Of a stretch of 64,000 nucleotides of DNA, positions 1 through 64,000 are shown piece after piece (position 1 is the stretch's first letter; each line of letters starts with the position of its first letter). Both the position numbers and the translations under genes were made by a program. The notes under the pieces were generated by a model, which searched no databases, was not told where the DNA came from, and worked only from the letters and a program-made list of their open reading frames with translations. The stretch is taken from the NCBI GenBank assembly GCA_900316795.1, contig ONEF01000002.1, positions 124,001 to 188,000 on the forward strand. The letters run 5' to 3'. This stretch comes from an uncultured Bacteroidales bacterium (GTDB lineage: Bacteria; Bacteroidota; Bacteroidia; Bacteroidales; UBA932).

Positions 1-2
1 AC

Positions 3-128
3 AGCCATTACTACCACATGACCCCCCAGCTGCTTCCGGTAAACGAATTCAACACTCACGTTGTGTTTGGAGTCAACTATCTGCTGACAAGGAATCCTTG
101 GATAAAGAAAAGCCGTCAGAACCGGTAG
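3..128 (+). CDS. Outer-membrane protein, C-terminal fragment (5' part outside window)
   Basis: An open frame from the left edge runs to a TAG at 126-128. It encodes about 41 residues ending in alternating polar and hydrophobic residues (HVVFGVNYLLTRNPWIKKS), the look of a last transmembrane beta-strand plus a short basic tail. That fits an outer-membrane barrel protein whose start lies left of the window. It is convergent with the next gene, and the two coding regions overlap by 13 bp (116-128). The family cannot be named from this fragment. Confidence 0.55.
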   Translation, partial: SHYYHMTPQLLPVNEFNTHVVFGVNYLLTRNPWIKKSRQNR

Positions 129-1234
129 GCAAAGAAAAACCTCAGGCTCCAGTCTCTTGACAGAGCGTAATAGTCCGAGTGTTTTCCTACTTTGAAATAA
201 TTGTAGAAGACAGATGCACCGAAAGTGTATCTGTCTTTTGCTGAATAGCTTACCGAGTGACGGAACATGTGGGCAAAAGAGAGTTTCATCTTGGCACCGA
301 ACAAATCTTTCTGCCCGGGCTCCTGCATAGTGTCCCATCCATCGCTGTCTGGAGCTGCTTTCATTTCAGTATTGGACTTGGTGGTTACCAACAGCATAGG
401 AATGGCAGACAGATGTACGGTCAGACCTTTCATTGGAACCCAGTTGTATCCGTAACCGGCTCCAAGGGCAAACTGCTGGATATTGAGACGGTTAACTCTT
501 CCAAGAGCATATCCGAGCCATGGATCGTAGGCTCTCAGGCGCGTTCTGTTGAGAGTGAGGCCGGCAAGAAAACTGCCAGCGCTCCTTTTCTGAATCTTGG
601 AGTAGTTCATAGCGGGTGAATAAGAGAACTTCCGCGGGCTGAACACATAGTATGCATTCAGTATGAAATTCTCCATCTTGGCAGTTCCGGTGGTCAGATC
701 CAATTTTACATCAGCCCCTTTGAACTCGATGTCACCCTTGATTTTCTTTGTGGAATGATATCTGAACTCCCCTCCTACCGGAGAAGAATATATGGCAAAA
801 GACCAGTCTTTATTGTATCCCTTTCCAAGGTTGAAGGAATAACTCAGACCATAACCCCTGTAATACAAACCCAGAGAAATCTGTTTGTTGGCTTTGGAAT
901 GCATGTTGATGACAGACTGCGTTATCAGCTTACCTGTTTTATCGCCGAAATCATCTCCTTCTGCAAGGCGGCTGCTCAGATTGAAGTCCATCCTGGACAG
1001 ATATGTGTTCAAAAACACGGACCACTTTCTTTTCGGAACCCCAATATAGTTGGTATCTACACCGGAGAGTTCTCTGGATTCCAAATAATTGTCCAACCTT
1101 TTCAGTAAAGGGTACCTGAAGGCTTTTTCTTCTATGCCCTTGGATAATTCCGTCTGTGCTGATGCAAAAGTGGAGACCAGAAGAAACAGGCCGAAAAACA
1201 TACTGAAGAAGCGTTTTTTGCCAAACCGTATCAT
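116..1234 (-). CDS. DUF4421-like exported protein (paralogue 1)
   Basis: 372 residues. An N-terminal signal peptide (basic KKRFF, then a hydrophobic run ending FASAQ) predicts export. The body is rich in aromatic alternating strands (YYRGYGLSYSFNLGKGYNKDW; LGAGYGYNWVPMKGLTVHL) and ends in FFFAYRF, with a terminal aromatic residue typical of outer-membrane barrels. The segment ELSGVDTNYIGVPKRKW recalls Bacteroidota DUF4421 proteins (recognition by memory). It lies 17 bp downstream of a clear paralogue at 1252-2340, so the two are probably one operon made by tandem duplication. Function is unknown. The ATG at 1234 is chosen because the signal peptide starts there. Confidence 0.7.
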   Translation of the reverse strand: MIRFGKKRFFSMFFGLFLLVSTFASAQTELSKGIEEKAFRYPLLKRLDNYLESRELSGVDTNYIGVPKRKWSVFLNTYLSRMDFNLSSRLAEGDDFGDKTGKLITQSVINMHSKANKQISLGLYYRGYGLSYSFNLGKGYNKDWSFAIYSSPVGGEFRYHSTKKIKGDIEFKGADVKLDLTTGTAKMENFILNAYYVFSPRKFSYSPAMNYSKIQKRSAGSFLAGLTLNRTRLRAYDPWLGYALGRVNRLNIQQFALGAGYGYNWVPMKGLTVHLSAIPMLLVTTKSNTEMKAAPDSDGWDTMQEPGQKDLFGAKMKLSFAHMFRHSVSYSAKDRYTFGASVFYNYFKVGKHSDYYALSRDWSLRFFFAYRF

Positions 1235-1251
1235 AACGTATATCTTAATTA

Positions 1252-2340
1252 TCAGAATCTGACTGCAAAGAAAAACCGAGCGCTCCAGTCTTCCATACTG
1301 GCAAAATAAGAAGAATGACGGCCCACGCGGAAATAATTGTAGTATCCGGACACTCCGGCCTGAAACCTGTCATTCCACCCGTAGCTTACGGATGTGCGGA
1401 ACATGTGGCTGAAGGAAATATGGGTCTTGTTCCCGAAGAGTTTCTTCTGCTGGTCTTTTTCAGTGTCAGTCCAGTCTCCTGAAGCCTTGGTGGCAGATTT
1501 TGTTGTGATGAGAACCATAGGTATCTCGGAAAGATGAACAGTCAGCCCCTTTACAGGAACCCAATTGTATCCGTAACCGGCTCCAACGGAAATCTGCTGG
1601 ATATTTATCTTGTTCACTCCACCCATAAGAGATGCCAGCACCATGTCATAAGCGGTCAGGCGTGTACGGTTCATAGTCAGGCCTGCCAGAACACTGCCGG
1701 CACTCTTCTTCTGTATTTTAGAATAGCTCATTGCGGCCCCGTATGAGAATCTCTTGGGATTGAAAACATAATAAGCGTTAAGTATGAAATTCTCCATTTT
1801 GGCGTCCTGTTCCCCTATATCAAGTTCAACCCCCATTCCCTTAACTGCAATTTTGCCGCTGATCCTGTTGGTTGAGTGGAACCTGATTTCTCCTCCCACA
1901 GGTGAAGAATACATTGTAAGGGACAGGTCTTTGTTGAAGCCCTTTCCAAGATTAAAGGAATACCCCAGACCATAGCCCATCCAGTACAACCCGACAGAAA
2001 GCTGCTTTTCAAGTTTTGAATACATATCAATGCTCACTTTGCCAATCTTCTGGTCATAACCGGCACTCTCTTTTGCAAGCGCGTTGCTCCTGAGGTCAAA
2101 ATCCATATCTGTGAAGTAGCCGTTGGCAAATACCGTCCATTTCCTTTTCGGCACTCCGATATAGTTGGTATCCACCCCGGAAAGTTCGTGAGCCTTGAGG
2201 TAATTCACAAGCCCTCTTATTCCGAACTTTTTGATGTCGCCAGTTCCTTCCTCCACTGGAGACGCTTCCTCACTGAGCTGACAAAAAGCGCTATAAGATG
2301 AGGCGCAAATCAGAACAAGCAAAACAAACAGTCTTTTCAT
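1252..2340 (-). CDS. DUF4421-like exported protein (paralogue 2)
   Basis: About 362 residues starting at the ATG at 2340. An upstream in-frame ATG at 2370 exists, but only the 2340 start puts the signal peptide (KRLFVLLVLICASSYSAF) at the terminus. It shares ELSGVDTNYIGVPKRKW, a GYGYNWVP-KGLTVHLS block and a C-terminal RFFFAVRF with its neighbour, so the two are tandem paralogues. Predicted outer-membrane barrel of unknown function. It is divergent from the barrel gene at 2400; the 59-bp gap holds a good -7 box for the other strand. Confidence 0.7.
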   Translation of the reverse strand: MKRLFVLLVLICASSYSAFCQLSEEASPVEEGTGDIKKFGIRGLVNYLKAHELSGVDTNYIGVPKRKWTVFANGYFTDMDFDLRSNALAKESAGYDQKIGKVSIDMYSKLEKQLSVGLYWMGYGLGYSFNLGKGFNKDLSLTMYSSPVGGEIRFHSTNRISGKIAVKGMGVELDIGEQDAKMENFILNAYYVFNPKRFSYGAAMSYSKIQKKSAGSVLAGLTMNRTRLTAYDMVLASLMGGVNKINIQQISVGAGYGYNWVPVKGLTVHLSEIPMVLITTKSATKASGDWTDTEKDQQKKLFGNKTHISFSHMFRTSVSYGWNDRFQAGVSGYYNYFRVGRHSSYFASMEDWSARFFFAVRF

Positions 2341-2385
2341 CGGCGATATATTATCAAGTATAGAACTCAAATTTAAGCAATTTTT

Positions 2386-2393
2386 TAAATTTG
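2386..2393 (+). promoter_or_regulatory. Bacteroidota -7 promoter box
   Basis: TAAATTTG matches the TAnnTTTG -7 consensus of the Bacteroidota primary sigma factor. Only six bases separate it from the ATG at 2400, so transcription would start at or next to the start codon, giving a leaderless mRNA. No convincing -33 TTTG was found at the usual distance. Confidence 0.5.
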
Positions 2394-2399
2394 CGGCTG

Positions 2400-4172
2400 A
2401 TGAAACCCGTCTTTATCATATCGGCTTTTCTTGCCGCCTTATTCTTGTCGCTGACAACAGCCACTGGCCAGTCTGACACGACAAAAAGAGGAAAATGGAG
2501 TGGTTCAGCCTCAATTACAGGAGGATACAACTACTCAAAATCTCCTTTTAATACTTTGGTTCCAAATTTACAACATCAGGCGGCAGATACAAGAATCAAC
2601 TTGAAATACATCAAGGACAATTTCATTGCCACCGTCCTGTTCAGCTCTGCCTGGAACAACCACCGCAAAGCCACTGTCGGATTGTCCTTAAAAGGAGAAG
2701 ATGACCTTACAGCCAACTGGTCTGAAATCAAACTGATGTCCAGCCGTTACAACTTCTCCACAAACCTGAAATGGACCAGGCCTGACATCATTTACAACGC
2801 TTTTGCCACGGCAAGTTATGACTATGGGCACAACCGGAAAATCAGCTTCATGATAAACCTGGATAAAGAACATATCAGTCTCCAGGGAGAAGACAACAAC
2901 TCATATATTTTTTCTTCCTCAGGCGGTTTCAACCTGACAAAGAAATTTAGCGCGAACCGTAAACTGTTTGCAGAAGCAAAACTTGGTTACACCAATGTTG
3001 ACCGCTACATCGAATGGTCAACTCTCAGCTCGATTGAAGGTTCTGCTGACAAAATATACCGCAAGACTCCGTTTTCTCTCGGACTAAGGGCCAATGCCAC
3101 GGCTTATATAAGCCAAAGCAATGCCTTCAGCATCAAGAACCTGAATGCAGAGGCTGGAGGGTTGTTCTCCATCAGTTATGACAATGACAAGAACCGCGGA
3201 GCATATCTGAGCGATCTTTCCGACAAGGACTCCTGGGTGGACAGCCTCAAACTCAGGGAAACTTTCAGGTATGGAGTGATCACCCTGACCCCATATATAA
3301 AGTCGGATTATTCTTACAGGTTCCTAAAACTCAAACTGGATGCCTCTGTACAATTCTACGCGGACAAACTCACCAACAAAGAATCCCACCAAGGCTATGA
3401 CTTTATGGATCCTGCTTTTGCCGGAAGCGGGGAGGCCGAATTCAGGATTGCAGACAACCATTTTCTTGCTGTAGGCTACCTGACTTCCATAAGAAGGCCG
3501 TCATACACGCAGCTATGCTGGTATCCAAGGGAAGGTGCTTTTCCCGGACAGTACATCGTGGGAAATCCAGACCTCAAGTCCTCAAGGTCCTACAGGAACA
3601 TTTTCTCTTACAGAATCAGATTCCGCAAGTTTTCAAGCGAACTTTCCTCTTCCTTCACACGCAATCTGAGAGAAGTGGAACAGACTTATTATGAAGATTA
3701 TATCGGCGAAACCAAACACAAATTCTTCACTTGGGTAAACACTTCTTACAGCAAAGTCTGGAACACGTCTTTCTTCCTCAGGTATGACACGAAAAGATTC
3801 TACCTCAGAACAGATGTCGGCTACTACGACTATAAAGGGAAAGCAAAAACCGCCGGCACAGTCAGAAAAGACCACTACTGGACAGCCAAAGCCTCCGGGG
3901 GATTCATTTTCAAAAGAGGATGGAGCATTTCTTCAGACATATCCTACCAGAGCAAGATAACAAGAGCCTACTATTCATACGACAAGTATTACAGCCTTAA
4001 CAGCCGTGTTGAAAAGAAGTTCAAGCGCCATACGATCTACCTGGAAGGCAGGGACCTTCTGGAGCAGAGGATAACCAGCAGCTACAATTCAGAGGACGGC
4101 ATGAGCGGCTGGGTGGAAACCGCCTACAACAACCGCCGGTTCTTCCTTATAGGCTACATTTTCAATTTCTAG
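2400..4172 (+). CDS. Outer-membrane beta-barrel protein (TonB-receptor-like barrel without plug)
   Basis: 590 residues from the ATG at 2400. A TTG lies three codons earlier, but the ATG begins the signal peptide, which ends near ATGQ. The rest is a large barrel: repeated strands with alternating aromatic residues and a final YIFNF. The central block RRPSYTQLCWYPREG followed by GNPDLKSSRSYRN is the conserved signature of the barrel part of Bacteroidota TonB-dependent receptors (OMP_b-brl_3 type). No TonB box, plug or carboxypeptidase-like N-terminal domain is present, and the length is about two-thirds of a full receptor, so active uptake is not supported. It stands alone and is convergent with the S46 peptidase gene. 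Confidence 0.75.
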   Translation: MKPVFIISAFLAALFLSLTTATGQSDTTKRGKWSGSASITGGYNYSKSPFNTLVPNLQHQAADTRINLKYIKDNFIATVLFSSAWNNHRKATVGLSLKGEDDLTANWSEIKLMSSRYNFSTNLKWTRPDIIYNAFATASYDYGHNRKISFMINLDKEHISLQGEDNNSYIFSSSGGFNLTKKFSANRKLFAEAKLGYTNVDRYIEWSTLSSIEGSADKIYRKTPFSLGLRANATAYISQSNAFSIKNLNAEAGGLFSISYDNDKNRGAYLSDLSDKDSWVDSLKLRETFRYGVITLTPYIKSDYSYRFLKLKLDASVQFYADKLTNKESHQGYDFMDPAFAGSGEAEFRIADNHFLAVGYLTSIRRPSYTQLCWYPREGAFPGQYIVGNPDLKSSRSYRNIFSYRIRFRKFSSELSSSFTRNLREVEQTYYEDYIGETKHKFFTWVNTSYSKVWNTSFFLRYDTKRFYLRTDVGYYDYKGKAKTAGTVRKDHYWTAKASGGFIFKRGWSISSDISYQSKITRAYYSYDKYYSLNSRVEKKFKRHTIYLEGRDLLEQRITSSYNSEDGMSGWVETAYNNRRFFLIGYIFNF

Positions 4173-4191
4173 GCTCCGCGCCTTGCTTGCG

Positions 4192-6258
4192 TCAGTCCGC
4201 AAACACCATCTCGTCAAACAGATAGGCAGCATGGCCTATATGTTCGATATTGAACAGCAGGTATCTGATATCCAGAGAAATGTTGCGGCAAACAGAAGGG
4301 TCATAGACAATGTCGCTCATCGTACCCTCCCAAACCCTGTCAAAGTTGATTCCGACAAGGTTGCCGTCCGCGTTTATGACCGGGCTTCCGGAGTTTCCTC
4401 CGGTGGTGTGGTTGGTTGCCAGGAAGCAGACAGGCTGGGCATCGTGTCCGCCTTCTGCGTATATATCCCTGAGAGTCTGAGGAATATTGTAGTCAAAGAT
4501 ATCCGGGTTGTCCTTCTCTATTATACCCTTCAAGGTAGAAACTGGGGAGTAGTAAATTCCGTCAGCAGGGCTGTATCCCTTCACGTTCCCGTAAGCTATC
4601 CTCAATGTCAGGTTGGCGTCAGGATAGAACTGTTTCTGAGGCTCAAATTCCATCTGCCCCTTCATATAATCCCGGTATGCCAGCCTTATCTGGGAGTTCA
4701 CGTCGTTGATTACAGGTCTCAGTTCCTTGAAATACCACTGGTAGAAGGCTTCATACAGCACATAGGCAGGATCTTTCTTTATCTGTTCAGAATCTTCTTT
4801 TGTCAAGGCAAGAACCTTCTCCTTGTCTGTGAACATGGATTTTGAGAACAAGTCTTTCCGCCAGGCCTCCACACTGCCGTACTGTTTGAGCATCTGCTTG
4901 AAATAATCAGGCTTGAATTCATCCGGCATCTCGTCGTCAAAGGCTTTCATCATAGCCACGAATATCTCTTCGTCTATAGGCTGATAATAGTCTTTGAAGA
5001 AAGCCTCCACGGCTGCATCCTTTGCTTTTTTGTTCTTGAGGACATTCAGCATACCGGAAGCTATCTGGAGAAGCTCTATGCTCCTTACCGTCTCGTTATA
5101 GTATTCGTATGCAAGGAAGTATGGGTTCCGCTTGGCATACAGGGCCTCCAGCCTCTCAACAAGGCCGTCGTAACGGGTTCCCTTGGCCCATTGTTTGAAA
5201 CGCTCCTGATACTCTTTCTTCTTGTCCACCGTCTTCATCCTGCGTATTCCCTTTTCCTCTCCCTGCCATTTCTTCCAGGCATTGGACACGTTGGCTGCCT
5301 TGGACGAATACTGGATGCGGACGGCTTGGCTTTGAGCCATATACTTCTTCATGATGTCAAGACGCTTGGTCCTGAGGGCAATCTTCTTGGGATCTGACAC
5401 ATTTCCGGTATATTCCACCTCATCGGAAGTTACATACTCCTTGGTGGAGCCAGGGCAGCCGTAAACAAAGGTAAAATCTCCTTCCTTGACTCCCTTGCGG
5501 CTGATTTTGAAGAACTTCTTAGGCTGGTAAGGAACATTGTCCTCCGAATAGTCTGCCGGATTGTTGTCCTTGTCGGCATATATGCGGAAGATGGAGAAGT
5601 CTCCGGTATGCCTCGGCCACATCCAGTTGTCGGTATCGCCTCCGAACTTTCCGATTGAGGAAGGCGGAGCTCCCACCAGGCGCACATCGCGGAAAGTCCT
5701 GAACACGAACAGGAAATACTGGTTGCCGTAGAAAAGCGCCTCCACATTTGCCCTGAGGCCTTTTCCTTCCTTTACCGCCTCAGCGACAAGCCCCTGTGAA
5801 TTAACCTTTATCACGGAATCTCTCTGCCGCTCGGTCATTCCCTCGGAATAACCTTTAAGAACGGCATCGGTGACATCCTGCATATATTCCAGGAAACTTA
5901 CCGTCAATCCCCTGTTCGGCAGCTCCTGGTCTCGGCTCATTGCCCAGAAACCGTCTTTAAGATAGTCGTGCTCCACGCTGGAGTGCCTCTGGATCTGGCT
6001 GTAGCCACAATGGTGGTTGGTGAAAAGCAGCCCCTCTCCTGAAACCAGTTCTCCGGTACATCCTGAACCGAAGAGCACCACGGCATCTTTCAGGCAGGCC
6101 TTGTTCACGCTATAGACATCCTCGGCCTTGAGCTTGAAACCCTTGGCTCTCATATCCTTTATTCTCTGCCCGATGAGGACAGGCAGCCACATTCCTTCGT
6201 CGGCCCAAGCCGGAGCCATCATCAGGACTGCCAGCAGGGCAATAAGTATTCTTTTCAT
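4192..6258 (-). CDS. S46 family dipeptidyl-peptidase (DPP7/DPP11 type)
   Basis: 688 residues from the ATG at 6258; a TTG two codons upstream is less likely. A signal peptide (ILIALLAVLMMAPAWA) directs export to the periplasm. Chymotrypsin-like catalytic residues are visible in order: TNHHCGY near residue 83, GGDTDNWMWPRHTGDF near 206-221, and GGNSGSP with the nucleophile near 623. These mark the S46 family, which removes dipeptides from the N-terminus of oligopeptides in asaccharolytic Bacteroidota. Whether specificity is DPP7-like (hydrophobic) or DPP11-like (acidic) cannot be read safely here. An ATCGCGAT palindrome at 6271-6278 lies just upstream. Confidence 0.93.
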   Translation of the reverse strand: MKRILIALLAVLMMAPAWADEGMWLPVLIGQRIKDMRAKGFKLKAEDVYSVNKACLKDAVVLFGSGCTGELVSGEGLLFTNHHCGYSQIQRHSSVEHDYLKDGFWAMSRDQELPNRGLTVSFLEYMQDVTDAVLKGYSEGMTERQRDSVIKVNSQGLVAEAVKEGKGLRANVEALFYGNQYFLFVFRTFRDVRLVGAPPSSIGKFGGDTDNWMWPRHTGDFSIFRIYADKDNNPADYSEDNVPYQPKKFFKISRKGVKEGDFTFVYGCPGSTKEYVTSDEVEYTGNVSDPKKIALRTKRLDIMKKYMAQSQAVRIQYSSKAANVSNAWKKWQGEEKGIRRMKTVDKKKEYQERFKQWAKGTRYDGLVERLEALYAKRNPYFLAYEYYNETVRSIELLQIASGMLNVLKNKKAKDAAVEAFFKDYYQPIDEEIFVAMMKAFDDEMPDEFKPDYFKQMLKQYGSVEAWRKDLFSKSMFTDKEKVLALTKEDSEQIKKDPAYVLYEAFYQWYFKELRPVINDVNSQIRLAYRDYMKGQMEFEPQKQFYPDANLTLRIAYGNVKGYSPADGIYYSPVSTLKGIIEKDNPDIFDYNIPQTLRDIYAEGGHDAQPVCFLATNHTTGGNSGSPVINADGNLVGINFDRVWEGTMSDIVYDPSVCRNISLDIRYLLFNIEHIGHAAYLFDEMVFAD

Positions 6259-6270
6259 TTTCAATTAAAT

Positions 6271-6278
6271 ATCGCGAT
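6271..6278. promoter_or_regulatory. ATCGCGAT palindrome upstream of S46 peptidase gene
   Basis: A perfect 8-bp palindrome in an AT-rich context, 12 bp upstream of the peptidase start. Seven copies of this word were found in the window against about one expected, several of them at gene starts. Its role is unknown; a protein-binding site is one possibility. Confidence 0.3.
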
Positions 6279-6282
6279 AATA

Positions 6283-6726
6283 CTAGTCTCCGCTTCCCAT
6301 CAGTTCAATAGGCTCTCCCTTGAAAAGACCTTTGACGGTATTACCCCCGTCGTAGAAATAACCCTTGAACACCACACGCCCCAGGCTGTCCTTAGCCACG
6401 ATCTTTCCTGTGTTTTCATCGGCAGTAGCCTCATACTCACCGCCTTTGTAGCAGAGCTTTATGCATCCTCCCTCTTGAGGCAGAGGGAAATCAACTGTCA
6501 GCTGCTCTCCGTCTCCCCAGAAGAAATAGGTTCCGCCAAAAGATTTCCAAACCTCCTGGCCTTCCTCCACGGCAATCTCCTCGTCAAATGCCGGATCCAC
6601 GGCCTGAGCCACGGTTACCGTATCCTTGACTTCAGCCTCTCCTCCGTTGTTTCCGCTGCTTTTGCAACTGGCTGAAACTGCTGCAATTGCCATTGCTCCA
6701 AGAGCAATTGTCAAAATCTTTTTCAT
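6283..6726 (-). CDS. Small lipoprotein, unknown function
   Basis: 147 residues. The N-terminus (KKILTIALGAMAIAAVSASC) is a lipoprotein signal with lipobox SASC, so the mature protein is anchored by its cysteine. The mature part is acidic, then contains FGGTYFFWGDGEQLTVDF and GGEYEATADENTGKIVAKDS, which could form a small beta-barrel or sandwich; a distant NlpE-like fold is possible but not supported by clear motifs. It lies 24 bp upstream of the S46 peptidase gene on the same strand, probably co-transcribed. Confidence 0.65.
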   Translation of the reverse strand: MKKILTIALGAMAIAAVSASCKSSGNNGGEAEVKDTVTVAQAVDPAFDEEIAVEEGQEVWKSFGGTYFFWGDGEQLTVDFPLPQEGGCIKLCYKGGEYEATADENTGKIVAKDSLGRVVFKGYFYDGGNTVKGLFKGEPIELMGSGD

Positions 6727-6739
6727 AATATCCAGTGTA

Positions 6740-7615
6740 TTAATGTATTGATGAGTTATATCCGTGCTTTAGCTCCAATGCAAATCCTACCCTGAAGTGA
6801 GACTCGTACTTGTTGAAATTAATCAGGGTTTCACAGTAACCGCTCCTGAACTGGGCAAAAACGGCAGGCAGGAAAGCCCCCTTGTTGCTCAGCCTGTAAG
6901 ATAAGTTGAGTTCCAGATTGTAGTTCTTGAACTTGTTGGACGGATTTACCAGAGCCGTGATGTTAAGGCGGTTTTCAAAGGCCTTGTATGTAGCCCACAG
7001 GTCACAGAATCCCCTTCTCTTGAAAAAATGCGGAAGACCTGGTATATGTTCGTAGTAGCCATACCAGAGCTTTCCTCCTAAAGTCAAATGTTTTTCAGGA
7101 GAAAAAAGGGCCTCTGCGAAAGCCGTGTTTACAGATCTGGACCGTTCATTGACATATCCGTTGGACTGATGGCTGATTCCGAAAAGCAGGTCAAGGCGGG
7201 GATTGACATACCAGTATGCGCAAAGGCCCGGATTGAACGCGTTCTCCACAAGCGGACTGGACTTGTCATAAACAATCCACACGCCGGTTTCAGTGTAGTA
7301 ACCAAGTATGTCCACATTGTCTATACGGGCAATTCGCAGGGCCAGGCTAACCTGGAAACGGACATCCGCGTTATGCTTGTTCACATCTGATCCGTCCGTA
7401 GGTATGCCGGTAACAAAATAAGTTTCCCTGAACTGACCGAAAACAGGAAACCTCTGCCTCTGTGTATTCTCATAAAAACTGTCATCGGGAATTCCGGCTG
7501 CTGCCAGTGTATCTGGTACGGAAATATTGGCAGAAAGTCTTGACGGCAAAAAAAGAAGGTTGAAGAAAGCAAAGCCTGCAACCAACAAGCTCACGGATTT
7601 TGACAGATTTCTCAT
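6740..7615 (-). CDS. pldA: Outer-membrane phospholipase A (OMPLA)
   Basis: About 291 residues from the ATG at 7615, chosen because it begins the signal peptide (SVSLLVAGFAFFNLLFLPSRLSA); an upstream start at 7675 would add 20 unlikely residues. The catalytic segment ISHQSNGYVNERSRSVN keeps the OMPLA pattern: His at about 149, Ser at +2 and Asn at +14, the same spacing as His142/Ser144/Asn156 of the E. coli enzyme. The remainder reads as amphipathic barrel strands. Known members hydrolyse acyl chains of phospholipids that reach the outer leaflet. It lies 13 bp upstream of the small lipoprotein gene on the same strand. Confidence 0.88.
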   Translation of the reverse strand: MRNLSKSVSLLVAGFAFFNLLFLPSRLSANISVPDTLAAAGIPDDSFYENTQRQRFPVFGQFRETYFVTGIPTDGSDVNKHNADVRFQVSLALRIARIDNVDILGYYTETGVWIVYDKSSPLVENAFNPGLCAYWYVNPRLDLLFGISHQSNGYVNERSRSVNTAFAEALFSPEKHLTLGGKLWYGYYEHIPGLPHFFKRRGFCDLWATYKAFENRLNITALVNPSNKFKNYNLELNLSYRLSNKGAFLPAVFAQFRSGYCETLINFNKYESHFRVGFALELKHGYNSSIH

Positions 7616-7723
7616 AAAGTCAGTTTTAGTTACTGAGTGTAAATTTAACAATACTCCACGAAAAATCAAAAACACGGGGCTCAGGTTGCAGGCTGCTTGA
7701 ACCTTGGTCCGAGAAAACAGCTT

Positions 7724-9088
7724 CTACTTGTTCAGAGCGTCTGCCTGGGATATGTAACCGGCAAGCTCCTGGTCAGAAATATGGAAATCCTGCATCTGTC
7801 CGGAAAGATACTGGTCGTATGCCGCCATATCCACAAAAGCGTGGCCGGAGAGGTTGAAGAGAATTGTCTTCTGCTCCCCTGTTTCCTTGCATTTCAGAGC
7901 TTCAGCCACGGTAGCGGCAATGGCATGGCAAGATTCCGGAGCCGGAATTATGCCTTCTGTCTGGGCGAACAGGACTCCGGCCCTGAAAGATTCGGTCTGG
8001 TCTATGTCCACAGCCTCAATGAAGCCGTCTCTCATCAGCTGAGACAATATTACTCCAGCCCCATGATAGCGGAGTCCTCCTGCATGGATGCTGGAAGGCT
8101 TGAAGCCGTGCCCGAGAGTAAACATAGGGAGAAGCGGAGTCAGTCCTGCCTCGTCTCCGAAATCATACTCAAACTTGCCTCTTGTCAGTTTAGGGCAGGA
8201 AGATGGTTCCGCGGCTATGAATCTCGTGCGTTTTCCGTCTCTCATGTTATGCCTGAGGAAAGGGAAAGATATTCCTGAAAAGTTGGAACCGCCTCCAAAA
8301 CAACCTATTACAATATCGGGATACTCTCCTGCCATCTGCATCTGCTTTTCAGCCTCAAGGCCGATAACAGTCTGGTGCAGGCACACGTGGTTCAGAACAG
8401 AGCCGAGGGTATAGCGGCAGTCCGGAGTTGTCACCGCCAGTTCTATAGCCTCAGAAATGGCGCATCCCAATGACCCCTGGTCCATCGGATTGGCTGTCAG
8501 AATATCTTTGCCGGCCCTTGTTGACATGGATGGAGAAGGTGTCACTGCAGCACCGAATGTCTGCATAATGCTTTTGCGGTAAGGTTTCTGGTCGTAGCTC
8601 ACCTTGACCATGTACACGGCACACTCGAGTCCGAACTTTTTAGCAGCGTATGACAAGGCACCACCCCACTGGCCAGCACCCGTCTCCGTAGTTATGTTTT
8701 TGATTCCCTGCTTCTTGGCATAATACGCCTGGGCCAAAGCTGAATTCAACTTATGGCTCCCGGCCGGAGACACGCTTTCATTTTTGAAATAAATATGAGC
8801 CGGAGTCCCCAAAGCCTCCTCCAGGTCATAAGCCCTTACCAAAGGGGTACATCTGTACGAGGCGTACATCTGGCGCAGTTCTTCAGGAATAGGAATCCAT
8901 TCATCCGTGGTGTTGAACTCCTGGTCTGCACATTCTTTGCAGAAGATAGGATAGAGGTCTTCAGCTTTCATCGGTTCTTTGGTTGCGGGATTGAGAACCG
9001 GAAGGGGCTTGTTAGGCATAACAGCCTGGATGTTGAAAAAATGGGTCGGAATCGCTGATTCTCCGAGCAGAAAACGTTTTGTTCTCAT
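7724..9088 (-). CDS. trpB: Tryptophan synthase beta chain, TrpB2 type
   Basis: 454 residues, the length of the TrpB2 subgroup (standard TrpB is about 400). The PLP lysine sits in SPAGSHKLNSALAQ (about K113), with TGAGQWG following and the phosphate-binding loop CFGGGSNFSG near 264-272. The enzyme condenses indole with serine to form tryptophan. No trpA or other trp gene is adjacent. TrpB2 proteins are sometimes suspected of salvaging free indole, but here a leader peptide with two Trp codons and a terminator precede the gene, which links expression to tryptophan supply. It is divergent from exonuclease III. Confidence 0.93.
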   Translation of the reverse strand: MRTKRFLLGESAIPTHFFNIQAVMPNKPLPVLNPATKEPMKAEDLYPIFCKECADQEFNTTDEWIPIPEELRQMYASYRCTPLVRAYDLEEALGTPAHIYFKNESVSPAGSHKLNSALAQAYYAKKQGIKNITTETGAGQWGGALSYAAKKFGLECAVYMVKVSYDQKPYRKSIMQTFGAAVTPSPSMSTRAGKDILTANPMDQGSLGCAISEAIELAVTTPDCRYTLGSVLNHVCLHQTVIGLEAEKQMQMAGEYPDIVIGCFGGGSNFSGISFPFLRHNMRDGKRTRFIAAEPSSCPKLTRGKFEYDFGDEAGLTPLLPMFTLGHGFKPSSIHAGGLRYHGAGVILSQLMRDGFIEAVDIDQTESFRAGVLFAQTEGIIPAPESCHAIAATVAEALKCKETGEQKTILFNLSGHAFVDMAAYDQYLSGQMQDFHISDQELAGYISQADALNK

Positions 9089-9108
9089 GATGAATGGTAT
9101 TTGAGGTT

Positions 9109-9136
9109 AAAAAAAAGACACACCATGCGGCGTGTC
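9109..9136 (-). terminator. Attenuator terminator in the trpB leader
   Basis: On the minus strand GACACGCC, loop GCAT, GGTGTGTC forms an 8-bp stem with one G-T pair, followed by eight T. It lies 20 bp before the trpB ATG. GCGGC at 9168-9172, overlapping the leader stop region, can pair with GCCGC at 9127-9131 and would break the terminator, so an alternative antiterminator fold is available. Confidence 0.8.
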
Positions 9137-9172
9137 GTATTAATTGTCTGATTATAAATAAGAAATAGCCGC

Positions 9173-9229
9173 TTACAGGGAGAATCTGCAAGTGCGCCAC
9201 CAGAAATTATTTGAAACATTCTGTCTCAT
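9173..9229 (-). CDS. trpL: Trp leader peptide
   Basis: A short frame of 18 codons plus TAA: MRQNVSNNFWWRTCRFSL. Two adjacent Trp codons (9197-9202) followed by an Arg-Thr-Cys-Arg stretch are the hallmark of a transcription-attenuation leader. The frame ends about 37 nt before the terminator stem. When charged tRNA-Trp is scarce, a ribosome stalled on the two Trp codons would free GCGGC at 9168-9172 to pair with the terminator's 5' arm and allow read-through into trpB. The model follows the classical trp attenuation mechanism; the codons and stems are seen directly. Confidence 0.8.
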   Translation of the reverse strand: MRQNVSNNFWWRTCRFSL

Positions 9230-9319
9230 TCCAGTGCGAATATAGCATAAATATCCTTCCGCAGACCTTATGAAGCGTTTTTTTATATACTTTTGTTAAA
9301 AGGAACAACAATAATCGCG

Positions 9320-10075
9320 ATGAAACTCATCTCCTGGAATGTAAACGGCCTTAGAGCCTGTGAGGGCAAAGGCTTCTCGGATATTTTCAAAAAGTTGGAT
9401 GCTGACATTTTCTGCCTTCAGGAAACCAAGATGCAAGCCGGCCAACTTGATATGGAATTTGCCGGCTACCAGTCTTTCTGGAACTATGCAGAAAAGAAAG
9501 GCTATTCGGGGACTGCAATCTTCACCCGAATCAGCCCCCTGAAAGCTTCTTATGGTATAGGTATAGAAGAACACGACCACGAAGGAAGAGTCATAACACT
9601 TGAATTTGAAAGCTTTTTTATGGTATGCGTCTATACCCCGAACTCCCAGGAAGAACTCAAAAGGCTGGATTACAGGATGAAATGGGAAGATGATTTCAGG
9701 GCATACCTGACCGGGCTGGACAAAAAGAAGCCTGTGATAGTTTGCGGAGACATGAATGTGGCACACAAGGAGATAGACCTCAAGAACCCAAAGACAAACC
9801 ACAACAACGCAGGTTTCACTGACCAGGAAAGGGAGAAGTTCACTCTCCTGCTGGAAGCCGGTTTCACGGATACCTGGAGACATTTCTATCCTGATGTGGA
9901 AGGCGTTTATTCCTGGTGGAGCTACCGCTTCCAGTCACGCCAGAGGAACACGGGGTGGAGAATTGACTATTTCCTCACCTCTAACAGATTGATAAACAGC
10001 TTAAAAGACGCTAAGATACATACAGACATCCTCGGCAGTGACCACTGCCCGGTAGAACTAGACATTGACATTTGA
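9320..10075 (+). CDS. xth: Exodeoxyribonuclease III
   Basis: 251 residues from the ATG at 9320; an in-frame TTG nine codons upstream is rejected because the conserved family N-terminus is [12 protein letters not shown]. Active-site motifs of the EEP nuclease fold follow in order: LQETK (metal-binding Glu near 35), CGDMNVAH, and the C-terminal GSDHCPV with the catalytic His. Members act as AP endonuclease and 3'-5' exonuclease in base-excision repair. The start codon lies at the end of an ATCGCGAT palindrome (9314-9321). A TACTTTTG -7-like box is at 9288-9295. Confidence 0.95.
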
Positions 10076-10105
10076 CAAACAAAACCAACCCATAAAACAA
10101 CACTT

Positions 10106-10867
10106 ATGAAACGTTTCCTGTTCATTTTTGCTGCCACTGCGGCACTCATTTCATGCTCCACCAAGCAACCGGAAGATGTCCTGATAGACAAGTCCGCAAT
10201 AGAATTTCTCGGCAACGCGTTTTCTGATTTCAGCTTCACGGAAGACGTGAACCTGTTCATCGCACCTAACCCTGAAGACAATTCTAAATGGAGCGTCCAG
10301 GCTACCGTCCCTGTAAAGAAGGAGACATCATCTGCAATAGATTCAGTCTCCATAGATATCGTCCCTGTAGATATCAGAGGCGTAAAGCTCAGAGAAGATT
10401 TCTGCCTCCAGGCACAGGACATGGGAAATATCATTCCTGTCCTCAACGCCTCTACCGAAAACAGCAAGACTCTAGTATTCAAGTCCAACAGAGAACTCAG
10501 CCGCAAAGAAGCGGAACAGATTCTGGCCCAGACAGAGAATCTCTCCGTAACAGTGAACTCCCTCAAATCCCAGAAGACGGCCGTCGCTGAGGAAACGGCA
10601 GCCAAAGAAGAGGAAATCAAGAAAAAGGAAGAACAGGCAAAGCCTACACTCAACTCCCTGTGTGAGAAATACGGGGTTTACGGCCTTCTGAGCAAGTATG
10701 ACAAACTTCTGAGCCAGCGCAAGAAACGCGACGCCAAGAAAGTGGAAGACCAGCTTTGGGAAATTGAAAAGAAGGTGATGGCGGACGGCAGCCTCCCGCA
10801 GAGCCTCAGGCAGCGCTTCAAAGACTACATAGAAGACCGTGAAGACCAGATAGAAGACAAGTACTAA
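10106..10867 (+). CDS. Lipoprotein with C-terminal coiled coil, unknown function
   Basis: 253 residues. The lipoprotein signal ends in LISC (Cys at 17), so the protein is membrane-anchored. The middle is beta-rich; from about residue 130 a long charged helix follows (KEAEQILAQTE to KKKEEQAKP), probably a coiled coil, ending in a Lys/Asp/Glu-rich tail. No named family is recognised. It follows exonuclease III by 30 bp on the same strand and overlaps the convergent acyltransferase stop codon by 4 bp (CTAA shared by both stops). Confidence 0.7.
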   Translation: MKRFLFIFAATAALISCSTKQPEDVLIDKSAIEFLGNAFSDFSFTEDVNLFIAPNPEDNSKWSVQATVPVKKETSSAIDSVSIDIVPVDIRGVKLREDFCLQAQDMGNIIPVLNASTENSKTLVFKSNRELSRKEAEQILAQTENLSVTVNSLKSQKTAVAEETAAKEEEIKKKEEQAKPTLNSLCEKYGVYGLLSKYDKLLSQRKKRDAKKVEDQLWEIEKKVMADGSLPQSLRQRFKDYIEDREDQIEDKY

Positions 10868-12048
10868 CGGTATCTGACAGGATTGGCATAAATGTGCAGG
10901 AAGATGTCCTCAAGCTCTTTCTGCACATTTTCTTTATCTGCACCACCAAGAGTCTCATCTTCAAGAATATCGCTGATGACGGAAGAAACCTGCTCTTCCA
11001 TGTGGATAAGGAAGGTCTCCTTTGCCGCCCTGCTGTATTTGCGGACAAAACCGGGCTTTTCCCCTTCTCTTTCCCTCAATATGTCCTCAGCGATGTAATT
11101 GTTTGGCCACAGATAGTATGATGAATGGATGCGGCTGTCCACAACCTTCCCCAATTCAACGAACCTCTCGTTCTTTTCTAACAAGGCGCAATGTTCTATC
11201 TCCGAAGAAAGAAGCGGGGCTGTAAAACAGACTTTTATCCGCCCCTTCCAGCAACGCATTCCGGTAAGTATGCTGTTGAGGTCTTCCCCTTCTTTTTTCA
11301 CGTACGGCCTGCGTCTTGATATATAGACTTCCCTGGCTTTGAGGGCATCGCAAGGCTCAAATTCATACGATATGGCTACCGGTATGATCTTGAGCTCGTT
11401 CATATCTGAAACAAAATCACCCTTGCCACTCATCTGAACCATCTTCAGGAGCCCCTGCTCGGTAAGATCGTGCCCGTCTTTGGTACGGCCCTGCCGCTGG
11501 GCTATCCAGATGGAACTGGAACCGGAAGCCACCTGATGACGTATATACTTGGAAAGCAGCAAAGAAGAATTGTAAACCTCACGCGCGGAAGTGCTGCGTG
11601 TAACCTTGATCATCTTGTTGCTGCGGGCCACATCTTCTATGAACTGGGAGGTTATCAGATTGTCTCCCACTGCTATCTCCGTGGTAGTTATGCCTTTGCG
11701 GTGGAATATCAGCTGAATTATAGCCGGATCCAAGACAATGTCTCTGTGATTTGCGAGAATCAGATGCGTCTGGCCGCCTTCAAAATATTCCAGGCCCGTC
11801 AACTCCACACCTGCGCTGGTCTGGGAAAGAACATGCTCCATGACCATTGCCATTATCTTGTCCTGGAAATCAAATATGCTGGAGCATTCCTTCAGAGCTT
11901 TCCTGAAAGTGTCTCCCCCACCCTCAATATGCAGGAAATCAGCAATGTCGTCAAGGTACTCGTATGGATACATTCTGGCAGCAGATTCCTTGATCTCAGA
12001 ATCATAATAAGGTCTTATATCATCAAATATGCTGTCAAGCTTCTGCAT
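10864..12048 (-). CDS. Glycerol/acyl-phosphate acyltransferase family protein
   Basis: 394 residues from the ATG at 12048 (a TTG two codons upstream is less likely). The PlsC-type acyltransferase motif NHRDIVLD (NHxxxxD) lies near residue 100, and IWIAQRQGRTKDG about 85 residues later fills the place of the FPEGTRS substrate-binding motif. There is no obvious transmembrane segment. Such proteins transfer acyl chains to glycerol-phosphate or lysophosphatidate, or to amino-lipid precursors in Bacteroidota, so the exact acceptor is uncertain. The queA gene lies upstream, 77 bp away, on the same strand. Confidence 0.75.
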   Translation of the reverse strand: MQKLDSIFDDIRPYYDSEIKESAARMYPYEYLDDIADFLHIEGGGDTFRKALKECSSIFDFQDKIMAMVMEHVLSQTSAGVELTGLEYFEGGQTHLILANHRDIVLDPAIIQLIFHRKGITTTEIAVGDNLITSQFIEDVARSNKMIKVTRSTSAREVYNSSLLLSKYIRHQVASGSSSIWIAQRQGRTKDGHDLTEQGLLKMVQMSGKGDFVSDMNELKIIPVAISYEFEPCDALKAREVYISRRRPYVKKEGEDLNSILTGMRCWKGRIKVCFTAPLLSSEIEHCALLEKNERFVELGKVVDSRIHSSYYLWPNNYIAEDILREREGEKPGFVRKYSRAAKETFLIHMEEQVSSVISDILEDETLGGADKENVQKELEDIFLHIYANPVRYR

Positions 12049-12125
12049 CTTCAAATTATTTCACGGGACACAAAAATAAAACCAGTTTTGCTAAAAACCT
12101 AAAAAAAGAAAACAATTCGTAACCC

Positions 12126-13391
12126 TCAGTCCCGGCGGAACAGCAGGGAGCTGTCTCCATAGCTCAAGAAACGGTATCCACTGTCCAAAGCATGTGCATA
12201 AACCTCTCTCCAAGAGTCTCCTATAAAGGCGGAAATCAGCAGCAGAAGAGTACTTTGAGGCTGATGGAAATTTGTCACGAGCATATCCACAACCCTGTAC
12301 CTGAAGCCTGGAACAATGATTATGGAAGTTCCGGCAACAAGCCTGGACAGATTCTCGCGGTCCATATAATCCACGATAGCCTTCAAGGCCTCCGATATGG
12401 AGTATGGATACTCCCTTTCGTACGGATCCCACTGCCCGACAGGGCTCAGAGGAAGCTCAGAATGCTCCAGACACTGGACTCCTATATAATAAAGGGATTC
12501 CAGACAGCGGGTGGATGTGGTTCCCACAGAAACAACCCTGCCGCAGGATTCTCCCTTATTCCTCAGCGATATGGCCCCAAGAAGGTCTTCAAGAAAACTT
12601 CTGGTCACAGAAAACGGCTCGCTGTGCATCTTGTGGTCTGAAATGAATTCGCTCTTGACAGGGACAAAAGTTCCCGCCCCCACATGCAAGCAAATATTTT
12701 CACGAGTTATATGCTTATGGTCCAAGGAATTGAGGACACGCTCAGTAAAATGCAAGCCGGCAGTAGGCGCAGCCACAGAGCCTTCAAAATGAGCATAGAC
12801 CGTCTGGTAACGGCTTTTGTCTATGTCTTCTGTCGCCCTGTCAAGATATGGCGGAATAGGAACCTGACCGCATTTCTCCAGAACCTCTGAAAAAGTCAAG
12901 CCTCCGTCCCACCTGAACCGAACTTTTGAGGCCTTACCAAGCCCTTTTTCCACCAGCTCAGCACGGAAATTGAGGGATTTTGTGGCCTCATCAGAGGCAA
13001 AAAACACCTCGCCGCCCTTCCATTTCTTGGCATTTCCTATCACAACAGACCAACAACAGCTCTCTCTTGAAGCAAAAGACTGGGCATAATCTGCCGGAAA
13101 ATCCGGATTCAGGCAAAGTATTTCAATCAAAGCTCCAGTCTCTTTTTTGAAGAAAAGCCGCGCCGGAACAACCTTGGTATCGTTGAAAACCATAAAGGAA
13201 TTTTCCGGAATATAATTGGAGAAATTATAAAAAAAGTCATCCTCAATTTTTGGGCTTTCATTCAAAAAACTGCCACGGCCATAGACCAAGAGCTTAGAAG
13301 AATCCCTTTCTGCCAACGGATACTTGGCAATCCTCCCGGAGGGGAGGGGATAGGTAAAATCTGATATTTTGATAATAGGCTTCAAATCCAT
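12126..13391 (-). CDS. queA: S-adenosylmethionine:tRNA ribosyltransferase-isomerase
   Basis: 421 residues from the ATG at 13391. Conserved blocks are FTYPLPSGRIAKYPLAERDSSKLL at the N-terminus, NDTKVVPARLFFKK, GQVPIPPYLDRATEDIDKSRYQTVYA, GSVAAPTAGLHFT and the C-terminal DMLVTNFHQPQSTLLLL. The enzyme transfers the ribosyl moiety of SAM to preQ1 in tRNA and makes epoxyqueuosine, the penultimate step of queuosine synthesis. The protein is longer than the roughly 350 residues of the E. coli form; the extra residues are spread as insertions. Confidence 0.94.
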   Translation of the reverse strand: MDLKPIIKISDFTYPLPSGRIAKYPLAERDSSKLLVYGRGSFLNESPKIEDDFFYNFSNYIPENSFMVFNDTKVVPARLFFKKETGALIEILCLNPDFPADYAQSFASRESCCWSVVIGNAKKWKGGEVFFASDEATKSLNFRAELVEKGLGKASKVRFRWDGGLTFSEVLEKCGQVPIPPYLDRATEDIDKSRYQTVYAHFEGSVAAPTAGLHFTERVLNSLDHKHITRENICLHVGAGTFVPVKSEFISDHKMHSEPFSVTRSFLEDLLGAISLRNKGESCGRVVSVGTTSTRCLESLYYIGVQCLEHSELPLSPVGQWDPYEREYPYSISEALKAIVDYMDRENLSRLVAGTSIIIVPGFRYRVVDMLVTNFHQPQSTLLLLISAFIGDSWREVYAHALDSGYRFLSYGDSSLLFRRD

Positions 13392-13415
13392 TGAATTTTG
13401 TGCAAAGATATACAA

Positions 13416-13865
13416 ATGTCCACGAAAGAAGAAATCTCTTAAAATACAGGTTTTCCCATTTTAGAAATTTCACAACTTAAAACGGGTTTTGTTCACAATT
13501 CACAACACAATAACTTCAAATTGCGTACTTCTGATATGCCTGGCAAGTGCACAGTATCAAATATTTTAATAGTAAAATCTTAAAAATTTTATGTTATTGA
13601 TAATAAGCATATTATGCACATATAACTAAAGTGGAATTTAGGTAAAAACAGCTACTTGAGTCATCAAAATGCGCAATTCGCTAAATAAATAGAATATTAA
13701 ATTATCGTATATCATTGAGTTTATGTTTATTATATGCCACTAACTAAATTACGGCATTAAATGAGATTATTTTTGCGTATCCTCTACAGACACCCATATA
13801 AGGCACTTTTTTACTAACTACGCAATCTGAATAATTTTGTGAATTCTTCTCTGAATCAGATTCAA
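13416..13865. other. AT-rich intergenic region
   Basis: About 500 bp, with the following promoter segment, between the divergent queA and XRE-regulator genes. It is clearly richer in A+T than either gene. I saw no open frame with coding character, no tRNA-like fold and no strong hairpin except the palindrome at 13852-13864. It probably carries both promoters; an unrecognised small RNA cannot be excluded. Confidence 0.4.
13852..13864. promoter_or_regulatory. Operator-like palindrome TGAATC-A-GATTCA
   Basis: A perfect 6+1+6 inverted repeat directly upstream of the TTTTG -33 element for the XRE-type regulator. Related half sites (AATCTGAAT near 13824, AATCAGATA near 13874) flank it. Position and symmetry suggest an autoregulatory operator of the downstream HTH protein; this is inference. 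Confidence 0.35.
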
Positions 13866-13898
13866 TTTTGCAAAATCAGATACTTTTGTTTACCTTTG
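13866..13898 (+). promoter_or_regulatory. Bacteroidota promoter for XRE-type regulator
   Basis: TTTTG at 13866-13870, 20 bp, then TACCTTTG at 13891-13898, a good match to TTTG-N19-20-TAnnTTTG. An overlapping second -7-like box TACTTTTG lies at 13881-13888. The ATG at 13921 is 22 bp downstream. Confidence 0.6.
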
Positions 13899-13920
13899 AG
13901 AAAAATATAAGTTTTCAATC

Positions 13921-14739
13921 ATGAAAGAGCGTTTGCAAACCATCTTGAGCCTGGAAAACATATCCGCCGCACAGTTGGCTTCTTTGCTGGGCATACAGAG
14001 ATCGACCCTTTCGAACCTTATGAGCGGAAGGAATAAACCGAGTTATGACCTGATCCTGGCAATACTGACAAAATTGCCGAATTTGAATTTAGACTGGCTT
14101 CTCAAAGGCGAAGGCCAACCCTACCGCAATTCCGGGTTAAACCTGCGTGGTATGCGTCTAAATAACACAAACATAAAGGACGAGAAAAATACTACATCTA
14201 TGAGTTATAATGACACAAATAGCTCATCAGAAGAAGCAGTTCAGATAATGCGTAGTAATGACTCAAAAAATAAGCAGCATGAAGAAAAAGCAGGTTTGAG
14301 TATTTTTGACGCAACTGATAACCCCGACTACAATAATGGAAATCTGTTTGGATTTATGGATGAGAAGAAGGAGAAAAAAGAAGAGAAGGAGCCAACGGGT
14401 GTGAAAGAAGCATTGGATGGGAAAGATGTAACGGACGGGAATGTGTCTGATGACTTCCCTCTGGACGTGGAAGATTTTCCTTCAGAAGATGAAAATCCCA
14501 CCTACCATCCCTATCCTGCTCTGGAAGAAGGAGAGTTAAACAAGCGCCTTGAAATGATGCAATCAATTAAGGACAAGGGCATTACAGATGAAAACAAAGC
14601 GTCTGAACCTTCTGAGAATCCAAAATTTGAAGAAAGCCTGGATCCTCATAGGCAAATTCTGAAGCCAGAACCCCATAAAAGACCTGTAAAAATAATTCTT
14701 CTGTATTCGGACGGGAGTTTTGAGTTATTTGACAGATAG
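13921..14739 (+). CDS. XRE-type helix-turn-helix regulator with long acidic tail
   Basis: 272 residues. Residues 1-65 form a lambda-repressor-like HTH (ISAAQLASLLGIQRSTLSNLMSGRNKPSYDLILAILTKLPNLNLDWLLKGEG). From about 90 to 245 the chain is low-complexity and very acidic (DEKKEKKEEKEP, DDFPLDVEDFPSEDENP), probably disordered, ending in a short basic/hydrophobic tail (KRPVKIILLYSDGSFELFDR) that may be a small beta-hairpin. There is no peptidase or ligand-binding domain. It precedes pyrD by 49 bp on the same strand. The regulated target is unknown; operator-like repeats upstream suggest self-control. Confidence 0.75.
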   Translation: MKERLQTILSLENISAAQLASLLGIQRSTLSNLMSGRNKPSYDLILAILTKLPNLNLDWLLKGEGQPYRNSGLNLRGMRLNNTNIKDEKNTTSMSYNDTNSSSEEAVQIMRSNDSKNKQHEEKAGLSIFDATDNPDYNNGNLFGFMDEKKEKKEEKEPTGVKEALDGKDVTDGNVSDDFPLDVEDFPSEDENPTYHPYPALEEGELNKRLEMMQSIKDKGITDENKASEPSENPKFEESLDPHRQILKPEPHKRPVKIILLYSDGSFELFDR

Positions 14740-14746
14740 AATTTGC

Positions 14747-14754
14747 TAAATTTG
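14747..14754 (+). promoter_or_regulatory. -7 promoter box before pyrD
   Basis: TAAATTTG, 34 bp before the pyrD ATG, matches TAnnTTTG. No properly spaced -33 element was found, so this is a tentative internal promoter between the XRE gene and pyrD. Confidence 0.35.
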
Positions 14755-14788
14755 TCTTGCATATAACATAACTTATATAATAAGGTAT

Positions 14789-15871
14789 ATGTACAGACTA
14801 ATAAGAAGCATACTCTTTCTGTTCCAACCGGAGAAAATACACGATATAGTAATATCTGTTCTCAGATTTCTGGACGGGATACCTCTTGTCCCCAACCTGA
14901 TAAGACTCTTTTACAAATACAGCAAGCCTGAATTGGAAAAAGAGGTGTTTGGAGTCAAATTCAAGAATCCCGTTGGATTGGCCGCAGGCCTGGACAAATG
15001 CGGCGACGCCTATAACGCTCTGGCTAACTTGGGGTTCGGCTTCATTGAGATAGGAAGCATAACTCCAAAACCACAAGAAGGCAACCCTAAGCCAAGATGC
15101 TTCCGTCTTGTCAAAGACAAGGCCATCATCAACCGGATGGGAATCAACAACAAAGGAGTCAAGTACGCCATCTCCCATATACAGAAACACAAACCATCCT
15201 GCCCTATCGGCTGCAGCATAACAAAAGGACGGGAGACATCCATGGCAGACGCCTACAAAGACTACGAGTTCTCCTTTGAATACATGTATGACTATGTAGA
15301 TTACTTTGTCCTCAATGTCTCTTGTCCGAATGTGGAAGACTCACAGAAAAACCAAAGTCTTGAAAACATCACCCCTATCATAGACAAACTGCTGGAACTG
15401 AGGATGATGTATGATGACTACAGACCTATCCTCCTCAAGATTTCTCCGGATGTTGAACAAGACTATCTTGACGATATCATCAACCTGATCCTCCTGTCAG
15501 GACTGGATGGGGTCATTGCAGCCAATACTACCAACAAGAGAGACGGACTCCTTTCATCAAAGAGCCAGATTTCCAAGATAGGCAAAGGCGGGCTCAGCGG
15601 AAAGCCGCTGTATGAGAGAAGCCTTCAGCTTGTCAAGTACATTCACCAGAAGACTCACGGACACCTGCCTATCATAGCAAGCGGAGGAATAATGACTCCG
15701 GAGCAGGCTATGGAAATGCTGGATAGCGGAGCGTCCCTGATACAGGTATATACAGGTTTTATCTACAACGGCCCAAAATATGCCAAGAAAATAAACAAGT
15801 ACATTTACAAGACAATGAAGGAGAGAGAGTTGGCAAGACTATCCCAAACCTCAAAAACTCAACTGAAATGA
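14789..15871 (+). CDS. pyrD: Dihydroorotate dehydrogenase, quinone-dependent (class 2)
   Basis: 360 residues. The N-terminal helical extension (YRLIRSILFLFQPEKIHD) is the membrane-associating segment of class 2 enzymes. FMN-binding and catalytic blocks follow: NPVGLAAGLDKCGD, GSITPKPQEGNPKPR, INRMGINNKG, NVSCPNVED with the catalytic Ser, ANTTNKR, GGLSGKPL, and IASGGIMTPEQA. It oxidises dihydroorotate to orotate in pyrimidine synthesis and passes electrons to the quinone pool. The stop overlaps the cinA start by 4 bp (ATGA), so the two are translationally coupled. Confidence 0.95.
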   Translation: MYRLIRSILFLFQPEKIHDIVISVLRFLDGIPLVPNLIRLFYKYSKPELEKEVFGVKFKNPVGLAAGLDKCGDAYNALANLGFGFIEIGSITPKPQEGNPKPRCFRLVKDKAIINRMGINNKGVKYAISHIQKHKPSCPIGCSITKGRETSMADAYKDYEFSFEYMYDYVDYFVLNVSCPNVEDSQKNQSLENITPIIDKLLELRMMYDDYRPILLKISPDVEQDYLDDIINLILLSGLDGVIAANTTNKRDGLLSSKSQISKIGKGGLSGKPLYERSLQLVKYIHQKTHGHLPIIASGGIMTPEQAMEMLDSGASLIQVYTGFIYNGPKYAKKINKYIYKTMKERELARLSQTSKTQLK

Positions 15872-17139
15872 CAACTGCATCTATATGCACCATAGGAGAT
15901 GAAATCCTAATCGGCCAGATCACAGATACAAATTCAGCCTTCCTGGCCAAGGCACTCAACAAGATAGGAGTCAAAGTTATACACATGGCCTCCTGTTCAG
16001 ATTCAGACAAGGACATAGCCAATACACTCAAGCGCTGTCTCAAGATGTCTGACGTGGTGATAACCACCGGCGGACTCGGCCCTACAAAAGATGACATAAC
16101 CAAAAGGGTCCTGATGCGCCTGAGCGGCAGCACAAGATTCAGGACCAGCCGCAAACAGTTGGAAATAATAAAGAACATACTGACATCCAGAGGCATCCAA
16201 ATGCTGGACATAAACCGTATGCAGGCAGATGTTCCTGACAGATGCACCGTAATTCCCAACAGGATAGGAACCGCCCCTATCATGCAGTTCCATTTTCCGG
16301 AGGAAATGTTCGGGAGAAACAATCTTCTGTTCTCAATGCCTGGCGTACCTTTTGAAACGGAATTTGCAACACCTGATGTAATAGCTTCAATACAAGCACA
16401 CTATAAGCTTGACAAGATATTCCACAAAACAATCTGCACATTTGGAATCGCCGAGTCAGTACTCAGCAAACAGATTGAGGAGTGGGAAAACTCCCTTCCT
16501 GAGAACCTACACCTTGCCTACCTTCCCAACCCTATTCTTGGAGTCAGGCTCAGACTTTCCATATATGGCACTACACAGAAGGAAGGAGAAGAGGAGCTGG
16601 AGAAGTATTCCGCATCGCTGAAGAAGATTCTCGGCGATGCCGTTTACGGGGAAGGAGAAACCAACCCACAGACAGTTGCCGGAGAGCTTCTGTTGGAAAG
16701 GAATGCTACAATCAGCACAGCAGAATCCTGCACAGGAGGTTATATAGCCCATCTCCTTACGGAGATTGCCGGTTCCAGCAGGTATTTCTGGGGAAGTGTA
16801 GTCAGCTATGACAACTCTGTAAAAATCAATACTTTGGGAGTTAACCAAAAAACAATCGAAAAACATGGAGTGGTAAGCAAAGAAGTTGTAGCCCAGATGG
16901 CTGAAGGAGTCAGGAAAAAGCTGGGAACAACATATTCCATCGCCACTTCCGGGATAGCCGGTCCTGGAGGCGGAACGCCTGCCAAGCCTGTAGGTACACT
17001 GTGGATGGCTGTCAGCGGCCCAAAGGGAACGGTCACTGCAACGCTGGTATCCAAGAGCACCAGAAAGATTAACATAGAACGGTTTGCAGCCTCAGCCCTC
17101 GACCTTTTCAGAAGAAGCCTTATATCCGGCAAAATCTGA
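15868..17139 (+). CDS. cinA: CinA family protein (NMN deamidase type)
   Basis: 423 residues. The N-terminal domain of the MoaB/Mog fold carries GDEILIGQITDTNSAFLA and TTGGLGPTKDDITK; the C-terminal CinA domain has TAESCTGGYIAHLLTEIAGSSRYFWGSVVSYDN and TSGIAGPGGGTPAKPVGTLWMAV. The C-terminal domain of homologues deamidates nicotinamide mononucleotide, and the N-terminal domain can act on ADP-ribose. Length is that of the two-domain form. It overlaps pyrD by 4 bp. Confidence 0.93.
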   Translation: MTTASICTIGDEILIGQITDTNSAFLAKALNKIGVKVIHMASCSDSDKDIANTLKRCLKMSDVVITTGGLGPTKDDITKRVLMRLSGSTRFRTSRKQLEIIKNILTSRGIQMLDINRMQADVPDRCTVIPNRIGTAPIMQFHFPEEMFGRNNLLFSMPGVPFETEFATPDVIASIQAHYKLDKIFHKTICTFGIAESVLSKQIEEWENSLPENLHLAYLPNPILGVRLRLSIYGTTQKEGEEELEKYSASLKKILGDAVYGEGETNPQTVAGELLLERNATISTAESCTGGYIAHLLTEIAGSSRYFWGSVVSYDNSVKINTLGVNQKTIEKHGVVSKEVVAQMAEGVRKKLGTTYSIATSGIAGPGGGTPAKPVGTLWMAVSGPKGTVTATLVSKSTRKINIERFAASALDLFRRSLISGKI

Positions 17140-17214
17140 CATCATACAAAAGGAAAATTTGAAACAGACAAGCATAATGCAGAATAAACATCGCTGATAC
17201 AAATATTCAACAAT

Positions 17215-18537
17215 ATGAAAAAGATAATAATAAAGAGCCTGCTCTTGACATTAACAATCGCAGCTATGACAGCATGTACTGAAAAGAAGGCGGCAGATCC
17301 TGTTGCCCAAGCAATGCAGAAAGTAGATTCACTGTTCGTTGACAGGTACACCCCTATCGACACAATGTTTGCTGAACCAGGTGGTGCAGTACTTATCATG
17401 AAAGGAGATTCCATCCTATTTGACAAAGGATACGGATATTCTGATCTGGCTCGCCGATACAAAATTGACGGCAACACTTTCTTCAACATCGCCTCCTGCT
17501 CAAAGCAGTTCACCGCTGTTGCCATTCTCAAACTGGCCGAAGAAGGAAAGCTGGACATCAAGAAAAGCATCTATGATGTATCTCCTCTTGTAACTCCTTA
17601 CCTGCCAAAGAAGAAGGCCCCATTCACAGACATCACTCCAGCGCATCTGATGAGCCACGCTTCAGGCATTCCGGACACCCGCCCTAGGACAGACCGCCAT
17701 TTCATGCTCACCTGCACAGATATGCAGTCAATCGAATACATGAAGGGACTCAAGGAACTCAACTTCACTCCGGGAACTGAATACCAGTACATCAACCCTA
17801 CATTCCAGCTTCTCTATCTTTTCATCGAGAAACTTACAGGAAAGGGATTTGAAGAATATATGAAAGAGAGCATCTTCACTCCGGCAAGAATGTTGACAAC
17901 TCTCTATTTCTCAGAAGAAAATGAGAGCAAGATCCCTAACATGGCACACGGATACATTTTGGAGGACGGCCAGGAAACCTCCAGCGTGGATTCTGACAAA
18001 CCTGCCGGAGCTGTGGCAGCGCAGCCTGAAAAGAAGGTTGATGACGGAACTCCTCACAGCAAATTCTCCGAATGTGACTATGGAGAGGAAACATTCTTCG
18101 CAACCAAGGCAGACGGTGGCATATACACATCTACCCATGAATTTGCTGAATGGATCAAGGCTATGAGAGACAACAAGATAATCCCTCAGAGAGCAAAAGA
18201 AGAGGCTTGGTCATTCATCAACCAGGTTTCCGGCAGCAAGTACAGCGGATACCAGAACAGAGACAACACCTTCTACGGCTATGGATGGTTCCTGGAGCAG
18301 CAGCCAGGTTTCCCTAAGAAGGTTTACCACACGGGAGACAACGGCGGGTTCCAGATCTATGAAGGCTTCTTCCCTGACGCTGACCTTACCGTACTTGTTT
18401 TTGAGAACCGCAACGACAAAGACCGTTGGGACATGGTCCGGAAGATAGACCAGATCCTCAAGGATGCCGGCCTTATGGAACCTGCCAAAAACGATCAGCA
18501 GACTTCTGCGCCCGCTGAGAGCACAAAAGCAGAATAA
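17215..18537 (+). CDS. Serine hydrolase (beta-lactamase/class C PBP fold), lipoprotein
   Basis: 440 residues. The lipoprotein signal ends MTAC (Cys at 21). Active-site motifs of class C beta-lactamases and D-aminopeptidases are present: S-C-S-K at 94-97 (SxxK), Y-I-N at 192-194 (YxN), and HTGDNGG for the KTG-equivalent HTG triad. The substrate is unknown; such periplasmic enzymes act on peptidoglycan peptides, D-amino-acid peptides or esters. An acidic insertion (near residues 260-275) and a Lys/Ala-rich C-terminal tail are lineage features. It is monocistronic, with a hairpin terminator downstream. Confidence 0.88.
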   Translation: MKKIIIKSLLLTLTIAAMTACTEKKAADPVAQAMQKVDSLFVDRYTPIDTMFAEPGGAVLIMKGDSILFDKGYGYSDLARRYKIDGNTFFNIASCSKQFTAVAILKLAEEGKLDIKKSIYDVSPLVTPYLPKKKAPFTDITPAHLMSHASGIPDTRPRTDRHFMLTCTDMQSIEYMKGLKELNFTPGTEYQYINPTFQLLYLFIEKLTGKGFEEYMKESIFTPARMLTTLYFSEENESKIPNMAHGYILEDGQETSSVDSDKPAGAVAAQPEKKVDDGTPHSKFSECDYGEETFFATKADGGIYTSTHEFAEWIKAMRDNKIIPQRAKEEAWSFINQVSGSKYSGYQNRDNTFYGYGWFLEQQPGFPKKVYHTGDNGGFQIYEGFFPDADLTVLVFENRNDKDRWDMVRKIDQILKDAGLMEPAKNDQQTSAPAESTKAE

Positions 18538-18584
18538 AGGAACCGGGCGTTTTTAGCAAATATCTGACATACAGATAAATAAAT

Positions 18585-18621
18585 AATTGAGGGGTATCTT
18601 CCAAAGACACCCCTCAATTTT
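18585..18621. terminator. Bidirectional hairpin terminator
   Basis: AATTGAGGGGT (18585-18595) pairs perfectly with ACCCCTCAATT (18609-18619), an 11-bp stem flanked by A and T runs on both sides, between the convergent serine hydrolase and dipeptidase genes. It can serve both strands. Confidence 0.85.
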
Positions 18622-18659
18622 ATAAATACGTATAAATCAAGCGCTTGATAAAAACGCCT

Positions 18660-19790
18660 CTAGAAAGTCAGAGCACAATCCTCCACCTGGGTGAATGCCC
18701 TGAGGAAGTTTTCTCCAAGAACCTTCTTGATGTCCTCGTCTGAATATCCTCTGTGACGGAGTTCGCGGGTGATGACTTCAAACTTGCTGACGTCTTCCAG
18801 TCCTACAGGTGGCATTTCAATTCCGTCATAGTCTGAGCCAAGACCTACGTAATCAATTCCTACCAAGTCAATTACATGCTCGATATGGTCAACCAGAAGC
18901 TTGTATGAAGGAGAAGGGAAGTTCTTTTTTATGAAGGCCGTCTGCTTCTTGAACTCGGCGATTTCCTTCTTGCCCTTCTTGCCGCTTCTCCAATATGCCT
19001 TCATAGCAGCGTCGTAGTTGTCGGCAGCATCGAAGTAAGCATCGCAGCCATACTCATCGCTGAGGAAAGCAGGATAGAAGTTGATCTGGATCACTCCGCC
19101 TGCTTTGGCCAGATCCTTTATCATTTGGTCTGTCATGTTCCTTGGATGCTTGCAGAGAGCCCTGCAGCAGGAATGTGTAGCAACTATAGGAGCCTTTGAA
19201 TACTTGAGGCAGTCATAGAAGGACTCATCTGACAGGTGACTTACGTCCACAATCATTCCCAGACGGTTCATCTCGGTCACAACCTTCTTTCCCATAGGAG
19301 AAAGGCCATGCCACTGGGCCTGCTTTGGAGCACAGCTGTCACAGAGCTGGTTATGGGCTGAATGGCAGAGTGTTATATACCTTACTCCCATACGGTAGAA
19401 TTCGTGGAGCAGAGCGAGGTCATTCTGGACAGGAGAACCGTTCTCCATACCGAGCATGATAGCTCCCCTTCCGCTCTTCTTGATTTGGCGGGCATGACGC
19501 ACTGAATAAGCCAGGGCCACTTTGTCGCGGTTAGCTGCAATCATGTCCTTGGTCTCTCCTATCAGCCTGACAGCCTGAACTGTAGATTGGTCCGGAGTAA
19601 GCCTTGTACGGGTGAAGATAGCATAAAACATAAGGTCTATGCCGCCCTCTTTCATCCTGATGAAATCGTTATGTCCCTCATTGCTCCTCACGCCGAGGTC
19701 TGCGTGCTCTTCATCTATCCTGAGAGGAGTGTCGCAATGGGTATCGACTACCATTGCCTCCATGTGGAGCTGATGTACAGATTTTGCCAT
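18660..19790 (-). CDS. Membrane dipeptidase, peptidase family M19
   Basis: 376 residues without a signal peptide. Zinc ligands of the renal-dipeptidase family are visible: VVDTHCDTP (His18/Asp20), GMENGSP, DVSHLSD, ATHSCCRALCKHPRNM, and LGSDYDGIEMPP. The enzyme hydrolyses dipeptides, often those with D-residues, in an amidohydrolase TIM barrel. It is likely cytoplasmic here. It lies 41 bp downstream of pruA on the same strand, so the pair may form an amino-acid catabolism unit. Confidence 0.93.
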   Translation of the reverse strand: MAKSVHQLHMEAMVVDTHCDTPLRIDEEHADLGVRSNEGHNDFIRMKEGGIDLMFYAIFTRTRLTPDQSTVQAVRLIGETKDMIAANRDKVALAYSVRHARQIKKSGRGAIMLGMENGSPVQNDLALLHEFYRMGVRYITLCHSAHNQLCDSCAPKQAQWHGLSPMGKKVVTEMNRLGMIVDVSHLSDESFYDCLKYSKAPIVATHSCCRALCKHPRNMTDQMIKDLAKAGGVIQINFYPAFLSDEYGCDAYFDAADNYDAAMKAYWRSGKKGKKEIAEFKKQTAFIKKNFPSPSYKLLVDHIEHVIDLVGIDYVGLGSDYDGIEMPPVGLEDVSKFEVITRELRHRGYSDEDIKKVLGENFLRAFTQVEDCALTF

Positions 19791-19831
19791 TTTATCTTTT
19801 TCTAAAAACCTATATTCAGTTTATTGGATGA

Positions 19832-21457
19832 TTATTTCATATATGTGTACTTCCACGATGTAGGAGGAACCAGCGTCTCCTTGATGGCTCTTGAGGTAAC
19901 CCATCTGAGGAGATTGAACTGGCTTCCGGCCTTGTCGTTGGTACCGGATGCACGGCTGCCGCCGAAAGGCTGCAATCCGACAACCGCCCCGGTCGGCTTG
20001 TCGTTGATGTAGAAGTTTCCGGCACAATAGCGCAGCTTGTCGGAAATGTAATCACAAGCCAGCCTGTCCTGTCCGAATACGGAACCTGTAAGACCGTATG
20101 GAGATGTTGTGTTGCACAGCTCCAGAGTCTTGTCAAGATCCTTGTCTTCATAAACATAAACGGTAAGTACAGGACCGAACAGCTCTTCTTCCATAGTCTT
20201 GAAATTAGGCTTCTTGGCTAAGATTACAGTCGGCTGGATGAAATATCCGACACTCTTGTCGCACTGTCCGCCTATTACAACCTCAGCGTCTTTGCTTCTC
20301 TTGGCGTATGCTATAGCCTTAGCAATATTGTCAAATGAAGGCTCGTCTATTACAGCGTTGACAAAGTTCTCAGGATCCAGGACATCCCCTACCTTTACGG
20401 CTTCGCATCTTTCCTTCATTCCCTTAAGAACCTTAGGCCACAAGCTCTTAGGGCAGTACATACGGCTGGCGGCAGAACATTTCTGGCCTGCGAACTCAAA
20501 CGCTCCGCAGAAGGCGGCGTTGGCTACAACCTCAGCGTCTGCACTCTTGTGAACGAAGATGAAATCCTTACCTCCGGTTTCACCTACAAGACGCGGGTAG
20601 GTCTTGTATTTGTCTATGTTCATGCCTACTGTCTTCCAAAGCCCCTGGAAAGTTTTGGTAGAACCGGTGAAGTGGATACCGGCCAGATCCTCAGAAGCGC
20701 AAGCAACCTTTCCTATTACAGAACCAGGCCCGGGAACAAAGTTCACGACTCCTGCCGGCAGACCAGCTTCCATAAACACCTTCATGATGTAGTAGTTGGA
20801 GAGCAACGCGGTTGTGGATGGCTTCCATACGGTTGTGTTGCCCATCAGTACAGGGGTCATGTTCAGGTTAGAGGCAATTGAAGTGAAGTTGAATGGAGTA
20901 ACAGCCAGGACAAAACCCTCCAAAGGCCTGTATTCCATAGAATTCAGCTGGCCCGCTGCACATTTGGGCTGCATGGCGTAAATCTCAGATGCATAAGCAG
21001 CGTTGTAGCGGAGGAAGTCTATCAGCTCGCAGGCTGAATCGATTTCTGCCTGGAACATGTTCTTGCTCTGTCCCAGCATGCAGGCTGCATTGATCAGTGC
21101 CCTGTATTTTCCGGCTATCAGATCTGCGGCCTTGAGAAGAATGGCGGCCCTTGTAGTCCAAGGGGTTTCAGCCCACTTCTTGTGTGCCGCCATAGCAGCG
21201 TCCACTGCCATCTGGACTTCTTTCTCTGAAGCTTTGTGATAACGGGCCAGTATATGCTGGTGATTGTGGGGTTCTACGACATTACCCAGATTACCGGTCT
21301 TGACCTCCTTTCCTCCGATGATCAAAGGAATTTCTATGACTGTCTTGCTCTGTCTTTTAAGTTCCGCATCAATGGCGATTCTCTCCGGACTTCCTGCAAG
21401 ATAAGCCTTTACAGGTTCATTTGCCGGAATCGGGAAACTGAAAATAGAATTGTTCAT
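19832..21457 (-). CDS. pruA: L-glutamate gamma-semialdehyde (P5C) dehydrogenase
   Basis: 541 residues from the ATG at 21457; the longer frame to 21517 adds a basic stretch that would lie upstream of the promoter start. Aldehyde dehydrogenase motifs are VTPFNFTSIASNLNMTPVLMGNTTVWKPS (NAD binding), VGETGGKDF with the general-base Glu, and EFAGQKCSAASR with the catalytic Cys. It oxidises glutamate semialdehyde to glutamate in proline and arginine breakdown. No proline dehydrogenase gene is adjacent. Confidence 0.94.
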   Translation of the reverse strand: MNNSIFSFPIPANEPVKAYLAGSPERIAIDAELKRQSKTVIEIPLIIGGKEVKTGNLGNVVEPHNHQHILARYHKASEKEVQMAVDAAMAAHKKWAETPWTTRAAILLKAADLIAGKYRALINAACMLGQSKNMFQAEIDSACELIDFLRYNAAYASEIYAMQPKCAAGQLNSMEYRPLEGFVLAVTPFNFTSIASNLNMTPVLMGNTTVWKPSTTALLSNYYIMKVFMEAGLPAGVVNFVPGPGSVIGKVACASEDLAGIHFTGSTKTFQGLWKTVGMNIDKYKTYPRLVGETGGKDFIFVHKSADAEVVANAAFCGAFEFAGQKCSAASRMYCPKSLWPKVLKGMKERCEAVKVGDVLDPENFVNAVIDEPSFDNIAKAIAYAKRSKDAEVVIGGQCDKSVGYFIQPTVILAKKPNFKTMEEELFGPVLTVYVYEDKDLDKTLELCNTTSPYGLTGSVFGQDRLACDYISDKLRYCAGNFYINDKPTGAVVGLQPFGGSRASGTNDKAGSQFNLLRWVTSRAIKETLVPPTSWKYTYMK

Positions 21458-21518
21458 ATAAATGTATTTTAGAGTTTTTCTAAATTGCAATGCAATCCGG
21501 TTTCCACGGCGTTGCATA

Positions 21519-21549
21519 CAAATTTAACTTTTTAATGAATAAATTGCAA
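21519..21549 (-). promoter_or_regulatory. Promoter for pruA
   Basis: On the minus strand TTG (21549-21547), 20 bp, then TAAATTTG (21526-21519), matching the Bacteroidota -33/-7 promoter. The transcript would carry a leader of about 55 nt before the ATG at 21457, which supports that start over the longer reading frame. Confidence 0.6.
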
Positions 21550-21581
21550 CATTCCAAAAGCTGAAACGTCATAATTGTGGA

Positions 21582-22103
21582 ATGAAGATAAACCAGGAAG
21601 AAATAGAGCATATCTACAACGAGCACTCAAGGAGGCTGTACTTTGCATCGCTTCGCATTCTGGGCAACAGGGAAGAAGCTGAAGATGTGATGCAGGATAC
21701 AATACTCAAAGTGTGCACAGACGGTTCGTCTTCAAAAGTGGAAAACCTGGGAGCCTACCTGACAAGATGCTGCATAAACAAGTCTCTGGATCTGCTGCGC
21801 AAAAGGCAGAGCCTGAAGAATTACCAGACAGAGATCATCTCGGCCCGGAGCCAGGAGGAAGACGGCATTGATGAGAATGTCCAAGACACTTGCCCCATCG
21901 TGGAAAAGATAATAGAGCTTATAAGCCGCCTTCCACGCAAGTGTAGGCAGATCGTGACTCTGAAACTAATAGAAGGTTTTGACTATCAAGAGATAGCCCA
22001 GATTACATCCATGAATGAAAGTTCAATTAGAAGCAGATATATGAGAGGCAGGCAATCACTTGCCGAACTAATGAAAAAGGAGGGTATCCATGAAAGATTT
22101 TGA
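21582..22103 (+). CDS. ECF-type RNA polymerase sigma factor
   Basis: 173 residues. Region 2 reads IYNEHSRRLYFASLRILGNREEAEDVMQDTILKV; region 4 reads LPRKCRQIVTLKLIEGFDYQEIAQITSMNESSIRSRYMRGRQSL. The length is typical for ECF sigma factors. Its last codons overlap the next gene, a predicted membrane-bound anti-sigma factor, by 14 bp, and the exported DUF2807 protein follows, so this is a self-contained signalling operon. The inducing signal is unknown. Confidence 0.9.
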   Translation: MKINQEEIEHIYNEHSRRLYFASLRILGNREEAEDVMQDTILKVCTDGSSSKVENLGAYLTRCCINKSLDLLRKRQSLKNYQTEIISARSQEEDGIDENVQDTCPIVEKIIELISRLPRKCRQIVTLKLIEGFDYQEIAQITSMNESSIRSRYMRGRQSLAELMKKEGIHERF

Positions 22104-22590
22104 CAACAGACTGGAAGAATTGTTCCTAAGCTACCGCCAAAGCCAGGAGGGAGCAGAACTGCCCTACGGCCACAAGGAAAGGTTCCTAAGGAAACTGGCC
22201 GCACCCAAAAAGCAGAAAGCGGAGAAGGCTATCAGGATTGCCTGGGTGTCACTCGCCGCGGCTGCCTGCATAGTTGCAGCTGCCGTATTTATCCCGAAGG
22301 TTTCTTCCGGAAGCCTGGACCGGTTCGAAGAAGAATGCCTTGCAGAGCTTCAGGAAATGGGGAACCAGCTCAAGACAGACAGCCATCTTCTGCCCCATGG
22401 CGACAAGGAAGACGCTCTCTATTCCATTTCCTCCATCGTTGACGGGGAAGAGCTTATGGCGCTGCAACTGCCTGAAAACATGTCAAAAAAGGAAAAGCAG
22501 AAGATAATCAGAGAGTATTACAACCAGAAGATGGAAGGCCTGAAAAAAATCAAGACTTTCATCGCGATGAACGAGCCGGAGGAAGAATAA
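22090..22590 (+). CDS. Predicted anti-sigma factor (single-pass membrane protein)
   Basis: 166 residues. The first roughly 50 residues are cytoplasmic and charged, followed by one membrane segment (AWVSLAAAACIVAAAVFIP) and a periplasmic domain of about 90 residues. It overlaps the ECF sigma gene by 14 bp, the usual arrangement for an anti-sigma factor that holds its sigma at the membrane. No zinc (ZAS) HxxxCxxC motif is visible, so the fold of the sigma-binding part is unclear and the role rests mainly on context and topology. Confidence 0.65.
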   Translation: MKDFDNRLEELFLSYRQSQEGAELPYGHKERFLRKLAAPKKQKAEKAIRIAWVSLAAAACIVAAAVFIPKVSSGSLDRFEEECLAELQEMGNQLKTDSHLLPHGDKEDALYSISSIVDGEELMALQLPENMSKKEKQKIIREYYNQKMEGLKKIKTFIAMNEPEEE

Positions 22591-22691
22591 GAATATGATT
22601 ATGATTATGAATGCAGCATAAACGCATTCACAACGCAGAGAATACACATAAGTTTACATACAATATACAGATAATCAAAAAAATTACCGAT

Positions 22692-23555
22692 ATGAAAAAG
22701 ATTTTTGCTGCATTGCTTTTGGTGTCAGCCATTTTGACAGCACTGCCGTCTTACGCCCAGAACGACGAAACACTGAAGTCCAAGTCCTACAAATTCTCAT
22801 CCCTGTCTGGAATTGAGGCCGGGAGCGTGTTCCAGATCACCGTCCAAAAAGGGAGGAGCGGCAAAGTAACCGTTTACGCCCCTGCCAAGACTCTGGATCA
22901 CGTGATCGTGAGTGAAAGCGGCGGAGTACTACGCCTGAGGATTGAAAACGGCTACAACGTGGGGAACGGCAAAAAAAGATGGTTTTCATCTTCCAAGGAC
23001 CTCGAAGGCCCTATCAAGGTTGCGGTTGAAATGCCTTCACTTGCCAAGATAGAACTTTCCGGAGCCGCCACCCTCCATTCCAAGGAAACCTTTTCTGAGA
23101 AAAACTGCGAAATTGAACTCAGCGGCGCTTCCAAAGTCCGCCTTGGCAAAGTAAACGCAAATGTTCTGGACCTCAACATGTCCGGTGCCTCTGAATTAGT
23201 CCTGGCCGGTTCATACGACATCATCAAGACAGATTTGTCCGGCGCTACAAAGACGTTCCTCAGCAGCGGCTCGGCAAAGAAAGTGGAAGTTGAAATCAGC
23301 GGAGCGTCAAAACTAAACCTGAGCGGTAAGGCAGAGGTCGCAAACCTTGAAGTCAGCGGAGCCAGCCATTTTGAAGGTTCTGAATTCCAAGCCAAAGAGG
23401 CAGTTGTAGAAATCAGCGGGGCCGCCAAAGCCCAGATAAATGTACAGAAGAGAGTATCAGGAGAAGTCAGCGGAGCTTCAAGTTTCACCTACACCGGAAA
23501 TCCAGACAAGGTAATACTTGAAAAGAGCAGAGGCGCTTCCGTAACCCATAAGTAA
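22692..23555 (+). CDS. DUF2807 exported protein (head-GIN domain, beta-helix)
   Basis: 287 residues from the ATG at 22692; the upstream part of the frame (22611-22691) lacks a signal-like start. The signal peptide ends LPSYAQ. The body consists of repeats of the form I-x-L-S-G-A-(S/A) (IELSGAATL, IELSGASKV, LNMSGASEL, TDLSGATK, VEISGASKL, LEVSGASHF, VEISGAAKA, GEVSGASSF), the stacked turns of a DUF2807 beta-helix. It is third in the sigma/anti-sigma operon and may be its target or sensor output. The surface location is inferred. Confidence 0.85.
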   Translation: MKKIFAALLLVSAILTALPSYAQNDETLKSKSYKFSSLSGIEAGSVFQITVQKGRSGKVTVYAPAKTLDHVIVSESGGVLRLRIENGYNVGNGKKRWFSSSKDLEGPIKVAVEMPSLAKIELSGAATLHSKETFSEKNCEIELSGASKVRLGKVNANVLDLNMSGASELVLAGSYDIIKTDLSGATKTFLSSGSAKKVEVEISGASKLNLSGKAEVANLEVSGASHFEGSEFQAKEAVVEISGAAKAQINVQKRVSGEVSGASSFTYTGNPDKVILEKSRGASVTHK

Positions 23556-23599
23556 GCCAGCACCTTACATAGGCCAAAACATGTAAAAGTTCATTCATA

Positions 23600-23614
23600 G
23601 TGACAAATTGTCAC
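23600..23614. promoter_or_regulatory. Perfect palindrome GTGACAA-A-TTGTCAC
   Basis: A 7+1+7 inverted repeat directly downstream of the DUF2807 stop and just before the terminator hairpin. It is operator-like in form, but sits at a gene end. Its function is unknown. Confidence 0.35.
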
Positions 23615-23618
23615 AACT

Positions 23619-23661
23619 CTCCCGGTGGTATGAAGATTGAAATACCTCCGGGAGGTTTTTT
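23619..23661 (+). terminator. Rho-independent terminator after the sigma/DUF2807 operon
   Basis: CTCCCGGTGGTAT (23619-23631) pairs with ATACCTCCGGGAG (23642-23654) over 13 positions with one mismatch, followed by six T. It ends the operon before htpG. Confidence 0.85.
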
Positions 23662-23665
23662 ATAC

Positions 23666-23724
23666 CTCAGCGATGCTTTAAGCAGGCCGGCGCAAAGCAG
23701 ACAGACGCAGAATGAATCGCTGAG
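23666..23724. repeat. Inverted pair of the CTCAGCGAT/ATCGCTGAG word
   Basis: CTCAGCGAT at 23666-23674 and ATCGCTGAG at 23716-23724 are exact 9-bp inverted arms about 41 bp apart, lying between the terminator and htpG. Both are copies of the window-wide over-represented 9-mer. They could form a long-loop hairpin in the htpG upstream region. Confidence 0.5.
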
Positions 23725-23754
23725 AAAAACAGGATAATTATAAAACAACATATC

Positions 23755-25809
23755 ATGACAAAGACAAAAGGACAGATTGGAGTAACTACGGAAAACATAT
23801 TTCCGGTTATAAAGAAATTCCTCTACTCAGACCACGAGATATTCCTCAGGGAACTGGTAGCCAATGCAGTAGATGCAACCCAAAAACTCAAGGCCATTGC
23901 CGGCAAGGGTGAACTCAAGGGAGAATTGGGAGAGACCACCATCCACATCGAGGCCAACGACAAGAAGAACACCCTCACCATAACAGACCGCGGCATAGGC
24001 ATGACCGCAGAGGAGATAGACAAGTACATCAACCAGATAGCCTTCTCTTCAGCAGGAGAATTCCTTGAAAAGTACAAAGACCAGCTGGACAGCATCATAG
24101 GCCACTTCGGACTGGGATTCTATTCCGCCTTTATGGTTTCCAAGAAGGTGGAGATAGAATCGCTGAGCTACAAGGAAGGCAGCAAGGGAGTCAAATGGAG
24201 CTGCGACGGCTCTCCTGAGTTCACTATGGAAGAATGCAAGAAGGAAGACCGCGGAACCAAGATAACCCTCTACCTGGACGATGACTCCAAGGAATTTGCC
24301 ACAAAACAGAAAGTTGAGGAACTTCTGAACAAATACTGCAAGTTCATGCCGGTAAAGATTGCCTTTGGCAAAGAAACCGAATGGAAAGACGGCAAGAATG
24401 TTGAAACAGACAAAGACAAGATAATCAACGACTCAGAGCCTCTCTGGGCCAAAACTCCAAGCGAGATAAAGGATGAAGAGTACCTGGATTTCTACCGCAA
24501 GCTCTACCCTATGAAGGAAGATCCGTTGTTCTGGATCCACCTGAACGTGGACTATCCGTTCAACCTCACCGGTATCCTCTACTTTCCTAAGATCAAGGAT
24601 CGTATGGATGTTTCCAAGAACAGGATACAGCTCTACTGCAACCAAATGTTCGTCACGGACCAGGTGGAGAACATCGTCCCTGAGTTCCTGACACTGCTGT
24701 ACGGAGTCATAGACTCTCCAGACATTCCTCTGAACGTTTCCAGAAGCTACCTCCAGGCAGACTCCAACGTCAAGAAGATATCCACTTACATAACCAAGAA
24801 AGTAGCGGACCGCCTGGAAGAAATATCCAAAGACAAGAAAGAAGAGTTCGAGAGCAAGTGGGACAACCTCAAACTATTCATCGAATATGGTATGCTCACC
24901 GACGAGAAGTTCTGCGAAAGAGCCATGAAGTTTGCCCTGTTCAAGACAACAGACGGCAAATTCCTCGGCTACGAAGACTTCGGCAAACTCATTGAGAAAG
25001 AACAGAAAGACAAGGACAAGAAAGTCGTATATCTGTATGCTACAGACGCAGTGGCCCAGTACCAGTGGATAGAGGCCGCCAAGGCCAAAGGCTACCAGGT
25101 GCTCCTGTTTGACAGCCAGCTGGATTCCCACTTTGTGAACCTCCTGGAAACCAAGATCAAGGACAGCAGGTTCGCCCGTGTGGATTCAGACAGCATAGAC
25201 AACCTCATTCAGAAAGAAGACGCCAAGAAGCCTCAGCTCAAGGAAGGAGAAGAACTTGACCTCGAATACGCTTTTGCAGCAGTGCTTCCTGAAGAAGGAC
25301 GCTACACCCTGCAGGCGGAGAACATGGGAGAAAACGCCGCCCCTATGCTCCTTACCCAGAACGAGTTCATGAGGCGATACAAGGAAATGAGCGCCCTTGG
25401 CGGAGGTATGAACTTCTACGGGGAGATGCCTGATTCCTACACAATCAAGCTCAACGTGGAGAACCCTCTGGTAAAGAAGATCATCGCTGAGAAAGACGAG
25501 CAGACAGAAGAAAAGGCAAAAGACATCAAGGCCCAGATAGCCAATGTCCAGGATGCCCTCGACCTCATAGACAAAGACACCAAGGACAAGAAGAACGAGG
25601 ATATCCCTCAGGAGATGAAAGACAAGAGAGACAAGCTCAACTCCACCCTCAACAGCCTCAGAGACCAGAAACGCGAACTGATGAGAGAGTTCGGAAGAAG
25701 CAACACCCTGCTCAAGCAGATCACGGACCTCGCCCTTCTTTCCAACGGAATGCTCAAAGGCAAGCAGCTTTCAGAATTCGTCTCCAGAAGCCTCAGCCTG
25801 CTCAAATAA
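23755..25809 (+). CDS. htpG: Molecular chaperone HtpG (Hsp90)
   Basis: 684 residues. The GHKL ATPase N-terminus has FLRELVANAVDATQKLK, ITDRGIGMTAEEI and IGHFGLGFYSAFMVSKKVEI; the middle domain has GILYFPKIKDRMDVSKNRIQLYCNQMFVTD and IDSPDIPLNVSRSYLQADSNVKKI; a C-terminal dimerisation domain follows, with a charged helical stretch near 580-640. It is a cytoplasmic ATP-dependent chaperone. The gene stands alone between two terminator-like hairpins. A 15-bp tandem repeat begins right after its stop. Confidence 0.97.
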   Translation: MTKTKGQIGVTTENIFPVIKKFLYSDHEIFLRELVANAVDATQKLKAIAGKGELKGELGETTIHIEANDKKNTLTITDRGIGMTAEEIDKYINQIAFSSAGEFLEKYKDQLDSIIGHFGLGFYSAFMVSKKVEIESLSYKEGSKGVKWSCDGSPEFTMEECKKEDRGTKITLYLDDDSKEFATKQKVEELLNKYCKFMPVKIAFGKETEWKDGKNVETDKDKIINDSEPLWAKTPSEIKDEEYLDFYRKLYPMKEDPLFWIHLNVDYPFNLTGILYFPKIKDRMDVSKNRIQLYCNQMFVTDQVENIVPEFLTLLYGVIDSPDIPLNVSRSYLQADSNVKKISTYITKKVADRLEEISKDKKEEFESKWDNLKLFIEYGMLTDEKFCERAMKFALFKTTDGKFLGYEDFGKLIEKEQKDKDKKVVYLYATDAVAQYQWIEAAKAKGYQVLLFDSQLDSHFVNLLETKIKDSRFARVDSDSIDNLIQKEDAKKPQLKEGEELDLEYAFAAVLPEEGRYTLQAENMGENAAPMLLTQNEFMRRYKEMSALGGGMNFYGEMPDSYTIKLNVENPLVKKIIAEKDEQTEEKAKDIKAQIANVQDALDLIDKDTKDKKNEDIPQEMKDKRDKLNSTLNSLRDQKRELMREFGRSNTLLKQITDLALLSNGMLKGKQLSEFVSRSLSLLK

Positions 25810-25811
25810 CC

Positions 25812-25900
25812 GGGCTCAGCGATGCCAGCTCCGGAGATCGCAGCCCCGGCGATGGAAGTTCCGGTGATGACCTCCCCGAGATCGCAGCTCCGGCGATGGT
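25812..25900. repeat. Degenerate 15-bp tandem repeat after htpG
   Basis: The motif AGYYCCGGNGAT recurs at 25827, 25842 and 25857, with a degraded copy near 25871 and another at 25886: a steady 15-bp period. The preceding GCTCAGCGATGCC (from 25815) looks like a related first unit. It is non-coding and begins within a few bases of the htpG stop codon. Confidence 0.65.
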
Positions 25901-25925
25901 GGGCTGTAACATCCTGATAGACAGC

Positions 25926-25974
25926 ACATCCTAAAAAGCACCCCCGCAAAAACGGCAGGTGCTTTTTAGGATGT
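25926..25974. terminator. Strong bidirectional hairpin terminator
   Basis: ACATCCTAAAAAGCACC (25926-25942) pairs perfectly with GGTGCTTTTTAGGATGT (25958-25974): a 17-bp stem with a 15-nt loop. It lies between convergent htpG and rhuM-family genes. Imperfect inverted arms (25891-25919 and 25981-26010) extend the symmetry outward. Confidence 0.8.
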
Positions 25975-25980
25975 ATTGAA

Positions 25981-26010
25981 ACTCAGCTACTTACAAGGCA
26001 CCATCGCCGA
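25981..26010. repeat. 30-bp 3'-end repeat, copy 1
   Basis: Begins ACTCAGCTACTTACAAGGCA and ends CCATCGCCGA. It matches 28041-28070 at 29 of 30 positions. It begins just after the stop codon of the RhuM-family gene on the minus strand (2 bp between), exactly as copy 2 adjoins the stop of higA (1 bp). The minus-strand sequence also resembles plus-strand 25891-25919 at about 20 of 29 positions. Confidence 0.85.
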
Positions 26011-26012
26011 CA

Positions 26013-26792
26013 TTACTCACTTGCTATCCTCTCAAGTATGTCCCTTGAACTGATATCCTTCATAAGTGTGAAGCCAAACCACTTCTTGCCCAAGTCCTTA
26101 ATTGATGCACCTAACCGCAACTGCGAACTTATTTGCCTGGTATAGACAGTGGCGCTCACATCACTCCCTCTTTTGTCGAGCAGAGAAAGAACCGAGTCAT
26201 CAACATAGTTATCAATCAGGGCTATAGAACACTTAGCCCTTCTAATAAGGTCTGATACAAACCGATAAGCGTCAAATATCTGCCCATTAAAGAATACTCC
26301 CTGAACTGGAGGCAATGAGGACTTAATAAAGAAATCAATTTGACCTTCAGTCTTTGAAACTCTTTCCTCTAATCGGCTTACCCTATTGTTGATAGAATAT
26401 CCTTTCAAAAGATACTCCTTCAATATACGATTAGCCCACTGCCTAAAATGAATTCCCCTTTCAGACTTAACTCGAAAACCTACAGAGATAATCATATCAA
26501 GGTTATAATACTCAATAATACGTGAAACCAATCGAGAGCCTTCATTTTGAACTGTCGCAAATTTTGCGACAGTTGGAATATGCCTCAATTCTTCTTTCAT
26601 AGCAGCATTAATATGCTTCCCAATAGTTTTTACGTCCCGGTCAAATAGCTCTGACATTTGTTGCCTATTAAGCCACACCGTATCTCCGACTAATCTGACC
26701 TGAATATTTACATTATCCCCAGGATTATAGAGAATTATCTCCTCGTTTGCTGGAATGAGGTTTGAATCAATATTATTCTTAATGCTCTTCAT
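26013..26792 (-). CDS. RhuM-family protein with internal deletion
   Basis: 259 residues. The N-terminal RhuM-type domain reads VRLVGDTVWLNRQQMSELFDRDVKTIGKHINAAMKEEL and YYNLDMIISVGFRVKSERGIHFRQWAN. The C-terminal part (IFDAYRFVSDLIRRAKCSIALIDNYVDDSVLSLLDKR) belongs to the phospholipase-D-like module of longer family members. In remembered homologues about 35-40 residues, including an HDRFLIID-like motif, lie between YTRQISSQL and GASIKDLGKKWF; here these two segments are joined directly in frame. The gene is therefore probably inactive in that module. Its 5' side touches repeat copy A and its stop touches the 30-bp repeat. Confidence 0.8.
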   Translation of the reverse strand: MKSIKNNIDSNLIPANEEIILYNPGDNVNIQVRLVGDTVWLNRQQMSELFDRDVKTIGKHINAAMKEELRHIPTVAKFATVQNEGSRLVSRIIEYYNLDMIISVGFRVKSERGIHFRQWANRILKEYLLKGYSINNRVSRLEERVSKTEGQIDFFIKSSLPPVQGVFFNGQIFDAYRFVSDLIRRAKCSIALIDNYVDDSVLSLLDKRGSDVSATVYTRQISSQLRLGASIKDLGKKWFGFTLMKDISSRDILERIASE

Positions 26793-26804
26793 GTCTTTTT
26801 ACCG

Positions 26805-26873
26805 CAAATCTACGCCCCAACCCCTCTCTCTACCAAGCCAAAACGTCAATTTGACCCGACACAATCCTGGAAT
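26805..26873 (-). repeat. Dispersed 69-bp repeat, copy A
   Basis: Aligns without gaps to copy B (about 49/69) and copy C (about 46/69). On the minus strand it runs from ATTCC(A/G)G..TTG to GTAGATTTG, 12 bp before the start codon of the RhuM-family gene. In one minus frame all three copies are open and stop just after Val-Asp-Leu. The outer end carries the near-palindrome CAATCCTGGAATTG. Confidence 0.8.
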
Positions 26874-26923
26874 TGTAAAAAAGTGCAGAAATAATATTCT
26901 ATTTTTGCAAAAAGTCGACGATT

Positions 26924-27727
26924 ATGAAAACTCTTACCCAACAAACTGCCTGCAGCATAAAAACAGCTTCCGGCCACAAAATAGCTTTTTGGCTTGTAAC
27001 ACTGATAACTTTGAAGTTTCTCTCTCTAACTCCAGCCAATGCTCAGGAGCAAGACACCATAGCTGTAGAAAGGTTCATCCCGGACTTGAAAAAGATAGAG
27101 AACATTGTCAAAAACGACACTGACCGTTACAACTCCCTCATGGACAGGTTCAACAGCTTGACAGTAACCATGGAAATGCTGGAAGACGGCCCTATCTCTC
27201 CCTTTACATTTGAAGAATCTGCCATAATCTACTACGGCTATGCCTTCACTGAAAAATACAACCCATACTGCAGCTACGATTCCTTAAGATTCTTCATCCA
27301 GCAAAGAGACTGGGAAAAAGCGGAACAAGCTGCACTGGAAGCACTTAAAGACAACCCGGTTTGTATCGAACTGCTGGAACATCTGATTTTGGCGGCCGAG
27401 CAGAGGCAGGATGAAGAAGTAGCTTCCAGAGCCTTTGGCCAGTACATCATCCTTCTGACAACCATATCCCGTTCAGGAGAAGGAAAGACTCCGGACTCAC
27501 CTCTATTTGTGACCAGAGTTTCAGATGAATACTCCATTCTCAGATCGATCGGAGCCTCCCAACTCAAAGGGCAATCTCTGATAGACACCCCTTCCGGCAA
27601 ATGCGACAAGATGGTTTTCATGCTTCCTATGGGAGACACAGACGGTGACGGCATAGAAAACGAAAAAGAATATACATTATACTTCAATGTAGGCCTACCA
27701 CTTGGCTGGTGGAGCAAACAGTTTTAA
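26924..27727 (+). CDS. Exported protein, DUF4919-like
   Basis: 267 residues. A hydrophobic stretch (AFWLVTLITLKFLSLTPANAQ) near residues 21-43 acts as a signal peptide after an unusually long polar start. The mature part is helical with the Bacteroidota DUF4919-like pattern: FTFEESAIIYYGYAF, a TPR-like segment (DWEKAEQAALEALKDNPVCIELLEHLILAAEQ) and a C-terminal YTLYFNVGLPLGWW. Function is unknown. It forms a pair with the next gene, 9 bp downstream, and the two are flanked by the putative cassettes. Confidence 0.65.
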   Translation: MKTLTQQTACSIKTASGHKIAFWLVTLITLKFLSLTPANAQEQDTIAVERFIPDLKKIENIVKNDTDRYNSLMDRFNSLTVTMEMLEDGPISPFTFEESAIIYYGYAFTEKYNPYCSYDSLRFFIQQRDWEKAEQAALEALKDNPVCIELLEHLILAAEQRQDEEVASRAFGQYIILLTTISRSGEGKTPDSPLFVTRVSDEYSILRSIGASQLKGQSLIDTPSGKCDKMVFMLPMGDTDGDGIENEKEYTLYFNVGLPLGWWSKQF

Positions 27728-27736
27728 CTACCCCCT

Positions 27737-28036
27737 ATGAACAAGGTAAGAATCACTGCAATACGCCAGACCACCTATCCGGATCTGATTGCAAAATATG
27801 AGAACCCTATCCAGCACACCTGCGATGTAAGGGAAGGGCAGACCTGGATTTCGGAAGACGGCCAGCGTCCGGAGGGAATGTGCCCTTCAGCCTGGGACTC
27901 AATGAAACCGTTTGTGGAGTCCCTGGCCAAAGGAGAAGGCAACTTCTTTGACGGCTGGATGAAAAACCCAATGAGCGCAATGATCAGCTGCAACGACGGC
28001 TTCCGCCCCTTTACCTTTTACCTGGAGGTTGTATAG
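27737..28036 (+). CDS. TIGR04076-like small protein
   Basis: 99 residues without a signal. The pattern HTCDVREGQTW, PEGMCPSAWDSMKPFVESLAKGE, and ISCNDGFRPFTFYLE matches the small TIGR04076-type proteins with conserved Cys residues and a C-terminal C-x-D-G-x-R-P. Function is unknown. It follows the DUF4919-like gene by 9 bp, and its stop lies 4 bp before repeat copy 2 of the 30-bp element. Confidence 0.7.
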   Translation: MNKVRITAIRQTTYPDLIAKYENPIQHTCDVREGQTWISEDGQRPEGMCPSAWDSMKPFVESLAKGEGNFFDGWMKNPMSAMISCNDGFRPFTFYLEVV

Positions 28037-28040
28037 TCTA

Positions 28041-28070
28041 ACTCAGCAACTTACAAGGCACCATCGCCGA
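28041..28070. repeat. 30-bp 3'-end repeat, copy 2
   Basis: ACTCAGCAACTTACAAGGCA followed by CCATCGCCGA; identical to copy 1 at 25981-26010 except for one base. It lies directly 3' of the higA stop codon on the minus strand (1 bp between). Confidence 0.85.
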
Positions 28071-28071
28071 A

Positions 28072-28437
28072 TCATCCCGCAAGTACTATTGCCGGAGAGA
28101 TATTTAGTTTTGAAGAGATGATCCTTGCCTGCTCAAAGGTAGGGTTGACCTTTCCTGATAAAATAGCACTCAGCCTTGGTGCTGTTATTCCGAGCATTGC
28201 CGCCATCTCCTTTTGAGTAATATTGTACTCAGCAATACGTGCATTGATTGTTTCCGACAGGCTGGGAAGCTCTATGGGAAAATGCTCTTTCTCATACTCT
28301 TCTACAAGAGCTGAAAGTAAATCCAGTTCAACAAGCCTCGGATCATCAGACGGTGTATCTTCCCCTGTCTCAAAAAAAAGAGCATCTATCCTTTTCATTA
28401 TGGCATTATATTGCCTCTCGTTTTTTATCTGTACCAT
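28072..28437 (-). CDS. higA: HigA-type antitoxin (XRE HTH)
   Basis: 121 residues from the ATG at 28437, which has an AGGAGG ribosome-binding site 6 bp upstream, overlapping the toxin stop region; the longer frame to 28464 is therefore rejected. The N-terminal half is helical and acidic. The C-terminal half is an XRE HTH (NARIAEYNITQKEMAAMLGITAPRLSAILSGKVNPTFEQARIISSKLNI). It lies directly downstream of a HigB-type toxin, the toxin-first order of higBA modules. It should neutralise the toxin and repress the operon. Confidence 0.9.
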   Translation of the reverse strand: MVQIKNERQYNAIMKRIDALFFETGEDTPSDDPRLVELDLLSALVEEYEKEHFPIELPSLSETINARIAEYNITQKEMAAMLGITAPRLSAILSGKVNPTFEQARIISSKLNISPAIVLAG

Positions 28438-28447
28438 GTTCTGCCTC

Positions 28448-28741
28448 CTATACTTTTGAAACATCTATCTTGTCATATTCCTTATGAGTTCCCATAAAAC
28501 GGATATATACCAGCCCCGGGATGAACTTGATTGCTGCTACCAACCGGTACCGATTCCCTTTTATGTTGAAAACAAAATGTTGATTTCCCACATAATCGAC
28601 TGAGTTAAAGTCATTCTTGATATCTGCGACAGATTTCCAATGCGCCCCACAGACCTTGATATACCATTCTGTCAAAGGCAACCTTGCATCAGAATGAACA
28701 GACCAAAAATCCCTCAAAGTTGATACAGCAATCACCCTCAT
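28448..28741 (-). CDS. higB: HigB-type mRNA interferase toxin
   Basis: 97 residues from the ATG at 28741; a TTG three codons upstream overlaps the promoter and is rejected. The sequence follows the HigB family: MRVIAVSTLRDFWSVHSDARLPL, TEWYIKVCGAHWKSVADIKNDFNSVDYVGNQHFVFNIKGNRYRLVAAIKF and the C-terminal IRFMGTHKEYDKID. Family members are RelE-like ribosome-dependent mRNA endonucleases. It is complete and apparently intact. It is followed by higA with a 10-bp gap. Confidence 0.92.
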   Translation of the reverse strand: MRVIAVSTLRDFWSVHSDARLPLTEWYIKVCGAHWKSVADIKNDFNSVDYVGNQHFVFNIKGNRYRLVAAIKFIPGLVYIRFMGTHKEYDKIDVSKV

Positions 28742-28747
28742 ACAACA

Positions 28748-28779
28748 CAAATTTATGAATTATTAAATTAATAACAAAA
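28748..28779 (-). promoter_or_regulatory. Promoter of higBA (leaderless layout)
   Basis: On the minus strand TTTTG (28779-28775), exactly 19 bp, then TAAATTTG (28755-28748): a near-ideal Bacteroidota promoter. Its -7 box ends six bases before the higB ATG, so transcription should begin at or very near the start codon. Confidence 0.75.
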
Positions 28780-28826
28780 TTATCCGAAAAATAATCGCCT
28801 AATCAGCACCATTTCATTCACTCGCT

Positions 28827-28895
28827 CAAATCTACAGCCCTAACTCCCTCTCCACCAAACCATCCGATAAAATTTACCCTATGCAATCCCGGAAT
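28827..28895 (-). repeat. Dispersed 69-bp repeat, copy B
   Basis: Ungapped match to copy C at about 52 of 69 positions and to copy A at about 49. Similarity to C extends further on the CAAATC side (ATTCACTC just before it on the plus strand). It lies about 85 bp upstream of higB. The near-palindrome at the other end is CAATCCCGGAATTG. Confidence 0.8.
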
Positions 28896-28984
28896 TGTAA
28901 AAAACTGACCAACTATTTTCAAGAAGAACGCAATACCAGGAAAGTGTTTCCTAAGCGAAGTAACAACCAAGCCATCCTTCTTTC

Positions 28985-29262
28985 CCAACCCAAAAACTCA
29001 AGCACCATCGGATCCTTTATCACCTCAGAAGGTGTCTCCGGAATCCTTTCTTTACGAGCAACCGCTAGAACAGCCTCCTTGTCATTACTCAGTAACAGCC
29101 TCTCATACAGCATTGAGTTTATCTGCCTCTCCAACTCTCTGCTCGTCCAGGCATTATTAACGGCCTCTAATTCATAATATTCTCTTTTAGAAGCATCTGA
29201 GATCTGTATTAGGCGCCGAGATTGAGCTCAGTTTAATTGGGAACGCAGTGCGTTCCCAATTG
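28985..29262 (-). pseudogene. DUF1016/YhcG-type nuclease gene remnant
   Basis: The minus strand encodes a well-kept core fragment, RRLIQISDASKREYYELEAVNNAWTSRELE followed by RQINSMLYERLLLSNDKEAVLAVARKER and SEVIKDPMVLEFLG, the middle part of DUF1016 PD-(D/E)XK nuclease-like proteins. Upstream, in a shifted frame, codons for GNALRSQL remain at 29236-29260, followed by a deletion. Downstream of EFLG the frame runs into unrelated sequence and stops; the nuclease domain is gone. There is no start and no catalytic region. Copies B and C of the dispersed repeat lie on its two sides. Confidence 0.8.
29235..29261. repeat. Perfect 27-bp palindrome within the DUF1016 remnant
   Basis: AATTGGGAACGCA, one base, then TGCGTTCCCAATT: 13-bp perfect arms. 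On the minus strand it overlaps codons for GNALRSQL of the degraded DUF1016 gene, so it may be accidental coding symmetry sharpened by mutation or a small inverted duplication. There is no U-run, so it is not a typical terminator. Confidence 0.6.
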
Positions 29263-29321
29263 GATATAAACAATAAAATTGACGACAAAATTTCAATTGC
29301 CTTACCCCAAATTCACTCCCG

Positions 29322-29390
29322 CAAATCTACACCCGCTCTACCCCCTCTTGCAAACCATCCGGTAGAATTTACCCTGTACAATTCTGGAAT
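29322..29390 (-). repeat. Dispersed 69-bp repeat, copy C
   Basis: Third copy, without gaps against A and B, upstream of the DUF1016 remnant on the minus strand and just beyond the terminator of the defence operon. The near-palindromic end reads CAATTCTGGAATCG. Confidence 0.8.
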
Positions 29391-29405
29391 CGTCCGGAAA
29401 TGAAC

Positions 29406-29435
29406 AAAAAAACAGGGAACCAAGAAGGTCCCCTG
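29406..29435 (-). terminator. Rho-independent terminator of the defence operon
   Basis: On the minus strand CAGGGGACC, 5-nt loop, GGTTCCCTG (9-bp stem with one G-T pair) followed by seven T. It lies 26 bp after the thpR stop codon and marks the end of the minus-strand operon starting near 40.8 kb. Confidence 0.88.
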
Positions 29436-29461
29436 AATAAAAACTCGCCGATATGCCTATA

Positions 29462-30052
29462 TTACTGCTCCTTCAGCACCTTGCTGTATAGCGTTCGGCC
29501 TCTGAACTCCCTGTAGTTCACAGTCTTCAGCCTCAGAGAAAACGACGGCACATCCACACTTCCAGCCAGCTCCCGCAGCCGCTCGGCATCTACCCTGGCA
29601 TCCCTATCCACGCGCCCAAGCGTCACGTGCAGCTTGAAGTCCGCCTCTATTATACAGCCGGCCGCTTCAAGATCCTGTCGCAGAGCATCCACCATTCGCA
29701 TAAAATTCTCCGGCACGGCTGTACTCGTCAGAAACAGCACTCCCCCGCCAGAACTCTTGCCAAAAGCGTCCAGCTTGTCAAACGTAAGCTCCGGCGCCTC
29801 AAACTGCTCAAGATGCCGCATAATTATAGCAATAACTTCCTCCCTGGAAGGCACTTTCTCCAAAAACGCCAGCGTAATATGATAGTACCCATTCTGCCAT
29901 CTGACAGGCACATACGCCTCCCGCATCACCTGCTTGAGCTCTCCCATCCACTCCGCCGACTGCCTCAGCAGCACCTCTATCTCTATATACGTCTGCTGCC
30001 CATTCCCGCCACTGCCCATTCTGCCACTATGCTTATTTCTGTTGTTATTCAT
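29462..30052 (-). CDS. thpR: 2'-5' RNA ligase-like / RNA 2',3'-cyclic phosphodiesterase
   Basis: 196 residues from the ATG at 30052 (the frame's TTG at 30064 is less likely). Two H-x-T motifs of the 2H phosphoesterase family are present: HITLAF near residue 61 and HVTLGR near 143, with the expected C-terminal LKTVNYREFRGRTLYSKV. Known ThpR proteins open 2',3'-cyclic phosphates on RNA. The N-terminal 20 residues are polar and probably disordered. It is the last gene before the terminator, 104 bp after the DUF4268 gene; possible roles include RNA repair or cyclic-nucleotide turnover linked to defence. Confidence 0.85.
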   Translation of the reverse strand: MNNNRNKHSGRMGSGGNGQQTYIEIEVLLRQSAEWMGELKQVMREAYVPVRWQNGYYHITLAFLEKVPSREEVIAIIMRHLEQFEAPELTFDKLDAFGKSSGGGVLFLTSTAVPENFMRMVDALRQDLEAAGCIIEADFKLHVTLGRVDRDARVDAERLRELAGSVDVPSFSLRLKTVNYREFRGRTLYSKVLKEQ

Positions 30053-30155
30053 AGCCTTAATCAAAAAATCATTTTCCTCAGCGATGGGAAATCCATAGAA
30101 AGGAAAAAACTTTTATTCAAAATGAAAGACAGTATTCTGTAATTATTATTTTGAA

Positions 30156-31097
30156 TTACTTCAATTTTTGAACAGAGTTTTTCAATACGGAAATAAAGCG
30201 CTTTGTTATTTCCAAGTCAACCTCAAAAATTCGGGGCCACTCATCTTCAGGATTATTATAGCCACCCTTTAACTCTGTCCAAATTGATTTTGCTCTGTAT
30301 CCTTCCTTATCATCCCATATAAGACCAGGTCCAAAATTATTGTCTATCGTTTCTCTATCTTTCAAGAAATGCTGGAAAATCTTAATATTATCTTCTTCTG
30401 CTCCCTTCCCTTTATCTATACGAAGCTCGCATCTAACATTGTCCTTTGTTACCCACAGATGCCATTGAATACCCCCAATTCCAGCGCCACTTGAGATAAA
30501 ACTATCTTTTGTAGCTGAAGAGTTCTTGAAAGCAGTCATAGATTTATCTGTCTTAAACACCTTAAGAAGACCAGTCCAGAATTTGAAACGCATTTCATGC
30601 CTTCGGGTTTCATTACGCTTAATTTGTCCTTTCTCTCTGGCCTCTACAGAAGGAGCAGCTTTAATTGTAAACAATGGTCCTAACGGAGATTCTCCTATGC
30701 GGATAAGCTGCAACTCCAGTAAATAAAAATCGCAGCCACTATCTGTCTCATTAAGCCAATCAACGGCATCTACATGTTCTTGCTTAGCTCTCTCCACTAT
30801 CCATATGGCCACCTTAGCATCGAATGCCGTACGATAAGTAATTATCTTGCCTAGATGATCATGATTTGAGTCCCCGAACTGATTCTCTATTACAACGCCA
30901 GAACCATCTTCCAACTCGGCCTGAATATCTACTCGAAAGTTTTCAGAAGTTTGCTCTGTTGATGGATTAAAAAGCTTAACATTAATGGCCTCAGAAACAT
31001 AATTCAAATTCTCTGCAAGCCACGGTGTAAACTCTCCAGATTCACTCTTAAAATGGTTTCTGAGATTAATTGTCTCTATTCTTTCAATCGTTTTCAT
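30156..31097 (-). CDS. DUF4268 protein with nuclease-like N-terminal domain
   Basis: 313 residues. The N-terminal half (FTPWLAENLNYVSEAINV, VDIQAELEDGSGVVIENQFGDSNHDHLGKIITY) has the arrangement of a restriction-endonuclease-like fold with D...E-x-Q in place of D...E-x-K. The C-terminal half (EMRFKFWTGLLKVF, WHLWVTKDNVRCELRI, FGPGLIWDDKEGYRAKSIWTELKGGYNNPEDEWP) is DUF4268. Such proteins are frequent in defence islands; the exact action is unknown. It is 88 bp downstream of the broken DUF262 gene on the same strand. Confidence 0.8.
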   Translation of the reverse strand: MKTIERIETINLRNHFKSESGEFTPWLAENLNYVSEAINVKLFNPSTEQTSENFRVDIQAELEDGSGVVIENQFGDSNHDHLGKIITYRTAFDAKVAIWIVERAKQEHVDAVDWLNETDSGCDFYLLELQLIRIGESPLGPLFTIKAAPSVEAREKGQIKRNETRRHEMRFKFWTGLLKVFKTDKSMTAFKNSSATKDSFISSGAGIGGIQWHLWVTKDNVRCELRIDKGKGAEEDNIKIFQHFLKDRETIDNNFGPGLIWDDKEGYRAKSIWTELKGGYNNPEDEWPRIFEVDLEITKRFISVLKNSVQKLK

Positions 31098-31185
31098 ATC
31101 AAATACTATTCTATTCTTTATATCGTAAAGATACGTCCCATATAACCTTGTTATTAACGTTTAGTTCTACTATTTCAAAACAAGA

Positions 31186-32880
31186 CTAACGCAATTCCCA
31201 CTTATCAGCAAAGATATCGATTAATGATGTTTGCCTATTCTCCACAACAGTAGGAGTCCATACGTCTTCGTTCAATACACCTGTAGTTAAGGTATAAGAA
31301 CTTGTGCCATTTTTAGACTTAAAATACTTCTCTTTCTTCTCTTCAAAATCATAGTTTTGCGCAGAAGAATTGATTCTTTTATTTAACGGAACAAGGTTCC
31401 CTATTTTGTGAATCCACTCTTTATGTTGCTCTTCCGTCCAATTTTTAGCCCAACCACTATCTGCATACATTGTTTGAGGCAAAACATGCTCGATTGAAAA
31501 AACTTTAGAGTCATATGAGGCGGATCCGTCAGAAACAAATGAATCAAGTCTTAGAATTAGATAATTCCTTTTTTTTGACGGCATATTATAAATATCTCCA
31601 TTTAAGTATCTTAAGAAGACATCCTTTTCCTCTAAGGTTAAATTCAATCTCGAACCATTATAACCAGATGAACTGTTACAAGATTCTAATTCTTCTAAAA
31701 TCTCAGCATACCTGGCAATTCTATGATTAACATCCCAAGAAGCTGTCCTCATAAAAACAGCAAGCCTTTCTAACTTTAGCAGAAAAGAATAAAAAGCATC
31801 TGTATTTGAAAAACATTTTATATAGTAACTCATAGCAACAGGCAACCAATCAGTATTGTCTATCTTATTAAGCCATTTCAAAATACCATTGACTTTGTCA
31901 GCATTATCGGCAGACTGATAACCATTATTTTTTATACAATCATAGGCACCAGAATACTTAAACAAGGTATTATCCATAAATGCCTTGGCCTTGGAAGGAG
32001 TCAGGTCATTAATAATGGATTCATTATATTCTTCTTGAATAGACTTCCTTGGCTTATTTTTCAGACGGATCATTCGTATTTGTCCAAGAAGATCATTAAA
32101 ACCATCTCGTGTTAAGTCCACCTCAGTATCTTCCCATTTCTTCGTATAACCAGGTCTATCATTCTCAGATAAAGCACCTATAACAACAGACTTGATAATA
32201 TCGCCTGGAAGAAGACTTAATCCCCTGGTATTCAATACAGAGAAGATTCTATATGCCGATATCATATCAGGTGTTGCAACTATTACAAGAAAACAATTAC
32301 TTACTAAGAACTTTGTGAAATTGTAAATAGAACTTTCATTATCAAACCTGTTAGAAACTAGATCTGATAACTCTTTTGTATTCTCAGCAATATGCTTTTC
32401 AGATTCTGAATTAAACATCTCAGACTTAATACTAAGAAGTTCATCCAGTTTTCCGTCTTGAATATAATACTTGAAAAAAGATCTCTCACGTTCTCTTATT
32501 GTCAAACGAGGGAAAGAAGGAAGATCCTCAAGTTCATTCCCTTCTTCCAAAATATATTTAGTCAGTAAACCTTTTCGGTAAGAATCACTGAGTTTATCAC
32601 GTTAAACAGATAAAAGAATTGTTAATGTTGTCAGACGTTGTTGACCATCAATAACTTCAGAACGTGGTTTCCCTTCCTCTTTTATCAAAACTATGCTTCC
32701 AATAAAATAGGTCTCATTCCCGCTTCCAGAATTGAACGTAGTAAAAATATCATCAAACAACTCATATGCTTGTTCTGTGTTCCAAGCATAAGGACGCTGA
32801 TAAGGAGGAATAAAAAACTGGAAATCTTTACTAAAGACATTGCTAATGCTGTATTCCTTTGCTGTGATTTTAGTACTCAT
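31186..32880 (-). pseudogene. DUF262-DUF1524 protein gene (GmrSD-like) split by one stop codon
   Basis: The minus-strand frame from the ATG at 32880 encodes a DUF262 domain (FIPPYQRPYAWNTEQAYELFDDI, GSIVLIKEEG, EVIDGQQRLTTLTILLSV), then a TAA at 32602-32604. The same frame continues without shift (RDKLSDSYRKGLLTKYILEEGNELEDLPS) to a C-terminal DUF1524 HNH-like domain (FSIEHVLPQTMY, GNLVPLNKRINSSAQNYDFEEKKEKYF) ending at 31186. The whole would be 565 residues. GmrSD-type proteins of this architecture use NTP through DUF262 and cleave modified DNA through DUF1524. One substitution (for example TTA to TAA) explains the break, so the allele is recent, or the base is an error. Confidence 0.85.
32602..32604 (-). 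other. In-frame TAA interrupting the DUF262-DUF1524 gene
   Basis: The codon follows ...LTILLSV in the minus frame; both flanking parts read in the same frame and join into one coherent protein. No alternative ATG lies close downstream, so the second part would need reinitiation or suppression to be translated. Confidence 0.85.
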
Positions 32881-32956
32881 TGCCTCAATATTTAAAAAGT
32901 TGATAAAAAGGAATTATATATTATGGTATTATTAATATGATACTTTAGACGCATTA

Positions 32957-35900
32957 TCAGGCACTTAAATAAGTCATATTATTAGGGATTATTACATTAT
33001 GTATATTGTCTATGTATTTGGCGAGCTGGACAAAGTACAAGTTGAACACATCTAGACGCTCAGTAAATGGAGCGTCGTTGGCTACTATCTCCTTGGTTAT
33101 ATCTCCATTCTCGCAAACATAACTGATAATAGTCATAAGGAATTCTTCCTGGTCTGAGTTCAGTTGAGCTCCAGAAATGAATTCACCGAACTTTCTGACC
33201 GCCTCTTTTCGGTCTATTCCAATAAGGGAACGGATAAATGCGCCAACATTGGAACCACAAGCCATATCGGTTGTAAACTTGTCATAATCGTCTTTATTGC
33301 CAAGTTCTTCCCAGAGGATCCTTTCGAGTTCCTTTATATCAGTCTCTGTAAGTTGCTGAAGGTTGTAGATTTTGTCCAGCACAGGAAGCTTTCTGTTAGC
33401 TGCAAGGAAATCCATAACCTTTTGCTTGTAGCTGACTCTTGGCAGCACACCTTCTCTTTCGCCCTCGTAGGTTATAACATCTTCTATATCAACAATAAAA
33501 CTCTTGCCTTTTTCTCCCAGAAGGAACTTCATAAGATCTCTAAGGTCTTTCCTAACCTTCTCTATCCATTGGAGAGAAATGTTCTCCCATGCAACAGGAG
33601 ATAAGACCTCTTTAATAGTTGCCATCTTTGCCTGGACTTGAGGAAGAGTGGCTTTTTCCTGAAGTTTATCCGCTATCAACTGAATTCGTTGAGCGCATTT
33701 GTCTGAATTAACATCCTCACTTAAGAGACCAAGTTCTACCGTCAAGGCAAGAACGTCGAATTTCTTGGCATTCTCCTCCAGAGTATTTTTAGGAAGCAGT
33801 GGAGCAATATCATTTTTCAGAGACAGTACATCCAGGTCAGAAATATAAACCCATGAATCCGGATCTTTGAAATGGCTTACAGCCTCCCACCTCTCCCTTA
33901 CGGAAATATGGTTATCTGACAAAACAGAAACTTGCTCTCTAAGAAGCTGTTTCAACTCGTCATGCAAACTCTTTGCAAAGGAATCTTCTTGCCATTTCTG
34001 ATGCTGCAGATGGAATGCAATGTCTGTCCTCAGTGCAAACAGTCGTTCTGTAAGCGAAGGTATACGAGGTGAAATATCTTTGCCGTCCGGATGACTGTCG
34101 AAATACTCGAAATTACGGCACCAGTCAAATATGTAGAAACACTCCTTGTCTTTTCCACAACCAAAGATATTCTCGCTCAACCTCGTACCACGGCCAATCA
34201 TCTGCATAAATTTGATTTTGCTCTTTACAACCTTGAAGAACACCAAATTCAAAACATCGGGCACGTCTATTCCTGTATCGAGCATATCAACAGATACCGC
34301 AATTTGAGGATCTTCGTCTCTGATTTCAAACTTTTCAATCAGGTCCTGAGAATATGTCACATAGTTATCTATCAAAGCGCAGAAACTCGAGCCATATTCC
34401 GGATAAAGGATATTGAAACGATTTACAATCAACTCTGCATGCCTGTGGTTGTATGCAAAGATAATTGTCTTGCCTATTCTTTCCCCGCTCTGCACTTTCA
34501 AGCCTGTTGTCATCAAGTCCTGCAAAACTGCATCAACAGTATCCTCATTGAAAATGTAGCTGAAAATCTCGTTGCTTAATATATCTCTATGATACTGTTC
34601 GGAGTTCAAATCCAGAGCCTTGCGTGTTTGTTCATACTCCCACACAATTTCCATCTGTTTCTTTTCTTCATCAGACAGGTTGTTGTACTTGATTCCTTCT
34701 TTTAGTATCATTGAGCCTCTCTTGAATCCATGATAATTCACGAGATAGCCATCTGCTACTGCATCTTCTAGTTCGTATGCATAGTTCGGCTGTCCCTGCT
34801 CCATTTCAAAGACATCATAAGTGCTCTTGTCCACTTCGTCACGAGGAGTTGCCGTCAAGCCCAGCAACATTGAATCAAAGTAATTGAAGATAGCCCCGTA
34901 TTTTCCAAAGATGCTGCGATGAGCTTCATCTATGATTATCAGATCAAATCTTCCTACAGAGAACTGCTTTTCATCTGTGTCTATGTAGTTTATCATTGTC
35001 TGGTATGTGGACAATACTACACGTGCATTAGTATCTTTTTCACTTCCGGCTTCACTGAGGACACATGTTGTTGTATTTGGCAAAAGCTTCACAAAGTTCT
35101 TGTGCGCCTGGCTTACAAGGCTAATACGGTCTGCAAGGAACAAAACATTCTTTACCCAACCGTTTCTTGTCAGCACATCAACCAGCGATATGGCTACTCT
35201 GGTTTTTCCTGTTCCGGTTGCCATTACAAGCAAAGCTTTCCTGTGCTTTTTGTTGTAATGCTCGCAAACAGCCTTTATCGCCATTTTCTGATATGGACGG
35301 TCCGTGATGCTGTCTTTGGGCGCAAAGTCTGAAATATCGGCTCTACCTCGCTGCTGGATCATCAATTCTAGATCTTTTGCCGTATGGAAACTATACAGCC
35401 TGCGAGGTGGATATCCTAGCCCATCTATGATGTTTGTCTCAAATCCGTTGGTATAATAAATGACCGGTCTTACTCCATATTGTGCTTCCAAACAATCGGC
35501 ATAAAGTTCTGCCTGATGCTTTCCTTTTATTGGAGATACGGCTGTCTTTTTGGCTTCAACCACAGCAAGAGGCAATCCATTTCCTCCGAAAAGGACATAG
35601 TCTGCATATCCTAAACCTTCAGAGTTCGGCATACCAACCAACTCCACCTCTATGCATGCTTTCAGCGGCTGAATAGCTCCTTCCACAGAAAGCACTTCCC
35701 ATCCAGCTTCCCGAAGCATCAGGTCTATAAACATCTTTCTTGTTTCCGCCTCTGAGATATCTGGATTTGACATCTCAACGACCGGTTCAGGGGATGAAAC
35801 CACCTCTTTATCTGCCGACGCGACAAGAGGATCTGAAGACTTCACGGAAACTGTATCAGGAACAGTTATTGAAATTTCTGCAAACCTTGGAATCAAAGTT

Positions 35901-36301
35901 TTATCAAATGGAGCAACCTTCGGCACTACTCTAAGTTTGAGAAGTATAGCTCCTACTACATCATAGATGTTCAACAATGAAAAGAAGGATTCTTTCTTAC
36001 TCACATCCCCTGCGTGAGCACCTCTATTACCGACCTTCCTGACATAATGAACAGCCATCATCACTTTATCATCAGCGATGAATTCTTTGAACGGCTCTCC
36101 ATCTACAAGCTCAAATAGCGACACCCTTTCAGGAACCTCAATGTTCTTCATCAGGTACAGCGACCTTACAACATACTCCAAAGCCATTCTTGCATTGATA
36201 GCAGAGAAATTCGGATTGCTGTACTGACATTCCTCAGCGGCTGAACAGAACTTGTATAGTTCATCAAGGCCTAATTCTCGTATGTAGTCAAAGTTTCTCA
36301 T
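32957..36301 (-). CDS. hsdR: Type I restriction endonuclease subunit R
   Basis: 1114 residues. Residues 1-125 are a DUF4145-like helical domain; about 180-290 form the HsdR nuclease domain with YADYVLF (Asp near 234) and VVEAKK (Glu249/Lys251); Walker A MATGTGKT is at 360-367 and the DEAH box IIIDEAH at 455-461, followed by SF2 helicase motifs (LGLTATPRDEVD, GIDVPDVLNLVFF, MIGRGTRLSENIFG). All key residues appear intact. The subunit translocates and cleaves unmodified DNA with HsdM and HsdS. It is 11 bp downstream of the small membrane protein gene in the same operon. Confidence 0.95.
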   Translation of the reverse strand: MRNFDYIRELGLDELYKFCSAAEECQYSNPNFSAINARMALEYVVRSLYLMKNIEVPERVSLFELVDGEPFKEFIADDKVMMAVHYVRKVGNRGAHAGDVSKKESFFSLLNIYDVVGAILLKLRVVPKVAPFDKTLIPRFAEISITVPDTVSVKSSDPLVASADKEVVSSPEPVVEMSNPDISEAETRKMFIDLMLREAGWEVLSVEGAIQPLKACIEVELVGMPNSEGLGYADYVLFGGNGLPLAVVEAKKTAVSPIKGKHQAELYADCLEAQYGVRPVIYYTNGFETNIIDGLGYPPRRLYSFHTAKDLELMIQQRGRADISDFAPKDSITDRPYQKMAIKAVCEHYNKKHRKALLVMATGTGKTRVAISLVDVLTRNGWVKNVLFLADRISLVSQAHKNFVKLLPNTTTCVLSEAGSEKDTNARVVLSTYQTMINYIDTDEKQFSVGRFDLIIIDEAHRSIFGKYGAIFNYFDSMLLGLTATPRDEVDKSTYDVFEMEQGQPNYAYELEDAVADGYLVNYHGFKRGSMILKEGIKYNNLSDEEKKQMEIVWEYEQTRKALDLNSEQYHRDILSNEIFSYIFNEDTVDAVLQDLMTTGLKVQSGERIGKTIIFAYNHRHAELIVNRFNILYPEYGSSFCALIDNYVTYSQDLIEKFEIRDEDPQIAVSVDMLDTGIDVPDVLNLVFFKVVKSKIKFMQMIGRGTRLSENIFGCGKDKECFYIFDWCRNFEYFDSHPDGKDISPRIPSLTERLFALRTDIAFHLQHQKWQEDSFAKSLHDELKQLLREQVSVLSDNHISVRERWEAVSHFKDPDSWVYISDLDVLSLKNDIAPLLPKNTLEENAKKFDVLALTVELGLLSEDVNSDKCAQRIQLIADKLQEKATLPQVQAKMATIKEVLSPVAWENISLQWIEKVRKDLRDLMKFLLGEKGKSFIVDIEDVITYEGEREGVLPRVSYKQKVMDFLAANRKLPVLDKIYNLQQLTETDIKELERILWEELGNKDDYDKFTTDMACGSNVGAFIRSLIGIDRKEAVRKFGEFISGAQLNSDQEEFLMTIISYVCENGDITKEIVANDAPFTERLDVFNLYFVQLAKYIDNIHNVIIPNNMTYLSA

Positions 36302-36312
36302 AGACCAACATT

Positions 36313-36522
36313 TTATCTGTATCTATCGCTCTCTTCTCCCATCCATCCGAAAAAGCAAAGTACAAGGTATAGCGGCAGCAAGCCAAAGATTGCACTGATA
36401 ATTATCCCTTCCCAAGTAGGTAAATTCTTGGCCGCATTCTTAATCGCATAGAAGAACAGAAGGCAAAAGCCTCCAATCGCCAAGAGCATTATAATCAGAG
36501 ATAAACCACCGCCACCTTCCAT
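36313..36522 (-). CDS. Small two-helix membrane protein inside the type I R-M operon
   Basis: 69 residues from the ATG at 36522, one base after the hsdS stop codon, which implies translational coupling. Two hydrophobic helices (LSLIIMLLAIGGFCLLFFYAI and GIIISAIFGLLPLYLVLCFFGW) are separated by a short charged loop (KNAAKNLPTWE); the C-terminus is polar (MGEESDRYR). No family is recognised. Its place between hsdS and hsdR is unusual; it may tether the complex to the membrane or act as an independent effector. This is inference from position only. Confidence 0.75.
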   Translation of the reverse strand: MEGGGGLSLIIMLLAIGGFCLLFFYAIKNAAKNLPTWEGIIISAIFGLLPLYLVLCFFGWMGEESDRYR

Positions 36523-36523
36523 A

Positions 36524-37669
36524 TCATCCAAAGTATTTATCCATCGTATAGTCAAAGAGCTTCTGTGTCTGTGCAATGGATTGGTTTATGTTTTCTTTCT
36601 GCTTCTCTATTGCCTCTATCTTCATTGCAAAAGATTGCTGAAGAGCAATAGAAGGAAGTATCACGGCGAATGCTCTCAAAACATCCATTGATACTCTTGG
36701 CATTTTTGCTCCCGCCACCTTAACTGAAATATAATCAACAAAGGATTTGCTTCTAAGCAGATAAGCAAGAAATACCCTACCAAGCACTTTAGGATTTGGT
36801 TTAAGGGGTACAAGCTCAGAAGTAGCGTACCCAATAGCATCAGGTATAACCACCTTGTTCAAATATGGACGAAGCTTTGAGTATAGAACATTTGATGTGT
36901 CAAATGTTGTTATTGAGCTTCCTATTTCAGATGATGGCAATAGTATTCTTTCTATTACACGGCCCGTCTGCTGCTCTACCATATCCAGATTAAGAAGCCA
37001 ATAATGCCCTCTATAAGATGGGACTACTCCATCATATTGTTTTTGTGGCGCAACATTACTCAGGGCATCTGTCTTCCATCCTCTATCATTTTCCACAGGG
37101 TCTCCGAACATATCATAGAAGATGGATTGGGCAAGGGTATCAAGCTCTTTCAGTTGCTGTTTCTGCTTGTCTATCACATCTGTCAAAAGGTCAAGCTCTG
37201 CCACAATGCGTTTCTGTTCTGAAAGGGATGGATATGAAAAAACTCCTTGTGAGATAGAAGCTTTATTAAGTGTAATGCCCATTACTGCCCGATTTGTTCC
37301 ATCCCATTTATAGCCCTTCAAGTAGTAGTAAATGTAATCAGCAAGAAAAGAAAAACCTTTCTTAGGAGTAAATGACATTATTGCTTCATTGGTAAATAAA
37401 GGCTTAGAAGTAATAGCAACCTTGCCCACAGATAGCTTAAAACTCATAATAACAGTTTCTTGGGGCAATAACTTTATACCTGTGTCAGAAACAGCCTTTT
37501 TAGAAATCTGTTCTTTTGAAGTACCAATATACTTTGAGACACCCATATCCCCTATAGACACCCAAGTCTCCGTACCATCCCAATAATCAGGGTTGTTCCT
37601 ACTTGGAGTTTTTCCCATCTGTAGCTCAAAGGCATCGGCCATCTTTATTGTTTTCCAACCTTTCTCCAT
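36524..37669 (-). CDS. hsdS: Type I restriction-modification specificity subunit S
   Basis: 381 residues with the two-repeat HsdS plan: first target-recognition domain (WVSIGDMGVSKYIGTSKEQISKKAV), central conserved coil (LSEQKRIVAELDLLTDVIDKQKQQLKELDTLAQSIFYDMFGDP), second recognition domain (WKTDALSNVAPQKQYDGVVPSYRG...MPRVSMDVLRAFAVILPS), and a terminal coil (QSFAMKIEAIEKQKENINQSIAQTQKLF). It defines the bipartite DNA target. Start lies 3 bp after the hsdM stop. A second hsdS copy or an invertase, which would allow target switching, is not seen nearby. Confidence 0.93.
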   Translation of the reverse strand: MEKGWKTIKMADAFELQMGKTPSRNNPDYWDGTETWVSIGDMGVSKYIGTSKEQISKKAVSDTGIKLLPQETVIMSFKLSVGKVAITSKPLFTNEAIMSFTPKKGFSFLADYIYYYLKGYKWDGTNRAVMGITLNKASISQGVFSYPSLSEQKRIVAELDLLTDVIDKQKQQLKELDTLAQSIFYDMFGDPVENDRGWKTDALSNVAPQKQYDGVVPSYRGHYWLLNLDMVEQQTGRVIERILLPSSEIGSSITTFDTSNVLYSKLRPYLNKVVIPDAIGYATSELVPLKPNPKVLGRVFLAYLLRSKSFVDYISVKVAGAKMPRVSMDVLRAFAVILPSIALQQSFAMKIEAIEKQKENINQSIAQTQKLFDYTMDKYFG

Positions 37670-37672
37670 AGC

Positions 37673-39166
37673 CTACAAGTATTTTTTTCTGAAGTCAGAC
37701 AACGCCTTAGTTATCTCCTTTTGCAGAGCGTCTATCCTGTCAAGAACTTTTTCAGGCTTTTCATACTTTACTTTAACCTTCTCAACCTCCTTGTACTTGT
37801 TGATGCTGAGGTCGTAATCGTTGGCTCTTATTTCATCCACAGGCACAAGGAAAGAGTGGTCTTTGCGGGTGCGCTTTTCCTCAGCTTTCAGGTTCTTAAA
37901 TCTTTCTACTATGTCAGGAATGTCGTTTTCTTCCACAGGATTTCTCTTTTGGTCCAATGAGAATCCGTCAGCCTTCATATCATAGAACCAAACCTTATCT
38001 GTTCCACCTGCATTGGTCTTGGTAAAGACAAAGATTGCGGTAGATACTCCCGAGTAAGGTTGGAACACTCCCGCAGGCATAGAAATAACGGCCTGTAATC
38101 GCTGATTATCTATAAGCTCCTTCCTGATGGACTTATGGCCTGTGGAGTTACCAAACAAAACTCCGTCAGGTACAATGGATGCGCAACGCCCTCCTATCTG
38201 CAACATTCTTACAAACAAAGCAAGGAAAAGGAGCTCTGTCTTTTTGGTCTTGGAAATGGCAAGAAGATTCTTGGCCACAGCTTCATAATCAAGACTGCCC
38301 GTGAAAGGTGGATTGGCAAGGCAGAGAGTATAGCGGCTCTCATCGGTGTTGTCTGTAGAAAGGCTGTCCTGATACTTGATGTCGGGGTTATCTACTCCGT
38401 GAAGCATCAGGTTCATAGCCCCTATCCTTAACATCGTGGAATCGGTGTCAAAGCCGTGCAGCATCTCGTTCCTGTAATGCTCGGAATTCTCCTTTTTAAG
38501 AAGCTCTTTCTTATAGTGGTCTTTGACATACTTGGCCGCTTCCACAATGAAGCCTGCACTACCCATAGCAGGGTCGCAAATTACATCCTTCAGATTAGGT
38601 TGCATAAGCTCCACCATCATACGGATAATATGTCTTGGAGTACGGAACTGACCATTGTTGCCGCTTGCAGCCATCTTGCCAAGAACATACTCATAGACAT
38701 CGCCCATAGTATCTCTGTTGTTCATATCAAGAGCATCTATGCCTTCAACAATCTTGACAAGTGTTCTTGGGCTTTGTATCAGGAAAGTAGCATTTGCCAT
38801 AAACTTGCTGTATGCCGATTCTTTACCTGTGTTTAGGTTCTTAATGAATATAAAAACATCCCTGCTTATGGTACGAAACATTGCTTCAGGTTCCATATTC
38901 TTGAATACACTCCAACGCAAGTTCTTGTATGGTACGTTTTTGTCTGAATCAGGGTTATGCCACATTCCATCCTTGAAAGTTGGTTCCTTAACCTTCACTC
39001 CTAAAGCATTTGCATTTGCTTCTTTTGTTCTTTGAGCATCATCCAACATCTTCATAAAGAAGAGATATGTCATCTGCTCAAGGATGGTTATAGAATTCGT
39101 GATACCACCTGTCCAGAAGGTATCCCATATTTGGTCTATTCGGTTCTTAATCTCGCCTGTTATCAT
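37673..39166 (-). CDS. hsdM: Type I restriction-modification methyltransferase subunit M
   Basis: 497 residues. The N-terminal helical HsdM domain (RIDQIWDTFWTGGITNSITILEQMTYLFFMKMLDD) is followed by the N6-adenine methyltransferase core: QFRTPRHIIRMMVELMQP, SAM-binding DPAMGSAGFIVEA at 198-210 and the catalytic NPPF at 285-288. With HsdS it methylates adenine in the recognition site. All motifs are intact. It is 19 bp downstream of the KAP NTPase gene. Confidence 0.96.
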   Translation of the reverse strand: MITGEIKNRIDQIWDTFWTGGITNSITILEQMTYLFFMKMLDDAQRTKEANANALGVKVKEPTFKDGMWHNPDSDKNVPYKNLRWSVFKNMEPEAMFRTISRDVFIFIKNLNTGKESAYSKFMANATFLIQSPRTLVKIVEGIDALDMNNRDTMGDVYEYVLGKMAASGNNGQFRTPRHIIRMMVELMQPNLKDVICDPAMGSAGFIVEAAKYVKDHYKKELLKKENSEHYRNEMLHGFDTDSTMLRIGAMNLMLHGVDNPDIKYQDSLSTDNTDESRYTLCLANPPFTGSLDYEAVAKNLLAISKTKKTELLFLALFVRMLQIGGRCASIVPDGVLFGNSTGHKSIRKELIDNQRLQAVISMPAGVFQPYSGVSTAIFVFTKTNAGGTDKVWFYDMKADGFSLDQKRNPVEENDIPDIVERFKNLKAEEKRTRKDHSFLVPVDEIRANDYDLSINKYKEVEKVKVKYEKPEKVLDRIDALQKEITKALSDFRKKYL

Positions 39167-39185
39167 TATTTCGTAGTTATCCTAA

Positions 39186-40607
39186 TTAACCAATATTATT
39201 ATTTATGCATTCGTAAAAATCTATCTTATTCGTAAGATAACTCAATCTTATTGGGTTATGATGATTATCATAGAAATTGAACGCTTGATTCAATAAATTA
39301 TAATCAATAAAGGAACTGCTGACAGGAAACTCATAAACGCCTTCTTCATTAATAGAAGACTTAAAACCTATATCTACATTAGAAAAATTATCTCGAAGAT
39401 TATAAAGGAATGACAGACCAGCTATTGTATAAGCCATCCTATGAACAATCATCTCATCCTTCGTTCTCTTAATATTAGCTGGCAATCTTTTCTCAATTTC
39501 ATCAATCAATTCTTGAATATTGAAGGCTCTCTCAACAATACTATTGTAGAACGAAGTATCTACGACTTTCCAATAGCAAAGAAAAAAGACTACATCAGAA
39601 AAAAGCAGATTGTTCGGAACAAATGATTGCATTGTCAATCTTGACAACAAGAACAGTTTGTTTGTTGCTCTCAAATTCAATTTAGCTGATGGCAAAAGCG
39701 CAGAAATGATACTGACGAAAAGGGCATAACCATCATTTCCTCCATAATATCTGTTACTTGTCAAGTCAGAAAACAATTTCTTAAAATTATGCTTATCCGC
39801 CAGATAATCGTAATATTTTGAAAAATCCGGTTCTGGGAGCGAATAATTCAAATCAATAAAACGCCTTAGATATTCTGAAGAGTCTATTTTATCAGAACCA
39901 TAATAACCTTGAACTGCAAACTCTAATTGTGTTTTGTTTACAGCTATTACGAAAAACAAATTAGGAATATCAAAAAGGTGCTTTATTCGTTCTAAAACTC
40001 TCACAGCAAACTCTGGATTACATCTATCCAATTCATCAACAAAAAAGACAACTGGAGATTTCTTTGAAGAAACTATATATTCAGATAACGCTTTCTTAAA
40101 ATCCGAAATCGTTTTCTTTTGTTTCTCAACTTCTTCAATATAATCATTAGCAAGGTTCCCCGCCTCATCTAAAATATCCGAATAAGAATCTACATTAATA
40201 CCTAGTTTAGCCTTGAGCAGACCTTTAAAAATAGACTTAAACGTTGCTACTAAAACTTTTCCACCCGCACATATAACCTTATTAAGCTTTTCATTATCTA
40301 AACCCATCTCCTTTAATTCCGCTATCATCGCAGCCAAAGGATCGTCAACATAATCGCACTCCCATGCATTAAAATAAATCGTTGAATATTGATTCTTCTT
40401 AAGAAGCTGTCGCCACATTTTTATGAAGGTTGTTTTACCAGAGCCCCATTCCCCGTCCAGAGACATAACACACCCTCTGTCTGAATCAGAAAATGCCTCA
40501 ATAACAGAAGTAAGTGCCTCGGCAAATTTCTGGCGATCTAGCTTACAATTAAGAAAAGGATTGTCAGCCGGTATTTCAATCTCCTTATTATCGTTGAATA
40601 ACATCAT
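39186..40607 (-). CDS. KAP-family P-loop NTPase
   Basis: 473 residues from the ATG at 40607; the upstream frame to 40670 overlaps the preceding gene further and lacks family similarity. Walker A is GEWGSGKT at about 52-59, and Walker B VVFFVDELDRCNPEF at about 186-200 carries the D-E-L-D-R of KAP ATPases, followed by LFFVIAVNKTQLEFAVQGYYG. Transmembrane insertions typical of many KAP proteins are not obvious apart from one hydrophobic stretch. KAP NTPases occur in phage-defence loci. This gene is visibly richer in A+T than core genes and heads the type I operon, with hsdM 19 bp downstream. Confidence 0.88.
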   Translation of the reverse strand: MMLFNDNKEIEIPADNPFLNCKLDRQKFAEALTSVIEAFSDSDRGCVMSLDGEWGSGKTTFIKMWRQLLKKNQYSTIYFNAWECDYVDDPLAAMIAELKEMGLDNEKLNKVICAGGKVLVATFKSIFKGLLKAKLGINVDSYSDILDEAGNLANDYIEEVEKQKKTISDFKKALSEYIVSSKKSPVVFFVDELDRCNPEFAVRVLERIKHLFDIPNLFFVIAVNKTQLEFAVQGYYGSDKIDSSEYLRRFIDLNYSLPEPDFSKYYDYLADKHNFKKLFSDLTSNRYYGGNDGYALFVSIISALLPSAKLNLRATNKLFLLSRLTMQSFVPNNLLFSDVVFFLCYWKVVDTSFYNSIVERAFNIQELIDEIEKRLPANIKRTKDEMIVHRMAYTIAGLSFLYNLRDNFSNVDIGFKSSINEEGVYEFPVSSSFIDYNLLNQAFNFYDNHHNPIRLSYLTNKIDFYECINNNIG

Positions 40608-40839
40608 ACAATTGTTTAGACAGTAAATTCTTAATCGCTGAGAAATTAGGAGATTGAGTTGGTTCTTCATCTGCGCCTAGCTCCTTGTCGTTGATGCTGT
40701 CGTTATAGGAATCTATATGGAGAAGCATAAGGCGGCAGGTGTGGGATGCGAACGGGCGGAAAGGACGGCAGGACTGAAGGGCTGAGCCTAGGAGCAATGG
40801 GCACAGCGCTACTATAACATAGACAAATAGCTTTTTCAT
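40588..40839 (-). CDS. Small lipoprotein-like ORF upstream of KAP gene
   Basis: 83 residues. The N-terminus (KKLFVYVIVALCPLLLGSALQSC) looks like a lipoprotein signal with cysteine at 24, followed by a short polar chain. It overlaps the KAP start by 20 bp in another frame, consistent with coupling, but no family is known and the tail has little coding character. It may be the first gene of the defence operon or a chance frame. Confidence 0.4.
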   Translation of the reverse strand: MKKLFVYVIVALCPLLLGSALQSCRPFRPFASHTCRLMLLHIDSYNDSINDKELGADEEPTQSPNFSAIKNLLSKQLYDVIQR

Positions 40840-41210
40840 AGCGGCGAGTCTATTTGTATGATTCTACGATTCTACTTGCGTTGTTTGCGGTTATACCTGC
40901 TTATTCCACGAATACGTTTGCGAAGTTTGCATTTTCGCTTGCGGTATTCGGGTTATCAAATTTAGGAAATAATCAGGTTTTTCACAAAATATATCTCTCG
41001 CGGGCAAAGTTATAGCGGCGTTTTGACGATTTCTGTCAATTTTGGTTGCGGGAGGTTGGCGGTTTCTGGAAAAAGCAGGAAATAGCGGATTGTACGGAGA
41101 ATTCCTGGATTGTATTTTTTTGTCCGGTGGGCTGATAAATTTACTGTTTGGCATCCGGTTTAAGAAAAAACTGTATACTATTGTAGCCATAAACTTTTAA
41201 AAAGAGTATT
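40840..41210. other. Divergent intergenic region at the outer edge of the defence island
   Basis: 371 bp between the minus-strand operon and the divergent DUF1016 gene. It contains an imperfect hairpin (CGAATAC at 40909-40915 pairing with GTATTCG at 40944-40950, with inner GCGAA/TTCGC pairing). A 99-residue minus frame in it has no coding character. Both promoters should lie here, though no ideal TTTG/TAnnTTTG pair was found. Confidence 0.4.
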
Positions 41211-42389
41211 ATGGCTATGGAGAAGAAAGAACAGAACTTGATGAGTGCTGTGGCTGCAATCAAGTCAGCAATACTGCAAGGGCAGTATGAGGCGGCAAAG
41301 GAGGTTAACAGGGTGCAGTTGGCGGTGTATTTCAGTATTGGGAAGTATCTGTCGCTGAATACAAGGAATGCAAAATGGGGTTCAGCAGCCATTGAAACAA
41401 TCAGCAGGCAACTGAGAAAGGAATTGCCAGGATTGAAGGGGTTTTCGGCAACAAATCTAAAGAACATGAGAGTTTTCTATGATGAGTGGATTATTCTCGA
41501 CCAAAATTCGTCAGTCGCAACAAATAAAACGCAAAGCATTGATTATGAAAAATTTATAATTTCGTCAGATGCATCTGACGAAATTAAGAGTTACGAAAAT
41601 ACTATTAGCATTCATCAAGCTATAGTGATTCCAGAAACGAAAGAATTCCCAGTTGAAGATTTCTTCAAAGTTCCCTTTTCCCATCATTTGGCGATATTAT
41701 CTAGCACAAAAAACATAAAGGAAAGATACTATTACATTCACAAAACAGCTGAAGAATGCTTGTCATATAATTCACTAAAAAGACTAATCGACAATAAAGA
41801 CTACGAGCACAAAGACAGAATGCCCAACAATTTCTCTGCAACTTTGTCCGACTCAGAAATGGCTCGAAAAGCAGTAATGATGTTCAAGGATGAATACCTG
41901 CTGGACTTTATCAATGTAGAGGAAATCGGAGAAAGAGACAAAGAGGATATTGACGAGAGGGTTGTTGAGAAAGGGATTATGCAGAATATCAAGAAGTTCA
42001 TAATGACATTCGGGAATGACTTTGCCTTTGTGGGGAATCAGTATCACCTGGAAATCTATGGAGTGGAGAACTTTCCGGATCTGCTTTTCTTTAACAGGGA
42101 ATTAAACGCATTGGTTGTTATTGATCTTAAGAAAGGAGTGTTCAAGTCTTCCTACTTGGGTCAACTGATGACATATCTTTCAATACTGGATACTAAGGTC
42201 AGAAAGCCTAATGAAAACCCGTCTATAGGAATTGTTATGTGCAAATCAGCCAATCGGGAGTTTGTGGAATTTGTAATCAGAGACTACAACAAACCCTTGG
42301 GGGTTGTTACTTACAGGACTTCTGAAGAAATGCCGGAAAAACTGCGGAAAGCCCTTCCCGATGTAGAAGAATTGAAGAAACTCTTGTAA
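41211..42389 (+). CDS. DUF1016 / YhcG-like PD-(D/E)XK nuclease-domain protein
   Basis: 392 residues, full length for the family. The N-terminal DUF1016 domain (NRVQLAVYFSIGKYLSLNTRNAKWGSAAIETISRQLRKELPGLKGFSATNLKNMRVFY) and a middle (FKVPFSHHLAILSSTKNIKERYYYIHKTAEECLSYNSLKRLI) precede the nuclease core FPDLLFFNRELNALVVIDLKKGVFKSSYLGQLMTYL, where D...D-L-K stands in for D...E-x-K. Such proteins lie in defence and mobile regions; a DNA-cleaving role is likely but unproved. It is divergent from the type I operon. A diverged relative is the broken fragment at 28985-29262. Confidence 0.88.
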   Translation: MAMEKKEQNLMSAVAAIKSAILQGQYEAAKEVNRVQLAVYFSIGKYLSLNTRNAKWGSAAIETISRQLRKELPGLKGFSATNLKNMRVFYDEWIILDQNSSVATNKTQSIDYEKFIISSDASDEIKSYENTISIHQAIVIPETKEFPVEDFFKVPFSHHLAILSSTKNIKERYYYIHKTAEECLSYNSLKRLIDNKDYEHKDRMPNNFSATLSDSEMARKAVMMFKDEYLLDFINVEEIGERDKEDIDERVVEKGIMQNIKKFIMTFGNDFAFVGNQYHLEIYGVENFPDLLFFNRELNALVVIDLKKGVFKSSYLGQLMTYLSILDTKVRKPNENPSIGIVMCKSANREFVEFVIRDYNKPLGVVTYRTSEEMPEKLRKALPDVEELKKLL

Positions 42390-42390
42390 A

Positions 42391-42423
42391 CCTTGAAAAA
42401 AATCGCTGAGAATAATTTCAAGG
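42391..42423. terminator. Stem-loop after the DUF1016 gene
   Basis: CCTTGAAA (42391-42398) and TTTCAAGG (42416-42423) are exact inverted arms; the loop holds an ATCGCTGAG word (42402-42410). It starts 2 bp after the stop codon. There is no strong T-run, so termination is possible but not certain. Confidence 0.45.
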
Positions 42424-42533
42424 ATAGGCCTGCCCAAACAGGTATTTGAGATCATACCCAACTTTGTTTGCCTGACCATACGCTTCAAGCATCCGCTTAC
42501 GCCATTCCTTGCTGGTAGCATAGATGATAGTGT
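42424..42533 (-). pseudogene. C-terminal gene fragment (unknown protein)
   Basis: A minus-strand frame encodes IYATSKEWRKRMLEAYGQ followed by ANKVGYDLKYLFGQAYP and a stop, which has the composition of a genuine protein end (helix then a tail). Upstream of it a 12-bp unit (ATTTACACTATC) is repeated in tandem, and no start or longer domain is found. It is probably the remnant of a gene disrupted at the island edge. The parent family is not recognised. Confidence 0.4.
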
Positions 42534-42547
42534 AAATGATAGTGTAA

Positions 42548-42724
42548 ATGGGGCGTATTTATCTGAAGGAGAAATATTCGGCTCTTTCAGGATTTGGCAC
42601 ATTAAGTTCTTCAAAACTATCTGATAGACAAAGAAGTATATTGAAAGAACTAATATATAATGCCAAAGTTGGCACATTAAATTCTGCAGGACTTGCTAAA
42701 AACAGAGAAATCGCTGAGTTTTGA
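42548..42724 (+). CDS. Possible 58-residue ORF
   Basis: From the ATG at 42548 to TGA at 42722-42724 (GRIYLKEKYSALSGFG..., ending AKNREIAEF). It contains two similar segments, GTLSSSKLSD and GTLNSAGLAK, matching a direct repeat TTGGCACATTAA near 42593 and 42668. No family recognised and no clear ribosome-binding site. It may be a remnant, like the fragment upstream. The rest of this 356-bp gap before the TfoX-like gene holds nothing else I can support. Confidence 0.25.
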   Translation: MGRIYLKEKYSALSGFGTLSSSKLSDRQRSILKELIYNAKVGTLNSAGLAKNREIAEF

Positions 42725-42745
42725 TTTTTCTGTATCTTCGCATCT

Positions 42746-43042
42746 ATGAGCAGCAAGATTGAATTCGTAGAATATATTGTTGAGCAGGCTTCCGGAGCGG
42801 GAGAAATAGCGGCCAGGAAGATGATGGGAGACTATTGCCTTTACTGCAATGGTGTTGTGGTGGGGCTGATTTGCGACAACTGCCTTTTTCTCAAGCCTGT
42901 AGATGCGCTAAAAGAAAAGCTCCGGGAGGTTGTTCTAAAGAGTCCTTATCCCGGAGCCAAGCCTTATTATGCCATTGAACATATAGACGACAAGGAGTAT
43001 CTGTCAGAACTCGTTCTTGCGGTCTATCGCAATCTTGTCTAA
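42746..43042 (+). CDS. TfoX N-terminal-domain protein
   Basis: 98 residues with the TfoX/Sxy N-terminal fold: FVEYIVEQASGAGEIAARKMMGDYCLYCNGVVVGLICDNCLFLKPVD. Family members with only this domain occur widely outside competence pathways; a link to DNA uptake is not shown here. An ATCGCTGAG word lies at 42710-42718 upstream. The stop overlaps the convergent gene's stop by 4 bp (CTAA). Confidence 0.85.
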   Translation: MSSKIEFVEYIVEQASGAGEIAARKMMGDYCLYCNGVVVGLICDNCLFLKPVDALKEKLREVVLKSPYPGAKPYYAIEHIDDKEYLSELVLAVYRNLV

Positions 43043-44268
43043 TACTGGGCCATCGTGAGCCTGATGTAATCTGACCAGATTTTGGAGAGTTTCTCAGGGC
43101 TGTTTACCTTGCTGTGAACAGTCTGGCCGTATTTGTCATATTCTGACCAGATTCCGTCTTTCTCGGAAATGCTGCCTTCAAAGACAATGGCGTCCATAGA
43201 GCGGTCGTTTGAGAGGCGATAGCTGTACATATAAAAGTAATGCGCCTGGGTATCAGGGTCATAATTGGTAGTGAAATACCTCTTTAACTGCGGCTCGTAA
43301 GTTAGGTAGCCTTTGTATTTGACAAAGTCATAGGAAGGCACATTGTAGAATTGGCCGTCCTCCTGGCTCCAGACATAGAGCTGGCCGTCATCGCTGAGCT
43401 GGATGATATCATTATAGCCGTCGCTGTTGAAATCCCAGTATTCCGGAGTTTCAGATACTTTGAGACTCAATGTCTGGATGAGGGCACCTTGGGAGTTCCC
43501 GTTCTTCTTGTAAACATTGACAACAGGTTTTGGGGCCTTCTTGAAGACAAGGACAGGAGCTTTTTTGTCCCACCACCTGGATTGCTCCCTGAAGTGGGCA
43601 TTGGCCTGTACTTCTTCGTTTTGGCTAAAGAGAGCGTTGAAATAATCTGCCCAGCCTTTTGAGCAGTACTTCTCGGCAGGGATGAACTCACCTACCCCCT
43701 GGTCCAGGTCGCCGCTGCCGGGAATGCGGAAGGCTCCCCAGTTGGCAATCTTCTTGGCCTTGGTCTTGTCGGAAGTCCAGAAACCTTCGTACTGGCTGTT
43801 GCAATAGCCGTCTGCTCCGAACATCCCGTCCTCGATCAACGGCTTGTTGCCACTGATCCAGAAATCAAATCCGGCCTTGCCGGAGAATGTTCCGGTTCCC
43901 ACTCCGCCGGTTTCCTTGAAACTGTATGACGCCTCGAGGCAATAAACATTGTGGTCTTCTTCAAAATCCTCGGAGTCCTGGACCGTGATGGACACAATCT
44001 TGAGCGTACCCTCAAAAGGGCATACGTTACCGGCTGCGTTGGAGTAGCCTTTGACTATGTAATTGGTTGAAGATTGTCTTGTTACAGACTCATAATAAAT
44101 CTGGAGCCTCTTGTATTCCTTGCCGAGTATTCCAAGATTGAACGGGGAATCCGCTTCAAACACTCCGGAGAAGTCATATTTTGCAGGATCAACTGCAAAT
44201 TTGCTCTGCGATACTGCCGCTACGGGCATCATCGCGATAATCATCAGCAATGCAAGTACCTTTTTCAT
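43039..44268 (-). CDS. Exported protein with DxNxDGYxD calcium-like motif (paralogue 1)
   Basis: 409 residues. The signal peptide (KKVLALLMIIAMMPVAAVSQ) is followed by FAVDPAKYDFSGVFEADSPFNLGILGKEYKRLQIYYESVT and a C-terminal half with DFNSDGYNDIIQLSDDGQLYVW, an EF-hand/FG-GAP-like calcium-binding loop, and WSEYDKYGQTVHS. It is paralogous along its whole length to the gene at 44311-45537. No family or function can be named. ATCGCGAT at 44231 lies within its signal-peptide codons. Confidence 0.65.
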   Translation of the reverse strand: MKKVLALLMIIAMMPVAAVSQSKFAVDPAKYDFSGVFEADSPFNLGILGKEYKRLQIYYESVTRQSSTNYIVKGYSNAAGNVCPFEGTLKIVSITVQDSEDFEEDHNVYCLEASYSFKETGGVGTGTFSGKAGFDFWISGNKPLIEDGMFGADGYCNSQYEGFWTSDKTKAKKIANWGAFRIPGSGDLDQGVGEFIPAEKYCSKGWADYFNALFSQNEEVQANAHFREQSRWWDKKAPVLVFKKAPKPVVNVYKKNGNSQGALIQTLSLKVSETPEYWDFNSDGYNDIIQLSDDGQLYVWSQEDGQFYNVPSYDFVKYKGYLTYEPQLKRYFTTNYDPDTQAHYFYMYSYRLSNDRSMDAIVFEGSISEKDGIWSEYDKYGQTVHSKVNSPEKLSKIWSDYIRLTMAQY

Positions 44269-44310
44269 AAATAATCTGCAGATGGATAATGACTCAATGG
44301 CGTTTGGACT

Positions 44311-45537
44311 CTAGCCGGCAAAGCAAACGGCCCAGACTCTGGACAGGTCTGCTATGTTATCTGTCTTGTGTATCTCGTTTCCGTCCTTGTCGTATTCTCT
44401 GTAGATGCCGTCTTTCTCAAGCACCGTTCCGCCAAGGACAAACTTGCCGTCCTCAAATCTGTAGAGATAGTAGAAGAATTCTCCCTTTTCAGCAAAGTTA
44501 TGGCTGGTCATAAGGACTTTTTCCTCAGGGAAAACCGCAAGATGGTCCACGTGAAGAATGTCATGGAAGGACGGGCAGTTTTCAAATTCCTTTGTCTGAG
44601 GGTTATAGAGATAGCAGGCCCCTTCATCGTGCCGCTCCTCGTCTCCGGTCTGGTAGAGATCCATATAACCATCAAAGTTTATATCCTTGTACTCAGGAGG
44701 ATACATTGAAGGGAACTGATATGTATGCTTTCCGGCTGGGGTTGTCACCGCCACTTCAAAATGATTGTCCACAACCTCAAGATCGAGTTTTGGAGCCTCA
44801 GGATCCCACCACTGCCTGCATTCTTCAAAGATGGAATTAACTCTGATAAGCTGATTCAATTCACCTTCTTCGTTATTGAAGAGCGCATTGTAGTATGTTC
44901 CCCAGCCGTTGTCACGATATTTTTCACTCGGGACAAATTCCCCTACTCCCTGGTCGAGGTCTTCTGAGTCAGGAATGCGCCAGGCGCCCCAGTTGGCAAC
45001 GGTCTCCTTGCCGTTGGTGTAGGTGAAAGTACCGATATGCTGGTTGTTGTCATATCCGTCTGCACCTTCGTAACAGTCATCAGTGAGAGCTTTATTGCCT
45101 TTGAAATAGATTTCGTTCAGGCTCTTTCCGTTGAACTCCCCGTCGGCCTGAGGGAAACTGTAACTGCACTCAAGAAAATATGCCTCGTGATTGTCTACAT
45201 GGTCTGTCACATACTCCCCGTTCTCATCTGGTTCAGGGACTATTTTCGAGATGGACTTCAGTTCAATGACACCATCGAAAGACTGGACATTGTCCCAGAC
45301 CTTGGAGAATCCCTTTACCGCGTAATGCGTGGCATCTGTCTTGGTTACACTAGCGTAATAAACCTGAAGCCTGGTGAAATCTTCACCGATTATACCCAAC
45401 TTGAAAGGACTGCCGTAAGCAAGAACTTCGGAGAAATCGTAACCGGCCGGATCTACGGCAAAGTTTTTGGCGTTCTCGCCGTTTTTGCAGGAATACAGCG
45501 CAAGTGTCAGCGCGACAAGGAAAAGAATCTTTTTCAT
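44311..45537 (-). CDS. Lipoprotein with DxNxDGYxD calcium-like motif (paralogue 2)
   Basis: 408 residues with a lipoprotein signal ending in LYSC (Cys at 17). It shares FAVDPA-YDFS, SPF-LGI-G, DLDQGVGEF(V/I)P, and DINFDGYMDLYQTGD (equivalent to the calcium-like loop of the neighbour), so the two arose by tandem duplication. This copy is anchored by lipid while the other appears to be freely exported. 42 bp separate the genes, probably one operon. Function unknown. Confidence 0.65.
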   Translation of the reverse strand: MKKILFLVALTLALYSCKNGENAKNFAVDPAGYDFSEVLAYGSPFKLGIIGEDFTRLQVYYASVTKTDATHYAVKGFSKVWDNVQSFDGVIELKSISKIVPEPDENGEYVTDHVDNHEAYFLECSYSFPQADGEFNGKSLNEIYFKGNKALTDDCYEGADGYDNNQHIGTFTYTNGKETVANWGAWRIPDSEDLDQGVGEFVPSEKYRDNGWGTYYNALFNNEEGELNQLIRVNSIFEECRQWWDPEAPKLDLEVVDNHFEVAVTTPAGKHTYQFPSMYPPEYKDINFDGYMDLYQTGDEERHDEGACYLYNPQTKEFENCPSFHDILHVDHLAVFPEEKVLMTSHNFAEKGEFFYYLYRFEDGKFVLGGTVLEKDGIYREYDKDGNEIHKTDNIADLSRVWAVCFAG

Positions 45538-45580
45538 TGTGTTTAAGTTTATGATGTTTATTATGGTTCAAAGTCTAAAG

Positions 45581-46492
45581 TTAGTTTTTTTTCACGTCTT
45601 TTACAACCTGGACGATGATGACGCCTAAAACCGTGAGGGCAATGCCGGTGAGTTTGAGGGCGGTGAAGGTTTCCTGGCCTGGGTACAGAAAGTGAGCTGC
45701 AGCGGCTGAAACCAGCGGAATCAGGGCTGAGAAAATGCTTACCCTGACAACCCCAAGCTTTCCGGTACAGTAGGCCCAAAGCCCGAAGCATACACATGAA
45801 CAAAGAACGGCAAGGGCAAAGATCTTGGACTGGACTCCGAAGGTAAAGAACTGGGCATCCAGGCCTTTCAGCCCAAACAACAGGAAGAAAGGCAGGAAAT
45901 AAAGCGCACCGAAAGAGAACTGGTATGTGACAATTGTGTATGCACTGTATTTCTTTATCATTTCCTTGGTGGTGTAACTGTAAACCAGAGAGCCTCCTAC
46001 AGCCAGAAACAGCAGCATCAGAATGCCTTTGAGATGTGATGAGCCCACGCCTCCTTTCTCCATCACGAAAAATGTTATTCCTATCAGAGACAGAAGACAA
46101 CCCAGTATTTTAGGAAAGGAAAGCTTGTACTTGTAAAGGAAGCGGTCAACAACCGTGCAGAAAAGAGGAATGGTGGCAATTATGATTGATGCCATCATAC
46201 CGGAGGTGTATTTGATGCCGAAGTTTTCTCCCAGAAAATAGACGAACGGCTCTCCGGCGGAAAGCAGGAGCATCCACTTGATGTCTTCCTTCCTTACTTT
46301 CTGCACTGAACCAAGAATCAGGCCCACAATCCACAATATCGCTGAGGAGATGAGCATCCTCTCAAAGATGAATGTGAATATCTGTATATTGTTCTTTATC
46401 AGGTAGTCTTCCCAGATAAAGGAGAAGCCCCACGCTATTATTGATATAATTGCAAATATATATGCTTTTGTCAAGTTTCTTCCCTCTGCCAT
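45581..46492 (-). CDS. EamA-family transporter (DMT superfamily)
   Basis: 303 residues with about ten hydrophobic segments in two related halves, starting AYIFAIISIIAWGFSFIWEDYLI and repeating at about GSSHLKGILMLLFLAVGGSLVYSY, typical of EamA (drug/metabolite) transporters. The terminus is basic and polar (VVKDVKKN). The substrate is unknown. It lies 43 bp downstream of the dihydroorotase gene on the same strand. Confidence 0.87.
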   Translation of the reverse strand: MAEGRNLTKAYIFAIISIIAWGFSFIWEDYLIKNNIQIFTFIFERMLISSAILWIVGLILGSVQKVRKEDIKWMLLLSAGEPFVYFLGENFGIKYTSGMMASIIIATIPLFCTVVDRFLYKYKLSFPKILGCLLSLIGITFFVMEKGGVGSSHLKGILMLLFLAVGGSLVYSYTTKEMIKKYSAYTIVTYQFSFGALYFLPFFLLFGLKGLDAQFFTFGVQSKIFALAVLCSCVCFGLWAYCTGKLGVVRVSIFSALIPLVSAAAAHFLYPGQETFTALKLTGIALTVLGVIIVQVVKDVKKN

Positions 46493-46535
46493 ATCTCGTC
46501 CAGAATAGTCTGCTAATGCTTGTTTGGATTTCCTG

Positions 46536-47981
46536 TCAACGGTTGAATGTCAGAGGCCGGCTGTTGGTGTTGCCTGTAAGGGTGCCGTTTTCAACTACCT
46601 GGCAGCCGCTGACAAAAGTGTGAACTACGGATACAGGGAATTGTTCCAGATCTTCGTCTGTTCCATCAGGATTATGGTAAGTGATGCCTTTTTCCGAGAA
46701 CGGGCTCCAGCGGCACATTGCAGCAGGATGGCTGGCGGAAGCACTTGGCTTTTCCATATCCACTACTGCGAAATCAGCAAAATAGCCTTCCCGGATGAAT
46801 CCTCTCTTTTCCACCGCAAAGCATCTTGCCGGAGAATGGCTCATTTTGTCAGCTATCTCGGATAGTGAAAACTCGCCCCTCTTGGCAAGGGTCAGCATAA
46901 TCTGCAGGGAATAAGGCATCAGCGGGATTCCGGAAGGACATTCGGCATACGGACGCAACTTTTCTGAAAGAAGATGCGGAGCATGGTCGCTGCCAATAGT
47001 CTGAATGGCGCCGTCTTTCAAGGCTTGCCGCAGAGCAAACATATCTGATCTGTCTTTTATGGCCGGATTGCACTTGATGAGGTTGCCGTACTTTGAGTAG
47101 TCTTCTCTGCAGAACCAGAGGTATGTTGGGCAAGTTTCCGCGGTGACAATGGCCTCGCGCGCTTTGTCTGAAGCTTTCCAGGCGGCTGGGCGCTTCAAGG
47201 CGGAAAGCGTCTCCACTTCCTCCCTGGTTGTCACGTGTAGTATGTGGAGCCTGCTATGGTATTTTAGGGCAAGTTCCACGGCCTTGGCGGAACTCTTAAT
47301 GCAGGCCTCACGGCTTCTTATGTCCGGATGGACCGCTGCAGGAATGTCTTTCCCGTATTTGTCCTGAGCCTTCTTCAGGTTGGAGGCTATGGTCTGGTTA
47401 TCTTCACAATGAACAGCTATCAGAGTAGGACAGAAGCGGAAAATGTCATCTATGGCTTTTGAGTTATCTACCAGAAGGTTACCGGTAGAGGAGCCCATGA
47501 AAAGCTTGACTCCGCAGACATCTCTTCTTTTTATGTTCCTTATCTCAGCGATATTGCTGTTGCTGGCTCCCAGATAGAATGAATAGTTGGCGTAGGAAGA
47601 CTGCTCGGCACTGGCGAACTTGTCTTCCAGAAGTGAACGGGTTGTTGCCGGTGGAGTGTTGTTGGGCATATCCATGAAGGAAGTCACGCCTCCAAGGACC
47701 GCCGCCCTGCTCTCGCTCTCTATATTCCCCTTCCAGCCGTCTCCCGGCTCACGGAAATGAACATGGCTGTCTATGACGCCAGGGAATATGTGAAGGCCCG
47801 TCAGATCTAAGCTTTCCATCTGGCTTTCAACCTTTTTCAGGAAAGAACCGTATTCTTTTACGGACTTGAAATCAGAAAGTCTTATAATCTGCGATATGTA
47901 TTCCCCGGCAATAACGATGCTTCCTTTGAAGACCTCGCCTTCATTGACGATGCTGCCGTTTTTAAGAAGAAGGTTCTTCAT
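46536..47981 (-). CDS. pyrC: Dihydroorotase
   Basis: 481 residues. Amidohydrolase metal ligands and motifs are visible: FPGVIDSHVHFREPGDGW (HxH), VKLFMGSSTGN with the carboxylated Lys, AVHCEDNQT, LHILHVTTREE and IQTIGSDHAPHLLSEK with the catalytic Asp, plus MPNNTPPATT near the substrate site. It forms the dihydroorotate ring of pyrimidine synthesis, one step before PyrD encoded at 14.8 kb. The type with HxHFREPG is the longer form common in Bacteroidota. Confidence 0.92.
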   Translation of the reverse strand: MKNLLLKNGSIVNEGEVFKGSIVIAGEYISQIIRLSDFKSVKEYGSFLKKVESQMESLDLTGLHIFPGVIDSHVHFREPGDGWKGNIESESRAAVLGGVTSFMDMPNNTPPATTRSLLEDKFASAEQSSYANYSFYLGASNSNIAEIRNIKRRDVCGVKLFMGSSTGNLLVDNSKAIDDIFRFCPTLIAVHCEDNQTIASNLKKAQDKYGKDIPAAVHPDIRSREACIKSSAKAVELALKYHSRLHILHVTTREEVETLSALKRPAAWKASDKAREAIVTAETCPTYLWFCREDYSKYGNLIKCNPAIKDRSDMFALRQALKDGAIQTIGSDHAPHLLSEKLRPYAECPSGIPLMPYSLQIMLTLAKRGEFSLSEIADKMSHSPARCFAVEKRGFIREGYFADFAVVDMEKPSASASHPAAMCRWSPFSEKGITYHNPDGTDEDLEQFPVSVVHTFVSGCQVVENGTLTGNTNSRPLTFNR

Positions 47982-47997
47982 GGAGCGGAAAGCTTTT

Positions 47998-48726
47998 TCA
48001 TTTGACCTTTGGCCGGAATTTTCTGAATCTCATCGCGATTACCCCCCAGAAAGCCTCACCGAAAATACCGGAGCTCATCTTTGAGGAGCCTTCTTTGCGG
48101 TCCACGAAAATGATAGGCACTTCCTTTATCTTGAAGCCCAGCTTGTGGGTGGTATATTTCATCTCTATCTGGAAGCCGTAGCCTTTCATCTTGACTTTGT
48201 CCAAATCTATGGTATCCAAGACCTTGCGGGTGTAGCAGACAAAGCCTGCGGTGCAGTCATAAACTTTTATCCTCAGGACTTTACGCACATAATAGGAGGC
48301 AAAGTAAGACATCACAACCCTTCCGATAGGCCAGTTGATTACACTCACGCCATTGCAGTAACGGGAACCGATGGAAAGGTCCGCCCCGTCTTCTGCACAT
48401 GCCTTGTAAAGGCGAATCAGATCATCAGGATTATGTGAAAAATCCGCATCCATCTCGAACACATAACCGTATCCCTTTTCCAACGCCCACTTGAATGCTG
48501 TGATATAGGCTGTTCCAAGGCCCTGTTTTCCGCTTCTCTGAATAAGGTGGAGCCTTTGCGGAAACTCTTTCTGGAGGGTCTTGACTATGTCCGCCGTGCC
48601 GTCCGGAGAACCGTCATCCACCACAAGTATATGAAACTCACCTTCAAGGGAAAAAACCTTTCGGGTGATTTTCTCAATGTTTTCTTTCTCGTTATAGGTA
48701 GGGATTACAACCAGTTTCTCTGCCAT
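47998..48726 (-). CDS. Polyprenol-phosphate mannosyltransferase-like GT2
   Basis: 242 residues from the ATG at 48726, the start that gives the conserved EKLVVIPTYNEKENI. GT2 motifs are VVDDGSPDGTADI and FEMDADFSHNPDDL (catalytic D-x-D), with RRKG-type IDRKEG-like IFVDRKEGSSKMS at the C-terminus. Homologues transfer mannose from GDP-mannose to a polyprenol phosphate at the cytoplasmic side. It ends 16 bp before pyrC on the same strand. Confidence 0.87.
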   Translation of the reverse strand: MAEKLVVIPTYNEKENIEKITRKVFSLEGEFHILVVDDGSPDGTADIVKTLQKEFPQRLHLIQRSGKQGLGTAYITAFKWALEKGYGYVFEMDADFSHNPDDLIRLYKACAEDGADLSIGSRYCNGVSVINWPIGRVVMSYFASYYVRKVLRIKVYDCTAGFVCYTRKVLDTIDLDKVKMKGYGFQIEMKYTTHKLGFKIKEVPIIFVDRKEGSSKMSSGIFGEAFWGVIAMRFRKFRPKVK

Positions 48727-48781
48727 ATCAGTCTCTCTTGTTTGTGTCAAGCTGCAAATTTAATAAGAATACCTCCATTTC

Positions 48782-50923
48782 CTAACCGAGAAGCCTCAAT
48801 TGAATTCTCTGACGCCTCAAATCCACTCCTATTACGCTTACTCTCACCTGCTGATGGAGTTTGAGGACATCGGTGGCGCTGCGAACGAACTTCCTCCCCA
48901 TATTGGATATATGTATGAGCCCGTTCTGCTTTATTCCTATATCTACAAATGCCCCGAAGGCTGTCAGATTTGTGACAATGCCGGGGAGCTCCATCCCCTC
49001 TTTGAGGTCTTCTATTGTGGAAATTTCAGAAGAGAACTCAAAGTCCTTGGCGCTTTCTCTCGGGTCACGGCCTGGTTTCTTAAGTTCCTGTGCTATATCT
49101 TTTAGGGTAGGAAGCCCCACATCCTCTCCCACATAGTCCTGCAGGTTGATGGAATCTATCTTCTCGGGATTGCCTATAAGCTCAGAAACCTTGCATCCTG
49201 CATCTTTCGCCATCTTTTCAACCAGGGTGTACCTTTCAGGATGCACGGCTGAATTGTCCAGCGGATTATCAGCACCCGGAATACGTAGGAAGCCGGCCGC
49301 CATCTGGTAAGCCTTCTGCCCCAGACGAGGAACTTCCATCAACTGGCTGCGGGAGGAAAAACTTCCGTTGGCTGCCCTGTAAGACACTATGTTTGAAGCC
49401 AGAGCAGGCCCTATACCGGAAACGTATGACAGCAAGTGACGGCTGGCCGTATTGAGGTTCACACCCACCGTATTTACACAGTATTCCACTACATCGTCCA
49501 GCTTCTCCTTCAGAAGCGTCTGATCTACATCGTGCTGGTACTGCCCTATTCCCAGAGACTTAGGGTCTATCTTCACAAGCTCCGCCAGAGGATCCATCAG
49601 GCGTCGCCCGATAGAAACAGCACCTCTTACCGTAACGTCCTCGTCCGGAAACTCCTGACGGGCTGTCTCGGAAGCAGAGTAGATTGACGCGCCGTCCTCA
49701 CTTACGGAATAAATCTTGACAGGATGGCCAAAACCGAGTCTTCTTACAAAAGCCTCGGTCTCTCTTGCCGCGGTTCCGTTGCCTATTGCTATGACCTCTA
49801 TACCATAATCTTCAACCATTGAGCAGGTTTTGGTCATAGCCTCCATCTTCTGGTTCACAGGAGGATGCGGATAAATTACATCGTGATGCACAAGTTCCCC
49901 TTTCTCATCCAGGCATACAACCTTGCAGCCTGTCCTGAAGCCGGGATCTATGGCCATTGTCTTCTTCTGCCCAACCGGTGCAGCCAGAAGAAGCTGCTTG
50001 AGGTTTTCCCCGAATACCTTGACGGCTTCCAGATCTGCCCTTTCCTTTGCAGCTTTCAGCGTCTCATTCTCGATAGAAGGGTCAAGAAGCCTGGTCAAAG
50101 CATCTTCCTGAGAGAGTTTCAGCTGGTCAAAAAGGCTCTGGACGGGATATTTCTTCCCTCTGTAGAATATGCGGTTCATGATTTTAAGGGAAACCTGGAA
50201 ATCAGTCTCCACTTTCACAGACAGGATCTTCTCGTTCACGGCACGTAGGATTGCCAACACCCTGTGAGACGGCATCTTGGACAAAGGAGCCGAATATGAA
50301 AAATAATCTGCATACTTCTCCCCCTCTTCCTCTTTTCCCTTTGCTACCTTGGTCTTGAGGAATCCGCTCCGGCCGTAATAACTCCTGAGTTCTTCCCTTA
50401 TCTCTATGTTCTCTGATATTTGCTCGGCGATTATGTCCCTCGCTCCTGAAAGCGCATCTTCCGCCGTAGGAACACCCTCTTTCACAAACTTTTCCGCCTC
50501 CTTGAAGATATTATCCACATTCAGCGAAAGCATCTTTACAGCCAACGGTTCCAGCCCCTTCTCTTTGGCAACAGAAGCACGGGTGCGTCTCTTCGGGCGG
50601 AAAGGGAGGTAGATGTCTTCCAGCCTCTGGCTCTCCACGCAGTCCTCAATCATTATCTGGAGTTCAGGAGTGAGTTTCTGCTGCTCGTCTATGCTCTTGA
50701 TGACAGCCTCCTTTCTCTTGTCCAGTTCCAGGAACCTCTGGTAGTGGAAATTGGTCTCGGCAACCTCCACATCAGTCATTGTTCCGGTAGCTTCCTTTCT
50801 GTATCGCGAGATGAACGGAACGGTGGCCCCCTCCTCCAGGAGCTGGATGCAATTCTCCACCCTCCAAGGCTTTACGCCAAGTTTTTCTGCAATGAAATTT
50901 ACATATAACGCATTCATAAGCAT
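48782..50923 (-). CDS. tex: RNA-binding protein Tex
   Basis: 713 residues with the full Tex layout: N-terminal Tex domain (VPFISRYRKEATGTMTDVEV, EDIYLPFRPKRRTRASVAKEKGLEPLA), YqgF-like core (KTMAIDPGFRTGCKVVCLDEKGELV), HhH motifs (NLNTASRHLLSYVSGIGPALASNIVSYRA and FSSRSQLMEVPRLGQKAYQMAAGFLRIPGADNPLDNSAVHPE) and a C-terminal S1 domain (GIVTNLTAFGAFVDIGIKQNGLIHISNM). Tex proteins bind RNA and assist transcription. The start may instead be the second ATG at 50917. Confidence 0.93.
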   Translation of the reverse strand: MLMNALYVNFIAEKLGVKPWRVENCIQLLEEGATVPFISRYRKEATGTMTDVEVAETNFHYQRFLELDKRKEAVIKSIDEQQKLTPELQIMIEDCVESQRLEDIYLPFRPKRRTRASVAKEKGLEPLAVKMLSLNVDNIFKEAEKFVKEGVPTAEDALSGARDIIAEQISENIEIREELRSYYGRSGFLKTKVAKGKEEEGEKYADYFSYSAPLSKMPSHRVLAILRAVNEKILSVKVETDFQVSLKIMNRIFYRGKKYPVQSLFDQLKLSQEDALTRLLDPSIENETLKAAKERADLEAVKVFGENLKQLLLAAPVGQKKTMAIDPGFRTGCKVVCLDEKGELVHHDVIYPHPPVNQKMEAMTKTCSMVEDYGIEVIAIGNGTAARETEAFVRRLGFGHPVKIYSVSEDGASIYSASETARQEFPDEDVTVRGAVSIGRRLMDPLAELVKIDPKSLGIGQYQHDVDQTLLKEKLDDVVEYCVNTVGVNLNTASRHLLSYVSGIGPALASNIVSYRAANGSFSSRSQLMEVPRLGQKAYQMAAGFLRIPGADNPLDNSAVHPERYTLVEKMAKDAGCKVSELIGNPEKIDSINLQDYVGEDVGLPTLKDIAQELKKPGRDPRESAKDFEFSSEISTIEDLKEGMELPGIVTNLTAFGAFVDIGIKQNGLIHISNMGRKFVRSATDVLKLHQQVRVSVIGVDLRRQRIQLRLLG

Positions 50924-50972
50924 TGTGCTTTATGCGTTAAAGATAGGCAAAAAATTCTTTGGGAGGTAAACA

Positions 50973-52763
50973 CTAGTCGTGGCTTACCTGATGCAACCTG
51001 TCACGGTATGCAAAGAAGATATGGGACTTTGACACAAAGCCTTTCCACTTGCCGTCTCTGTCTATCACAGGAAGATTCCAGCCGCCGGTCTGCTCGAACT
51101 TGTTCATCACATCATCCATCCTGTCATCGGCATAGGCACATATTTCCTCTTTTTCCATATAGTCCGAAACCGGCCTGGAGTAATTGGAGCTGTCAAACAT
51201 ATCCTTCTTCACATCGTTGAGCCAAACTGTTCCCAGAAGGTGCCCGTCTTTGTCCAGCACGGGGTAAATATCTCTGCTTGAATTAGATATTACCGGCAAT
51301 ATATCTCCCAATGTCGCCCCTTCTTCTATCGTGGAGAAATTGGTTTCAAGCACATCGTCTATTTTCAGGAGCGTGAGTGCAGCCTTGTCTGAATCGTGAG
51401 TCAGCAGATGGCCTTTTTTGGCTATACGCTTGGTATATATTGAATACGGCTCAAATATCCTGATGGTGGCGTATGAGATAACAGATGTTATGATCAGAGG
51501 CATAAGGAGGGTGTAGCCACCGGTTATCTCGGCAATGAGGAAAATAGCTGTCATAGGCGCCTGCATGACGCCTGCCATAAGGCCTGCCATACCCACAAGC
51601 ACAAAGTTGGTTTCCGGAAGGTCCAGCCCTATAAGGTTGCTGCTTCTTGCGGCCACGAAACCGAGTATTCCACCCATGAAAAGCGTAGGGCCGAATGTTC
51701 CACCGACTCCTCCGCCGGCGTTTGTGAAACTCATCGAGAATACCTTTACAAGAAATACCAGAGCAAAGAATATCGGAAGAGTCCATCTATAGGAAAAAAG
51801 GCCCCCGAAGACAGTATTGCCCACAGCCTGCATATCATTGTCGTTGAGAAGATTGGTAAGGCTTCCATAACCTTCTCCATAGAGAGGAGGAAACAAGAAA
51901 ATCATTATGCCAAGGCCTATCGAACAAAACGCCCAGCGTGTGAAAGGGTTGGCTATGGACTTGACCTTGTCTTCCGTAAAGAGTGTAACTCTGGTAAAAT
52001 ACAGGGAAGCAAATCCGCAGATTATGCCAAACATGGCGTAGAACGGTATGTTCCCCATCTGGAAAGGCGTCAATGTATTGTCAAAGGCCACAGCATCTCC
52101 CATCAGCAAATATGTAACCGTAGTGGAAGTAACGCTGCTGAGCACCAACGGAAGGATGCTGGTCATGGACATGTTGAACATCAATATCTCCAGCGTAAAC
52201 AAAACCCCGGCCATAGGAGCCTTGAATATACCGGCTATAGCTCCGGCAGCGCCGCAGCCGAGAAGAAGCGTCACATTCTTGTAGGACAGGCCTGCTTTCC
52301 TTCCCACATTGGAGCCAATGGCCGCTCCTGTATAGACAATCGGCGCCTCGGCTCCCACACTGCCACCAAAGCCTATGGTAACAGCGCTTGTCAGAATGGA
52401 AGACCAGGTATTGTGAGGCTTGATTTTGGAGTCATACCTGGACATTGCCAGCAGCACCTTCGTGACTCCGTGGGAAATATTGTCTCTGATCACATATCTT
52501 ACGATCAGATAAGCCATGAGCATTCCAACTCCAGGATATACAAAATACAGGTAACTGGAGGCCGGAGTCTTGAACCATCCCACCAGGATCCACTGGAAAA
52601 AGTGGATGGCCTCCACAAGCAATGTAGCGGCAAGTCCGCTGCCCAAGCCCACTACAAAAGCAAGGAGGAGGACTTTCCTGGTCTCAGGCATCCTCTCCAG
52701 CCAAACTCTCAACGAGTGTGATATCTTTTTGAAAATATTCGGATTGTCAGTCGAGGTCATCAT
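50973..52763 (-). CDS. ClC-type chloride channel/transporter with CBS pair
   Basis: 596 residues from the ATG at 52763 (the longer frame runs into the upstream gene's coding region). The transport domain has about ten hydrophobic helices, with GFGGSVGAEAPIVYTGAAIG carrying the gating glutamate of the GxExP motif, and GGGVGGTFGPTLFMGGILGFVAA. Two C-terminal CBS-like segments follow (residues near 485-590). Whether it is a channel or an H+/Cl- exchanger is not decided from motifs. The ATG overlaps the end of the Lys-rich protein gene by 17 bp. Confidence 0.92.
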   Translation of the reverse strand: MMTSTDNPNIFKKISHSLRVWLERMPETRKVLLLAFVVGLGSGLAATLLVEAIHFFQWILVGWFKTPASSYLYFVYPGVGMLMAYLIVRYVIRDNISHGVTKVLLAMSRYDSKIKPHNTWSSILTSAVTIGFGGSVGAEAPIVYTGAAIGSNVGRKAGLSYKNVTLLLGCGAAGAIAGIFKAPMAGVLFTLEILMFNMSMTSILPLVLSSVTSTTVTYLLMGDAVAFDNTLTPFQMGNIPFYAMFGIICGFASLYFTRVTLFTEDKVKSIANPFTRWAFCSIGLGIMIFLFPPLYGEGYGSLTNLLNDNDMQAVGNTVFGGLFSYRWTLPIFFALVFLVKVFSMSFTNAGGGVGGTFGPTLFMGGILGFVAARSSNLIGLDLPETNFVLVGMAGLMAGVMQAPMTAIFLIAEITGGYTLLMPLIITSVISYATIRIFEPYSIYTKRIAKKGHLLTHDSDKAALTLLKIDDVLETNFSTIEEGATLGDILPVISNSSRDIYPVLDKDGHLLGTVWLNDVKKDMFDSSNYSRPVSDYMEKEEICAYADDRMDDVMNKFEQTGGWNLPVIDRDGKWKGFVSKSHIFFAYRDRLHQVSHD

Positions 52764-53532
52764 CAGAATCCGACATGTTCTCCGTATTGTCGTCCGGGAA
52801 GGTCTCTCCCTCCGTTGGCATATCGTCAGATCCCTCAGTATCAGGGAACAGAGTCTTCTGGGCATCCTCAGCCCTGTCTATGGTAACAACCATCTTTATA
52901 AGATAGATGGCAGTTTCTGTCTCAAGAGTGATGGCATAGAAAGAAGTCCCGTCAGGTTTGTCCACCTTGAACAGGTCTCCCATATAATCTGAATAGCCTC
53001 TAGGATATTTTTCCTTGAAAGCGGCTGCCACATCCTCCTTCATGTTGGAGTAGCTTACCACCAACCTTCTCTTGCCGCTTGGGTCAATTCCCACATTCTT
53101 CGGCCTCTCATGGGTTATTGAAACCGAGCCTGTGGTCTGCGCGTCAACAGAAATCGGCTGTATCTTGATTCTTCCAAGAGTGGATTCAGGCTGCTTTGGA
53201 GCAGGTTTGGAAACAACCTTCTTCTCCTGAGATTCTTTCTTCACTACAGTTTTCTTCACCGGCTCAGCATTCTTGGCAACAGCCTTCTTCACCGGCTCAG
53301 CCTTCTTGGCAGCAGCCTTCTTCACCGGTTCAGCCTTCTTGGCAACAACCTTCTTCACCGGCTCAGCCTTCTTGGCAGCAGCCTTTTTCACCGGCTCAGC
53401 CTTCTTGGTAGCAGCTGTTTTCTTGGCAGTTTCCTTTTTCTTTATAGTATCAACCTTCAGAGGCTGTGCTTTCTTTGCAGCGGTCTTTGAAGTAGCTTTG
53501 CTCTGAGTCTTCTTAACTGTAGTCACTTTCAA
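52747..53532 (-). CDS. Lys/Ala-rich histone H1-like repeat protein
   Basis: About 261 residues. No ATG is available: the frame begins after an upstream stop with a TTG (53532) or GTG (53526), an unusual start here. Residues near 30-105 are 12-residue repeats of the type KKAEPVKKAAAK, a basic, histone-H1-like tail that could bind nucleic acid. The C-terminal half (RRLVVSYSNMKEDVAAAFKEKYPRGYSDYMGDLFKVDKPDGTSFYAITLETETAIYLIKMVV) is a conserved globular domain I associate with Bacteroidota, followed by an acidic end. Role unknown. It overlaps the ClC gene. Confidence 0.7.
   Translation of the reverse strand: MKVTTVKKTQSKATSKTAAKKAQPLKVDTIKKKETAKKTAATKKAEPVKKAAAKKAEPVKKVVAKKAEPVKKAAAKKAEPVKKAVAKNAEPVKKTVVKKESQEKKVVSKPAPKQPESTLGRIKIQPISVDAQTTGSVSITHERPKNVGIDPSGKRRLVVSYSNMKEDVAAAFKEKYPRGYSDYMGDLFKVDKPDGTSFYAITLETETAIYLIKMVVTIDRAEDAQKTLFPDTEGSDDMPTEGETFPDDNTENMSDSDDDLD
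53247..53416. repeat. 36-bp tandem repeats in the Lys-rich gene
   Basis: About five imperfect units of 36 bp (12 codons; plus-strand core TTCACCGGCTCAGCCTTCTT) encode the KKAEPVKK... repeats. The period is a multiple of three, so copy-number change would keep the frame. Confidence 0.8.
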
Positions 53533-53718
53533 AAGATTAATAGGTTGTTAATGTTTCACGATGCAATTATAAGGTATTTTTTCTTAACACAATTTTTTTT
53601 TTGATATTTTATTCTCTATTAAGAAAAACATGAGATCTCAGATAGGTTGTAGTGGTCCCAGATAATAGTACCGCTACAGGCACAATTGGCAACAAAAGTA
53701 TAGATCAATAAGAGGCAG

Positions 53719-55458
53719 TTATTTCTTGAAGAAATAAGATTTCTGTTCTCTCTGGCGGGAGATGTTTTTTTCAACGAACAGTGGCTTGAGAGTCTTGGTA
53801 TCCAAGCCAGTGTAATACATAACGGAACTTCTTGTCATAGGAGTTGGAGTGAAGCTCTGGACCTGCTCGGTAAACACTCCTTTCAGGTCTTTGTTTTCAG
53901 CCAGTGCCTTCATATCAGAGAGTTTGCACCCAGGGTGGGAAGATATGAAGTACGGAACTATCTGCTGCCGGAGGCCTTTCTTTTGGCAAATCTTCTCAAA
54001 CTCTTTTTTCATTACTCCGAAAAGACGGAAAGAAGGTTTGTTCATAAGGTCCAGGATATGGTCCTGGGTATGCTCGGGAGCAACTTTGAACCTTCCGCTT
54101 ATATGCTTGGATATCAACTCCGTAAAATACTCTCTGGAAGTATCGTCAAGAAAACCTTTCTCATCAAGGAGAAGGTCGTACCTTACTCCGCTGCCAATGA
54201 AGGAATGGCGGATCCCCCTTATGTTGTCTATATCGCGATAAAGATTAAGCAAAGGCAGGTGGGAATGGTACAGGTTTGGGCACATTTTGGGGTAAAGGCA
54301 AGACTTTCTGCGGCATTTGAGGCAGATGCTCCGGTCTTTTCCTCCCATCATATACATATTTGCAGAAGGTGCTCCCACATCTGAAAGGTTTCCGGAGAAG
54401 CCCGGTACCTTTTCAAGCTGCTCTATCTCAGCGATGACTGACTCCTTGCTGCGGCTCTGGATGAACTTTCCCTGGTGCGCGGCGATAGTGCAGAAACTGC
54501 ATCCGCCGAAGCATCCCCTGTGGATGGTAATCGAGTTTTTTATCATCTCGTATGCAGGAATCGTCTTGCCCTTGTATCTTGGATGAGGCAAGAAGGTATA
54601 TGGAAGGTCATATACTTCATCCAACTCTTTCTGGCTCAGAGGCGGAAACGGCTCGTTCACATACACATAACCGCCCTGGCAAGGCTCCACCAGACGTTTG
54701 GGAGAAAGCAGGTTGGCCTGAAGTTCCACCTCGTTGAAACCCTTTATGAAGGCCTTCTTGTCTTTGCAGCACTCCTCATAGGATGGAAGAACTATGGTGT
54801 TTCCGTCATCAGACGGGCTGTCTTCAGAAAAATATACTGTCTGTCTCAGGTCTCTCAGAGCCAGGTTGTCTGGATTGCCGTCCAGATAGCGGGCCATCTG
54901 CACCATAGCCTTTTCTCCCATTCCGTAAGAGAGGAAGTCAGCTCCGCTTGAAACCAAAACTGAAGGAAGGAGCCTGTCCTGCCAATAGTCATAATGGGTG
55001 ACTCTCCTCAGCGATGCCTCTATGCCGCCAATCACCACCGGCACATCAGGAAAAAGCTCCTTGAGAATCTTGGTATAAACTGTGACCGCATAGTCCGGGC
55101 GGAAACCGGCAGCCCCGTTCGGGGTGTAGGAATCGTTGCTGCGGAGTCTTTTGAAAGAGGTGTAATGGTTTACCATAGAGTCCATTGCACCGGCGTTAAC
55201 CCCAAAGAAAAGGCGCGGACGGCCAAGCTTTCTGAAATCTCTCAGGTCATCTCTCCAGTTAGGCTGGGGAACAACCCCTACCTTGTATCCTTGTTTTTCC
55301 AGTACCCTGGCGATTATGGCTGTACCAAAGGACGGATGGTCTATGTAAGCGTCTCCGGAAAAAAGAATAACGTCCAGCTGATCCCAGCCCAGACGCCGGA
55401 CTTCGTCCTTTGTCGTAGGCAGGAAAGCTGAACGTCTTATTTCCTGCTGCTGTGGCAT
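53719..55458 (-). CDS. ygiQ: YgiQ-family radical SAM protein
   Basis: 579 residues. The radical-SAM cysteine motif HRGCFGGCSFC (CxxxCxxC) lies near residue 320, after an N-terminal B12-like fold (DVILFSGDAYIDHPSFGTAIIARVLEKQGYKVGV) and VVIGGIEASLRRVTHYDYWQD. The C-terminal half has IGSGVRYDLLLDEKG and KVAPEHTQDHILDLMNKPSF, characteristic of YgiQ. The substrate is unknown. The ATG follows the argS stop codon with no gap (TAAATG), so the pair is one unit. An ATCGCTGA word lies at 54428 and another at 55008, within coding sequence. Confidence 0.93.
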   Translation of the reverse strand: MPQQQEIRRSAFLPTTKDEVRRLGWDQLDVILFSGDAYIDHPSFGTAIIARVLEKQGYKVGVVPQPNWRDDLRDFRKLGRPRLFFGVNAGAMDSMVNHYTSFKRLRSNDSYTPNGAAGFRPDYAVTVYTKILKELFPDVPVVIGGIEASLRRVTHYDYWQDRLLPSVLVSSGADFLSYGMGEKAMVQMARYLDGNPDNLALRDLRQTVYFSEDSPSDDGNTIVLPSYEECCKDKKAFIKGFNEVELQANLLSPKRLVEPCQGGYVYVNEPFPPLSQKELDEVYDLPYTFLPHPRYKGKTIPAYEMIKNSITIHRGCFGGCSFCTIAAHQGKFIQSRSKESVIAEIEQLEKVPGFSGNLSDVGAPSANMYMMGGKDRSICLKCRRKSCLYPKMCPNLYHSHLPLLNLYRDIDNIRGIRHSFIGSGVRYDLLLDEKGFLDDTSREYFTELISKHISGRFKVAPEHTQDHILDLMNKPSFRLFGVMKKEFEKICQKKGLRQQIVPYFISSHPGCKLSDMKALAENKDLKGVFTEQVQSFTPTPMTRSSVMYYTGLDTKTLKPLFVEKNISRQREQKSYFFKK

Positions 55459-57273
55459 TTACATTCTTTCAGGGAGCTGGATGCCGAGTATGTCCATACC
55501 TTTTACCAAAGTCTTGGCTATTGCTGCGGCAATGGCGAGCCTCTGGCTTCTTACTGCGCTGTCCTCTTCTCTGAGTATTGAGTAGTCGTGATAATACTGG
55601 TTGAACTCCTTTGCCAGATCGTAACAATAGTTTGCTATCAGAGCAGGGCTCATTGCGTCTCCAGCCTCTTTCACCTTGGACGGGAACGAGTTGAGGATCT
55701 TCACAAGCTCAATCTCCTTAGGGTTGAATTCGGCTCCCGTAACCTTACATTCCAGACTCTGGCTCTCAGCCCTTCTGAGTATGGACTTGATACGGGCGTG
55801 GGTATATTGGATGAACGGGCCGGTATTGCCGTTGAAATCAATGCTCTCCTTAGGGTTGAAGAGCATCTTCTTCCTAGGGTCAACCTTTATGATGAAGTAC
55901 TTGAGGGCACCGAGACCGAGCATTTCAAACAGTTTCTCCTTCTCGGCCTCATCCATGTCTGAAAGCTTGCCCAGCTCAAGGGAGTTCTCCCGTGCGGTCT
56001 CATACATTGTCTGGAGCAAATCGTCAGCGTCCACTACTGTTCCCTCACGGGATTTCATCTTTCCTTCAGGGAGTTCCACCATTCCGTAGGACATGTGGTA
56101 GATGGAGTCCGCCCACTTGAAACCGAGCTTGGAAAGAATGAGCTTCAGAACCTGGAAGTGGTAGTTCTGCTCGTCTCCCACAACATAAACCATCTGGTCG
56201 AAGTTATACTTCTTGTACCTCTCCTGGGCGGTTCCGATATCCTGTGTCATATAGACAGAAGTTCCGTCGCTGCGGAGAAGGAGTTTCTGGTCCAGCCCGT
56301 CTTTGGTGAGGTCGCACCATACGCTGCCGTCTTCGTGTCTTTCAAAGACACCTTTTTCAAGACCTTCCAGCACGGTTTTCTTGCCTAATTTATATGTATC
56401 TGACTCATAGTAGATTATATCAAACCCAACTCCGAGCCTTTCGTATGTCTGGTCAAATCCTTTGTAAACCCAGCCGTTCATTGTCTTCCACAGGTTCACA
56501 ATCTCCGGGTCTCCCTGCTCCCAACGTCGGAGCATGCTCTGGGCCTCAAGCTGCACAGGAGCCTGCCTCTCGGCTTCCTTGACCCTGGCCTTCTCCTTGT
56601 CAGGATCTTCCTCCGGAGTTCCTTTGGCCAGGATTTCAGATGCCTGCTCCTTGAGTATGTTGTTGAACTTCACATAGTAGTCACCGACAAAGTGGTCTCC
56701 CTTCACTCCTGTTGACTCAGGAGTGGCTCCGCCTGCGCACATCTGCCAAGCCAGCATAGACTTGCAGATATGTATTCCGCGGTCGTTGACGATGTTGGTC
56801 TTGACCACATTGTGACCGTTGGCCTCCATCAGCTTGGAGATGCTCCAGCCAAGAAGGATGTTGCGGATGTGGCCAAGATGCAGAGGCTTGTTGGTGTTAG
56901 GAGAAGAGAACTCCACCATAACAGTCTTGCCGCTCTTTGGAAGCTGGCCGTAGTCAGCGGCAGCGGAAATATCGGTGAACACCTCCTGCCAGAACTGCTG
57001 GGAAAGCTTGATGTTAAGGAAGCCCTTCACTACATTGAAAGCGGCAACTTCCTTGCTGTGCTCCTGAAGATAAGTCCCTATCTCTGTGGCGGTCTGCTCC
57101 GGAGATTTGTGGCTGATCCTCAACAAAGGGAAAGTCACAACGGTAATATCCCCCTCAAATTCCTTTCTTGTAGGCTGAGGCTGGATCATCTTCTCGTCCG
57201 CGTCCGCCCCGTAGAGAGCCTTGATGGCTTCGGCCACTATCGGCCTTATGAAAACATCTGGTGTCATCGTCAT
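55459..57273 (-). CDS. argS: Arginyl-tRNA synthetase
   Basis: 604 residues. An N-terminal Add-1 tRNA-binding domain is followed by the class I HIGH signature VEFSSPNTNKPLHLGHIRN and the KMSK-equivalent GKMKSREGTVVDADDLL; the anticodon-binding helical domain ends MDILGIQLPERM. It charges tRNA-Arg. The ATG overlaps the upstream AGCS gene's stop (ATGA), a 4-bp overlap, and its own stop is followed at once by the ygiQ start, so the three genes AGCS-argS-ygiQ form an operon. A second ATG at 57267 is possible. Confidence 0.96.
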   Translation of the reverse strand: MTMTPDVFIRPIVAEAIKALYGADADEKMIQPQPTRKEFEGDITVVTFPLLRISHKSPEQTATEIGTYLQEHSKEVAAFNVVKGFLNIKLSQQFWQEVFTDISAAADYGQLPKSGKTVMVEFSSPNTNKPLHLGHIRNILLGWSISKLMEANGHNVVKTNIVNDRGIHICKSMLAWQMCAGGATPESTGVKGDHFVGDYYVKFNNILKEQASEILAKGTPEEDPDKEKARVKEAERQAPVQLEAQSMLRRWEQGDPEIVNLWKTMNGWVYKGFDQTYERLGVGFDIIYYESDTYKLGKKTVLEGLEKGVFERHEDGSVWCDLTKDGLDQKLLLRSDGTSVYMTQDIGTAQERYKKYNFDQMVYVVGDEQNYHFQVLKLILSKLGFKWADSIYHMSYGMVELPEGKMKSREGTVVDADDLLQTMYETARENSLELGKLSDMDEAEKEKLFEMLGLGALKYFIIKVDPRKKMLFNPKESIDFNGNTGPFIQYTHARIKSILRRAESQSLECKVTGAEFNPKEIELVKILNSFPSKVKEAGDAMSPALIANYCYDLAKEFNQYYHDYSILREEDSAVRSQRLAIAAAIAKTLVKGMDILGIQLPERM

Positions 57274-58676
57274 TTCTTTTTGAAGTATTCCTTTTCTGCT
57301 TTCCTTACTCTAGGGCTCAGATAAAGGAGCGTGAACATAGTGGCGCACGCCATCAGGAAGAAGGCCAGGTCTATGACAGCCACGGCAAGTTCCAGAGGAA
57401 TCATGGCGCAAACTATGAGCATCGCAAGGAAGAAGTAATTGTAATATTTGCCGTATTTGGTTCCGAACAGATAGCTCGTGCACTTCATCCCGTAGTATGA
57501 GTAAGAGAACATCGTGGAGAACGCAAAGAAGAATACCATTATCGTAAGAAGGTATCCCCCCAGCCTTCCATTGAATATAGGGTACGGGATAGAGGCTGAA
57601 AAAGCGTTGAGGGCTATCTCCAGGCCTTTTACGTCAGATCCTGCAGGCGGCAGGGTATAAGTGCCTGAAGCCGTGGAAATAAGTATGGCCACAGCCGTCA
57701 GCGTACAAACTATTCCGGAATCCATGAAAGGCCCGAGCATGGCTACAAGGCCTTCTCTGACAGGCTCATTGTTCTTTGAAGCCCCGTGCATCATGCTGGC
57801 TGTACCCACACCGGCCTCATTTACCAACGTCGCCCTTCTGGCTCCGATGGTTGCCACCATCAGGAAAGAGCCTACGGCTCCGCCGGCTCCAGCCTTGAAG
57901 GTGAAAGCACCCCTGAAAATATCGCCGAAGACCTTGGGAACTGCAGGCAGGTTGGTCAGGATTATATATGCAACTATCAGAAAATACAGTCCTACCATCA
58001 GCGGAACTATCTTGGAGGAAATGTTTGCAATCCTCTTGATTCCTCCAAGGATCACAGCAGCCACTATGGCACAGATGATGCAACCGATTATGAACTTGAC
58101 TAACAGGCTGTCTGGTATTCCGGCAGGTTTGGTGAATATCGTGACGATGGTTTCAGTAAGCTGGTTGGCCTGCATGATGCAGAGAGTACCTATAAGACCT
58201 ACTACGGAAAAGAACACGGCAAGAGGTTTCCATTTCTTGCCTATTCCCTCAGTTATCATGTACATAGGGCCACCCTGAACTTCTCCTGCATCATCCTTTC
58301 CCTTGTACATTATGGCCAGGGTGCCTTCAAAGAATTTGGTAGCCATACCCACTATGGCACTGACCCACATCCAGAAGATTGCGCCCGGGCCGCCCAGCAT
58401 CAGGGCAATCGCCACTCCGGCAATACTGCCCATACCAACTGTTGCGGCAATAGCTCCCATAAGAGCCTGGAAAGAGCTGATCTGCCCCGGGGAATCGTCC
58501 TTCTTTCCCAAGGATTTGACGGCTTTTCCAAAGTACCTTACCGGCACAAAACCTGAATAAATCAAGAAGAACAATCCTCCGCCTATCAGGAGAATGAACT
58601 CAGGATAGGTACAGAGCATATCGCTGAAGTTGATGAAAGAGCGGCTTACAGATTCAAAAGACAAAATCAAAGACAT
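57270..58676 (-). CDS. AGCS-family sodium:alanine/glycine symporter
   Basis: 468 residues with about eleven hydrophobic helices. Family blocks are FQALMGAIAATVGMGSIAGVAIALMLGGPGAIFWMWVSAIVGMATKFFEGTLAIMYKGKD and TLVNEAGVGTASMMHGASKNNEPVREGLVAMLGPFMDSGIVCTLTAVAIL. It imports alanine or glycine with sodium. The exact substrate is not determined. It is 21 bp downstream of rpoD on the same strand. Confidence 0.93.
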   Translation of the reverse strand: MSLILSFESVSRSFINFSDMLCTYPEFILLIGGGLFFLIYSGFVPVRYFGKAVKSLGKKDDSPGQISSFQALMGAIAATVGMGSIAGVAIALMLGGPGAIFWMWVSAIVGMATKFFEGTLAIMYKGKDDAGEVQGGPMYMITEGIGKKWKPLAVFFSVVGLIGTLCIMQANQLTETIVTIFTKPAGIPDSLLVKFIIGCIICAIVAAVILGGIKRIANISSKIVPLMVGLYFLIVAYIILTNLPAVPKVFGDIFRGAFTFKAGAGGAVGSFLMVATIGARRATLVNEAGVGTASMMHGASKNNEPVREGLVAMLGPFMDSGIVCTLTAVAILISTASGTYTLPPAGSDVKGLEIALNAFSASIPYPIFNGRLGGYLLTIMVFFFAFSTMFSYSYYGMKCTSYLFGTKYGKYYNYFFLAMLIVCAMIPLELAVAVIDLAFFLMACATMFTLLYLSPRVRKAEKEYFKKK

Positions 58677-58697
58677 GGCAAAAAGATTGGGAAATAG

Positions 58698-59558
58698 TTA
58701 ACCGAGATAATTCATCAGAAGTTTCTTCCTTCCGGAAGACTTCAGGCGGCGGATAGCCTTCTCCTTTATCTGTCTTACCCTTTCCCTGGTCAGGTTGAAA
58801 GTCTCTCCAATCTCCTCAAGCGTCTTCTCCTGGCAACCGATTCCGAAGAAATACTTTATTATGTTCCTTTCTCTCTCCGTAAGGGTAGAAAGCGCCCTTT
58901 CTATCTCCATCTTCAGCGATTCATTTATCAACCCGCGGTCTGCTGAAGGGGAATCATTGTTCGGAAGCACATCCAGAAGGCTGTTGTCCTCACCCTCCAC
59001 AAACGGAGCATCTATAGAAATATGACGGCCGGAAACCCTCTGGGTATCAGCAATTTTCTCCTTGCTTGTCTCCAGAAGTTCAGCAACTTCGTCCGGAGAC
59101 GGCTGCCTCTGGTGCTCCTGCTCGAACTTGTTGATTATCTTGTTTATCTTGTTGAGCGCACCAACCTGGTTAAGCGGAAGCCTGACAATCCTTGACTGCT
59201 CAGCCAGAGCCTGGAGGATGGACTGGCGTATCCACCACACCGCGTATGATATGAACTTGAAGCCACGGGTCTCGTCAAACTTCTCAGCTGCCTTGATAAG
59301 ACCCAGGTTTCCTTCGTTGATAAGGTCAGGAAGGCTGAGGCCCTGGTTCTGATACTGCTTTGCAACAGACACCACAAACCTCAGGTTAGCCTTGGTCAAT
59401 TTTTCCAAAGCCGCCTGGTCTCCCTTCTTTATCCTCTGGGCGAGCTCTACCTCGTCCTCAATCGTAATCCTCTCTTCCCTACCGATTTCCTGGAGATATT
59501 TATCCAGTGAAGCACTCTCACGGTTGGTGATTGATTTGGTAATTTTTAACTGTCTCAT
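58698..59558 (-). CDS. rpoD: Primary RNA polymerase sigma factor (Bacteroidota sigma-A type)
   Basis: 286 residues. It lacks region 1.1 and the long region between 1.2 and 2, as primary sigma factors of Bacteroidota do. Region 1.2/2 reads [15 protein letters not shown] and [56 protein letters not shown]; region 4 reads [48 protein letters not shown]. It recognises the TAnnTTTG promoter seen here. It heads the run rpoD-AGCS-argS-ygiQ. Confidence 0.95.
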
Positions 59559-59870
59559 CTATAAATAAACTTTTGATACTTCTATATAATGATATACTAA
59601 AAAACGATTATATCGCGATAATATATACGAAAACCGGAACTCCTTGGTTACATCACTGCTCAAAATTCATTTTTACAATTGCCGCTTAATTGTTATATTT
59701 GTTTGCCATCATTCCCCTATTCCTTTATTCTATAGTCGGATTTGCCCAGCTGACTCTGGTTGTGCATACCGATTGATACAGGTCATCTTTAGATTTTGGG
59801 AATAACTACACTACTGTAAGCGGTATTTTGAATTAGTTTTACTATATTTGTTGAGTTAAGTTTTATTGAT
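59559..59870. other. Divergent intergenic region between rpoD and dnaN
   Basis: 312 bp, AT-rich. It contains the palindrome ATCGCGAT at 59612-59619 in a longer symmetric AT context (TATATCGCGATAATATA) and the -7 box TATATTTG (59843-59850) before dnaN. No small open frame of coding character and no strong hairpin was found. A DnaA-box cluster was not recognised, although dnaN often lies near the origin. Confidence 0.4.
59843..59850 (+). promoter_or_regulatory. -7 promoter box before dnaN
   Basis: TATATTTG matches TAnnTTTG, 20 bp before the dnaN ATG. A -33 element at the proper distance is not clear. Confidence 0.45.
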
Positions 59871-60989
59871 ATGAGGTTTTCAGCAACAAGTACAGATTTT
59901 TTACAGGCTTTACTGTCTGTTTCTAAAGTAGTGCCACAGAAGAGTTCACTTCCGATACTGGAGAACTTTCTTCTTGAATTAGAAGGCAAGAGCCTGACTA
60001 TCACCGGCTCTGATCAGGAGACAACTTTAAAGACAATAATGGACATCGATGAAGTAGGAGAAGAGGGACGTATTGCTGTTCCTGCACTTCTGCTGACCAA
60101 CTCCTTCAAGGAACTCCCTACCCAGCCGGTAAAGTTCGAGACCAACGAGGACAAGAACATCCTTACCATCACCTGGGCAAGCGGTACGGCAAGCATCCCT
60201 TGCATTCTTCCGGACGAATATCCGGAACTCCCTATGCTGGTAGATCCCAAGAAGATAGAGATTCCGGCAGGCGTTTTATGCGAAGCTCTCAACGGTACCA
60301 TCTACGCTACGGCAGAAGAGCCTCTGAGACCAGTGATGAACGGAGTGTTCTTTGACATCAACGAAAAGTCCACAACCTTTGTGGCGTCCAACGCACACAA
60401 GCTGGTATGCTTTGAAAGGAAAGATGTGGCAGGAGTGGAGAGTTCATTCGTTCTGCCGAAGAAACCGGCCAATATCCTCAAGAACAACCTGGCAAGGCTT
60501 TCAGACGAGCCGGTATCCATAAGCTTTGACAAGAAGAACGCCTTCTTCAAGTTTGAGCATCAGCTGGTTGTATGCCGCCTGATAGAGGGAACCTATCCTG
60601 ACTATACCAAGGTTATTCCGAAGAACAACAACAATATCATAACCGTATCCAGGACAGATATTCTCAACGCCACAAGACGAGTAGCTGTATGTGCCAACCA
60701 GTCAACCGGACAGATAGTGTTCAAGGTAGCTGACGGAAGGCTGGAGATAACAGCACAGGACCTCGATTTCTCAATGAGTGCAAAAGAAACCATCGGTTGC
60801 CAATATACCGGAGAACCTATGAGAATCGCGTTCAAGAGCCAGTTCCTTATAGAGATACTTGCAAATCTGCCATACGACCAGATCTGCATCAAACTCGCTG
60901 AGCCTACGAAGGCAGCCCTGATGCAGCCGGCAGAGCAGACTGATCCTAACCAGGAGATCTGCGCATTGTTGATGCCGATGAGGCTCTAA
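59871..60989 (+). CDS. dnaN: DNA polymerase III beta sliding clamp
   Basis: 372 residues, the usual length. Family segments are MRFSATSTDFLQALLSVSKVVPQKSSLPILENFLLE at the N-terminus, VMNGVFFDI, VASNAHKLV, and the C-terminal MLLMPMRL-like end ICALLMPMRL. The clamp holds polymerase on DNA. A DnaQ-like exonuclease gene follows 10 bp downstream on the same strand. There is no dnaA gene nearby. Confidence 0.96.
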   Translation: MRFSATSTDFLQALLSVSKVVPQKSSLPILENFLLELEGKSLTITGSDQETTLKTIMDIDEVGEEGRIAVPALLLTNSFKELPTQPVKFETNEDKNILTITWASGTASIPCILPDEYPELPMLVDPKKIEIPAGVLCEALNGTIYATAEEPLRPVMNGVFFDINEKSTTFVASNAHKLVCFERKDVAGVESSFVLPKKPANILKNNLARLSDEPVSISFDKKNAFFKFEHQLVVCRLIEGTYPDYTKVIPKNNNNIITVSRTDILNATRRVAVCANQSTGQIVFKVADGRLEITAQDLDFSMSAKETIGCQYTGEPMRIAFKSQFLIEILANLPYDQICIKLAEPTKAALMQPAEQTDPNQEICALLMPMRL

Positions 60990-60999
60990 TAATATCACG

Positions 61000-61773
61000 A
61001 TGGAAATAAATCTGACTAGACCGCTGGTATTCTTTGACATAGAGAGTACCGGCTTGGATGTGTCCAAAGACAGGATTATAGAAATATCCGTTGTGAAGTT
61101 GTTCCCGGACGGGCACACTGACATCAAGACTCACAGGATAAACCCGCAGATGCACATTCCTGAGCAGTCCACCGCCATTCACCACATTACAGATGAGGAT
61201 GTTGCAGGCTGCCCTGCTTTTAAGCAGTACGCCAAAGGCCTGGCCGCATATCTGGAAGGATGTGACATTGCCGGCTACAACTCCCTCAAGTTTGACATCC
61301 CTCTCCTTGCGGAGGAGTTTGAAAGATGCGGTGTGGACTTTGACTTTTCCCGCCGCAAACTCATAGATGTCCAGAACATTTTCCACAAAATGGAAGAAAG
61401 GACTCTCAGCGCAGCCTACAAGTTCTACTGCCACAAGGATCTGGAAGGTGCGCACGGAGCTGAAGCTGATACAGTTGCCACGATGGAAGTCCTCAAGGCA
61501 CAGCTGGACAAATATGCCGGCAAACTGGAAAACAATGTGGACAAGCTGGCTGAGTTCTCCACCAAGACCAGAAATGTGGACCTTGCCGGAAGAATAGTGC
61601 TCAACGATGCCGGAAAGCCTGTTTTCAACTTCGGGAAACACAAGGGCAAACTGGTTGTGGATGTACTGGAAAAAGAACCGAGCTACTATGCCTGGATGGA
61701 AGGGGGAGACTTTACCCTGAACACCAAGAGGGTGCTCACCCAGATAAAGATGAACCCTGAAAAGTACAGGTAG
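61000..61773 (+). CDS. 3'-5' exonuclease (DnaQ/DEDDh type) with C-terminal DUF3820-like part
   Basis: 257 residues. DEDDh exonuclease motifs are visible: FFDIESTGLD (D and E), the AGYNSLKFDIPLL motif with Asp, and AHGAEADTVATMEV (His and Asp). After about residue 170 a short domain (VFNFGKHKGKLVVDVLEKEPSYYAWMEGGDF) resembles the DUF3820 zinc-free FGKHKGK fold. It may act as proofreading or repair exonuclease. It is 10 bp downstream of dnaN, and the pair is likely co-transcribed. Confidence 0.9.
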   Translation: MEINLTRPLVFFDIESTGLDVSKDRIIEISVVKLFPDGHTDIKTHRINPQMHIPEQSTAIHHITDEDVAGCPAFKQYAKGLAAYLEGCDIAGYNSLKFDIPLLAEEFERCGVDFDFSRRKLIDVQNIFHKMEERTLSAAYKFYCHKDLEGAHGAEADTVATMEVLKAQLDKYAGKLENNVDKLAEFSTKTRNVDLAGRIVLNDAGKPVFNFGKHKGKLVVDVLEKEPSYYAWMEGGDFTLNTKRVLTQIKMNPEKYR

Positions 61774-61800
61774 AGTGCTCCTTTCCAAAACACTTGAAAT

Positions 61801-62283
61801 ATGAATCTGTTCATATTCCCCTACCAGAGCGACAATTTCTACACCAGCCCGGATACCGCTTTATGCAGAGAAGAATCTGCCAGCGGATTATTGAAGTATT
61901 ATGTACCGGACACGATTGAAACCCTGAGGGCAGTTCCTTTCGCCTATGTCAGGATTTCCAGGGCAGGAAAGTGCATCAGGGAAGAATACGCACATCGCCA
62001 CTACACATCATGCGGATGGGGAGTTCATTTATGCTCATACGATGTAAACGAGGGCAACACTTTGGACAACAGTTTCTTCCTTTCTGAAGCAACAGAAATC
62101 GGAGACGACTATCAGGGGTTTGAGTTTTTTGACACCGCACTGCAGAGAGCTTCAGAGTTCATGTCTCTGAGAAGCGGAGATCTGGTTATCCTGGAACTGG
62201 AAGATATCTGCGCTGTGGAGGTTGAACAAGGCCAGACAAAAACTGTCTCGTACAGAGACAGGCAGATAGAAATAATCTGCTGA
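61801..62283 (+). CDS. Degenerate fumarylacetoacetate-hydrolase-like protein
   Basis: 160 residues. Segments SPDTALCREE, YYVPDTIETLRAVPFAYVRISRAGKCIREEYAHRHYTSCGWGVHLCSYDV align by eye to the core of FAH-family proteins (remembered pattern KPDTAL...Y.PD...EaE.VVRI.R.GK.I.E.FA.RYY...G.G.D.TARD). The acidic metal ligands of that pattern (E-x-E) are replaced by V-P-F-A, and the chain is shorter than FAH proteins of about 200 residues, so catalysis is unlikely. It follows the exonuclease gene by 27 bp. Confidence 0.55.
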   Translation: MNLFIFPYQSDNFYTSPDTALCREESASGLLKYYVPDTIETLRAVPFAYVRISRAGKCIREEYAHRHYTSCGWGVHLCSYDVNEGNTLDNSFFLSEATEIGDDYQGFEFFDTALQRASEFMSLRSGDLVILELEDICAVEVEQGQTKTVSYRDRQIEIIC

Positions 62284-63579
62284 CTACATCTTCTCCGTAG
62301 CGCTCTTTGCAGCCAGAACAGCTGTAGAGAATGCAAGCTGGAGGTTATATCCACCCGTATCTCCGTCCAAATCAAGCACTTCCCCCGCAAGATACAAACC
62401 TTCCACCAGTTTGGATTCCATTGTCTTTTGGGAAACTTCCTTCAGCGATACCCCTCCGTTGGTCACGACGCATCTTTCAAACCCAACGTATGACGCTATG
62501 TTGAATTTCAGGTTTTTCAACGCCTGCGGAAGCAAGGCCGCAGCTTTGCCTGGCTGCATATCCGCAAGCTGGCGTTCAAGATACAGGAAAGGAGATATCA
62601 TCTGATGAGGCAGCAGTCTGGAAAGCAGGTACTTGAGATTGTTGTTGCCACTGGAACTTTCTCGTTTGATTCTCTGATGGAGTTGCTCCTGGCTGAGAGC
62701 AGGCTTCAGGTCAAGCACCACAGAAATCTTCTGGCCGTTGTCCATAGCCTCCACGGCCTTGCGGCTTATCCGGAATCCGAGAGAACCTTCAATTCCGCCA
62801 TCTGTAAAGTCAATGTCCCCGAACTCTTCCTGTACGACAGCACCGTTCACCACAAGAGATACTGCTACATTTTTGAGCTGAAGTCCACAAAGAGATTTTC
62901 CGAAGCGAGAAAGGGTCCCGTCCTTTTCACGGTATTCACACGGAGTAAGGGCGGTAAGAGAAGGGCGACACTTGATGATGCTGTGCCCCAGAGACTTGGC
63001 AAAAGCATAGCCGTCGCCTGAGGAACCTGTAGATGGATATGACAGGCCTCCGGTTGCCAGGAGGACCTTCCGCGCCTTGACAAGATTTTCAACACAGGCA
63101 TCATCATCCTGGTACAAAACCTCGAACAGGTCAGACTTTTTAACTGAAAGCACTCTTGCAGATGTCTCCAGATCAACCACTCCTCCCCTTTTGATGCAAC
63201 CTGCAAGAGCATCGGTAACATCCATGGCCCTCATGCTCTTGGGGAATACCCTCTGCCCCCTTTCCACACTGAGTTCCAGTCCGATGGACTTGAAGAAATC
63301 CATCGTGTCGTGCGTTGAGAAATTGTAGAAAGCGTTCTTTGCAAACTGTGGATTGGGATGGATATGAGGGGAGAATTCATCCCACATACGTGTATTGGTC
63401 AGGTTACACCTTCCTTTGCCGGTAATGTTGATTTTGCGCCCGGGCCTTGGCATCTTTTCAAGCAAAACAACAGAGGGATGTGCCTGCAAACTTTTCCACT
63501 GCTCCGTAATCCAGGCAGCAGCCATCAGTCCTGCAGCACCTCCCCCTATTATTGCAAAGTCATAATTCCTTTCCGGCAT
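62284..63579 (-). CDS. HI0933/BaiN-family flavoprotein (NAD(P)/FAD oxidoreductase)
   Basis: 431 residues from the ATG at 63579; the longer frame adds residues before the conserved MPERNYDFAIIGGGAAGLMAA. The FAD-binding GGGAAG motif, KMPRPGRKINITGKGRCNLTN and the C-terminal LYLAGEVLDLDGDTGGYNLQLAFSTAVLAAKS are the family signature. The reaction is not established for most members; BaiN acts on bile-acid intermediates in clostridia. The stop is adjacent to the end of the convergent FAH-like gene. Confidence 0.9.
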   Translation of the reverse strand: MPERNYDFAIIGGGAAGLMAAAWITEQWKSLQAHPSVVLLEKMPRPGRKINITGKGRCNLTNTRMWDEFSPHIHPNPQFAKNAFYNFSTHDTMDFFKSIGLELSVERGQRVFPKSMRAMDVTDALAGCIKRGGVVDLETSARVLSVKKSDLFEVLYQDDDACVENLVKARKVLLATGGLSYPSTGSSGDGYAFAKSLGHSIIKCRPSLTALTPCEYREKDGTLSRFGKSLCGLQLKNVAVSLVVNGAVVQEEFGDIDFTDGGIEGSLGFRISRKAVEAMDNGQKISVVLDLKPALSQEQLHQRIKRESSSGNNNLKYLLSRLLPHQMISPFLYLERQLADMQPGKAAALLPQALKNLKFNIASYVGFERCVVTNGGVSLKEVSQKTMESKLVEGLYLAGEVLDLDGDTGGYNLQLAFSTAVLAAKSATEKM

Positions 63580-63596
63580 ATAGGAAACAAGCCTAT

Positions 63597-64000
63597 CTAT
63601 TTGACCTGAAGGCAAGCCAGTGCTATGGAATTGAGCTTGGTGTCAATGCTGTCTGCCCTTGAGGAAAGCACGCAAGGAGAAGATGCGCCGGCAACGAAAG
63701 CAGCTGTCCTCACACCAGGAACAAGCATGGTGTTGGACTTGTAGAAGACATTGCCGCTCTCGATGTTAGGGAACAGAAGTCCGTCTGCGTCACCTGCAAC
63801 CTCGCTCTTGAGCTTTTTGATGGATGCAGCCTCCTTGTTGATTGCAACGTCCAGAGCCAGAGGGCCGTCCACCAGACCCGGAAGCTGACCGCGGTCAGCC
63901 ATCTTGGCAAGCATTGCAGCCTCTACGCAGGCTGGCATACCGTCCAGCATCTGCTCGGTGGCGGCAACGGCGGCAATCTTAGGATTTGCAACTCCCAGAG
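63597..64000 (-). CDS. Phosphate acyltransferase (phosphate acetyl/butyryltransferase family), partial
   Basis: The minus frame is open from the right window edge to a stop at 63597 and encodes about 134 residues. The segment VANPKIAAVAATEQM, PGLVDGPLALDVAINKEAA, GDADGLLFPNIESGNVFYKS and the C-terminal FVAGASSPCVLSSRADSIDTKLNSIALAC match the C-terminal half of phosphate butyryl/acetyltransferases. The start lies beyond the window. It is followed after 17 bp by the flavoprotein gene on the same strand. Confidence 0.85.
   Translation of the reverse strand, partial: LGVANPKIAAVAATEQMLDGMPACVEAAMLAKMADRGQLPGLVDGPLALDVAINKEAASIKKLKSEVAGDADGLLFPNIESGNVFYKSNTMLVPGVRTAAFVAGASSPCVLSSRADSIDTKLNSIALACLQVK

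Follow-up and report, generated by a model that had tools for sequence, protein, structure and literature searches.

Within the window, the whole stretch of 64,000 nucleotides that was analysed, a repeat search recovered a family (D1) of three copies at 26794-26890, 28816-28912 and 29311-29407, all on the minus strand, which align without gaps and stand upstream of rhuM, higBA and a YhcG/DUF1016 remnant, respectively. The first and third copies are 67% and 73% identical to the middle one. The genes and promoter elements are as follows:

26013..26792, minus strand: rhuM gene (Pfam Virulence_RhuM, PF13310)
26805..26885, minus strand: promoter module copy 1, before rhuM (repeat search and model match, E 1.5e-20; in model training)
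26805..26812, minus strand: -7 box TAGATTTG of copy 1 (from the sequence; 21 nt from TTG)
26834..26855, minus strand: P2 and -33 TTG of copy 1 (R2 match, E 1.9e-5)
26859..26878, minus strand: P1 palindrome of copy 1
28072..28464, minus strand: higA antitoxin gene (Pfam HTH_3)
28448..28741, minus strand: higB toxin gene (Pfam HigB_toxin, PF09907)
28827..28907, minus strand: promoter module copy 2, before higBA (repeat search and model match, E 1.9e-20; in model training)
28827..28834, minus strand: -7 box TAGATTTG of copy 2 (from the sequence)
28856..28877, minus strand: P2 and -33 TTG of copy 2 (R2 match, E 1.1e-12; in training)
28881..28900, minus strand: P1 palindrome of copy 2
28919..29310, minus strand: YhcG/DUF1016 remnant, broken and without its N-terminal part (ORF 28919-29134 and likeness by eye)
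29322..29402, minus strand: promoter module copy 3, before the remnant (repeat search and model match, E 3.7e-20; in model training)
29322..29329, minus strand: -7 box TAGATTTG of copy 3 (from the sequence)
29351..29372, minus strand: P2 and -33 TTG of copy 3 (R2 match, E 3.7e-14; in training)
29376..29395, minus strand: P1 palindrome of copy 3

The start of higB was taken as the ATG at 28741, where the ORF listing gives a TTG at 28750. The remnant, whose 71-residue ORF has no Pfam match, was assigned to YhcG/DUF1016 by its resemblance to an intact YhcG on contig C21 of the same genome. The sequence-only reading had described a 69-bp repeat with a near-palindromic end before three accessory genes on one strand; the ungapped copies, 67-73% identical, and a core far above chance expectation bear this out, the palindromic end is the element that we call P1, and Pfam confirms the RhuM and HigBA identities (RhuM, HigB_toxin and an HTH antitoxin). 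The repeat is not due to chance: its 19-base core, at up to three mismatches, occurs twice in the window against 0.03 expected, and ten times in the genome against none for a reversed control, two of these ten having three mismatches and being possibly fortuitous. At least three further full or nearly full modules lie outside the window in this genome (two on C21, one on C26), and a model built from its copies finds equally strong ones in a relative (E 1e-20). A phage or plasmid origin was rejected, as the exact 22-base pattern was unmatched in viral contigs and copy 2, the only query used (E<=0.01), had no match in plasmids or phages; tRNA-linked integration was rejected too, as the window has no tRNA gene.

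Each window copy ends in a Bacteroidota promoter, in which a -33 TTG is followed after 21 nt by the -7 box, and the palindromes P2 (GGTAAATTTTACC type) and P1 (GTACGATTCCAGAATCGTAC type) lie upstream of it at fixed spacing. Among 33 aligned sites, [TC]ANN[TC]TTG is found 19-21 nt after P2 in 26, against 0.4% (0.0038) of shuffled tails, a comparison that is partly circular because many of the 33 came from model R1, which includes the -7 box. Of the 30 sites at which P1 was called (search window -34 to -20, at most five mismatches), 29 have its start 23 nt before P2; the conserved block above the spacer measures 22 nt. P1 cores also stand alone, after rpsT and elsewhere. The common frame that stops after Val-Asp-Leu in each copy, noted earlier, arises from the -7 box GTAGATTTG. 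The possibility that the repeat is the conserved end of an ordinary coding gene was rejected, since its conserved columns are spaced as the promoter elements are and the frame reflects nothing but the -7 box.

Model R2, which describes P2 together with the promoter, was scanned over seven genomes of the same genus, namely that of the window and six relatives; R1 and R2 were both built from sites in these same genomes, and their E-values are rough. In the own genome it gave 16 matches with E<=10, of which 15 reach E<=0.1, and in the relatives 83 at E<=0.1, where about 0.6 would be expected by chance if the rough E-values hold, making 99 sites, with 8-20 per genome concentrated in a few gene classes. 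The gene downstream was taken by script as the first ORF on the same strand; twelve sites had none, four of which were assigned by hand (one dprA, one DUF3575 and two YhcG remnants). One match lying inside a gene, at position 37972 of contig C7 of the own genome, is likely false.

By our own classing, the gene downstream of 44 of the 99 sites is a toxin-antitoxin, defence or phage-type accessory gene or a remnant of one: YhcG (12, plus 2 remnants), Gp49-RelE (6), HigB (5), MuF_C (4), RhuM (3), ORF6N (2), XRE (2), one each of HigA, AbiEi, RelB, AlbA_2, KilA-N and LPD13, a HicB-like protein without Pfam match and an unclassified protein with a weak DUF7760 match. RhuM, ORF6N, KilA-N, LPD13 and MuF_C are counted here as accessory or phage-type genes with a putative toxin or defence role. 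Another 14 sites precede competence genes (ComF 5, DprA 4, ComM 3, HHH 2), so that HigB, HTH antitoxins, Gp49-RelE, RelB and AbiEi share their motif with competence genes. The remaining sites include C39-ABC exporters and transposases; DUF3575, DUF6359, the C39 exporter and the Y1 transposases are targets without a proven competence role. An R2 site precedes 12 of the 15 YhcG genes in the seven genomes (binomial 2e-23 for an assumed 13,000 genes, with some YhcG sites in the training set and YhcG the only toxin/defence family tested for enrichment). The three exceptions are on C17 of the own genome (window 41211-42389), C4 of G004 and C12 of G032. A degenerate P2-like stretch with six mismatches lies upstream of the first of these. 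It is very unlikely that the repeat is nothing more than a widespread strong constitutive promoter serving no particular regulon: its -7 and -33 elements are indeed of the housekeeping kind in the window copies and at most aligned sites, but such a promoter would not readily account for so few sites per genome, their few gene classes, the 22-nt conserved block, or exact matches in GTDB contigs limited to a few Bacteroidales/Bacteroidia MAGs.

The occurrence of the P2-promoter before competence genes was absent from the sequence-only reading. P2 precedes dprA in all seven genomes (found by R2 in four and by eye in the three where R2 failed) and the comM operon likewise in all seven (R2 in six, by eye in one), neither DprA nor ComM being represented in the training alignment A3; a ComF-like gene has an R2 site in five of the seven, one of these being in training and the other two genomes lying outside this count. 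Pfam recognised DprA, ComM domains and Exo_endo_phos_3 among the downstream proteins, HHH_3 weakly and below cut-off in both proteins concerned, and Pribosyltran weakly in the ComF-like proteins (short of the cut-off for the protein of the own genome), which we take to be ComF partly from known features of the family. P1 is missing at all 14 competence-gene sites, so that it is before toxin/defence genes, exporters and transposases, and not before uptake genes, that the exact 69-bp form is typically found; at the dprA sites, and at comM sites where P2 directly precedes the gene, P2 is present and the -33/-7 pair at 20-21 nt is missing. Genes for comEC and dprA were found in every genome (the comEC match of G004 contains one TGA), and the motif lies within 400 nt upstream of comEC in none of the seven; by eye, comEC follows closely behind another gene in five. 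Known competence regulons need not all include comEC.

Could the regulon be real, but respond to DNA damage (SOS) or another stress rather than to competence? A response to DNA stress would also suit DprA, nucleases and toxin-antitoxin genes, P2 shares its dyad form with LexA sites, and Bacteroidetes SOS motifs diverge (PMC8565304). However, P2 differs from the dyad CTAA-N5-TTAG given there for Bacteroidetes, the genes recognised below the 99 sites include no recA, lexA, imuA or dnaE, and comM and comF are competence genes, which together make an SOS or stress regulon unlikely. The literature matches listed, from searches only some of which were aimed there, contained no operator of a Bacteroidales competence regulon, which is not proof of absence; no title among them concerned a Bacteroidetes uptake word, a candidate here being CTCAGCGAT.

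Unrelated toxin and defence genes with one common upstream sequence, as pointed out earlier, do behave as interchangeable units. In three genomes a promoter-YhcG unit before comM is 99.4-99.7% identical over 1170 nt, whereas comM itself is only 77.5-77.9% identical; the borders of the unit are the motif at one end and the comM start codon at the other, and it was slotted in although it lacks P1. In G032 a RelE-XRE unit lies between two motifs before comM, and in G011 an uncharacterised gene paired with XRE lies between two motifs before DUF6359. MuF_C units have repeats at both ends (C21 of the own genome, G000, and C11/C16 of G032; the right-hand repeat is partial in two cases), and cassette-like swapping is seen at the htpG, comM and SDR loci. 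A search for a 3' end common to the cassettes succeeded for MuF_C units only. The D5 repeat (25980-26010 and 28040-28070) was rejected as such an end and is rather flanking sequence, since a D5-like stretch lies on the 3' side of htpG in G004, where rhuM is absent. The proposal of a cassette or mobile element with a recognisable 5' end is partly supported. Exchange at the comM promoter and repeats flanking MuF_C units are seen, but no integrase or cassette recombinase was recognised in the ORFs read beside the arrays, and more is involved than the 5' end of a single mobile element: the P2-promoter also precedes chromosomal dprA, comM, comF, DUF6359 and DUF3575 and is therefore primarily a promoter that these genes share and that is probably regulated.

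These observations also bear on two mobile-element explanations. In the first, the repeat would be a site resembling integron attC or Xer/pdif, at which the recombinase of a gene-cassette system moves single genes; the near-palindromic P1 core with its short centre, the doubly flanked MuF_C units and the swaps would fit. We consider this improbable, since the conserved block continues through the promoter at fixed spacing, chromosomal genes have the P2-promoter without P1, the comM unit moved without P1, and reading the ORFs beside the arrays, short of a dedicated search, revealed no recombinase or intI. Still less probable is that P1, or P1 with P2, is a REP/MITE-like repeat spread by RAYT (Y1) transposases, whose outward promoter came to lie before genes by accident. 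Four of the 99 sites do precede Y1-like transposase genes (three are Pfam-confirmed and the fourth, L045, has no Pfam match), the module or P2 stands before Y1 genes in G003, G027, G032 and G017, the own genome has six Y1_Tnp genes above cut-off, and there are solitary P1 cores and P1 variants that resemble each other within a genome. Against this, the own genome has merely about ten cores, the P1-P2 and -7 spacings are fixed, P2 stands before dprA and comM throughout, and inspection by eye showed no complete P1-P2 module ahead of the six own Y1 genes, L054 having a P2-like stretch.

We therefore favour, with a probability of about 0.72, a regulatory reading, in which the 69-bp repeat controls a regulon; the likeliest one is that for natural competence in this group of Bacteroidales. 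It is probably a shared, competence-regulated promoter into which toxin and defence genes have repeatedly been slotted, and these swappable genes appear wired into a programme for the uptake of foreign DNA. A putative dimeric activator would bind P2, with P1 as a second site, and would switch the gene set on once cells become competent; the same switch would also turn on HigBA, RelE, AbiE, YhcG, RhuM, MuF_C and further units. A TfoX_N protein encoded in the window (42746-43042) is one candidate for a regulator. Additional units may enter by transformation, with homology for recombination provided by the conserved promoter and in some cases by the gene that follows, and such slotting would leave promoter-gene-promoter arrays. 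More tentatively, and as something possible rather than probable, the toxin-antitoxin and defence genes might be transformation-borne 'competence cassettes', whose promoter both times expression to uptake and provides landing homology at other competence promoters, the competence regulon thereby serving as an insertion platform; P1 could then be the sign of a sub-class that has a second regulator, or a recombination factor, of its own. The slotting process appears frozen in related species, which have the same promoter without a gene, with varied toxin/defence genes or with a unit before comM. The repeat offers a candidate operator of the Bacteroidales competence regulon, and the role of toxin and defence genes during DNA uptake becomes a testable question.

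Integron and pdif cassettes are single accessory genes, often toxin-antitoxin genes, between repeated sites; here, in contrast, the repeat is a promoter whose P2 part also serves chromosomal competence genes, and no recombinase is tied to it. REP elements with their RAYT transposases are short intergenic palindromes, as are those described here, and Y1 transposases are found in the genome and also among the regulon's genes, but copies are few here and the promoter architecture is fixed. The -7 and -33 elements of the aligned sites agree with the sigma-ABfr consensus (-7 TAnnTTTG, -33 TTTG, spacing about 20 nt) given in PMC7366714, to which the repeat adds one or two conserved palindromes above -33. 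The Bacteroidota set of ComEC, DprA, ComF and a helix-hairpin-helix protein found here is the same as that of the natural transformation genes of Riemerella anatipestifer, for which the accessible portion of PMC8459023 gives no shared promoter motif and ties no toxin/defence genes to the set. That competence can control a single toxin-antitoxin operon is already known: toxTA of Haemophilus influenzae (HI0660/HI0659) is a horizontally acquired type II operon in the CRP-S/Sxy competence regulon, and the authors of PMC6957337 state that they do not know how it came under CRP-S control. Whereas toxTA, as described there, is a single operon in a single regulon whose sites are CRP-S, the motif described here covers about 15 toxin, defence and accessory families in seven genomes of another phylum, with another palindrome (P2), a putative regulator and visible slotting at the level of the promoter.

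The simplest account of the 69-bp repeat is that it is the shared promoter of a regulon that includes competence genes, where toxin and defence genes have been inserted many times. Three copies (26805-26873, 28827-28895 and 29322-29390) lie, as the sequence-only reading had reported, on the minus strand before rhuM, higBA and a YhcG (DUF1016) remnant, aligning without gaps at 67% and 73% identity to the middle copy. The 19-base core of the repeat occurs twice in the window (0.03 expected), far above chance, and ten times genome-wide against none for a reversed control; contigs C21 and C26 of this genome carry three further copies of the complete module, which precede genes for MuF_C, intact YhcG/DUF1016 and a C39-ABC exporter.

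On the minus strand each copy comprises a palindrome P1 (type GTACGATTCCAGAATCGTAC in relatives, TTTTACAATTCCAGGATTGT in most own-genome copies), a second palindrome P2 (core GTMAATTTTACCGKWTGG), TTG (-33), 21 nt and TAGATTTG (-7). This -7/-33 pair agrees with the sigma-ABfr consensus quoted in PMC7366714. The common open frame ending in Val-Asp-Leu results from translating the -7 box. A strict -7 box stands 19-21 nt after P2 in 26 of 33 aligned sites, versus 0.38% of shuffled tails; there is some circularity in this count, since it was R1, a model that contains the box, that found many of the 33. P1, called at up to five mismatches between -34 and -20, starts 23 nt before P2 in 29/30 sites where it was called.

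R1, built from six own-genome copies and run over 39 genomes of the genus (own included), matched at E<=1 in at least 32, several close relatives having full-length matches among those listed. The genes following these matches in relatives, with representatives named by Pfam, encode YhcG, MuF_C, HigBA, ORF6N, HigA, LPD13, others, and C39-ABC exporters, the last at a conserved ileS-cvpA locus (names by eye). Chromosomal genes are also preceded by P2 and promoter without P1. A second model of P2 plus promoter (R2, 33 sites) gave 16 own-genome sites at E<=10 (15 at E<=0.1) and 83 at E<=0.1 in six relatives; all 99 were classed by BLAST against representatives that mostly had Pfam names, four being assigned by hand.

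Genes following the R2 sites
Toxin, defence or accessory: 44/99 (two remnants)
Competence: 14/99 (ComF 5, DprA 4, ComM 3, HHH 2)
C39-ABC: 7/99
DUF6359: 7/99
DUF3575: 7/99
Nuclease: 5/99
Y1-like transposase: 4/99 (three Pfam-confirmed)
No gene or other gene: 11/99

DprA and ComM were absent from the R2 training alignment. R2 matched before dprA in 4/7 genomes (P2 was seen by eye in the remaining three), before the comM operon in six (by eye in the seventh), before ComF-like genes in five (R2 matches only; one in training) and, in two genomes, before an HHH_3 protein, a weakly supported assignment. All seven carry comEC, and in none of them was the motif found within 400 nt upstream of it. Transformation of Riemerella anatipestifer needs a helix-hairpin-helix protein, ComF, DprA and ComEC, according to the portion of PMC8459023 concerned. 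One comEC match (L244, G004 C3:15745-16479) holds one in-frame TGA, which may be a break or an assembly error. A TfoX N-terminal-domain protein (PF04993; 42746-43042, plus strand) adjoins a YhcG gene without full motif, and TfoX_N proteins are also found next to units in G017 (ORF6N) and G031 (HigBA). In gammaproteobacteria, TfoX/Sxy acts as the activator of competence.

Occupied and empty states can be compared between same-genus genomes (G000 being the window's own).

States of the comM locus
Motif-comM: G011, G021, G004
Motif-RelE-XRE-motif-comM: G032
Motif-YhcG-comM: G000, G017, G027 (YhcG stop to comM start, 3 nt)

Across 1170 nt the three carriers of the motif-YhcG unit share 99.4-99.7% identity, whereas their comM start regions share just 77.5-77.9%. 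Between G017 and G004 (comM 90% identical) the difference starts within the motif or immediately downstream of it and stops at the comM start codon. The DUF6359 locus likewise has occupied and empty states (G011 versus G000, G021, G017 and G032), and the SDR locus holds RelE-XRE in G004 and G017 and no gene in G000, G021 and G032. Beside htpG stand rhuM (G000), YhcG plus MuF_C (G032), ORF6N (G017) or LPD13 (G011), the place being empty in G021 and one G028 contig. Three MuF_C units have the repeat at both sides, the right-hand one partial in two.

Directly after rhuM and higA lies a 31-nt repeat (25980-26010 and 28040-28070; 97% identical), which belongs to a larger, imperfect palindrome enclosing a terminator-like hairpin (25891-26009); a similar stretch occurs at the htpG 3' side of G004. 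Note also a defence island at 30156-42389 (DUF4268, GmrSD-like, type I restriction R, S and M, KAP NTPase, YhcG).

P1 is present at 18/44 toxin/defence sites, 7/7 exporters, 3/4 Y1-like genes and 0/14 competence sites. The three window copies belong to this sub-class, and the sequence-only reading therefore met the cassette-typical form. P1 may serve as a second operator, or else as a site of recombination or of REP type. In G000, P1 cores also stand alone, with no promoter, after rpsT (L022, C16:239839), between genes (L024, C4:16003; several relatives have paired or single cores in the corresponding position, by eye) and where a MuF_C unit ends (L019, C21:54428). Different Y1 (RAYT-like) transposase genes follow recO (by eye) in G003, G027, G032 and G000 (L042, L041, L100, L054), with a P1-P2 module upstream in the first three.

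The exact 23-base P2 pattern occurs in 23 stretches of GTDB contigs, all in Bacteroidales/Bacteroidia MAGs, of which 22 carry either a name that mentions rumen or omasum or a RUG isolate number and one is UBA3709; viral contigs gave no exact match to a 22-base pattern, and plasmids and phages no stretch similar to copy 2 at E<=0.01.

The 9-mer CTCAGCGAT is about 40-fold over-represented (17 in the window, e.g. 25483, 25815 and 30077, against 0.43 expected; 47 in 152 kb of the own genome, where 1.1 would be expected), and six relatives also have it in excess (7-28 against 0.4-0.8). It is found on both strands, often following a stretch rich in T, and resembles a DNA-uptake-sequence word.

An activator would bind P2 and act in competence, and transformation would deliver the toxin/defence units. 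As described in the relevant part of PMC6957337, Haemophilus influenzae toxTA is a horizontally acquired toxin-antitoxin operon under competence regulation, the route by which it came under that control not being known to its authors there. The toxTA operon offers a precedent for a toxin-antitoxin operon that is competence-regulated.
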